Part shown: one piece after another, positions 1 through 32,164 of the stretch
How the letters are laid out: each line of letters starts with the position of its first letter
Numbering within the stretch: the first letter of the stretch is position 1
Origin: a virus
Direction: 5' to 3' (one strand)
Virus record (IMG/VR): IMGVR_UViG_3300021961_000367
Location: 1 to 32,164 of that record
Length of the DNA stretch: 32,164 nt
Translations under genes and position numbers: made by a program
Notes under the pieces: model-generated
Seen by the model: only the letters and a program-made list of their open reading frames with translations
What the model was told of the DNA's origin: nothing
The model's database searches: none

Positions 1-111
1 AGCCGCGCGTGTGGCTCTAACTATAAGTACCGTCTTCGGTATAACGACGTTTCACCCGATCAGTGGTCAACTATGTCCGGCACGGTGTCGGCTGTTTGTA
101 ACCTCATCTAA
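1..111 (+). CDS. C-terminal fragment of a protein cut by the left edge, possibly tail fibre
   Basis: An open frame enters at base 1 and stops with TAA at 109-111, leaving 36 residues that end in VCNLI. No start is visible, so this is the 3' end of a longer gene. It has no recognisable domain. The large fibre gene at 25943 leaves the right edge on an exact codon boundary, so on a circular map the two would be in frame. That fits but does not prove that this is the fibre C-terminus. Another tail or accessory gene is equally possible. Confidence 0.55.
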   Translation, partial: SRACGSNYKYRLRYNDVSPDQWSTMSGTVSAVCNLI

Positions 112-120
112 GGAAAAACA

Positions 121-258
121 ATGCTCTACATCATTCTCGCAGTCGCTGTCGGCGGGTTTCTTTTCTGGCGCACGAAGAAGCGCGTCGAAACGGTGGTGCC
201 GCCTAAGAAGCGCGGCTCTGGTGGTCAGGCAGGCAAGCGTTCAGATACGGAGATTTGA
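121..258 (+). CDS. Small membrane protein, 45 aa
   Basis: ATG at 121 follows an AGGA ribosome-binding site that overlaps the preceding stop. The product starts with one hydrophobic segment (about residues 2-15, LYIILAVAVGGFLF), followed by a strongly basic, soluble tail (RTKKR, PPKKR, GKR). By the positive-inside rule the tail should be cytoplasmic. I do not recognise a family. Its place directly before the lysis region suggests a small membrane or lysis-accessory role, but this is inference from position only. Confidence 0.6.
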   Translation: MLYIILAVAVGGFLFWRTKKRVETVVPPKKRGSGGQAGKRSDTEI

Positions 259-260
259 CA

Positions 261-578
261 ATGGAAATCGTTTGGAAGATTGAGCAGATGAACCGCCAGG
301 TCGCCAACGGCGGCGTCGTAACCGCGTACTGGCGCGTCATCGGGACCGAAGACGGGCACAGCGCGACAAACTACGGCGGATGCGGTTTCGCTCCCGATCC
401 GACGTCCGACGACTTCATCGCCTACGATGATCTCACCGAAGACGTGGTCCTCGGATGGGTTTGGGAGCAGGTCAACCGAGACGACATTGAGGCGGCACTG
501 ATCGCGCAGATCGACCAGCTCAAGAATCCGGTCGAGGCTTATGGCGTGCCGTGGCATGACGCGGGCCCGCTTCCCTAA
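261..578 (+). CDS. Conserved small phage protein, function unknown
   Basis: This encodes 105 residues from ATG 261. An in-frame TTG at 255 would add two residues but is less likely. The protein opens with VWKIEQMNRQ, then a region rich in small and aromatic residues (AYWRVIG, NYGGCGF), then an acidic C-terminal half with a WVWEQV helix. This layout resembles a small uncharacterised family often found beside tail-fibre or lysis genes in phage contigs. I cannot name the family with certainty. There are no membrane segments and no catalytic motif. It probably belongs to the late transcript. Confidence 0.7.
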   Translation: MEIVWKIEQMNRQVANGGVVTAYWRVIGTEDGHSATNYGGCGFAPDPTSDDFIAYDDLTEDVVLGWVWEQVNRDDIEAALIAQIDQLKNPVEAYGVPWHDAGPLP

Positions 579-615
579 TATTTTCTTTAGTCCGTTAACC
601 TAAGCCGTGAGACTT

Positions 616-954
616 ATGCGAGACGTCACAATGAAGGCGGGCCAGCTTGCCAGCGTAGGAAAGAGCTTTGAAGAGATCAAAGGCTCTCGCCCGCTCCAGC
701 TTTCCCTGACGATTGGAAAAATCGTAAAGGAAGCCGAAGAAGCGCACGCTCTGATGGTCGAAAAGATTAAACCCTTCATTGACGAACAGGGCCGGGTCAC
801 CGACGAAGAAAAGGCGACCGCAATTCTCAACGAAGACGTCACTATTTCGGTGCCGCCTCTTTCCATTGGCGAACTCACCGCAACCGACCTGACCGTCGAC
901 AAGGATTTCGCTCTGCTGTTTCTCGTCACCACGGGCATTGTGACTGAGGCGTAG
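616..954 (+). CDS. DUF1617-like small phage protein
   Basis: A helical protein of about 112 residues. The N-terminal part reads MKAGQLASVGKSFEEIKGSR, followed by a long amphipathic helix (IGKIVKEAEEAHALMVEKIKPFI) and an acidic C-terminal part with PLSIGELTATDL. Helix, then 'EE..V...PLSIEEL..' before a hydrophobic end is the pattern I associate with DUF1617 phage proteins of unknown function. The start is uncertain: GTG 607, ATG 616 and ATG 631 share the frame and none has a good ribosome-binding site. ATG 616 is a compromise. Confidence 0.6.
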   Translation: MRDVTMKAGQLASVGKSFEEIKGSRPLQLSLTIGKIVKEAEEAHALMVEKIKPFIDEQGRVTDEEKATAILNEDVTISVPPLSIGELTATDLTVDKDFALLFLVTTGIVTEA

Positions 955-958
955 TGCG

Positions 959-1168
959 ATGACGGAGATCCTCATCCAGGTCGCGCTGACCGGGTTCGTT
1001 TCGATTAGCACGGCGGTGGTCGGGATGAAGGTCGCGATCAACGGCATGAAGGAAGATGTGCGCGAGATCCGCGCCGATGTGAAGACGCTTCGTGATGGGC
1101 AGGTCCAGCTTGGTTTGCACGTTGCTGTATTGGACACGCGCCTCGCGCATATGGAGAAAGGGCCGTGA
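959..1168 (+). CDS. Membrane-anchored coiled-coil protein of the lysis cassette
   Basis: A 69-residue protein with one N-terminal membrane segment (about residues 4-27, ILIQVALTGFVSISTAVVG) followed by a charged amphipathic helix with heptad-like spacing (MKEDVREIRADVKTLRDGQ). It overlaps the next gene by GTGA. Its place just before a holin-like gene and an endolysin suggests a lysis role, perhaps an antiholin, pinholin partner or inner-membrane spanin-like subunit. XhlA-type proteins have the reverse order (coiled coil, then membrane segment), so I do not assign it there. Confidence 0.6.
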   Translation: MTEILIQVALTGFVSISTAVVGMKVAINGMKEDVREIRADVKTLRDGQVQLGLHVAVLDTRLAHMEKGP

Positions 1169-1383
1169 CGTGGGAAATCTTCCGAAAGGATAACCAAGTC
1201 GACGAGAAGGCCGTCGTCGGCTATCTCTCTTTCGTCGTGATGTGTCTATTCGCGCTGGCTGACATTGCCACGGGCATCTTTGGAATTGAGTTGGCAATCT
1301 CGAATTTTGTGTTCGGTTCGTTCGTCACGCTGACGCTGGGCAGTTTCGGCATTTCCGGCGCTGAAAAGCTGGTGCAGAAATAA
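1165..1383 (+). CDS. Putative holin, two membrane segments
   Basis: A 72-residue protein from GTG 1165, which overlaps the previous TGA. It has a short polar N-terminus (WEIFRKDNQVDEK) and two hydrophobic segments at about residues 17-41 and 46-65, separated by a short turn, then a basic tail ending EKLVQK. Size, topology and position one base before the endolysin gene match a class II-type holin, which forms the inner-membrane lesion that lets the endolysin reach the wall. No sequence family is recognised with confidence, so the call rests on topology and context. Confidence 0.7.
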   Translation: MTWEIFRKDNQVDEKAVVGYLSFVVMCLFALADIATGIFGIELAISNFVFGSFVTLTLGSFGISGAEKLVQK

Positions 1384-1787
1384 TGCCCGCCTTTGGCGCT
1401 CGCTCTCTAGCCAAGCTCGCCGAACTGCACCCTGACCTTCAGAAGGTGCTAACCGAAGCGATTAAGTATCGGGACTTCGCCATCATTTGCGGCTATCGCG
1501 ACGAGACGGAGCAGAACGAGCATTTCGCCACGGGCCGTAGCAAAGTGCAATATCCAAACTCCAAGCATAACCAGCGGCCATCGCTCGCGGTTGACGTCGC
1601 GCCTTGGTATGCGGAAGCACCGCATATCCGATGGAATGACGTCACGGGCTTTGCCAGCCTTGGCGGGTTCATCACCGGCATTGCGGCCGCGCAAGGAATT
1701 GCGATGCGCTGGGGCGCTGACTGGGACGGCGACGGCGACCACACCGACCAGACCTTTATGGATTGGCCCCACCTAGAGTTGCTCTGA
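1383..1787 (+). CDS. Endolysin, M15-type D-Ala-D-Ala/L-Ala-D-Glu peptidase
   Basis: A 134-residue zinc peptidase of the VanY/M15 group, expected to cut the peptide stems of peptidoglycan at lysis. Visible motifs: GYRDETEQN near residue 38, SKHN at 60-63 giving His62, LAVDVAP giving Asp71, and DWPHLEL at 127-133 giving the third ligand His130 and acidic Asp127. These are the M15 metal-binding positions, and phage members often carry SKHN..PSLAVD as here. There is no signal peptide, so export should depend on the upstream holin. ATG 1383 overlaps the holin stop (TAATG), and the 3' end overlaps the next gene. Confidence 0.88.
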   Translation: MPAFGARSLAKLAELHPDLQKVLTEAIKYRDFAIICGYRDETEQNEHFATGRSKVQYPNSKHNQRPSLAVDVAPWYAEAPHIRWNDVTGFASLGGFITGIAAAQGIAMRWGADWDGDGDHTDQTFMDWPHLELL

Positions 1788-2308
1788 AGACCTTCGGCGC
1801 GGGGCTCGCCGTCGGCATCCTTGCAATGGTGATGCTGGCCTCGCCGCAGGAGGTCGTGCGCTACAAGGAGGTATTCGTCGCGGATACGGTCATCCTTGAG
1901 CGCGAACCGGACACCGTCGTTACTGTCATTGAGCGGATCCGCACGGTCGAGGTGCCCGCCTTGCAAATTGCCACAGCTACGGACGGCGCGGTCGCAGAGA
2001 TCGCCGCGTTCTGTCTTCCGCCCGATACGGTATATGTCGCACGTCAGGAGCGGAGCCTGGTGCGGTCGGTCGTGCTAGACCCCGCTCCATGGTATTCACC
2101 GTTGGCTAAAGACAAGCTTTTCATCTCAGCGGTCACGTCTGACGGCGACCTCACGGCCTATGACTTCACTGTGCGCCCTGGCTGGTCTATGCGCGCCGGT
2201 AACGGAGTAAACGTGCGGCAAGATCGGTTTGCAATCGTTGGCGATCTCGTAATTACTGGCGCGCTGATCTACACCGCCGTCGACCTTATCGGAACACTGG
2301 CTAGATGA
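1763..2308 (+). CDS. Protein with N- and C-terminal membrane segments, possible spanin-like
   Basis: About 181 residues if started at TTG 1763, inside the end of the endolysin gene. This is the only plausible start well upstream of the first hydrophobic segment (GAGLAVGILAMVMLAS). The middle is soluble, rich in beta-prone V/T/E stretches (DTVILEREPDTVVTVIERIRTVEV). A second hydrophobic segment lies near the C-terminus (IVGDLVITGALIYTAVDLIGTLA). Position right after the endolysin is where spanin genes usually lie. There is no lipobox cysteine, so it is not a normal o-spanin or u-spanin. A spanin-like role is inference, and a structural membrane protein is possible. Confidence 0.55.
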   Translation: MAPPRVALKTFGAGLAVGILAMVMLASPQEVVRYKEVFVADTVILEREPDTVVTVIERIRTVEVPALQIATATDGAVAEIAAFCLPPDTVYVARQERSLVRSVVLDPAPWYSPLAKDKLFISAVTSDGDLTAYDFTVRPGWSMRAGNGVNVRQDRFAIVGDLVITGALIYTAVDLIGTLAR

Positions 2309-2577
2309 TTCTCAACGAAGCTCAGGCGCTTGTATGCGGCGCGCGTCGTGAAGCCTACGGTCACCCGCGCGTGAACCATGCGGCAACCGCGGCCATGATG
2401 GAGGCGTATCTGCGGCGACGTTACGGGGTCGCGCAGTTCGACGCCCGCGACGTCTGCATCTTTAATATCTTGCAGAAGGTCTCTCGCCTCGCGCAGACGC
2501 CCGACCACCGCGATTCACTCGTGGACATCGCCGGGTACGCGGCCAACTTGGAAGACATTAATGCCACGGAAATATAG
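2305..2577 (+). CDS. DUF6378-like phage protein
   Basis: A 90-residue helical protein from ATG 2305 (ATGA overlap). The pattern AREAYG near residue 14, PRVNHAATAAMM, then ILQKVSRLAQTPDHRDSLVDIAGYAANLE is the signature I associate with DUF6378 phage proteins. Those are small all-alpha proteins that recall the MazG-like helical fold, with a conserved K-x-x-R-L and H-x-D-S-x-x-D-x-x-G-Y. No biochemical role is established for them, to my knowledge. The helical layout hints at nucleotide binding, but I see no proof of pyrophosphatase residues. It ends inside the next gene (17-base overlap). Confidence 0.75.
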   Translation: MILNEAQALVCGARREAYGHPRVNHAATAAMMEAYLRRRYGVAQFDARDVCIFNILQKVSRLAQTPDHRDSLVDIAGYAANLEDINATEI

Positions 2578-3757
2578 GCGGCTTTGCGACGAGTGCGGGG
2601 AATATTATGAGGGGATTGGCGCGCGGTTCTGTTCGCCCCGATGCAATGACAACTCCCGACGTCAGCTCGCCGATAAACTACCTCCGCCGAGCGAGGAGAT
2701 TCAGCGCGTAGAAGATGACGACGAGCTACGCCTAACGGTCCTTGGTTCGACGTCAATAAAAACGGTCGACGAATTGCTGGCGCAAGCTGATGTCGACATT
2801 GACATATGGGAACCCCTTCCCGACAGCGTACAGCTTCGCAAGTGGGACGTGGCGACGAAGATAAACGACCGGCCCGCCGTTGTGCCGTGTTTTTATGTTG
2901 CCGTCAAACTGCGAAAAAAATGGGCCGCGACGGACCTGCCCACCCCAATCACGCTCAAGATCACACCGCCCAAGGCCAGGCCTCGTAAGCGCAACCATCG
3001 GGTCTCGGTCCACTATTCGGACATTCATTTTCCTTATCACGACGAGCGCGCGCTTCGCATTCTATATCAAGTGCTGGAAATGGTCGCGCCCGATGTCGTC
3101 GTCGATCACGGCGACACGCTCGACTGCGAGAGCATCTCCCGCTGGCCGAAGGACCCCTTTCACCGCATTTCGCTCGCGGAGGAGATCCGTGCGGCGGCTG
3201 AACATTTTGGCACAGTACATTCGCTGACGCCCAACGCCCGGCATATCTGGATTGAGGGCAATCACGAAGCCCGGCTTCGAAAGCTGATCTGGAGCTTGGC
3301 GGAAGATCGCCGGGGCGCTGAAATCCTGACGCTCGACGCGGTGCGCGATGCGCTGACCTGGCCCTCGCTCCTCGGCATCGGCGCCCTCGGCTGGGAGATT
3401 ATTGAGTATCCCAAGCACGTCCTCTTTGAGGACCGCCTAATTCTTTGCCACGGCGAGGCCGTGCGCAAGCATTCCGGCCAATCGGAAAAGGCCGAATACG
3501 AACATTACGGCAAGGGCGGGCTTTCGGGGCATACCCACCGCACGGGATTCTTCGGCCGTCGCGACTATAATGGTGTCCACGGCTGGTGGGGGCTCGGATG
3601 TCTCTGCAAAATCCGTGACGACTACACCTCTTTTCCGAATTGGGATCAAGGCTTCGCGGTGATCACTGCGACCGATAGCTTCGACCGCTATGCCGTCGAG
3701 CGCGTCAATATCTTCGACGGGACGGCCATCTTTCGCGGGGAAATGTTGCACGGTTGA
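2561..3757 (+). CDS. Metallophosphoesterase with N-terminal zinc ribbon
   Basis: A 398-residue protein. Residues 1-30 hold a zinc knuckle with Cys9, Cys12, Cys24 and Cys28 (CDEC, then CSPRC). A charged linker with predicted helices follows to about 145. The rest is a calcineurin-type phosphoesterase domain showing all its metal-binding motifs in order: SDIHF (Asp154, His156), HGDTLD (Asp185), GNHE (233-236), CHGE (His297) and GHTH (323-326). It should hydrolyse phosphomono- or diesters, perhaps nucleic acid ends or cyclic nucleotides; the substrate cannot be read from the sequence. The zinc ribbon suggests nucleic-acid or protein targeting. It is followed by a promoter-bearing leader. Confidence 0.88.
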   Translation: MPRKYRRLCDECGEYYEGIGARFCSPRCNDNSRRQLADKLPPPSEEIQRVEDDDELRLTVLGSTSIKTVDELLAQADVDIDIWEPLPDSVQLRKWDVATKINDRPAVVPCFYVAVKLRKKWAATDLPTPITLKITPPKARPRKRNHRVSVHYSDIHFPYHDERALRILYQVLEMVAPDVVVDHGDTLDCESISRWPKDPFHRISLAEEIRAAAEHFGTVHSLTPNARHIWIEGNHEARLRKLIWSLAEDRRGAEILTLDAVRDALTWPSLLGIGALGWEIIEYPKHVLFEDRLILCHGEAVRKHSGQSEKAEYEHYGKGGLSGHTHRTGFFGRRDYNGVHGWWGLGCLCKIRDDYTSFPNWDQGFAVITATDSFDRYAVERVNIFDGTAIFRGEMLHG

Positions 3758-3781
3758 TATCCCTGCGTCATGCGCTATCTT
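3754..3781 (+). promoter_or_regulatory. Candidate sigma-70-type promoter before the recombination operon
   Basis: TTGATA at 3754-3759 and TATCTT at 3776-3781 are separated by 16 bases. The -35 differs from consensus by one base and the -10 by two. It starts within the last codons of the phosphoesterase gene. Transcription would begin near 3788, almost exactly at the ATG at 3789, leaving that frame with no leader. Confidence 0.45.
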
Positions 3782-3788
3782 TTGACGC

Positions 3789-3971
3789 ATGGCAACCCAC
3801 CGCGAACTTCACGAAGCCGAGCGCGCCGAACGCTACGCCTGGCGCACGCTCCTGGCTGAAATTCGCCGACCCGATGACGGCGAAAAGTCGCGCCGTGAGC
3901 GCGCCGCGCGAGATCGACACCGTGCCGCTCGTGACCGCGTCCGGCGTCTGCGGGACGAGTTGTCAAAATAA
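3789..3971 (+). CDS. Doubtful small arginine-rich protein, 60 aa
   Basis: An ATG-started frame of 60 residues made almost entirely of charged helix (HEAERAERY, RRERAARDRHRAARDRVRRLRDEL). There is no ribosome-binding site. The candidate promoter upstream would start transcription at or next to its ATG, so it could be a leaderless gene or simply part of a non-coding leader. High GC lets open frames arise by chance here, and a 120-residue frame also overlaps it in another phase. If real, a basic amphipathic helix of this type might bind nucleic acid. I place it as possible only. Confidence 0.4.
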   Translation: MATHRELHEAERAERYAWRTLLAEIRRPDDGEKSRRERAARDRHRAARDRVRRLRDELSK

Positions 3972-3973
3972 AA

Positions 3974-4016
3974 GAACCCCGACCTCGTCGCGCCGTGGGG
4001 GTTCGCGAGGCCGGGG
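3974..4016 (+). promoter_or_regulatory. Two mutually exclusive hairpins in the leader of the recombination operon
   Basis: The same left arm can pair in two ways. GAACCCC (3974-3980) pairs perfectly with GGGGTTC (3998-4004). Alternatively CCCCGACCTCG (3977-3987) pairs with CGAGGCCGGGG (4006-4016) with one mismatch. The two cannot form together. A third small hairpin (GCGTG 4026-4030 with CACGC 4035-4039) lies just before the ribosome-binding site. There is no T-run, so this is not a simple terminator. It could control ribosome access or Rho action, or be a binding site. Confidence 0.4.
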
Positions 4017-4057
4017 CTCAAAACCGCGTGGAGACACGCAGGAGGCCAAATCTCGCC

Positions 4058-4384
4058 ATGAAATACTATCCAGACAAGGCGAAGGAGTTCTGCCAAGTAA
4101 AGGGCGTGCCCCCTGACGGCGAACCCGACGAGTGGCGCGAAGCGTGGAAGTTTGAGTTGGACGCCTCCCCGCTTGCTCGCGCGATGGCCGCACGTCTCGC
4201 GGAACTGGGAGGTGACCTTCGCGGTGATGCTTTGCTGGAGCGGCTCATCGCGCATGAACGCCAAGGCAAGCCCTTGCAGGACGATGCGACAGACTGGCTT
4301 GACGAGGTCGGCGACCCGACGCCGGAGCCGTGGGACGAGTTTGAGTTCACGAAAGACAACCCTTGGTGGGAGGCTCGCTGGTAA
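4058..4384 (+). CDS. Hypothetical protein at head of recombination operon
   Basis: 108 residues from ATG 4058, chosen because AGGAGG at 4040-4045 lies upstream and the leader hairpins end before it; the frame stays open back to a GTG at 3995 inside the hairpin. The protein begins MKYYPDKAKEF, has a central helix (SPLARAMAARLAELGGDLRGDALLERLIAHE) and a very acidic, Trp-rich C-terminus (EPWDEFEFTKDNPWWEARW). I do not recognise a family. It shares a TAATG junction with the annealing-like gene, so it is co-translated with recombination proteins. Confidence 0.75.
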   Translation: MKYYPDKAKEFCQVKGVPPDGEPDEWREAWKFELDASPLARAMAARLAELGGDLRGDALLERLIAHERQGKPLQDDATDWLDEVGDPTPEPWDEFEFTKDNPWWEARW

Positions 4385-4890
4385 TGTTAGAGAACTACGT
4401 CGAAGTGAAAGATCGGCTCCCGCTCTGGCTCGCTGACCATCCAGACGGCCGCGTCGTCACCAGTATCGTCTCTATCGACATGGACGCGACGCCCGCGCAC
4501 GTCGTGATGCGATGCGAACTCTACCGTGATGCAGAGGTCGGCACTCCTCATGCTGTCGGCCATGCCTACGAGCGCGAGATCGGCAAAAACGGGCGAGGCG
4601 TGAACCTGACCTCCTTCCTCGAAAACTGCGAGACGTCGGCCATCGGTCGCGCGCTTGCCAACGCGGGGTACCAAGGCAACGGAAAGCGCCCGTCGCGCGA
4701 GGAAATGTCCAAAGTCACACGCACGGAGGAGGAGATTGACCGCCTCGCCGCGGAGGTCCAGGCGTTCCTCGCAGATCAAAGCAAGCCAACGCCAGACAAT
4801 GTCATGGTCGCGGCTCAAGCGGCGATCAAAGACCGCGATTTCGTCCGGCTAACGCGCGCCCTGAAGTATTTTCGCAGTTCTAACCAGTAA
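4384..4890 (+). CDS. Putative single-strand annealing protein (Erf-like group)
   Basis: 168 residues from ATG 4384 (TAATG overlap); an upstream ATG at 4363 in the same frame lies inside the previous gene. The N-terminal half has a mixed alpha/beta look (YVEVKDRLPLWLADHPDGRVVTSIVS, AHVVMRCELYRD). It leads to ENCETSAIGRALANAGY at residues 80-96, the hallmark of a phage protein group usually annotated as ssDNA-annealing or Erf-like. The C-terminal part is charged helix. Such proteins pair complementary single strands during phage recombination. The SSB gene 18 bases downstream supports this. Annealing activity itself is inference. Confidence 0.72.
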   Translation: MLENYVEVKDRLPLWLADHPDGRVVTSIVSIDMDATPAHVVMRCELYRDAEVGTPHAVGHAYEREIGKNGRGVNLTSFLENCETSAIGRALANAGYQGNGKRPSREEMSKVTRTEEEIDRLAAEVQAFLADQSKPTPDNVMVAAQAAIKDRDFVRLTRALKYFRSSNQ

Positions 4891-4908
4891 CCAACCAACA
4901 AAGGACAC

Positions 4909-5259
4909 ATGATGAACAAGGTCATTCTCATCGGTAACGTCGGCAAGGAACCGGAGAACCGCGTCACGCACAGCGGGGCTCCCGTCGTCAACTTCAGTCT
5001 CGCGACCAGCCGCTTCCGCAAGGAGGACGGGCCGGACTGGCACAACGTCGCCGCGTTCGGCAAGACGGCGGAAATCATTCAGAAATATGTGAAGAAAGGC
5101 TCTCGTATCGCGGTGGAAGGGCGCATCGAGTATCAAAAAAGTCAGGATCGCGTGTACACCAACATTATCGCCTCGTCGGTGGAGTTGCTGGGCGGCAAGG
5201 CCGAAGGCGCAGAGCGGGCCGTCGATGATTTCGAAGCCTCCGACGAGATTCCGTTTTGA
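4909..5259 (+). CDS. ssb: Single-stranded DNA-binding protein
   Basis: 116 residues with a single OB fold: NKVILIGNVGKEPENR at the start, VVNFSLATS, WHNVAAFGKTAEIIQKYVKKGSRIAVEGRIEY, and NIIASSVELLGG. It ends in an acidic tip, SDEIPF, the tail that bacterial-type SSBs use to bind partner proteins. It is shorter than typical host SSBs because the flexible linker is reduced. AAGGA at 4901-4905 serves ATG 4909, and a second ATG at 4912 is also possible. The stop overlaps the TTG start of the HNH gene. It protects and organises ssDNA for the annealing protein and replication. Confidence 0.95.
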   Translation: MMNKVILIGNVGKEPENRVTHSGAPVVNFSLATSRFRKEDGPDWHNVAAFGKTAEIIQKYVKKGSRIAVEGRIEYQKSQDRVYTNIIASSVELLGGKAEGAERAVDDFEASDEIPF

Positions 5260-5546
5260 AACGGCGTCAGCGATACGAAAAGCAGTTCGGTAACAAGGCG
5301 GAGTACATCCGCCAGTTGCCGTGCATCGCTTGCCACGCGGCCGCGCCGTCCGACCCGCACCACGTCCGCAGTCGCGGAGCTGGCGGCACCTCAAAGGATC
5401 TTGTGCCCCTTTGTCGCCACTGCCACACGGCCCTGCATCAGATGGGTGCGAAGACCTTTGCGGCGAGGTATGACGTCGATCTGAGGGCGAAGGCGGACCT
5501 GTACGAAGCGTGGTTTCACGAAGACCCTCAACCGTTGGGGTTTTGA
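5256..5546 (+). CDS. HNH/Ref-like nuclease-type zinc protein
   Basis: 96 residues from TTG 5256, overlapping the SSB stop. It shows Cys23-x2-Cys26, then His35-His36 in DPHHVRSRGAGG, then PLCRHCH with Cys53, Cys56 and His57, and His61. This HHxxSRGAGG...LCRxCH arrangement is found in small phage HNH proteins related to the P1 recombination enhancer Ref. It should bind zinc and may nick or cut DNA. Its position between SSB and the VRR-NUC nuclease supports a recombination or Holliday-junction-related job. Whether it is catalytic is not certain from sequence alone. Confidence 0.82.
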   Translation: MKRRQRYEKQFGNKAEYIRQLPCIACHAAAPSDPHHVRSRGAGGTSKDLVPLCRHCHTALHQMGAKTFAARYDVDLRAKADLYEAWFHEDPQPLGF

Positions 5547-5851
5547 TGACTGAACGCGAAATCTCCCGCGACATTCAGGGCTTGTTTCGTCTCGTCGGGT
5601 TTCATGTGTTCTCTACTGAGCAGGGCTACCGCAGAGATCCAGGCGGCACCCGCATGACGCCGGGTATCCCCGACCTATGGGTCATGGGGCACGGCATGGC
5701 GCTTTGGATCGAAGTCAAAACTCCGAAGGGCAAGCTCCGCGAGTCGCAGACTGCGTTCCGCGCGTGCTGTTTCGCCAACGGCGTTGACTATCAAGTGATG
5801 AGGTCCATTGCCGACGCGAAAGAGTGGCTATGGGAAAACGGCATTTTGTGA
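5546..5851 (+). CDS. VRR-NUC domain nuclease
   Basis: 101 residues from ATG 5546 (TGATG overlap). Almost the whole protein is a VRR-NUC module of the PD-(D/E)XK superfamily: TPGIPDLWVM with Asp43, then LWIEVKTPKGKLRESQ giving the E56-V-K58 catalytic pair and Gln68. Stand-alone phage copies are thought to act on branched or flapped DNA during replication and recombination. It completes an operon of annealing protein, SSB and HNH protein. A candidate promoter for the next gene overlaps its final codons. Confidence 0.92.
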   Translation: MTEREISRDIQGLFRLVGFHVFSTEQGYRRDPGGTRMTPGIPDLWVMGHGMALWIEVKTPKGKLRESQTAFRACCFANGVDYQVMRSIADAKEWLWENGIL

Positions 5852-5874
5852 TGAAAAAGATCCGAGACTATTAG
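5846..5874 (+). promoter_or_regulatory. Candidate promoter for the helicase-methyltransferase gene
   Basis: TTGTGA at 5846-5851 and TATTAG at 5869-5874 are separated by 17 bases, each matching four of six consensus positions. The surrounding 56-base gap is AT-rich against the local average. AAGGAA at 5895-5900 gives a good ribosome-binding site for ATG 5908. This suggests the fusion gene can be expressed on its own. Confidence 0.45.
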
Positions 5875-5907
5875 CTGTCAAACAATTCATTTTGAAGGAA
5901 ATCACGC

Positions 5908-8130
5908 ATGAACCGTGGCGAACGAAGTGAAATGTATAGCGCATTTTTAGAAGGAAAGGCTGTACGGGATGTGCCTACGGGCTTGGTAGTTGATGGGCCG
6001 CTAAATGATAAACTTTACGATTTCCAGCGTGATATTGTGCGGTGGGCTTTGCGGCGAGGGCGAGCCGCCGTATTCGCAGATTGCGGCATGGGAAAGACGG
6101 CGATGCAGTTGGTTTGGGCGCATTATGTACCTGGACGGGTGCTCATTTTGGCACCGTTGGCTGTCTCGCATCAGACTGTAAGGGAGGCCGAGAAATTCGG
6201 GATTGAGGTTCAATACGTGCGCGAACAACCAAGGGGCGATGGCATATATATCACCAATTACGAAATGCTTGAGCATTTTGAGCCATCTGCATGGCATGGC
6301 GTCGTGCTTGATGAATCGTCCATTATCAAACACAAGGACGGCAAGTATCGGTCGAGGATCATCGATTCTTTTGCTAATACGCCGTTTCGGTTAGCGTGTA
6401 CCGCAACTCCAGCTCCGAACGACTTCACTGAAATGGGCAACCATTCAGAATTCCTCGGAGTCATGAGCATGACCGAAATGTTATCTATGTTTTTCGTTCA
6501 CGACGGGGGCTCTACGCAGAACTGGCGGCTCAAGGGGCACGCGCAGTCGGATTTCTGGCGGTGGCTCTGTTCGTGGGCGGTCATGCTCCGCAATCCGGCA
6601 GACCTCGGATACGATGACGGTGGATTCACGCTCCCGCCGATCGCGTATCATGATCACGTCATCAGGACAGAAACGGCTCCTGACGGCTTCCTGTTTCCGG
6701 TAGAGGCGCAGACGCTTCAGGAGCGTTTGGCGGCGCGTCGGTCTACCATCGAAGAACGCGCGGCAGAGTGTGCTGCATACGTCAATGAATCCCCAGAGGA
6801 ATGGGTGGTGTGGTGCAACCTCAATGACGAGTCGTCGGCGCTTGCACGCATGATTCCCGGCGCTGTTGAAGTCCGCGGCTCGGATGATCCCGAATACAAG
6901 GAGGACGCGCTACTCGGATTCTCCGACGGGAAGTACCGGGTGCTAATTACCAAGCCATCCATCGCCGGGCACGGCATGAATTGGCAACACTGCCGAAACG
7001 TGGCATTCGTCGGGCTGTCCGATTCGTGGGAACAGTACTACCAGGCCGTGCGTCGGTGCTGGCGGTTCGGCCAGGACCGCGATGTGCGCGTTCACATTTT
7101 CACAGCAGAAACCGAGGGGGCCGTTGTGGCGAACATTCGACGCAAGGAACATGATGCTACGCAAATGGTGCAGGAGATGACTACGCATATGCGCGACCTA
7201 TCACGCGAGGAGGTACGCGGCGCGCACCGGGTAACGACTGAATACGTTACAGACAGCACGGGCGCAGGACCGTGGACCATGCATCTCGGAGACTGCGTTG
7301 ATGTGGTGGGTGGTATGCAATCGGCGTCGGTTCATTATTCGGTATTTTCCCCGCCGTTTGAGAGCTTATACACGTATTCGGCTACCGATCGCGACATGGG
7401 CAATTCCGCGACATCGGAGCAGTTCGCGGAGCATTTCGGGTTTTTGGTAAGCGAACTGTATCGAGTGCTCATGCCGGGACGTCTCTTGTCGTTCCATTGC
7501 ATGAACTTGCCTACATCTAAGGCGCGGGATGGCGTGATCGGCATTCGCGACTTTCGCGGTTCTCTTATTCGTATGTTTGAAAATGCGGGCTTTGTCTATC
7601 ACTCCGAGGTGTGCATCTGGAAGGATCCGGTTACGGCCATGCAACGCACGAAGGCGCTTGGCCTATTGCATAAGCAACTCAAGAAGGATGCGTGCATGAG
7701 CAGGCAGGGCATTGCGGACTACTTAGTCACGATGCGAAAGCCGGGAGACAACCCTGCCCCCGTCACGAATACCAACGACAGTTTTCCCGTCAGCCTGTGG
7801 CAGAATTACGCATCACCGATATGGATGGACATCAACCCATCAGATACGTTGCAATATCGTAGTGCGCGCGAACATGATGATGAACGCCACATTTGCCCAC
7901 TGCAACTTGACGTAATTCGGCGCGCGGTCAGGCTGTGGACCAACAAGAACGACATCGTTCTTTCGCCATTCGCGGGCATCGGCTCAGAAGGATATGTCGC
8001 CGTAGAAATGGGGCGCCGATTTATAGGCGTAGAACTAAAGGAATCGTATTACCGTCAAGCAGTTAAGAATCTCGGCGCCGCAGTAGAAACGACCCATGAT
8101 CTATTCTCAAGTGCGCCGGTCGATGCTTGA
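5908..8130 (+). CDS. SF2 (SNF2-like) helicase fused to N4/N6 DNA methyltransferase
   Basis: 740 residues in two parts. Residues about 35-430 form a superfamily 2 ATPase: Walker A CGMGKT (59-64), VVLDESS as motif II (132-138), TATP as motif III (165-168) and QAVRRCWRFGQ as motif VI (379-389), close to SNF2/Rad54-type proteins. Residues about 455-725 form a beta-class methyltransferase: catalytic SPPF at 481-484 first, then HICPLQ and SPFAGIGSEGYVAVEMGRRFIGVEL for SAM binding (motif I near 688-695). SPPF favours N4-cytosine, although N6-adenine cannot be excluded. No nuclease domain is seen, so it probably protects phage DNA by modification. The gene is visibly more AT-rich than its neighbours and has its own candidate promoter, which suggests transfer. 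Confidence 0.92.
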   Translation: MNRGERSEMYSAFLEGKAVRDVPTGLVVDGPLNDKLYDFQRDIVRWALRRGRAAVFADCGMGKTAMQLVWAHYVPGRVLILAPLAVSHQTVREAEKFGIEVQYVREQPRGDGIYITNYEMLEHFEPSAWHGVVLDESSIIKHKDGKYRSRIIDSFANTPFRLACTATPAPNDFTEMGNHSEFLGVMSMTEMLSMFFVHDGGSTQNWRLKGHAQSDFWRWLCSWAVMLRNPADLGYDDGGFTLPPIAYHDHVIRTETAPDGFLFPVEAQTLQERLAARRSTIEERAAECAAYVNESPEEWVVWCNLNDESSALARMIPGAVEVRGSDDPEYKEDALLGFSDGKYRVLITKPSIAGHGMNWQHCRNVAFVGLSDSWEQYYQAVRRCWRFGQDRDVRVHIFTAETEGAVVANIRRKEHDATQMVQEMTTHMRDLSREEVRGAHRVTTEYVTDSTGAGPWTMHLGDCVDVVGGMQSASVHYSVFSPPFESLYTYSATDRDMGNSATSEQFAEHFGFLVSELYRVLMPGRLLSFHCMNLPTSKARDGVIGIRDFRGSLIRMFENAGFVYHSEVCIWKDPVTAMQRTKALGLLHKQLKKDACMSRQGIADYLVTMRKPGDNPAPVTNTNDSFPVSLWQNYASPIWMDINPSDTLQYRSAREHDDERHICPLQLDVIRRAVRLWTNKNDIVLSPFAGIGSEGYVAVEMGRRFIGVELKESYYRQAVKNLGAAVETTHDLFSSAPVDA

Positions 8131-8326
8131 CCGACTCGCCAAAACGTGCGGCGACTGTCTCGGAATGCGAACGACGCCGTGCTACGATTGCGACGGCGAC
8201 GGGTGCCCGCGATGCCAAGACGGACAAATGCCCTGCGAGACTTGTCTCGGCACGGGCTTCGTGGGCAAGACAGACGAAGAAATTATCGAAGACATTTACC
8301 ACCGTCGAGGGCGACGAGATGACTGA
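8096..8326 (+). CDS. Small DnaJ-type zinc-finger protein
   Basis: 76 residues from ATG 8096, which overlaps the methyltransferase end by 35 bases; ATG 8123 is an alternative start that keeps the domain. Eight cysteines form four CxxC knuckles (18/21, 29/32, 37/40, 47/50), the last in CETCLGTGF. Four CxxC(x)GxG-like knuckles binding two zinc ions is the layout of the DnaJ cysteine-rich domain, but there is no J domain. The acidic C-terminal tail reads TDEEIIEDIYHRRG. It may bind unfolded protein or a host partner. The exact role is unknown. Confidence 0.78.
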   Translation: MIYSQVRRSMLDRLAKTCGDCLGMRTTPCYDCDGDGCPRCQDGQMPCETCLGTGFVGKTDEEIIEDIYHRRGRRDD

Positions 8327-8501
8327 TCTGCCAGAAATGATGACAAGCGCGGAGGTGCAGAAGTGGCTTGGCATTTCCAGGGCCACGTTGACGCGCCGCG
8401 TGAAGGATGGAGAGATCCCCGCGATTCGCGTGGGGCACGTTTTGCGCTTTGAGCGCGCGGAACTGCTGGCGTGGCTCAAGACCAAGGCGGTGGCGCGATG
8501 A
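8319..8501 (+). CDS. Excisionase/MerR-type helix-turn-helix protein
   Basis: 60 residues from ATG 8319. The frame is open further upstream, but that part overlaps the zinc-finger gene. The protein is one winged HTH of the HTH_17/excisionase type: MMTSAEVQKWLGISRATLTRRVKDGEIPAIRVGHVLRFERAELLAWL covers residues 7-53. Such proteins bind short DNA sites, either as recombination directionality factors or as small regulators. No integrase is visible in the window, so a regulator role is more likely here. It overlaps the next gene by ATGA. Confidence 0.85.
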   Translation: MTDLPEMMTSAEVQKWLGISRATLTRRVKDGEIPAIRVGHVLRFERAELLAWLKTKAVAR

Positions 8502-8689
8502 TCGACCTGAATCTTTTAGCCAAGTCGCTGGTCCGCGCGACCTTGCTAATCGCCGCGCTCGTCGGCATCGTGTACGTGGCCCGGTTGCGCGAAGCCGTCG
8601 CGCGTTATGACGCGGCCCTGGTGTCCTGTCTGCACTCCGCAGACGAAAAACTCACCGAACTCGAACTTGAGATTGAGGAGATCCGATGA
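8498..8689 (+). CDS. Small membrane protein with C-terminal coiled coil
   Basis: 63 residues from ATG 8498 (ATGA overlap). One membrane segment covers about residues 12-28 (ATLLIAALVGIVYVA). A soluble helix with heptad spacing follows (LREAVARYDAALVSCLHSADEKLTELELEIEEI). Topology resembles small inner-membrane subunits such as Rz-like proteins, but it lies among early genes and far from the lysis cassette. No family is recognised. Confidence 0.7.
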   Translation: MIDLNLLAKSLVRATLLIAALVGIVYVARLREAVARYDAALVSCLHSADEKLTELELEIEEIR

Positions 8690-8805
8690 TGCTTTTCTTC
8701 GCTGGTCTCGGCTTTGGTCTCATGGCGGGCATGATTTTGGGCCCGGTTCTCCTATACATCTTGGTCGCATCTGGTGAACGCGGGAAGCGTCGCCGTGCTA
8801 AGTGA
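8686..8805 (+). CDS. Very small membrane protein, 39 aa
   Basis: ATG 8686 (or the adjacent ATG 8689) overlaps the preceding TGA. The product is nearly all one hydrophobic, glycine-rich segment (FFAGLGFGLMAGMILGPVLLYILVA), then a basic tail (GERGKRRRAK). The 'membrane segment plus polybasic tail' form repeats the small protein at 121-258. GAGGAG at 8675-8680 supplies a ribosome-binding site. Function unknown; it may associate with the membrane protein encoded just before it. Confidence 0.6.
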   Translation: MMLFFAGLGFGLMAGMILGPVLLYILVASGERGKRRRAK

Positions 8806-9226
8806 CGAGCATCGCCGCATAGCGGAAAAGGCGGCGAGGCGATACGGGAAAACCAAGTACCCGACATTTGACGACGTTATCAGTACGGCCACTCCCACTT
8901 ATGCGGGGAATTGCGCCAGCTCGACGCGCGCCGACATTCAGCTATGGCATGAAATCGCTGAATACGCTTTGACCAAGGCGCCGCTCTGGCGGTGCATTGT
9001 TTGCGGCAATCGCTTCAGCCGCGAAAGGCATTCAGCCACTTGTCACCCGAACTGCGCGATCGTCTGGTCCAGGCGTCGCAGTTATAAGATGAACAGCGAG
9101 ATGCTTTACGACATTGTCACCGCTTACGAGAGTGGCAAGTCGATTCGCGACACGGCTGAAGCTGTCATGGTCTCATTGGCAACCGCCAGAGCAGTCCTGC
9201 GAATGTGCAAGGTTGAGATTCGATGA
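8774..9226 (+). CDS. Zinc-knuckle protein with C-terminal helix-turn-helix
   Basis: 150 residues from GTG 8774; GTG 8795, just before the previous stop, is an alternative start. The N-terminal third is basic (RIAEKAARRYGKTKYP). Residues 74-94 hold a zinc knuckle with Cys74, Cys77, Cys90 and Cys94 (CIVCGNRF, then CHPNC). Residues about 111-145 look like a resolvase/Sigma-type HTH (LYDIVTAYESGKSIRDTAEAVMVSLATARAVLRM). It is probably a DNA-binding regulator. It is coupled by ATGA to the replication-initiator-like gene and may act in its control. Confidence 0.7.
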   Translation: MNAGSVAVLSDEHRRIAEKAARRYGKTKYPTFDDVISTATPTYAGNCASSTRADIQLWHEIAEYALTKAPLWRCIVCGNRFSRERHSATCHPNCAIVWSRRRSYKMNSEMLYDIVTAYESGKSIRDTAEAVMVSLATARAVLRMCKVEIR

Positions 9227-10035
9227 AAGGTTATATCCCCGCATGGCGGAAAATCTTCGACCCAGACCATCATCTCGCTCCATCGAAACGCGATCCCGCC
9301 TCAAGGCTCCACGCTTGGCTTGACCTCTGCGCCCACGCGACTCACCAGACCTACCAGCGTCGCGACATCGTACTCCAGCGCGGCGAGTTCATCGCCAGTT
9401 TACGGTATCTCGCGAGGCGCTGGCATTGGTCGCTTGCGCGCGTAGAGCGTTTCGTAAATGACCTCAAAGCGAGGACACAAATCGAGACGGTGCGCGAGAC
9501 ACTCGACGGCACAGTCTATCGCATTGTGAAATATGATACTTACGCGGTTTTCCACACCGAGGAAAGAGACACGCCGCGAGACGCAAAGCGAGACACTTCT
9601 GAGACACCTCCGAGACAAAAACAAACACAAGAAAACACAGAAATCACAAATACTATCGGGGGTAGTTTCACGAAAAACGAATTGCTTGAGGTCGCGAACG
9701 AGGTTTTGGGACGCCGCGTACTAAATAACGCCGAGAAATCTCGCAACAACAGCATCTTGGTCGCATGGCTTGGCACTGGCCGGAACCCCGACGCCATCAA
9801 CGCGGCCATTCGGGGACTCGCCTCAATGGTCGAGCGCCGCGCGACTGAAGTGGCTGGCTGGTTGAAGCCCGGCCAACCCATCGGACTCCGAGCTTTGCAC
9901 AACACATCAACTCTCTACGACCAGGGCGACGGCAAGGCGAAGCGGGTGCTGTTTGATGTTGCAGTTGAGGAGTTTTATCGCGGCAATCACAACGACGAAA
10001 GGAGGGTCGCCGGGTGGCAAAAAATAAGCGTGTAG
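9223..10035 (+). CDS. Replication initiator-like protein (phage replisome organiser type)
   Basis: 270 residues from ATG 9223. Residues about 3-95 match the winged-helix N-terminal domain of phage replisome organisers: GYIPAWRKIFD, SRLHAWLDLCAHATH, RGEFIASLRYLARRWHWSLARVERFVNDLKA. A low-complexity linker follows, rich in T, R, E and Q (about 115-145). The C-terminal part is helical (NELLEVANEVLGRRVLNNAEKSRNN, then ATEVAGWLKPG). Such proteins bind the phage origin and recruit host replication proteins. With no polymerase or replicative helicase in the window, this phage should rely on host replication machinery. The origin itself is not identified. Confidence 0.78.
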   Translation: MKGYIPAWRKIFDPDHHLAPSKRDPASRLHAWLDLCAHATHQTYQRRDIVLQRGEFIASLRYLARRWHWSLARVERFVNDLKARTQIETVRETLDGTVYRIVKYDTYAVFHTEERDTPRDAKRDTSETPPRQKQTQENTEITNTIGGSFTKNELLEVANEVLGRRVLNNAEKSRNNSILVAWLGTGRNPDAINAAIRGLASMVERRATEVAGWLKPGQPIGLRALHNTSTLYDQGDGKAKRVLFDVAVEEFYRGNHNDERRVAGWQKISV

Positions 10036-10217
10036 CGGAGATTCCAGATGTGAAGATATGCAAGAACTGCGGAGCTGAGTTTCGCAGGCCAGAGGGAATG
10101 AGAAGCGCATCGTGGCGGGATCGCATCGTTTGTTCGTCCGAGTGCCACCGAAGGGGATGGAGGTCGGCCCGATTCGGACCGTCTCGTGCATATTCGACAA
10201 CAACGGGGGTCGAATGA
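10014..10217 (+). CDS. Small zinc-ribbon protein (first copy)
   Basis: 67 residues from GTG 10014, served by GGAGGG at 10001-10006. One zinc ribbon: ICKNCGAEFRRPE then, 20 residues on, IVCSSEC; four cysteines in C-x2-C...C-x3-C spacing. The same plan recurs at 10387 and in the N-terminus of the phosphoesterase at 2561. Ribbons of this type bind nucleic acid or protein. No partner domain is present. It overlaps the initiator gene and the following membrane protein gene. Confidence 0.75.
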   Translation: MAKNKRVAEIPDVKICKNCGAEFRRPEGMRSASWRDRIVCSSECHRRGWRSARFGPSRAYSTTTGVE

Positions 10218-10399
10218 CGGAGAACATGAAGCGGTATGCGTGGGCGCTCATCGCCTTGTATATGACCCTGATGTTTGCAAGCGAGAAGATGCGCGCAGAC
10301 GATTACGCGCACATGGCCAGCCGCTACGAGTTCCACTTCGAGCAATGCCAAAGTCAGATGGCGGAATTTCACCGTATCAGCCAAGGATGGAACAGGTGA
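10214..10399 (+). CDS. Small protein with N-terminal hydrophobic segment
   Basis: 61 residues from ATG 10214 (ATGA overlap). A hydrophobic stretch lies at about residues 7-22 (YAWALIALYMTLMFAS). A polar, His/Glu/Gln-rich tail follows (ASRYEFHFEQCQSQMAEFHRISQ). It could be a single-pass membrane protein or an exported one; the segment is short. No family recognised. It is sandwiched between two zinc-ribbon genes and coupled to both. Confidence 0.62.
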   Translation: MTENMKRYAWALIALYMTLMFASEKMRADDYAHMASRYEFHFEQCQSQMAEFHRISQGWNR

Positions 10400-10590
10400 G
10401 CGCCAGACCGCAGTTATCAATTGAGCATTACACGAAAAAATGTGAGGTCTGCGAGGATTATTACGCGAAACCCTCAACGACTCCGTGGGGACGTTGGAGC
10501 CGCCGTAGATTTTGCTCTTTGGAGTGCTGGTGGAAGACGCGGCCCAATTGGAACAGATATGCGATCAAATCCGAAAAGGGGACAGTATGA
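10387..10590 (+). CDS. Small zinc-ribbon protein (second copy)
   Basis: 67 residues from ATG 10387; GTG 10396 would give 64 residues and a GTGA junction. The zinc ribbon reads KKCEVCEDYY, then RRFCSLECWW, with C-x2-C...C-x3-C spacing and an intervening W-rich loop (TPWGRWSRRR). The layout parallels the protein at 10014, so the two are probably diverged copies. The basic, tryptophan-rich face suggests nucleic-acid binding. It overlaps the next gene by ATGA. Confidence 0.72.
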   Translation: MEQVSARPQLSIEHYTKKCEVCEDYYAKPSTTPWGRWSRRRFCSLECWWKTRPNWNRYAIKSEKGTV

Positions 10591-10934
10591 GCGAGAGACT
10601 CAATGAAATCGGCGGGCTTCCCATGTTTGACGCGCAACCATATGGCGGCCTGCCAGGGCACGTCGCGGATTCCGACACGAGTCGAGACGCGGCCGTTTCG
10701 ATGCTCCCTAATGTCGGCACCAAGCGTCGAGTCATTTACGACTGGCTTGTCGATTTTCCATCAACTGACGACGAGCTGGAGGCCGCAACCGGATGGCGGC
10801 ATCAGACCGTGTCCGCGCGACGACGTGAGCTGGTGATGTTGGGTTTGGTCGTCGATTCTGGCAAGCGCCGGGAAACCAGTAGCGGTAGGGCGGCGACGGT
10901 CTGGGAAGTCGTCGAAGTGGAGGTAGTGAGATGA
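10587..10934 (+). CDS. Winged helix DNA-binding protein
   Basis: 115 residues from ATG 10587 (ATGA overlap). A disordered N-terminus (about 1-38) precedes a winged HTH: TKRRVIYDWLVDFPSTDDELEAATGWRHQTVSARRRELVMLGLVVDSGKRRETSSGRAATVWEVV. The 'HQTVSARRREL' recognition helix and 'GR.A.VWE' wing are typical of small phage transcription factors annotated as MarR-like or wHTH proteins. It probably controls early or middle genes. It lies just before a strong candidate promoter at 11046, which may be its target. Confidence 0.75.
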   Translation: MSERLNEIGGLPMFDAQPYGGLPGHVADSDTSRDAAVSMLPNVGTKRRVIYDWLVDFPSTDDELEAATGWRHQTVSARRRELVMLGLVVDSGKRRETSSGRAATVWEVVEVEVVR

Positions 10935-11077
10935 AAGACGTTCCGAAGCGAACCTGTGAGCAGTGCAGGAGCGCGTAGTTCAGAGCGTGTTCCACCATGT
11001 CCGGGCGTGTCCCGATCGGTTTCTCAAAAATCACTAACTATTCCCTTGCGTGCCCCAAGGGTAAGCGTTATACTTAG
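10931..11077 (+). pseudogene. Zinc-knuckle micro-gene interrupted by an in-frame amber codon
   Basis: ATG 10931 overlaps the previous TGA (ATGA) and reads 15 residues with CEQC before TAG at 10976-10978. The same frame then stays open for 32 more codons to TAG 11075-11077. It adds two more cysteines (FRACSTMSG, SLACPKGKRYT) and an ending that looks like a normal small protein. So it is either a recent nonsense mutation in a 48-codon gene, a suppressed amber, or a 15-residue coupling peptide with a chance extension. Other genes here stop at TAG only rarely, so recoding is not supported by the rest of the window. Confidence 0.45.
11046..11074 (+). promoter_or_regulatory. Candidate sigma-70-type promoter for the 11106-12561 operon
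   Basis: TTGCGT at 11046-11051 and TATACT at 11069-11074 are separated by 17 bases. The -10 matches five of six consensus positions. Transcription would start near 11081, giving a short leader with AAGGAG at 11092-11097 before ATG 11106. This is the best promoter-like sequence in the window. It overlaps the tail of the amber-interrupted frame. Confidence 0.6.
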
Positions 11078-11105
11078 GCATCAACCACCACCAAGGAGAC
11101 ACAAA

Positions 11106-11294
11106 ATGAACAACGCACCCGCCAGCCAGATCAGCCAGCAAGACGCGGACCCGGTGACGTTTGAAATGTTCTCCGAACTCTGCTGGAGGATTCATTTGCG
11201 CGATGGTGGTACCCCGCGTGAATCAATGCAAACGGCACTGGAGATGATGGCAAAGGCGCATTCTCAGATCATCGCTGAACGAGGTGAAGCGTGA
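11106..11294 (+). CDS. Small hypothetical protein
   Basis: 62 residues from ATG 11106, with a clear AAGGAG site. The frame is open upstream, but that part overlaps the promoter and is not coding. The N-terminus is polar (NNAPASQISQQD). The rest is a helical hairpin-like region (FEMFSELCWRIHLRDGG, RESMQTALEMMAKAHSQIIAERGE). No family recognised. It is the first gene after the promoter at 11046 and overlaps the next by GTGA. Confidence 0.7.
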   Translation: MNNAPASQISQQDADPVTFEMFSELCWRIHLRDGGTPRESMQTALEMMAKAHSQIIAERGEA

Positions 11295-11530
11295 ACAACT
11301 CAATCGAAGCGATGGCAAAGACGGATTTCGATGCGCCGGATTTCCATGGGCACCTTTTTGACATCCAAGACGCGCTTGACCCGCAAGACCGGCATGATTG
11401 CGGAGGATTCGCAGGAATGTACTTCAGTGGCATGGACGAAGAATGGATGGAGGCCACTTACCAAGAGCGAGTCACGATCATCCGCCAATATATCGACGCG
11501 CAAACCGACTGGATCAAAGGAGACGGGTGA
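11291..11530 (+). CDS. Small acidic hypothetical protein
   Basis: 79 residues from GTG 11291 (GTGA overlap). It is acidic and rich in Asp, Met and aromatic residues (FDAPDFHGHLFDIQDALDPQDRHDCGGF, MDEEWMEATYQERVTIIRQYI). It has a predicted C-terminal helix and no membrane segment. I recognise no domain. Overall acidity and small size fit a phage host-takeover or inhibitor protein, which is only a guess from character and place. Confidence 0.65.
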   Translation: MNNSIEAMAKTDFDAPDFHGHLFDIQDALDPQDRHDCGGFAGMYFSGMDEEWMEATYQERVTIIRQYIDAQTDWIKGDG

Positions 11531-11532
11531 GT

Positions 11533-11796
11533 ATGAGCGGCAATATTGAAATGCACGGTGAGAACGGCGCTTGGGTATTCGCGCAAAACACCTACCACGC
11601 GGGGCTCGTCGCGGAGGACCAGTTGCCGGGCGAAGAATCCAGCGACTATTTCTGGTTAGACATTGAGACAGCGCAAGAATGGGCTTCGTGGTCCAAAGTC
11701 CAAGATTACCCTACGCCGCACGCGATTTTCTACTGGCGCTCCGGCCGCAACGTCATGGAGTTCTGTGGAATGCAACTCGAAGAAGAGAACGCATGA
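11533..11796 (+). CDS. Small hypothetical protein
   Basis: 87 residues from ATG 11533; GTG 11527, overlapping the previous stop, would add two residues. The protein is acidic and aromatic-rich (GAWVFAQNTYHAGL, SSDYFWLDIETAQEWASW, HAIFYWRSGRNVMEFC). It looks like a compact alpha/beta fold but matches no family I know. It overlaps the next gene by ATGA. Confidence 0.65.
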   Translation: MSGNIEMHGENGAWVFAQNTYHAGLVAEDQLPGEESSDYFWLDIETAQEWASWSKVQDYPTPHAIFYWRSGRNVMEFCGMQLEEENA

Positions 11797-11966
11797 GCCG
11801 CTCACCATGGGAAGCAGACGCGATGCTTTGGATTGAAGTTCTGGCGCGCCGTCTGGCGAAGTTGATGAGGGAAACGGGCCGCGAGGAATGGGATACCACC
11901 ACGATGGAAACGCTACAGAATGCAATGGAGTTCCTCAATAGCTACGAGGAGGCAGGAGATGAGTGA
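11793..11966 (+). CDS. Small helical hypothetical protein
   Basis: 57 residues from ATG 11793. Almost all helical: WEADAMLWIEVLARRLAKLMRETGREEW, then METLQNAMEFLNSYEEAGDE. No domain is recognised. The frame remains open 114 bases upstream, but that part lies within the previous gene and the ATGA junction marks the start. Its stop overlaps the next tiny gene. Confidence 0.62.
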   Translation: MSRSPWEADAMLWIEVLARRLAKLMRETGREEWDTTTMETLQNAMEFLNSYEEAGDE

Positions 11967-12048
11967 CCGGACGATTGCGCGGCTGGTGATGGTGACCGCG
12001 TGGGCGGCGGTCGCGATGGTGTTCTTTCAGTTGGTGAGGGCCGGATGA
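11959..12048 (+). CDS. Tiny membrane protein, 29 aa
   Basis: ATG 11959 follows AGGAG and overlaps the previous gene. The product is MSDRTIAR, then one hydrophobic segment (LVMVTAWAAVAMVFFQLV) and RAG. It overlaps the HNH gene by ATGA. The ribosome-binding site, tight coupling at both ends and the clean membrane segment support a real gene. Function unknown. Confidence 0.55.
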   Translation: MSDRTIARLVMVTAWAAVAMVFFQLVRAG

Positions 12049-12389
12049 TAAGTCGCAGAGAAACCCGTCGTGCAAGCAAGGGAAAAGTGTATTTGGATTG
12101 TTTTTACTGCGACTGTGTGTTTTCCACTTCCAAGGATTCCCATGGCGATCACTTCCCCATACCTAAGCAGTTTGGGGGCACTGAGACCGTGCCATGTTGC
12201 CAATCGTGTCACGATCTGAAAGATAGAATTCCTCTGACCGAGTGGACGACGACCATGTTTGCGCGTGTTGTTACTGAGTTTCCGAAGTTCAATAGGGAAA
12301 CCCGTCTTTATTTGGCAAAGATTTCTGCCGCCGCCTACGGGGCCGTCGAAATGATGAAAAAGGAGAAAGCAAATCATGTTGGGGAATGA
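12045..12389 (+). CDS. HNH endonuclease-like protein
   Basis: 114 residues from ATG 12045. A basic N-terminus (RRETRRASKGK) is followed by a compact HNH module: DCFYCDCVF with Cys19 and Cys22, GDHFPIPKQFGGTETV with the catalytic His36 region, and PCCQSCHDLKDRIP. DHF.P...GG...P.C..C...K is the classic HNH layout. A helical C-terminal tail follows. It may be a homing-type nicking enzyme or a packaging or recombination nuclease. HNH genes lie near terminase genes in many phages and aid cos cleavage there, so a packaging role is possible. Confidence 0.85.
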   Translation: MISRRETRRASKGKVYLDCFYCDCVFSTSKDSHGDHFPIPKQFGGTETVPCCQSCHDLKDRIPLTEWTTTMFARVVTEFPKFNRETRLYLAKISAAAYGAVEMMKKEKANHVGE

Positions 12390-12561
12390 ATACCGGCAAC
12401 AACGCGAGCGGGCCGGTCTCACCCAGAAGGAATTGGCCGCGCGGTTGGGGGTCCACCCCATGACGATCTCGAAGCGAGAGCGCGACGCGATGACGATTAC
12501 AAGCGAGGCCGAAATCGCACTCCGGCAGGTGGCACACGAAAGTCGAGAAGTTGCTTGTTAA
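12376..12561 (+). CDS. Xre-type helix-turn-helix regulator
   Basis: 61 residues from ATG 12376, overlapping the HNH gene by 14 bases. Residues 5-50 are one Cro/CI-type HTH: YRQQRERAGLTQKELAARLGVHPMTISKRERD, then EAEIALRQVA. There is no additional domain, so it resembles a small Cro-like regulator. It is the last gene before the terminator, just upstream of a tandem repeat at the late promoter, which makes it a candidate regulator of late genes. Confidence 0.88.
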   Translation: MLGNEYRQQRERAGLTQKELAARLGVHPMTISKRERDAMTITSEAEIALRQVAHESREVAC

Positions 12562-12562
12562 G

Positions 12563-12608
12563 GGGTTAGCTGAAAAAAGTTGGGCCAATCCGGGCAATGG
12601 CCTAACCC
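12563..12608 (+). other. Nested hairpin after the early operon
   Basis: GGGTTAG (12563-12569) pairs with CTAACCC (12602-12608). Inside it GGCCA (12583-12587) pairs with TGGCC (12598-12602), so the inner and outer arms share base 12602. No T-run follows. It lies directly before the intrinsic terminator and could protect the transcript end or be a processing or packaging signal. Confidence 0.45.
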
Positions 12609-12617
12609 ATAAAAGAA

Positions 12618-12647
12618 ACGTCTCCCAAAGCGGGGGGCGTTTTTTTT
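12618..12647 (+). terminator. Rho-independent terminator of the early operon
   Basis: ACGTCTCCC (12618-12626) pairs with GGGGGGCGT (12632-12640), including two G-T pairs, around a five-base loop, followed directly by a run of eight T (12640-12647). It lies between the Xre-type gene and the terminase genes and separates early and late transcription. Confidence 0.88.
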
Positions 12648-12653
12648 GACCTC

Positions 12654-12682
12654 TTGACGTTATATCGCGACGTTTATATCGC
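12654..12682 (+). promoter_or_regulatory. Tandem direct repeat with promoter-like sequence before terminase
   Basis: GACGTTATATCGC (12656-12668) is followed without a gap by GACGTTTATATCGC (12669-12682). TTGACG at 12654-12659 could serve as a -35 with TATATC at 12675-12680 as -10, but the 15-base spacer is short. The repeat is a good candidate operator or phage-specific promoter for the late operon starting at 12706. Confidence 0.5.
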
Positions 12683-12705
12683 CACCATTTCAACGCGGAG
12701 AGATC

Positions 12706-13056
12706 GTGGAGAACGGACGACCGCCGATCATTGCGACACCGGAAGAATTCGAGGAGAAGGCAGAGGCGTACTTCGCCGAAGTGCGTGACCGAAAGGAATT
12801 CCCGACGGTCACGGGTTTGGCGTTGGCGCTTGGTTTCGCTGATCGGCGTTCGTTTTACGACTACGAGAAGCGCGAGGGGTTTTCTCACATTGTAAAAAGG
12901 GCGCGTCTCCATGTGGAAAATGGCTACGAACGCCAGCTCCAGACCGGCGCAAAGGCTACCGGGGCGATCTTCGCGTTGAAAAACATGGGATGGAGCGATT
13001 CTCGGCAGATTGAACATCAGGGAATCCCGAGCATTGTTGTGCGCCGCGAACTGTGA
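12706..13056 (+). CDS. terS: Terminase small subunit
   Basis: 116 residues from GTG 12706, after a GGAGAG site. The N-terminus reads NGRPPIIATPEEFEEKAEAYFAEV. Then a helix-turn-helix-like core (FPTVTGLALALGFADRRSFYDYEKREGFSHIVKRAR) and ALKNMGWSDSRQIEHQG, the usual end of phage small terminases. It should recognise the packaging site and load the large subunit. It lies directly before the large subunit with a GTGA overlap. Cos or pac type cannot be told from the sequence. Confidence 0.85.
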   Translation: MENGRPPIIATPEEFEEKAEAYFAEVRDRKEFPTVTGLALALGFADRRSFYDYEKREGFSHIVKRARLHVENGYERQLQTGAKATGAIFALKNMGWSDSRQIEHQGIPSIVVRREL

Positions 13057-14288
13057 AGTTGGAATTTGCGCTCCGGCCGCTCCAGGCGGACATCTTTGGC
13101 GACCCCGCGCGTTTCCGATGCGTGATCGCTGGGCGACGTTCGGGCAAAACCTTCGGGACGTGCTTGGAACTCTACCTGACCGCCAGCGAGGCACCGGAGC
13201 GGCGCTGTTGGTACGTTGCGCCGACCTATCGCATGGCGAGGGATATTGCTTGGACGACGCTCAAGAGCATGGTCGCCGACGCGCACCTCGCGCGTTCGCC
13301 CAATGAATCGCAACTCGAAATGCAATTCGTGAACGGTTCCACGATCGCCCTCAAGGGCGCAGACGATCCAGACCGGCTACGCGGTCCAGGGCTCGACTTC
13401 GTCGCGCTCGACGAGTTCGCATGGATCGACCCGTATGCATGGGACGTCCTTCGGCCCGCTTTGGCCGACCGACGAGGGCGCGCGTTATTCACATCGACGC
13501 CCGCCGGATTCAACTGGGCATATGACGTCTTCGTGCGAGGCCAGGGCGACGACCCTGACTGGCGCTCGTGGCAGTTCACCACCGCTCAGGCTGGCATCGT
13601 ACCACCGGAGGAAATCGACGCCGCTCGTAGTGATCTTGACCCGCGCATCTTCCGGCAGGAATACGAGGCGGCTTTTGAGACGCTACAGGGCCGGGTCTAT
13701 TCCAACTTCGACCGCCAGCTCCACGTCGACGGAAATGTGGCGGATACTGGCGGCGAGATTCTGGTCGGCCAGGACTTCAACGTGAACCCGATGTCGACGG
13801 TCATCGCGGTGCGTGTCGGTGACGAATGCCACGTCCTCGACGCCTTGGAGATCGCTAGCTCGAACACCGAGGAAGTCGCGGCCGAGCTTCTGCGCCGATA
13901 TCCGAACCGCCGCATCATCGTCTGCCCGGACCCATCGGGTAAGGCTAGGAAAACCTCCGCGCCGGTTGGGCAGACCGATTTCACAATCCTAAAGCGGGCG
14001 GGCTTCGTCGTAAAAGCGCCAAGCCAGGCCCCGCTTATCGTCGACCGCGTAAACAACGTGCAGGCGCTCCTACTGAATGCTGAGGGCCGCACGCGCATGA
14101 AAATTCACCCTCGCGCGCAAACGCTAATCCGCGCTCTAGAGGGCCAGACCTACAAGGACGGCACGAGTCAAATCGACAAGGGCCTCGGACTCGACCACAT
14201 CACCGACGCACTCGGTTACCTGCTGTGGGAAGAATTCAACGCGCTGGTAAACCGTAACGTCTCCACCACTCACTTCAGGATAATCTGA
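13053..14288 (+). CDS. terL: Terminase large subunit
   Basis: 411 residues from GTG 13053. The N-terminal ATPase has Walker A GRRSGKT (27-33), Walker B FVALDE (116-121) and STPAG (148-152). The C-terminal RNase H-like nuclease has acidic residues in GQDFNVNP (Asp241), CPDPSG (Asp293) and DHITDALGYLL (Asp381, Asp385). It is the motor and cutter that fills the prohead with DNA. Length is at the short end for the family. Protein family is Terminase_6-like in style. Confidence 0.95.
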   Translation: MKLEFALRPLQADIFGDPARFRCVIAGRRSGKTFGTCLELYLTASEAPERRCWYVAPTYRMARDIAWTTLKSMVADAHLARSPNESQLEMQFVNGSTIALKGADDPDRLRGPGLDFVALDEFAWIDPYAWDVLRPALADRRGRALFTSTPAGFNWAYDVFVRGQGDDPDWRSWQFTTAQAGIVPPEEIDAARSDLDPRIFRQEYEAAFETLQGRVYSNFDRQLHVDGNVADTGGEILVGQDFNVNPMSTVIAVRVGDECHVLDALEIASSNTEEVAAELLRRYPNRRIIVCPDPSGKARKTSAPVGQTDFTILKRAGFVVKAPSQAPLIVDRVNNVQALLLNAEGRTRMKIHPRAQTLIRALEGQTYKDGTSQIDKGLGLDHITDALGYLLWEEFNALVNRNVSTTHFRII

Positions 14289-14289
14289 A

Positions 14290-15744
14290 ATGCCAATCTC
14301 CTCGCGTCTCAAGGACGCAATCATCAAAACCGAGAGCGCCAGGTATTACGACTTTGGCGGCGCGGCGAATGACCCCGACAGTCCCGATTTCATGTCCGCG
14401 TCGTACACGGCGCAGATGCCGGACGTCTCGTTCGTGCGCGATGTCTACGGCGGCACCAAGACCATGCGGTCCGCCGCCCGCGAGTATCTGCCGCAAGGAC
14501 CGACCGAACAAGACGACGAATATGACGCACGCCTGAACCGCGCGACGCTGTTTCCCGCAATGCAGAGGACGGTGCATGGCCTCGCGGGAATGATCTTCCG
14601 CAAGGACCCGGTCTTCGAGGATGGCGTATCCGAGGCACTGTGGGATCACGCGCAGAATATTGACCTAGCCGGGCGTTCGCTTGCCAGCTTTGCACGGGAC
14701 AGCGCGCTCGACGCCCTCGTGGATGGGCATTCGTGGATTCTGGTCGAGTACCCTCGCGTCAGCGGCGAGAACGCTCCGGCGTCGCGTGCCGAGGAGCGCA
14801 TCCGGGGACTGCGGCCCTATTGGGTCAGCATCCCAAAGTCGGACGCGATCAATTGGCGTTACGAGATCATGGACGGACGGCCCGTGCTGACGATGTTCGT
14901 GTATCGCGCGGCGCGAGCCGTGGCCGATGGCGCGTTCGGAACCTCGTACATCGACACGATTCGCGTGCTGACTCCAGGCGCTTTCGCGGAATACGAATTC
15001 GTCAGCGATAAGAAGAAAGGTCAGTGGATGCTGGTCGACGAGGGCCAGACGTCGCTTGGGTACATTCCCGTCGTGCCGGTGTATGCGAACCGGACGGGCG
15101 CTTTTGAGTCCGTGCCGCCGTTGATGGACTTGGCTTATGAGAACGTCGACCACTACCAAGTCCGTTCCGATCACCGTTTCGCGTTGAAGTTTGCAGGCTC
15201 GCCCATGCCGGTGATCTCCGGCGCAAGCCTGAGCGGAATCGAGTGGGGAGCCAACCGGGCGCTGTTCCTTGAGGATTCCGGCGCATCGGCCACACTGCTG
15301 GAAGCGTCCGGCAATTCGCTTGCGGCATCAGCTCAAGAGCTACGCGATATTGAGGGCCGCATGGCCGCTCTGGGGCTCCAGATGCTTGTCCGCGAATCCA
15401 GGGCCGCCGAAACGGCGCAGGCCAAAGCTATCGACAAAGCCGACAGCGACTCCATGCTGGCCGTCATGGCGGGCCAGATCGAGGACGCGCTCAACGAGGC
15501 TCTGGCAATTCACGCAGATTACATCGGCGAGGAGCAGATGTATCTCTCGGTTAATAAGGATTACCGAAACCAGGAGATTGAGCCCGCCATGTTGCTCGCG
15601 CTACTGGCGCAGGTGGAAGCTGGCCGACTGCCGCTTACGGAGATGTGGGCGATTATGCAGAGGGGTGAGATCCTGACCGATCAGTTCGATGCCGAGGTCG
15701 CGCTGGCAAATCTTGAGGTGCCCGAACCGCGCCTCCTCGGCTGA
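14290..15744 (+). CDS. Portal protein (DUF4055 type)
   Basis: 484 residues from ATG 14290. The stretch YDARLNRATLFPAMQRTVHGLAGMIFRKDP (about residues 77-107) and the long helical C-terminal third (ESRAAETAQAKAIDKADSDSMLAVM, then ALNEALAIHADYIG) match portal proteins of the DUF4055 group. The product forms the dodecameric ring at one capsid vertex, through which DNA enters and leaves. It follows terL by one base and overlaps the MuF-like gene by TGATG. Confidence 0.85.
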   Translation: MPISSRLKDAIIKTESARYYDFGGAANDPDSPDFMSASYTAQMPDVSFVRDVYGGTKTMRSAAREYLPQGPTEQDDEYDARLNRATLFPAMQRTVHGLAGMIFRKDPVFEDGVSEALWDHAQNIDLAGRSLASFARDSALDALVDGHSWILVEYPRVSGENAPASRAEERIRGLRPYWVSIPKSDAINWRYEIMDGRPVLTMFVYRAARAVADGAFGTSYIDTIRVLTPGAFAEYEFVSDKKKGQWMLVDEGQTSLGYIPVVPVYANRTGAFESVPPLMDLAYENVDHYQVRSDHRFALKFAGSPMPVISGASLSGIEWGANRALFLEDSGASATLLEASGNSLAASAQELRDIEGRMAALGLQMLVRESRAAETAQAKAIDKADSDSMLAVMAGQIEDALNEALAIHADYIGEEQMYLSVNKDYRNQEIEPAMLLALLAQVEAGRLPLTEMWAIMQRGEILTDQFDAEVALANLEVPEPRLLG

Positions 15745-16781
15745 TGTCTGACCCAATCGAAGACGCCGTCCGCAATCTCGTCACGCTTCGCCGGTTGTCG
15801 AACGGCGTAGCGAAAGAGATGCGCGGGCGGGTGCGTGGGTTGATCGACGCCATTGTCGCGGAAATAGCGCGAGCGGACCCGACCGCTGTGTCGGCCGCAC
15901 GTTATCGTCGAGCGCGCACGCAGAAGTTGCTTGACGAGATTTCAGCGGTGGCCGATACCCAATATCCAGAACTCAGCGCGGCGTTGAAGACCAGCGTGGC
16001 GCAGATTGGCGCCCAACAAGCGACGTGGGCCGCAAGTTCGCTTCAAAAGAACATCGGTGAGGTAGCTGTTTCCTTGAAGCGCGGTATCGGCGTTCAATAT
16101 TTCCGCACAATCCTACGGGAAGACCCATTCCACGGCGAGCTATTTACTGACTGGGTTACGCGGCACCGCACCTCAACCATCAATGCGGTGCGTCAGCAAA
16201 TCCAAATCGGCATGGCACAATCTGAAACACTGGGAGACATCGTGAGACGTGTCCGTGGTCGCCCTATCGGCGGCGGGCGCTTCGTCGGCGGCGTATTGCG
16301 AGTGGCCACGGCCCAGGCGGAGGGCATCGCACGCACGGCGATCAATCACATCAGCAACGTCGCGCACGAGGAGGTTTATCGTGAAAACGCCGATGTGCTG
16401 GAAGGCGTACAGTTCTCCGCGACGCTCGACTCACGAACCACGCCGATCTGCGCGCGGTGGGATGGCACGGTCTGGAGTCTCGACGATCCAGGCATTCAAC
16501 GTCCGCCGTTGCACTTCAACTGCCGGAGCCAGCTAATCCCCGTCGTCGATTGGAAGGGGCTCGGCCTTGAACCACCACCGCCAGCGACCCGCGCGTCGGC
16601 TGGTGGCCCCGTACCGGCGAGCCAGACTTACGAGGACTGGTTTCGTAAGCTCGGACCCAGCGAGCAAAATGACATCATCGGCGCGACCCGCGCGGATCTA
16701 TTCCGACGCGGCAAGATTACCTTTCGCGACATGATCGCAAAGGATAATTCAATTGTCCGCATCGAGGATTTGCCGATATGA
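15744..16781 (+). CDS. MuF/SPP1 gp7-like head morphogenesis protein
   Basis: 345 residues from ATG 15744. A helical N-terminal half leads to the MuF domain at about residues 195-275: ARTAINHISNVAHEEVYRENADV, LDSRTTPICARWDGTVW, and RPPLHFNCRSQLIPV, the strongly conserved cysteine- and histidine-containing ending. Such minor capsid proteins bind the portal and are packed in small numbers, perhaps ejected with DNA. No toxin or other C-terminal enzyme domain is added; the tail (about 290-345) is short and charged. It overlaps the next gene by ATGA. Confidence 0.88.
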   Translation: MSDPIEDAVRNLVTLRRLSNGVAKEMRGRVRGLIDAIVAEIARADPTAVSAARYRRARTQKLLDEISAVADTQYPELSAALKTSVAQIGAQQATWAASSLQKNIGEVAVSLKRGIGVQYFRTILREDPFHGELFTDWVTRHRTSTINAVRQQIQIGMAQSETLGDIVRRVRGRPIGGGRFVGGVLRVATAQAEGIARTAINHISNVAHEEVYRENADVLEGVQFSATLDSRTTPICARWDGTVWSLDDPGIQRPPLHFNCRSQLIPVVDWKGLGLEPPPPATRASAGGPVPASQTYEDWFRKLGPSEQNDIIGATRADLFRRGKITFRDMIAKDNSIVRIEDLPI

Positions 16782-16903
16782 AAACTGAGGTGTGCCGCGA
16801 ACCGAATTGCAACGCGGTTGCTTTGCCGTTCCTGACCGGAAAGGGTTTGATCTGGCGATGCACGCGCGGCCACGTCGTTGCCGAAATTGTGACGCAACAA
16901 TGA
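16778..16903 (+). CDS. Tiny zinc-ribbon protein, 41 aa
   Basis: ATG 16778 overlaps the MuF stop. The product has Cys6, Cys11, Cys28 and His32 (VCREPNC, WRCTRGH), a single zinc-binding ribbon. The stop overlaps the next ATG (ATGA). The motif spacing and coupling support a real gene. Function unknown; it may be a leftover or regulatory micro-protein in the head operon. Confidence 0.6.
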   Translation: MKTEVCREPNCNAVALPFLTGKGLIWRCTRGHVVAEIVTQQ

Positions 16904-17142
16904 GGGAGCCGGGCGACATTCATTGGAACGAGCAGATGCAGGCGCGGGCGCTAGACATTGCCAATATCGTCGGCAGTTATCACGCCGGGCTGATTCGTGC
17001 CGGTGCGCCTCAGATTGTAGCGTGGGACATGGCGGGCGAGTTGGAGCGGAGGTTGTGGCGCACGCGAATCTTCAAGCCAGACGATGCTTACCAGTTGCTC
17101 CAGCTACTCCTAGAGGAATTGGAGGATGACGAGGATGACTGA
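16900..17142 (+). CDS. Small helical protein in head operon
   Basis: 80 residues from ATG 16900. The frame is open to GTG 16792, but ATGA coupling favours 16900. Helices cover most of it: EQMQARALDIANIVGSYHAGLIRAG, AWDMAGELERRLWR, AYQLLQLLLEELEDDEDD. The very acidic end is notable. No family is recognised. It overlaps the LuxR-type gene by up to 17 bases. Confidence 0.65.
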   Translation: MREPGDIHWNEQMQARALDIANIVGSYHAGLIRAGAPQIVAWDMAGELERRLWRTRIFKPDDAYQLLQLLLEELEDDEDD

Positions 17143-17344
17143 GTTCACGCTCCGCCAACGCCAAGTCATCAAACTGGTCGGCGGCGAGGGCATGACCTAC
17201 GCGGCGTGTGGAAAAGTGCTGGGCATCAGCGCAAAGACCGTGGCCGTGTATGCAGATCAGGTAAAGCTCCGCTCGGGCCTCAAGGTGCCGCCGCGCGTGG
17301 CGCTCAGTTTGGTGTGGCATATGGCCAGCGGCCAATGCGGCTGA
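17126..17344 (+). CDS. LuxR/GerE-type helix-turn-helix protein
   Basis: 72 residues from ATG 17126; ATG 17135 is an equally good start with GGAGGATGACGAGG upstream. Residues about 7-53 form a GerE-type HTH (FTLRQRQVIKLVGGEG, YAACGKVLGISAKTVAVYADQV, KLRSGLK). There is no sensor or receiver domain. A stand-alone DNA-binding domain in the middle of head genes is unusual and may regulate late transcription or act as a DNA-binding packaging factor. Confidence 0.82.
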   Translation: MTRMTEFTLRQRQVIKLVGGEGMTYAACGKVLGISAKTVAVYADQVKLRSGLKVPPRVALSLVWHMASGQCG

Positions 17345-17694
17345 GTTACGACAGATTTCACGAACTGCACCAGGCGTTCGCGGATATTTGCGCGCATTAT
17401 GGTTTGAGTAGCTACGCCGAGACATTGCCGGACCTCGTGATCTACCATGACCGCACGGCGTCGGTGATGGGTGAGTTTGAGGATTCGACCGAGGAAATTT
17501 CGCTCAACTTGGCACAATGTCGGACGATGCGAGATGCGATCTCGACAATCGTCCACGAATATCAGCACTACCTCCAGCCACGCAACGGGTGGTATTCACG
17601 CTACCTCATCATTTATGGCTACGAAAACCACCCGTATGAGATAGCCGCCAATGAAATCGCCGCGCGCGACTGGCGGCTTTTTTATCGTCGGTAA
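17335..17694 (+). CDS. Small HExxH zinc metallopeptidase-like protein
   Basis: 119 residues from ATG 17335, inside the end of the LuxR-type gene. Residues 74-78 are HEYQH in DAISTIVHEYQHYLQP, a standard HExxH zinc site, and NHPYEIAANEIA at 98-109 offers Glu102 as the third ligand. It should be a soluble metallopeptidase of unidentified family. Its place just before the scaffold and capsid genes makes a prohead maturation protease possible, but such enzymes are normally serine proteases, so this is inference. It could also cut a host protein. Confidence 0.72.
   Translation: MRLSYDRFHELHQAFADICAHYGLSSYAETLPDLVIYHDRTASVMGEFEDSTEEISLNLAQCRTMRDAISTIVHEYQHYLQPRNGWYSRYLIIYGYENHPYEIAANEIAARDWRLFYRR
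17643..17683 (+). terminator. Terminator-like hairpin overlapping the peptidase 3' end
   Basis: AGCCGCC (17643-17649) pairs with GGCGGCT (17672-17678), followed by six T (17678-17683). The 22-base loop is long but GC-rich and may fold further. It lies inside coding sequence, 11 bases before the stop. It could lower read-through before scaffold and capsid genes or protect the RNA. Confidence 0.4.
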
Positions 17695-17787
17695 GGGAAG
17701 TCCTATACCGCGAGGCTGGGGCCGCAATGATTTTCGGCATGACCGATCCATCATGTTCCGGGCCGGAACTTCGCGGGAGGCGATTTG

Positions 17788-18555
17788 ATGGCTTTGCAGG
17801 CGGTGGTCAATGATCTGGCAGAAGTGCCGGAGGATCTGCACGAACACTACGAGGCGAACGGTGACGTTTTCCGTCTCCGCGTGGAGGGTTACGACGACAC
17901 GGCTCTGAAGCGTGTCAACGAAGACCTCAGAGGTAAGAATCAGCGCCTACGGGAAAGGTTGGAGACTGTGCCGGACGATTTCGACCGTGCCGAACTGGAA
18001 GAACTCCGCAAGCTCCGCGATGCGGTGCATGAGAAGGAAGCCAGGGCGGCCGGTGACTGGGACAGACTCAAGACCGATCTTGAGGTGCGGCATTCAAAAC
18101 TTCTCGAAGCAGAAAAGCGGGAACGTGAAGCCGTGGCACAGCGATACGCGGAGCTTGCCAAGCAACATGAGCATCACATCGGCGAGGGCGCGGCTACGGC
18201 GGCTCTGGCGGATGCGGGGGCGCGAGTAACCGCCATGCTCCCCCATGTTATGAAGCGCGTCTCTGTCGTTGCTGAGGATGGCAACTTCAGGGCGGTTGCA
18301 ACCGGGCTTGATGGTGAGCCCACGGACATCCCGACTCTCGTTTCGCAGATGAAGGCGGCGGGCGAGGACTGGGACTGGGGCTTCCAGCCCTCTCTTGCGT
18401 CTGGCGGTGGAGCCGTCAGTCGTGGTGGCGCGGGTCGCGCCGGGCAGGTCCGCACTAAGGCGGATCTGGGCAATTCAAAAACCAACCCGGCCGCGCACGC
18501 TAAATTCATCGCCGATCACGGACTTGATGCATACAAGGCGTTGCCGACCGGGTGA
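17788..18555 (+). CDS. Capsid scaffolding protein
   Basis: 255 residues from ATG 17788, after GGGAGG at 17775-17780. The central region is a long charged coiled coil (about residues 40-130: ALKRVNEDLRGKNQRLRERLE, ELEELRKLRDAVHEKEARAA, LLEAEKREREAVAQRYAELA). The C-terminal part is more compact, with a glycine-rich stretch and a conserved-looking end (KTNPAAHAKFIADHGLDAYKALPTG). Position immediately before the major capsid gene and the coiled coil make this the internal scaffold that guides shell assembly and then leaves. Confidence 0.82.
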   Translation: MALQAVVNDLAEVPEDLHEHYEANGDVFRLRVEGYDDTALKRVNEDLRGKNQRLRERLETVPDDFDRAELEELRKLRDAVHEKEARAAGDWDRLKTDLEVRHSKLLEAEKREREAVAQRYAELAKQHEHHIGEGAATAALADAGARVTAMLPHVMKRVSVVAEDGNFRAVATGLDGEPTDIPTLVSQMKAAGEDWDWGFQPSLASGGGAVSRGGAGRAGQVRTKADLGNSKTNPAAHAKFIADHGLDAYKALPTG

Positions 18556-18575
18556 AACCATGAGGTTCACTCACA

Positions 18576-19556
18576 ATGGCTATCGGTAAGGCATCAGACT
18601 TCAAGATTTACCAGGAGCAGGTTCACGGCGGATTCGTCGAGACCATCCAGCAGTTCGTCGAGGGCTTTAACACCGCGTCCGGCGGTGCCATTCGGCTTAT
18701 CGACTCTTTCCATCGCGGCGACTACTTCCAGGAGTCGTTCATGGATCTCGTCCCGTCGCTCGTGACCCGTCGGGACACGACCTCGGTCTCTGCCGCGACG
18801 GATCTTGCGCCGACGTCCGATGATTTCATCGGCGTGAAGCGCAACTACAAGGTCGGCCCGGTCGCCAATACGCTCGATGCGTGGCGCAAGATCGGTCAGG
18901 ACCAGGAAATGCTGTCGTTCGTTGTCGGTCAGCAGATCGGCAAGGCTATTCCGCAGGCGATGCTGGAGGCCGCTCTCATGTCGCTTGAGGCCAAGCTGGA
19001 CAGCGTGGCCGCGCTTGAGGAGGACGACACTGCCGCGACCATCACGACCGAGGGTCTGGTCGATGCGATGGCGAAGCAGGGCGATGCGGCGCAGAACATT
19101 GCGTGCATCGTGATGCACTCGAAGGTCTACTACGACCTCCTGAAGGATCAGATCACCGACGCCGTGTATCGCGCGAACGGGCTGTCCATCATGGAGGGTA
19201 CGCCCGCGACGCTCGGCCGTCCGGTGCTGGTGACCGACTCCGCCTCGCTGGTCGAGGTTGATGGCGTGTCGGCTGGCATCGATGCCTATAGCTCGCTCCT
19301 TCTGTTCTCGAACGCGGCGACCATCAAGGTCAGCGAGCCGCCGACGGTCGTGACTGAGCTTGTCACCGGCCTTGAAAACCTCGTTTACCGTATGCAGGGC
19401 GAGGGCGCGTACACCGTCTCGCTCCGTGGCTGTCAGTGGGATACCGCGAACGGCGGTGCCAACCCGACCGACGGCGCGCTTGCTACGGCGACGAACTGGG
19501 ACACCGTGGTGGCGAGCAACAAGCTCCTGCCCGGCGCTATCCTGAAGACCCGCTAA
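18576..19556 (+). CDS. Major capsid protein
   Basis: 326 residues from ATG 18576 with a GAGG site upstream. The N-terminal arm (KIYQEQVHGGFVETIQQFVEGFN) and the body with VGPVANTLDAWRKIG, IPQAMLEAALMSLEAKLDS, VMHSKVYYDLLKDQI and TLGRPVLVTDSA follow the HK97-fold capsid pattern. Codon use is strongly biased to C/G-ending codons compared with its neighbours, as expected for the most abundant virion protein. No protease delta domain is seen at the N-terminus. A strong UUCG hairpin follows the stop. Confidence 0.88.
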   Translation: MAIGKASDFKIYQEQVHGGFVETIQQFVEGFNTASGGAIRLIDSFHRGDYFQESFMDLVPSLVTRRDTTSVSAATDLAPTSDDFIGVKRNYKVGPVANTLDAWRKIGQDQEMLSFVVGQQIGKAIPQAMLEAALMSLEAKLDSVAALEEDDTAATITTEGLVDAMAKQGDAAQNIACIVMHSKVYYDLLKDQITDAVYRANGLSIMEGTPATLGRPVLVTDSASLVEVDGVSAGIDAYSSLLLFSNAATIKVSEPPTVVTELVTGLENLVYRMQGEGAYTVSLRGCQWDTANGGANPTDGALATATNWDTVVASNKLLPGAILKTR

Positions 19557-19572
19557 GGGTTTTTCGTAACGC

Positions 19573-19600
19573 GGGGGTGGGGGCTTCGGCCCTCACCCCC
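19573..19600 (+). other. Twelve-base-pair UUCG-capped hairpin after the capsid gene
   Basis: GGGGGTGGGGGC (19573-19584) pairs with GCCCTCACCCCC (19589-19600), with one G-T pair, around a TTCG loop closed by C-G. This is the extra-stable cUUCGg tetraloop. No T-run follows, so it is more likely to protect the 3' end of the capsid message or to lower downstream expression than to terminate. Confidence 0.7.
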
Positions 19601-19614
19601 CATACGGAGCCACC

Positions 19615-20127
19615 ATGCCGACACTCATTGCAACAGTTCAGGGCACGACGTCCAACTCGTACATCACGGTGGCGGACGCGGATACATATTTCGACGAAAG
19701 AATCGGCTCCTCAGCTTGGACTGGCGAGGACGCAGACGATAAGGCGCGCGCTCTGATTCAGGCGACGCGCCGCCTAGATCAAGAGAAATACCAAGGAACA
19801 AAAGTCACCGAGGGCCAGGCGCTCAAGTGGCCGCGCTTTTGGGCAACGGATGACGACGGCGAGGAATTCGCGGAAGACGCGATTCCCGTAATCGTGCGGC
19901 AGGCGACTTGTGAGCTTGCCCTTCAGTATCTTACGGATGACGACTCAGGCACGGTGCCGCTTTTGGACACCGGGCTTGAGCAGTTCGACACGGCCAAAGT
20001 CGGGTCGCTGGATATGTCGCGGGATCCGTCATTCAAGGCGGGCCAACTTCCGGCAAACGTGCGACGGCTTCTCCGGCCCGTTCTTGAGACTGCATCAAAT
20101 ACGGTGCGGATGGGGACCTCCTACTAA
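19615..20127 (+). CDS. Head-tail connector adaptor (DnaT-like domain family)
   Basis: 170 residues from ATG 19615. It begins with TVQGTTSNSYITVADADTYFDERIGSSAWTG, then ARALIQATRRLDQEKYQGTKV and ALKWPRF. The 'SYITVADADAYF' opening and 'ALIQATRRLD' helix are the signature of the phage adaptor group that databases label DnaT-like. In virions such proteins form the ring below the portal. The remainder is helical and then mixed. It lies directly after the capsid gene and overlaps the head closure gene by TAATG. Confidence 0.85.
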   Translation: MPTLIATVQGTTSNSYITVADADTYFDERIGSSAWTGEDADDKARALIQATRRLDQEKYQGTKVTEGQALKWPRFWATDDDGEEFAEDAIPVIVRQATCELALQYLTDDDSGTVPLLDTGLEQFDTAKVGSLDMSRDPSFKAGQLPANVRRLLRPVLETASNTVRMGTSY

Positions 20128-20483
20128 TGGCTGTCCTAGACTCACCATTCCGGTCTCTTGCTAAAACGCTCGCCTCGACCTTCGGGACTGAGGCGACTAT
20201 CACATACACGTCGGCTGGCGCGTTTGACCCAGCCACGCAATCGCTCTCGCAAACGACGTCAACCGCGACGGTATCGGTTGTCATTGATAGCTACGAGATC
20301 AGCGAGCGGGGCGAACTCATTAAGCAGGGCGATCTGATGGTCCTCGTGCCCGCTCTTGGCGTTACCGAGCCGACGGTAAAGGATCGCATCACGATTGACG
20401 GGAGCGCATACCAGATCGTATCCACGTCTGCCACATATTCCGGCGATGACGTGGCTACCTGGACGCTACAGGTACGCCGATGA
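20127..20483 (+). CDS. Head closure-type protein
   Basis: 118 residues from ATG 20127. After a short N-terminal helix it is beta-rich (ATITYTSAGAFDPATQSLSQT, VSVVIDSYEISERGELIKQGDLMVLVPALGV, DRITIDGSAYQIVSTSATYSGDDVATWTLQVRR). The ending '..GxxWTLxVRR' and GDLMVLVPA fit small beta-barrel connector (stopper) proteins of siphoviruses. The position after the adaptor and before the tail completion gene agrees. It overlaps the next gene by ATGA. Confidence 0.75.
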   Translation: MAVLDSPFRSLAKTLASTFGTEATITYTSAGAFDPATQSLSQTTSTATVSVVIDSYEISERGELIKQGDLMVLVPALGVTEPTVKDRITIDGSAYQIVSTSATYSGDDVATWTLQVRR

Positions 20484-20887
20484 GCGCCAAAGATATTACC
20501 AAAAACGGCAGTAAGGTCGTCAGTGATAAGATGGACAAGGTGGGCCGGGCTATCGGCATGGAAATTCTCGGCCGAGTGACCAACCGGACGCCCGTGGATA
20601 CTGGCCGGGCCAAGGGGAATTGGAACACCTCAATCAATAGACCGGATTTTTCCACGTCTGATAGTGTGGATAAGTCGGGGGCATCCACGCGGGCGCGCGG
20701 TAAATCCATCATGAACGGGTTTCGGCTCGGGCAAGGGCAGACTCTCCACATTTCCAACGGCTTGCCGTACATCGAGCGACTGGAGCAAGGTTACAGCCAG
20801 CAAGCGCCGACCGGCATGGTTTCTGTGACGATTGCTGAACTGAGAGATTGGGTCCAGCGCATTGGTGGCAGGCTGACCAATGGCTAG
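20480..20887 (+). CDS. HK97 gp10-like tail completion/neck protein
   Basis: 135 residues from ATG 20480. It has a helical start, then RTPVDTGRAKGNWNTSI, and ISNGLPYIERLEQGYSQQAPTGMVSVTI. The pair TPVDTGRAKGNW and 'NGLPYIERLEQGYSQQAP.GM' is diagnostic for the HK97 gp10/minor capsid-tail family. It acts at the head-tail interface during joining. It ends inside the next gene. Confidence 0.88.
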   Translation: MSAKDITKNGSKVVSDKMDKVGRAIGMEILGRVTNRTPVDTGRAKGNWNTSINRPDFSTSDSVDKSGASTRARGKSIMNGFRLGQGQTLHISNGLPYIERLEQGYSQQAPTGMVSVTIAELRDWVQRIGGRLTNG

Positions 20888-21299
20888 CGCCATGCAGACC
20901 GCCGAAGGGGTGCTTTTTTCGCGTATAGCGAACAACGTCACCGAAATTGACGCGGGATGGACCTCGGCCGATAACGTAGCTTGGCCCGGTATTGATTTTG
21001 ACCCCGACGACTCTTGGATGCGTCCGACGGTTGTGTGGGGCGAGTCCGTGATGGAAACGCACGGATCGACGGGCATCAATACAGTTGTCGGAGTCCTCGT
21101 CGTGCAACTCTTTGCACGGCCGGGTCTCGGATATGGCGTCCTCAACGCATACGCCGATACCGTGCGCGACTTGTTCACCCGTTTTGCCTCGGGAAGTGTT
21201 ACCTGCTATGCGGCCAGTGGCCCGACGGCGATTGAAGGAGATACCCACTGGTTGCAAGTCAACATTTCCATCCCCTTCATTGTTGAGGAACAGACATGA
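20880..21299 (+). CDS. Tail terminator protein (DUF4128-like)
   Basis: 139 residues from ATG 20880, overlapping the previous gene by eight bases. The layout is FSRIANNVTEIDAGWT...NVAWPGIDFDPDDSWMRPTVV, then GVLVVQLFARPGLGYGVLNAYADTVRDLF and THWLQVNISIPF. This alpha/beta pattern, with F...G....NVAWPG..F.P....W.R, is typical of tail terminators that cap the tail tube and join it to the head. It overlaps the tube gene by ATGA. Confidence 0.85.
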   Translation: MASAMQTAEGVLFSRIANNVTEIDAGWTSADNVAWPGIDFDPDDSWMRPTVVWGESVMETHGSTGINTVVGVLVVQLFARPGLGYGVLNAYADTVRDLFTRFASGSVTCYAASGPTAIEGDTHWLQVNISIPFIVEEQT

Positions 21300-21706
21300 T
21301 CTACAAAAACATCCATATCACCGTAAACGGCGTGAATCTGTCGTCGTCCCTTCGCGGTCTCACGTTCACCGAGGGCGTTGAACAGCAGGAAGCCACCGCG
21401 CACGGTGATAACTGGCGCTTTTTTGAGGCGGGGCTCCAGACTGGTTCCGTGACCGCGCAGTTCTGGCAGGATTATGGTGCTAACGGCGTCGATGACACCA
21501 TTTCGGGGCTATTGTCCGATGCGGACGGATTTGTGGTCGTTATCATTCCGAATGGCGATACCGTGAGCGCCACGAACCCCAGCTTCACCGCCACCATGAA
21601 CATTGAGAACTACGAGCGGTTCTCGGGTGAAGTCGGTGACAAGGCGATTTGCTCGGTGGATTTCGCCCTTGCGGCCGAAACGGGCTTCGTGCGGGCTGAG
21701 GGTTAA
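21296..21706 (+). CDS. Major tail tube protein
   Basis: 136 residues from ATG 21296. Beta-rich: ITVNGVNLSSSLRGLTFTEGVEQQEATAHGDNWRFFEAGLQTGSVTAQFWQDY, then FVVVIIPNGDTVSATNPSFTATMNIENYERFSGEVGDKAICSVDFALA. The NGVNLS...L....G.E..EAT..GD..R....GL..GS....F.QDY pattern marks siphovirus tube proteins that polymerise around the tape measure. No Ig-like C-terminal domain is added. It overlaps the chaperone gene by TAATG. Confidence 0.87.
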   Translation: MIYKNIHITVNGVNLSSSLRGLTFTEGVEQQEATAHGDNWRFFEAGLQTGSVTAQFWQDYGANGVDDTISGLLSDADGFVVVIIPNGDTVSATNPSFTATMNIENYERFSGEVGDKAICSVDFALAAETGFVRAEG

Positions 21707-22017
21707 TGAGTAGCGCAAGGGATTTCCTATTCAAGGCGTCGGTCCCTGAGCGCGAAATTTCCGTAGGTGGTGAGGTCGTGACGGTGCGCGGCCTCACCAC
21801 TCGCGGGAAGGACGAGCTACAAGAGGCCGCAATGAATGGACAAGGCTTCAGAGCCGCCATTCTTCGCGCAACGTGCTACCTGAATGGCAAGCCCTTGTTC
21901 AAGGCCGACGATGATGTCGGCAACATTCCGAGTCATTTGACGGAAGATTTGGTCAACGCGGCGATTGAGTTGGCCGCAATGACGGCCGCAGAAGTCGACG
22001 AACTGGAAAAAAACTGA
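21706..22017 (+). CDS. Tail assembly chaperone, unshifted form (lambda G-type)
   Basis: 103 residues from ATG 21706, ending in DELEKN. The N-terminal part is a small domain (FLFKASVPEREISVGGEVVTVRGLTTRGKDELQEAA), followed by helices (LTEDLVNAAIELAAMTAAEVDE). It lies between tube and tape measure genes, as lambda G does. The gene ends at an A AAA AAC slippery site, from which a longer form is made. Confidence 0.85.
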   Translation: MSSARDFLFKASVPEREISVGGEVVTVRGLTTRGKDELQEAAMNGQGFRAAILRATCYLNGKPLFKADDDVGNIPSHLTEDLVNAAIELAAMTAAEVDELEKN

Positions 22018-22208
22018 GGACCCACCCCGAGCGCGCGTTTCGGTTTAGGCTCGCGCGGGACCTCAAGATGACGGTCGGGGAGCTGGAAGAGCGCATGAGC
22101 CACCGCGAATTCTCCGAGTGGGCGCTGGTCTACAAGATCGAACACGAACAACGGCAAGAGGCGGAAATGGACGCACAACTCGTCGCGCGGCATCGGGGCC
22201 GTAAGTAA
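21706..22208 (+). CDS. Tail assembly chaperone, -1 frameshifted form (GT-type)
   Basis: Slipping back one base at 22008-22014 (A AAA AAC) lets the ribosome read CTG at 22014 onward for 64 more codons to TAA 22206-22208, giving about 167 residues. The added part contains FRFRLARDLKMTVGELEERMSHREFSEWALVYKIEHEQRQEAEMD, the well-known T-region motif of siphovirus chaperones, and it has no good start of its own in this frame before it. This form should bind the tape measure and recruit tube subunits. The zero-frame stop is only one base past the slip site. Confidence 0.88.
22008..22014 (+). promoter_or_regulatory. -1 programmed ribosomal frameshift site
   Basis: The heptamer A AAA AAC is in the X XXY YYZ register of the upstream frame. 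The zero-frame TGA is at 22015-22017. GC-rich sequence (CGAGCGCGCG, GGCTCGCGCGGG) follows from about 22028 and could form a stimulating stem. Confidence 0.88.
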
Positions 22209-23860
22209 TGGCGACCATCGCCCAGCTTGCCGTCATTCTGTCACTGGATAAGCGCAACTTCAGTGTCGGATTACAGCAGGCTCAGAATGAAGCAGAGCAG
22301 GGCCAGCGCAGGCTTGGTAATATTACCGGACAGACCGTCAAAAGTTTGGCTTTGACGGGCCTCGCTTACTACGACACAGCGAAACAAGTTGCCCAGGCCC
22401 TCGATCAAATCGCAACGCGCGGCCTACAAGTAAACGACGTCTCCACCGCATTCACTGCGCGAGTGGGTGACCAAGATGTAGCACTCCAACGTCTGCGCGA
22501 AGCGACTAATGGCATGGTCTCAAGCTATGACTTGATGACGCAGGCCAATATCTCCCTGACGCTTGGGTCGGCTAAGAATATTTCGCAGTTTGCCGATATG
22601 GCGGCAGTGGCTCAAAAACTGGGCCGGGCGTTGGGGTTGGACGCGGCTTTCGCATTGAACTCGCTGAATATAGGTATCAGCCGTCAATCGAAATTGATTC
22701 TCGACAACCTGGGAATCATGGTTGACATCGAGCAAGCCAATCTTGCCTATGCGATCTCTTTGAACAAATCGGTCAAGGAATTGACGGATCAAGAGAAGGC
22801 GCAGGCTTTTACCAACGAAGCAATGCGGCAGGCGCGCGTAGCCGCTGATGCCATGAGTGTCTCCGTTGATTCGAGCGGGATGGCTTTTGCAAGGTTGAAA
22901 ACGAGTCTCGTCGATCTCAAAGACGCACTTGCACAACAAGGCGACGAAAGTGTGCGGGTTAGAAGTCTATTTGAATACCTGGAAGGAGGCGTCAGCACGT
23001 TCACTAATTTGATAAGTGGAAATGGGCGTGCCGCCTTAATTGATTATACAAATTCAATGCTTGCGTTGAGTACGACTGTCTCGGGCATTGAGACGGAGAA
23101 AGTGGCTTCGGGGTTTGCATATCTTAACAGTCAAGCGGACCCCATTTATTTGGAAGGTTTTGTAGTGGCAGTGGACAAAGTCGATGAGGCAATGCAACGA
23201 CTACGACGACCGGCAGAACCCATCAATATCCTTGGCTTTGGTCTCGAGTTAGACGAGGAAATCGAAATCCTAAAAACTAGCATTGGCGAATTCTTCGAAG
23301 GATTCCGCCAAGGTGGCGAGGAAGTCACAAAACTTGAGGAGGCGATCAATCCGCTGACGGGCGCACTCAACGACTATGGAACCGCATCTGCGATCATTGC
23401 GCGAGCCGAAGAGGAGCGCCGCAATTTTTTGCCAGATCTGACGTCAGCGGTGCATGGACAGAAAAACGCCATTCAGGCTTATACCGAAGAAGTCTTTAGA
23501 GAGATTTCGCACCAAGAAATGCTCAACGGCGCACTCAAGGAGCAGATTAGTCTGCGACAACAGTTGAGCACATTTCGGGGCATCCTTGGAGGCATTGCCG
23601 GTATAGCCGGAATGTTCTCGTTCCTTTCGCCCGTCACCAATTTCATTAGCGGCGCAAGCCGTGGGCTGGGATTGTTTGATAAGTTGGGGCTCTTTCCGAA
23701 GGCTGGGGCCGCACCGATGGCCGAATTCAGTGGGGCCATGCCATCCGCCTCGCCCGTCGTGGTCAATCTCTACGGTCCCGCCATGTCTCAGCTTGTTTCT
23801 GACATCACGGTCGAGCAGAACCGGGCGGTCACCTATCGCCGCGTGGCTAGGGTCGCATGA
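22208..23860 (+). CDS. Tail tape measure protein
   Basis: 550 residues from ATG 22208 (TAATG overlap). The N-terminus (LAVILSLDKRNFSVGLQQAQNEAEQGQRRLGNI) is typical of tape measures. The rest is mainly helix with many Gln, Ala and Leu. Hydrophobic segments lie near residues 486-520 (FRGILGGIAGIAGMFSFLSPV, FISGASRGLGLF). It fixes tail length and is released on DNA ejection. By the rule of about 0.15 nm per residue, the tail should be near 80 nm, which is short. The stretch around 22560-23500 is more AT-rich than the rest of the tail operon. It overlaps the next gene by ATGA. Confidence 0.9.
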   Translation: MATIAQLAVILSLDKRNFSVGLQQAQNEAEQGQRRLGNITGQTVKSLALTGLAYYDTAKQVAQALDQIATRGLQVNDVSTAFTARVGDQDVALQRLREATNGMVSSYDLMTQANISLTLGSAKNISQFADMAAVAQKLGRALGLDAAFALNSLNIGISRQSKLILDNLGIMVDIEQANLAYAISLNKSVKELTDQEKAQAFTNEAMRQARVAADAMSVSVDSSGMAFARLKTSLVDLKDALAQQGDESVRVRSLFEYLEGGVSTFTNLISGNGRAALIDYTNSMLALSTTVSGIETEKVASGFAYLNSQADPIYLEGFVVAVDKVDEAMQRLRRPAEPINILGFGLELDEEIEILKTSIGEFFEGFRQGGEEVTKLEEAINPLTGALNDYGTASAIIARAEEERRNFLPDLTSAVHGQKNAIQAYTEEVFREISHQEMLNGALKEQISLRQQLSTFRGILGGIAGIAGMFSFLSPVTNFISGASRGLGLFDKLGLFPKAGAAPMAEFSGAMPSASPVVVNLYGPAMSQLVSDITVEQNRAVTYRRVARVA

Positions 23861-24678
23861 GTACTTATCTCCTGACTGATAACCTCTACAATACCCGGCA
23901 ATACCCGTCGCATACGGTTACGGCCAGCGGTGGCGCGGTTACGGGCTACGAGGTTTTCCGCATCGCGAATGCCCGACGTCACGCTCGCGATTATTGGACG
24001 CCATTGTCTTCGAATACCGAGGTACATATTGACGTGGCTTGTGACCGCGTGCGTTCGGCTAATATGCTCGTTATTGATCGCAACTCTGGTCTCAGCGGTG
24101 CGACTATCACGGTCTCGTCATCGCAGGAGGCGGCTTACACGACCTCCGACGATACCAGCTTCACGGTGCCCAGTTCTGTCTATCGCGCCAACGGTTTGCG
24201 GTCGGGCCATCCCGTAAAAACTCAAGAAGGCGCCATTCTTTTGCCGTTCAATCTGACCGCCGGGAAATTTTGGCGCGTCACGATTGGCGCAATGGGCGCA
24301 GGCGTAAAGCCAACCATCGGCGGGCTCTGGCTCGGCCGCTCTTACAGTCCGACCATTGTGCCGCTACCGTGGGACGATGAAGCGCGATACCTGGACCGGC
24401 AGGATATTCGGCTGGGAATGCCGGGGCCGTTTTCTGATACTGGCCGCTCGGCGGATCTGCGAATCATGGTCAAGAATGACGCAGAATGGGAGACGGCTAG
24501 GCGTTCGATGTTGCAGTTCTGGAGCGGTTCGCCGCTTTGGTACGTTGCCGATAGCAATTATGGCGAGAACAGTTGGCTTGGGTACGCACCGCCGACCTCG
24601 TTTGGCGCTCCGTATACCAACCGCACCGGACGCGATCTGACCATCTCACTTTCCGAACTCCAACCCGTGCGCGTCTAA
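23857..24678 (+). CDS. Distal-tail/baseplate-like protein
   Basis: 273 residues from ATG 23857. It is beta-rich throughout (YLLTDNLYNTRQYPSHTVTAS, HIDVACDRVRSANMLVID, KFWRVTIGAMGAGVKPTIGGLWLGRSYSP, DLTISLSELQPV). The position after the tape measure and before the large hub-fibre gene is that of the distal tail protein, and the spread of beta strands fits, but I see no clear Dit motif. 'F.R.TIG.......I..LWLG....' recalls tip proteins of marine and soil siphophages. Call based on context and fold character. Confidence 0.62.
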   Translation: MSTYLLTDNLYNTRQYPSHTVTASGGAVTGYEVFRIANARRHARDYWTPLSSNTEVHIDVACDRVRSANMLVIDRNSGLSGATITVSSSQEAAYTTSDDTSFTVPSSVYRANGLRSGHPVKTQEGAILLPFNLTAGKFWRVTIGAMGAGVKPTIGGLWLGRSYSPTIVPLPWDDEARYLDRQDIRLGMPGPFSDTGRSADLRIMVKNDAEWETARRSMLQFWSGSPLWYVADSNYGENSWLGYAPPTSFGAPYTNRTGRDLTISLSELQPVRV

Positions 24679-25946
24679 TGAGCGACCTGCTTTTCTTTGC
24701 TGGCGGCAACTGCCTAGCGCGTCACGGTACTCTCGTGTGGCAGACGACGGCAGACGAGGACGCAAGCGCCGAGACGCACACACGCTCGGGCACCGCGCGG
24801 TCCTATGGCCGAGACGGCAATCTACGAAACACCGACGCTAATGTGCCGTCCTTGATGTGGCACGACACCGACTCGGACAATATTCGGGAGCCGTTTCTGC
24901 TCATTGAGGGCGAACGTACCAACCTGAACACGGAAGACGATCTTTCGGCCTGGACTACGAGCGGCACCATTACCGTGACGGGAAGCGTTGCGGATCCCGC
25001 CGAAGGGACGACCGCGTACACGGTAGCGACAACATCGGGCGGTTCTTCGACCTATATCTATCGGACAATCAATCCGACAACTAGCACGGTGAGCGTGAGT
25101 TGGATTGTGGCCAAAAACTCCGCGCCCAATGGGTCGCAGGATTTCCAACTGTACGACACGACAGCCGCCACGGATCGCATTCACCTCCGCATTCAAAGCT
25201 GGGGCGCGTCCGGCCCATCGGTCAGCGCGCAGGTTGGGACCCTCATCGGTGTGCGGACACTCGGGAGTGGATACTATCAGATTCAAGCCTATACCGAGGC
25301 CGTTGCGACGGGCAACACGAACGAGCTACGCATCTTTCCCGCCGCCAACAATGGGCAAACGGGGTCGTTTGATATTTACCGGCTAATGGTTTTTGATGAT
25401 AAGGTGCCTCTGCTGTCCGTGGTCGATGAGGGAGCCACGCATCAGAAGGACGTTTTCTATGCGCCGTTCCCCCATCCGCCGCAGGAAATGACGGTCTATC
25501 TTCGTTTCGACGAACGCGGTTCAATCACGGCAAGCAATAAAACGCTCATTCATATTGGATCAGCGACGGCGACGGCCGACCCTCGCCTAATTGTTTCCCG
25601 TGACACATCGGTCGCGAAGTATTCGGTCACGTTTGATAATGGCACTACGGTTAATAGCGCCAACGGCAACAACCTTACCACGCCCAATTTTAACGATCTC
25701 GTCGAATTGCTTGCGACATTGGACGCCAACGGCAACGTCCAGATTTCCCAGTCAATCAATAGCGGCGCTATTGATGTGGGCGCGGCATCTAGCACGACGG
25801 CGACGATTCCGGCGGCATGGGCCGCAGAGCGTCTATACATCGGATCGCGGGGTTCGTCGGGCACAACCCATCACTCAGTTGTGGCAATGTCGGACGTCAA
25901 AATCGCAAGGGGACTCAAAACCATGGCGCAGATGAGGGCACTGTGA
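24678..25946 (+). CDS. Lectin-like (LamG/concanavalin-type) tail protein
   Basis: 422 residues from ATG 24678 (TAATG overlap). The N-terminal part (FFAGGNCLARHGTLVWQTTAD, RSYGRDGNLRNTDANVPSLMW) leads to a lipase-GDSL/CBM-like beta region. The C-terminal part has the jelly-roll style of LamG domains: MTVYLRFDERGSITASNKTLIHIG, KYSVTFDNGTTV, LVELLATLDANGNVQIS, AERLYIGSRGSSGTTHHSVVAMSDVKIARG. Such domains bind carbohydrate, so it may help host surface recognition. It overlaps the hub-fibre gene by GTGA. Exact virion position is not shown. Confidence 0.72.
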   Translation: MSDLLFFAGGNCLARHGTLVWQTTADEDASAETHTRSGTARSYGRDGNLRNTDANVPSLMWHDTDSDNIREPFLLIEGERTNLNTEDDLSAWTTSGTITVTGSVADPAEGTTAYTVATTSGGSSTYIYRTINPTTSTVSVSWIVAKNSAPNGSQDFQLYDTTAATDRIHLRIQSWGASGPSVSAQVGTLIGVRTLGSGYYQIQAYTEAVATGNTNELRIFPAANNGQTGSFDIYRLMVFDDKVPLLSVVDEGATHQKDVFYAPFPHPPQEMTVYLRFDERGSITASNKTLIHIGSATATADPRLIVSRDTSVAKYSVTFDNGTTVNSANGNNLTTPNFNDLVELLATLDANGNVQISQSINSGAIDVGAASSTTATIPAAWAAERLYIGSRGSSGTTHHSVVAMSDVKIARGLKTMAQMRAL

Positions 25947-28900
25947 GACACGGCGTTACCGATGCGCTCCGGCAATACCTGGAGGGCGTACCGACCAAGG
26001 CGCGCCCGATTCTCGAAACCCTCACGACAGCCGCGACCGACATTCGCGATCATTATAGCGATTGGCTGACTGCCGATTCGCTCACGGGCCTTACCCCTAC
26101 GGTTGAATGGGTACAACTACAGGGCTCGGGTCTAACGACAATCCTTGAAAACACGACACAAAATGCGGGCGCGGACATTACTGCGCTCACGGCCCCGCTT
26201 TCATCCCCGCTGAATGTTGCGCTGATCGAGTGGAGTGAGGCCACGACGGCACCGGAAGACGAAATACTCGGGGCCACCGCCTACCTGGATCCGCGACGAG
26301 ATGGCGGCTCGCCGGTAGAGGTTGCACGCTTCTACGCGGCCATTTTCCAACTGGTCAATATCACGGACGAAGGCGGCGAGCAGGTTTGGAATCTTCGCCA
26401 GCTTGCGGCTGATATTGTCGACGCGGATGAGAACGGCGCCGCTGGCAATGTCTCGTTTTCATTTGGGCTAAACGGTCGCGGCCCGGTTGTTGGCCCTCGC
26501 GCGCCCATCATCGAACGTGGCACCGTCATCGACTACTATGCCAAACCGGCCACGGTTCTCATGATATGGGCGATCAAGGCTGACGGCTCCGACGCAGGGA
26601 ATGTCGCGTGGCGATGTGACGCAAATGCCTCACAGGTCACATCCAACGGGCACGTCATCAGCCGTCGCACCTTGACCGTGCTGGATGATGAATTCGCAAC
26701 CGCGCCGCTCCAGTACACAATCAGCACCGCACAATCGGGCGTCCCGGTCTGCTCTATCACGAATAACGGCACGTTTAGCGATGCGACGATTCAGTGGACG
26801 GGCGACGGCAACGATTTCGACCTAGGCCAGACGCCGGGCGCCGATACCGACCTTCAGTTGACGCTCCAATACGCGACGCCGAATGATTCGGAGGTGCGCG
26901 GGTATCTTTACGACAATAATTCCGCCGCCTGGGTTCGCTTTTACGACGGCGACGTCATCGGGCAAGATAATTCGGCCAACCCGGCTGTAGTTGCTGGCGA
27001 CATTTACGCCAACAACGGCGCAGACCTGAGTGGTGTTTCTCGGTTGCAGGCGTATGACGTCAAGGTTGAGCTGGACGCCTCCACGGGTGGCCGTCACACC
27101 CCGCGTCTTTTCCGCGTCGGGCTCATTGAGGTGGAGCGCGAGGTTCTCGACGGCTTGGTTGATTTTGGCGAGACTGCCTATGCTATCGACCCGGTGACCA
27201 GCCAGTCGGAGATTCCCCAACTCAAGGTATTTCTTGCTCGTGACGGTGTGCGCGATTATCGCTCTTGGGCAGAAGAACTGTTCGCCAGTTCGGCGCTGAA
27301 TAAGACCGAGTTTCGGATTTGGGTCGGCCATCCCGATCTAGCGCGGCAGGATTGGCTTCACATCGACGACTATATCGTCGCTGGCTATAGCCCGAGCGCG
27401 ACCGGGATTGCCGTTGATTGCGTGTCGTCGCTCCAGTATGCCCTCGCTACGATTCCGCCCGAGAGCGGGAACGCGCGGAGCCCCATCGTCTTCGATGGCA
27501 CAACGCTTCAGGCGACCTACAACAGCGTACTGAACACGCACGTTGGTCTAGCGACTCGCTATCGCGGTGCCGGTATCCAGGACAATACCACCACCGTCGC
27601 CAAGACCATCGACAAAAGCATCGAAGCCATCGACGTTCTGCGCGAGCTGACGTTCCTTGATGGATCGGCGCTTATTTCCTCGCAGGGTCGGTTCAAGGTC
27701 CAGCGCATTGTCGATGCGACCGACCCGACGTTCATCGAGGCGCCGCTCGTCGCATTTGAGCGCGACGAGGTAGAGGTGACAGCCGTGACGGCGGGCTTTG
27801 AACGCCGCATCACGCAGTTCGGCGTGCCGTATGGATGGGCCGACGGCGAGTACGCGGGCGAACGCGAGACAAGTGCGCCTACGACGGTGCTCGACAACTT
27901 CGGACTGCGCGGCACGCTCGGCAAGCAAATGCTCGACGATTCGATCGCGCAATGGATCGACACGGCGGCTCTGGCCGACCGCATTGGTGACCGAATGATC
28001 GCGCTGTTCGCGACCGGCTGTATTCAAATGCGTCTGCGCGCCGCTGTACCGCATCCGCATCTGGAGCCAGGCGACCCTATCGCGCTCGATCAAGACGTCT
28101 TCGTCGGCTACGACCCACTCAATTCGCGGTCGCTTCGTGGCCGGGCAGGAATGCGGGGCCGTATTGTCCAGTGCCACGACATCATGGGCACGGATTTTAC
28201 CGTCTGGCTTCTGCCCGCCGTCAGTAGTGGGAAGACGCAGATTACGGTCGTTAACACACTCAAGGGCCTTGGCATTTCGTCTTCGGATGTCCCGTCCGGT
28301 GCGGTGACGCAATATGAAGGCGACATCAACCACAACGCCTTGCTCAATTACGAAGCGAACCGTCACATCGACCACGCGGCCGTCTCAATCTCAACGGACT
28401 CCGGCCTCGACGGTGGCGGCGATCTGACGGCGTCGCGCACAATCTCGCTTGCGTTCAATGAGCTTTCCGACCGCGACTTCGCTGGCAGTGACAAGCTGGT
28501 CTTTTATTCGCCAGACGGCGGCGGGCACTTCACCGACATCGCCTCGGGTATCCCGATCTCGGTGTTTCAGAATACCTCGCTTCTCGAGACGATTACGGCG
28601 GGATCAGGAATCGATGTAACGGGTTCAGGTACGTCGCGCACGGTTGCAGTTAAGTATTCTGCGGGATCGTCCAACGTCATCACTTCCGCCCCGAATACGC
28701 CGATCACCGTGACGGGCTCGGATGCGATCATCGTCGCGGATGGCGGTCTTACTGGTGCGGTCGAGGCGGTTATCCTCGACACGATTCCGGTCAGCGTGTT
28801 TCTGGATGACAATACATACCTGACGCCCGGCGAGGCCGTTACCTCAATCACAGCAGGCGCGCTGATTGACGTCACGGGAACCGCTACGGTGCCGATTATT

Positions 28901-31900
28901 GCCGTCGATCTTACCGAACTCGGTACGGGAGGCACGCCGGTCGTTACGGACGAGTTGGTGTTTATTGATTCTGGTGTTCAAAGCAAGATCGCGTTTAACC
29001 AAGTGCCCATCACTGTTTTTCAGAACACTTCGCTCATCAATACGATCAGCGCGGGCACTGGAATCGCTGTCACGGGCTCAGGAACGTCGCGCACGATTTC
29101 CATTGACTACGATGCGTCGAATCTCATCACCGACGCGACGGATGCCGTATCGGTTGCCTCGGGCGACTGGATTCTGCTTGCGGACGCGGACGCGACCCCG
29201 AACAATGGACTGCGGAAGGCGCAGGTCTCCACTTGGCCGTACAAGGGCACCGTCACTTCAGTCACGGCTGGCCTCGGCCTGACATCAACCGGGTCCGATG
29301 CAATCACGCTCAATGTCGGTGAGGGTGCGGGCATCTTGGTCGATGCGAATGATGTTTCGCTCGACTTCAGTGCTGGCGGGCTGTCTTCAGCTACGGCGGC
29401 CAGCGGCGACTTCTTTGCGTTCTATGATGTCAGCGCACCAGGAATGCGGAATTCGAGCGCAGGCACGATCCCGCTTTCTATTTTTTTAGATGACCTTGGG
29501 TATAAGAACGTCCAAGGCGGGGCCGGAATCACAGTTACATCGGGACCGACCTACAACACGATCTCGGTAAATGGTGCAAGCGGTGGCTCTGGTTTTTTCC
29601 AGACCGCGTGGGATAACACCACGACCCCGATCTCTACCGACGCGATGGTTTTTGGCGATGGCGGGCTCACGGGTACGGCCTCGACCGTGCTGTTTTCAGA
29701 TGTTCCGGTGGGCATCTTTCAGAACGACGGCACCTATGCGCTCAACTCGGCACTCACCAGTCATGTTAACAACACCAGCAACCCGCACTCAGTAACCAAG
29801 TCTCAGGTCGGCCTCGGCAATGTCGAGAACACCGCACTCTCCACTTGGGCGGGCTCAACTGCAATCACCACGCTCGGGACGATTGGCAACCTCACAGTCA
29901 GCGGTAACCTGACCGTTGACACGAACACGCTGTTCGTCGATGCGACGAATAATCGTGTCGGTATCGGTACTGCGAGTCCGAGTGCTTTGTTGCATATCAA
30001 TGAATCGGGTAGTCCAATAGTAAAAATAACTCGCGAAGAAGCATCAATAACAAACATAGAATCACTAGCAGTGCTTGCGTTCGGTGGTGATACGGGGTCC
30101 GGTCACGTTACAGGGGCTCAAATAGTAGCGGCCGCAAAAAATACTTGGACGGGAGCAAGTACTGGAGCTTATTTGAGTTTTTGGACAACCGAAGACACGA
30201 CCACGGGTCATACGGAAAAAGTTAGAATTGACCACAACGGCAACGTCGGTATCGGTACTGCGAGTCCGGCCGAAAAATTGGAGGTTATCGGGAGCACTAA
30301 CCTTGGTGGTACCGGGAATAACCAAACCAAAGTGACACGGCTGGGGGCCTTTTCCATTGAGGACGGTACTCCCGGCGGCACAAGATTCGGTTCCTATGGT
30401 TTCCAGTTGTTCAACGCGAATACAAACAAAACCTCGACCGCACGGAGGATCGCGCTCACGAACGCACTAGGCGGTAATAAGTTCGCCATCATCAGAAGTG
30501 TGGATGCTACTACGGACCCAGCCATAGACGGCGCAAACGGTGCGCTCAGTTCAGGGACAGCAGATTTTGTAATCGACAATGCTGGCAACGTCGGTATCGG
30601 TGAAGTTTCGCCACCCCAACGGCTAACTGTCAGGTCTAACGTCGGTACCAATAACACAGCTACTCCACTCATCGCCATAGAAAGCGACCGAAACGACTAC
30701 TATGCGGCAATTGGCCACTATAGGAGCGGCGACTCCACGAGGATTGGGTTCAGTTTTTATACAACTGATTCTACCGCTCCCACGGAAAAGATGCGTATTA
30801 CACCGTATGGTCAAACTCTTGTAGCGGATGGAAGCGCTATTTATCCTACATATTCGTTCCTGAACGACGCCAACACCGGGATGTACTATGTGTCCGCGGA
30901 CACTCTCGGGTTTACTACAGGCGGCTCCGAACGGATGCGTATCGCCTCAACCGGCGAGACCACTTTCTACGGCCCCGTGAAACCCGGCGCGAACAATACC
31001 TACGCGCTAGGTGCGTCCGGTGCCGCGTGGGCTAAGGTCTGGACCTACGACCTGGATGTCGCGAACAACACCATCTTCGGTGGCAACCTCACGGTCGGGA
31101 ATACTTCTGGCGACCTCTTTATCCCGAACGGTCAGGTTCTCGCTGACGGTGGCGGGACCGTAAGCGCGCCGTCGTACTCGTTCGATAACGACCTGAATAC
31201 GGGTATCTACCCGGCGGGCGCGGACACTCTTGGGTTTGCTACGGGTGGAGTGGAGCGCGTTACGATTGCCTCCAACGGCAACCTAGCCGTTGACACGGAT
31301 ACGCTGTTCGTCGATTCGGTGAATAATAGGGTTGGTATCGGTACTACGAGTCCAAGGACTGCGCTACAAGTTGGTGTCGAATCAAGTATTGGTGGAAATG
31401 CGCCGAAGGTTGCCATAGCATCGGCCGGTTCGTCGGCATCCTCAACGGAAAACACATTTATCTATTTTGCGCGCTCCGGATACTCTGCGGCAATTGTCGG
31501 CATGGATTCCTCTGGTGCTGGGGCCACGGCAGCCAACAATATTTTCGTGATAGCGACAGAAACCGGAAAGGGCGGTATTGATTTTCGTACTGGAGGAACT
31601 TGGTCCTCGGGACTTCAGGGAGGGACCAGCCGTCTTCGTATTCTTGACAACGGCAACGTCGGTATCGGTACTGCGAGTCCTAGTGCGAAACTCCATGTCG
31701 CAAACGGCACTGCGAACAACATAGAAATAAACGGCAACTATATTCAAAGTTTCAATCGTAGTGGTACACCCGGTTATCAAACTTTGCCATTTTATGCCAG
31801 CAGTTATGCATTTAATGTCGGCAACGTCGGTATTGGTACTGCGAGTCCTGCCCGGCTCCTCGAACTGAAGGCTGGAGAACCGTACCTCCGGTTCAATCCA

Positions 31901-32164
31901 ACATCCGTTGCCGGTGCGTACATCATCGGTGCGGCCGATGGCGCACTTTATTTCACACCAGAAGCGTCATATGTACAGACGCTAACACTGAAATCTGGCA
32001 ACGTCGGTATCGGTACTGCGAGTCCCGCAAAAAAGTTGGAAATTGCGAGTGGCGACATCAGGCTTGGCGATGGTTACACGATCTCGTGGGCCGATGATGG
32101 TTACCGTATTTTCAGAAACGGTACTCAGTTGAGGTTTGACACAAATGGTACGCAGGCGATGGCC
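25943..32164 (+). CDS. Giant tail hub-fibre protein, 3' end beyond the window
   Basis: The frame opens at GTG 25943 (GTGA overlap, GAGGG upstream) and stays open to the right edge, at least 2074 codons. Residues 1-770 are tail-hub-like (EVLDGLVDFGETAYAID, DWLHIDDYIVAGYSP, RLRAAVPHPHLEPGDPIALDQDV). Residues about 810-1270 are beta repeats about 73-78 residues long carrying P-[IVL]-x-[VI]-F-[QL]-[ND]. Residues about 1273-1297 hold the fibre motif NNTSNPHSVTKSQVGLGNVE. After 1338 come copies of VGIGTASP and two SYSF.ND.NTG.Y...ADTLGF.TGG.ER blocks. It forms the central hub and receptor-binding fibre. A C-terminal S74 chaperone domain is common in such fibres but is not present in the window. Confidence 0.9.
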   Translation, partial: MRHGVTDALRQYLEGVPTKARPILETLTTAATDIRDHYSDWLTADSLTGLTPTVEWVQLQGSGLTTILENTTQNAGADITALTAPLSSPLNVALIEWSEATTAPEDEILGATAYLDPRRDGGSPVEVARFYAAIFQLVNITDEGGEQVWNLRQLAADIVDADENGAAGNVSFSFGLNGRGPVVGPRAPIIERGTVIDYYAKPATVLMIWAIKADGSDAGNVAWRCDANASQVTSNGHVISRRTLTVLDDEFATAPLQYTISTAQSGVPVCSITNNGTFSDATIQWTGDGNDFDLGQTPGADTDLQLTLQYATPNDSEVRGYLYDNNSAAWVRFYDGDVIGQDNSANPAVVAGDIYANNGADLSGVSRLQAYDVKVELDASTGGRHTPRLFRVGLIEVEREVLDGLVDFGETAYAIDPVTSQSEIPQLKVFLARDGVRDYRSWAEELFASSALNKTEFRIWVGHPDLARQDWLHIDDYIVAGYSPSATGIAVDCVSSLQYALATIPPESGNARSPIVFDGTTLQATYNSVLNTHVGLATRYRGAGIQDNTTTVAKTIDKSIEAIDVLRELTFLDGSALISSQGRFKVQRIVDATDPTFIEAPLVAFERDEVEVTAVTAGFERRITQFGVPYGWADGEYAGERETSAPTTVLDNFGLRGTLGKQMLDDSIAQWIDTAALADRIGDRMIALFATGCIQMRLRAAVPHPHLEPGDPIALDQDVFVGYDPLNSRSLRGRAGMRGRIVQCHDIMGTDFTVWLLPAVSSGKTQITVVNTLKGLGISSSDVPSGAVTQYEGDINHNALLNYEANRHIDHAAVSISTDSGLDGGGDLTASRTISLAFNELSDRDFAGSDKLVFYSPDGGGHFTDIASGIPISVFQNTSLLETITAGSGIDVTGSGTSRTVAVKYSAGSSNVITSAPNTPITVTGSDAIIVADGGLTGAVEAVILDTIPVSVFLDDNTYLTPGEAVTSITAGALIDVTGTATVPIIAVDLTELGTGGTPVVTDELVFIDSGVQSKIAFNQVPITVFQNTSLINTISAGTGIAVTGSGTSRTISIDYDASNLITDATDAVSVASGDWILLADADATPNNGLRKAQVSTWPYKGTVTSVTAGLGLTSTGSDAITLNVGEGAGILVDANDVSLDFSAGGLSSATAASGDFFAFYDVSAPGMRNSSAGTIPLSIFLDDLGYKNVQGGAGITVTSGPTYNTISVNGASGGSGFFQTAWDNTTTPISTDAMVFGDGGLTGTASTVLFSDVPVGIFQNDGTYALNSALTSHVNNTSNPHSVTKSQVGLGNVENTALSTWAGSTAITTLGTIGNLTVSGNLTVDTNTLFVDATNNRVGIGTASPSALLHINESGSPIVKITREEASITNIESLAVLAFGGDTGSGHVTGAQIVAAAKNTWTGASTGAYLSFWTTEDTTTGHTEKVRIDHNGNVGIGTASPAEKLEVIGSTNLGGTGNNQTKVTRLGAFSIEDGTPGGTRFGSYGFQLFNANTNKTSTARRIALTNALGGNKFAIIRSVDATTDPAIDGANGALSSGTADFVIDNAGNVGIGEVSPPQRLTVRSNVGTNNTATPLIAIESDRNDYYAAIGHYRSGDSTRIGFSFYTTDSTAPTEKMRITPYGQTLVADGSAIYPTYSFLNDANTGMYYVSADTLGFTTGGSERMRIASTGETTFYGPVKPGANNTYALGASGAAWAKVWTYDLDVANNTIFGGNLTVGNTSGDLFIPNGQVLADGGGTVSAPSYSFDNDLNTGIYPAGADTLGFATGGVERVTIASNGNLAVDTDTLFVDSVNNRVGIGTTSPRTALQVGVESSIGGNAPKVAIASAGSSASSTENTFIYFARSGYSAAIVGMDSSGAGATAANNIFVIATETGKGGIDFRTGGTWSSGLQGGTSRLRILDNGNVGIGTASPSAKLHVANGTANNIEINGNYIQSFNRSGTPGYQTLPFYASSYAFNVGNVGIGTASPARLLELKAGEPYLRFNPTSVAGAYIIGAADGALYFTPEASYVQTLTLKSGNVGIGTASPAKKLEIASGDIRLGDGYTISWADDGYRIFRNGTQLRFDTNGTQAMA
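28553..29728 (+). repeat. Tandem protein repeats of about 75 residues in the fibre
   Basis: The motif P-x-x-[VI]-F-[QL]-[ND]-[NDT] starts at 28553, 28787, 29006, 29471 and 29705, spaced 234, 219, 465 and 234 bases. The 465-base gap is about two units; a weak copy (LRKAQVSTWPYKG) lies near 29212. Between them recur TITAGSGIDVTGSGTSRTV and similar segments. These are beta-rich fibre shaft units. Confidence 0.72.
29957..32025 (+). repeat. Seven copies of a conserved 23-29-base repeat encoding VGIGTASP
   Basis: The core GTCGGTATCGGTACTGCGAG plus TCC starts at 29957, 30245, 30590, 31331, 31658, 31826 and 32003. Four copies are identical over the core, one has a single mismatch (31826), one has two (31331) and one diverges in its second half (30590). 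In five copies GGCAAC precedes it. Spacings differ (288, 345, 741, 327, 168, 177 bases) while the DNA between them differs. Confidence 0.88.

Follow-up and report, generated by a model that had tools for sequence, protein, structure and literature searches.

A phage-encoded fusion of a SNF2-type ATPase and a beta-class DNA methyltransferase, with an obligate pairing of the two halves and a widely shared putative target-recognition segment

The fusion of a SNF2-type ATPase to a beta-class DNA methyltransferase described here is a member of the PHROG_16, or 'DNA helicase/methylase', family of phage proteins. The gene itself is ordinary; what is less expected is that the ATPase and its methyltransferase form an obligate pair and that the target segment is shared. 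The protein may be an ATP-driven methyltransferase which tracks along duplex DNA and places a mark at a fixed target in the DNA of the phage itself, with anti-restriction as the likeliest benefit, a reading to which we would give a little over an even chance. It is encoded in a 32,164-base viral record, referred to below as the window, whose gene content is that of a tailed phage (a GP3-like packaging protein, large terminase, portal, head morphogenesis, scaffold and major head proteins). The features relevant to the analysis are these:

4909..5259, + strand: single-strand DNA-binding protein (SSB) gene (PF00436, E 2e-28)
5256..5546, + strand: DUF968 / RecA-dependent (Ref-like) nuclease gene (PF06147, E 2e-7; PF16786, E 4e-4)
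5510..5851, + strand: VRR-NUC nuclease gene, directly 5' of the fusion (PF08774, E 8e-6)
5893..5907, + strand: Shine-Dalgarno-like GAAGGA and spacer before the ATG at 5908 (read from the sequence)
5908..8130, + strand: SNF2-type ATPase / beta-class DNA methyltransferase fusion, 740 amino acids (open reading frame, Pfam, PHROG, AlphaFold2, Foldseek)
6010..7197, + strand: SNF2-like ATPase, residues 35-430 (Pfam SNF2-rel/Helicase_C; motifs kept in 80-81 of 81 sequences)
7273..8073, + strand: beta-class methyltransferase, residues 456-722 (Pfam PF01555; match to TTHA0409 by sequence and fold)
7621..7872, + strand: putative target-recognition segment, residues 572-655, between motif VIII and motif X (placed by beta-class motif order)
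8127..8501, + strand: HTH_17 DNA-binding/excisionase-like open reading frame, overlapping the fusion stop (PF12728, E 5e-12; phrog_66)

A first-pass annotation made from the sequence had proposed that one polypeptide carries both an ATPase and an SPPF methyltransferase, and the single intact open reading frame, together with Pfam and PHROG profiles, bears this out. The stop at 8130 stands as first called, whereas the start lies at the ATG at 5908 and not at 5846, a position which takes in the intergenic gap. Pfam places N6_N4_Mtase (PF01555) at residues 476-720 (E 6e-18; 66 bits, cut-off 26.7) and Helicase_C at residues 317-388 (E 1e-6; 29.2 bits, above its cut-off), while SNF2-rel_dom at residues 104-187 (E 4e-5) scores 23.2 bits, just below its cut-off of 24.9. 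As had been predicted, the same search detects no nuclease domain within the 740 residues at E 0.1. An independent viral contig carries the same locus, with 99.97% identity over 6,661 bases including the gene, which is thus not an assembly artefact.

The ATPase half has the features of the SWI2/SNF2 group: two RecA lobes, a QxxxRxxRxGQ-type motif VI and a SNF2 fold according to Pfam and Foldseek. Its motifs comprise a Walker A (G60/G62/K63), DE135-136, ATP166-168 and QxxRRxxRxGQ at 379-389 (QAVRRCWRFGQ). In the methyltransferase half, motif IV (SPPF, 481-484), of the form (S/D/N)PP(Y/F/W), precedes the FxGxG of motif I (SPFAGIGSEG, 686-695, with FAGIG at 688-692), which is the order of the beta class, and is followed by an acidic residue, E709. 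Comparison of the window protein with 80 viral relatives found G60, G62, K63, D135, E136, R383, R386, SPPF and E709 to be invariant in all 81 sequences; the remaining motif positions differ in at most six, with the exception of T165, which is T or S. An AlphaFold2 model built from an alignment of 35 relatives has a pLDDT of 80. Foldseek matches its ATPase half to the SNF2 remodellers Mot1, CSB and ISWI, and its methyltransferase half to TTHA0409 (PDB 2zie/2zif/2zig), a putative beta-class modification methylase which lacks an ATPase and is the best match by both sequence (22-23% identity) and fold. From the intact motifs it is plausible that the protein modifies DNA.

The PHROG_16 profile aligns residues 22-733 to positions 242-922 of 986 (E 3e-72), and this match over both domains means that the complete domain arrangement is one already known as a phage family. 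The suggestion that similar fusions occur in phages is confirmed by tblastn, which finds relatives in 367 phage records, 305 of which cover 80% or more of the protein at a single place; many of the matching records are annotated 'DNA helicase/methylase'. A scan of viral contigs gave at least 600 matches, and each of the 80 loci retained from it is one fused open reading frame. Relatives are also present in bacterial and archaeal genome assemblies from many phyla, where they are presumably mostly prophages. Family examples with the same ATPase-then-methyltransferase order over their full length include Synechococcus phage S-CBS3 gp40, which is 57% identical to the window fusion, Arthrobacter phage Seahorse gp83 and Mycobacterium phage Charlie gp56. 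The actinophage, Pseudomonas and Paracoccus fusions form a distant branch, with an ATPase only 32-36% identical to that of the window and a longer, different target-recognition segment. S-CBS1 is without the methylase that its close relative S-CBS3 carries (PMC6157547); the gene, being absent from some close relatives, is therefore not essential everywhere. A literature search turned up no functional work on this subfamily.

To avoid ascertainment bias, a further set of loci was chosen by the ATPase half alone and the methyltransferase sought within the fetched flank. A cognate methyltransferase was found at 80 of 80 such loci, fused in 53 and encoded by a separate nearby gene in 27, which makes the pairing obligatory for the ATPase. 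The two halves are likewise matched in number in annotated phage records at 80% coverage (314 for each half, 305 for the whole protein). Among 80 loci from genome assemblies, 37 are fused and 43 split, although assembly frame errors may inflate the latter count. Several isolated phages encode both halves as separate adjacent genes; SwagPigglett gp71/72, Gordonia phage Holliday gp68/69 and Dulem virus 39 have the same two domains as the window protein but in two polypeptides, and the actinophage pairs differ further in a target-recognition segment only about 40% identical to that of the window. The halves stay close even in Alteromonas phage XX1924, where their order is reversed and one gene lies between them, and in Flavobacterium phage snusmum9-1 an endonuclease gene separates them. 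On quick trees built from each half, fused and split forms are intermingled (5 changes), which we take to mean that fusion or fission occurred repeatedly while the two halves remained co-located.

In beta-class enzymes the target-recognition domain lies between motif VIII and motif X, and restriction-linked domains of this kind usually diversify fast. The corresponding segment of the window protein (572-655) appears instead to be conserved. Its conservation in the first viral scan was set aside as ascertainment-biased, because 77 of the 80 loci contain a pattern flanking the segment, and the genome-contig scan had a peptide inside the segment as its query; when conservation was measured again on the ATPase-picked loci, the signal persisted. 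There the segment has a mean identity to the window of 69.6%, whereas the ATPase averages 60.7% and the N-terminal methyltransferase core 60.3%, and the identity of the segment exceeds that of the ATPase in 66 of 77 loci, figures to be read in the light of these loci still being the window's nearest relatives. The window's class of segment, at 69-71% identity alongside ATPases at 53-58%, occurs in cyanophage S-CBS3, in vir525 (assigned a Methanosarcinales host), in the gut virus Dulem 39 and in an EBPR podovirus. Given the usual fast diversification of such domains, this suggests a common methylation target across viruses, while the segment may also hold residues for catalysis or motor contact. 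AlphaFold2 is least confident here, with pLDDT of about 41-52 in blocks covering residues 571-600.

Other classes of segment exist. Five loci (L199, L213, L217, L228 and L240) have a clearly different one, at 37-40% identity; their ATPases are near that of the window (58-60%), making them a natural specificity-swap set from which the target motif might be worked out. The split pairs of Gordonia and Mycobacterium phages also have a different segment (39-40%), and a third, longer one is found in the distant branch from Arthrobacter, Mycobacterium, Pseudomonas and Paracoccus phages. An obligate ATPase combined with one dominant segment could indicate a single conserved mark, serving replication, recombination or packaging, or the masking of a near-universal host target; we put this forward tentatively, and just as tentatively that it should replace the idea of protection tailored to the restriction enzymes of each host. 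The segment is not diversified by host, so simple matching of host restriction systems would fit poorly.

The locus had been pictured as a self-contained, AT-rich unit with its own candidate promoter and ribosome-binding site. The fusion gene has a GC content of 54.7%, compared with 57.6% for the window and 50.0-62.5% for its other genes. Its codon usage, checked against its neighbours as had been recommended, lies at a distance from the rest of 1.39 times the null, which is not unusual: the genes at 9223-10035 (1.37) and 22208-23860 (1.39) equal it, and those at 18576-19556 (1.78) and 25817-32164 (1.61) exceed it. Since both measures fall inside the spread of the window's own genes, the notion of an AT-rich island was rejected. 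No sigma-70-like site is present between 5000 and 8700, where shuffled sequences give 2.2, and the best promoter found by eye (TTGTGA/TATTAG, with a spacer of about 16 bases) was discarded, matching at just 8 of 12 positions. The GAAGGA located 8-9 bases 5' of the ATG is a plausible candidate for the ribosome-binding site. Far from being self-contained, the gene directly follows the SSB, DUF968 and VRR-NUC run and overlaps the next open reading frame, the listed start of which is a TTG at 8127, a later start being possible.

The VRR-NUC and DUF968 genes adjoin the fusion, contrary to the earlier view that no nuclease lay nearby; the accompanying remark on restriction genes stands, in that the genes scanned included no typical restriction endonuclease. 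The window VRR-NUC also matches phrog_5702, 'Holliday junction resolvase' (E 1e-10), and is possibly a resolvase. With a composition ordinary for the phage and a position behind recombination and repair genes, the gene does not resemble an acquired AT-rich island. Mosaic acquisition is nevertheless likely, for near relatives have the gene in common with the window but next to nothing of its flanks. A megablast search of phages with the window's first 25 kb returned no match. Almost the sole other DNA common to the window and those relatives is a small CxxC...FCSxECWW zinc-finger-like segment at 10428-10590, 2.3 kb from the fusion, which has about 75% DNA identity to one directly 3' of the fusion in L001, L178 and L180. 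Upstream, in the same early region, a metallophosphoesterase gene (phrog_221) at 2561-3757 encodes an N-terminus which weakly matches HNH-endonuclease PHROGs.

In the relatives, sequences read by eye reveal recurrent neighbours: a second SF2 helicase (26 loci), a RecE-like exonuclease (23), a VRR-NUC-like protein (15), RecT (14), DnaN (11) and a VapE/primase-like protein (11). Annotated neighbours include RecE/RecT in Charlie, SSB and RdgC in Pseudomonas phage CF24a, and DnaN in Paracoccus phage Pthi1 and Seahorse. No homologue of the window's VRR-NUC was found in the relatives by phmmer, whereas the Pfam family profile run on whole records does find VRR_NUC matches, in 15 of 50 related records and at a median gap of 2.2 kb to the fusion; relative to a uniform placement, this closeness falls short of significance (p 0.06). 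Judging from these neighbours, the gene sits in a replication/recombination module and not in a restriction locus. Additional methyltransferases also occur near the fusion. In the close relative L001 a C5-cytosine methyltransferase open reading frame, Dcm-like by eye, lies just 3' of it (L001:3503-4717) and belongs to a cluster which occurs in six of the compared loci, and Seahorse has a second annotated DNA methylase four genes after its fusion (L091:8911-10368).

Type III and Type ISP restriction-modification enzymes also link a DNA methyltransferase with an SF2 ATPase, but the window chain is without a nuclease domain at the Pfam threshold given above (E 0.1). Among the 25 PADLOC matches listed, all are to generic Type II, Type III or orphan methyltransferase models and none is system-specific. 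A further analogy is with the 'methylase-helicase dyad' of phage P1 DarB and other polyvalent proteins, which likewise combines a methyltransferase and a SNF2-type ATPase in one polypeptide and for which DNA-tracking modification has been proposed (PMC5512222). Iyer et al. state that the coupling of SWI2/SNF2 ATPases with DNA methylases is widespread among phages, and proposed modification during DNA tracking as a counter to restriction, by analogy with Type III systems and with DarB, which protects phage DNA in cis against Type I enzymes, as the archetype (PMC5512222). DarB-type proteins have a gamma-class NPPY/F methyltransferase before the helicase, together with LPD36, and are virion proteins, whereas the window fusion has a beta-class SPPF enzyme and places the helicase first in 740 amino acids. 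It lacks an N-terminal gamma-class NPP(Y/F) motif, and its match to phrog_11801 covers just residues 28-73 (E 0.009). The fusion would work like the DarB dyad, yet is not a member of that group owing to its opposite domain order and different methyltransferase class.

In the mechanism that we favour, the SNF2-type ATPase would, like others of its family, use ATP to track along duplex DNA, and would carry the beta-class amino-methyltransferase or be gated by it. The SPPF motif makes N4-cytosine a more likely product than N6-adenine. The enzyme would mark the replicating DNA of the phage itself at a short, fixed target, and since the gene sits with SSB, Ref-like and VRR-NUC genes, methylation is probably applied to nascent or recombining DNA; the likeliest benefit would be a packaged genome resistant to host nucleases. 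Against this, the anti-restriction role of DarB stems from a different methyltransferase class and from virion delivery, and the replication/recombination setting is read from neighbours alone.

The main rival to anti-restriction as the leading benefit is a general role in replication or recombination, in which the motor would remodel forks, D-loops or protein roadblocks and methylation would serve not as a restriction shield but as a mark for timing, strand discrimination or packaging. We consider this unlikely, while recognising that RecE-like nuclease, RecT, DnaN, SSB, RdgC and primase genes recur as neighbours, that the dominant target-recognition class is common to viruses of many sources and that SNF2 remodellers are the best structural matches to the ATPase. 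In early phage operons, however, replication genes and anti-defence genes stand side by side, which prevents the neighbours from telling the two roles apart, and the gene is missing from some close relatives. It is less probable still that the fusion belongs to a phage-borne, Type III/ISP-like restriction-modification system, with the VRR-NUC or Ref-like nuclease acting in trans against unmethylated host or rival DNA. Both nuclease genes do lie directly 5' of the fusion, VRR-NUC recurs in related records, and endonuclease genes are found beside or between the halves in snusmum9-1 and Mycobacterium phage SwagPigglett. Nonetheless 35 of the 50 records have no VRR-NUC match (many records being fragments), and where present it is mostly 1-3 kb off, often behind the second helicase; the window's own copy resembles a resolvase, and the neighbours tested gave no PADLOC match. 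Finally, the slightly lower GC content and the near absence of shared flanks in the nearest relatives might have indicated a recently captured host orphan methyltransferase unit, carried as selfish cargo unrelated to phage biology. This appears very improbable and largely refuted by the distribution in phages, where hundreds of homologues form an old and broad family, and codon usage is ordinary among the window genes.

With 367 annotated phage records and at least 600 viral-contig matches, this family represents a common phage DNA-modification gene of putative function. If its target is fixed, the same methylated motif should be present in the virion DNA of phages with unrelated hosts. Such a shared motif, if found, would give the entire family a function and decide between an anti-restriction and a replication role.
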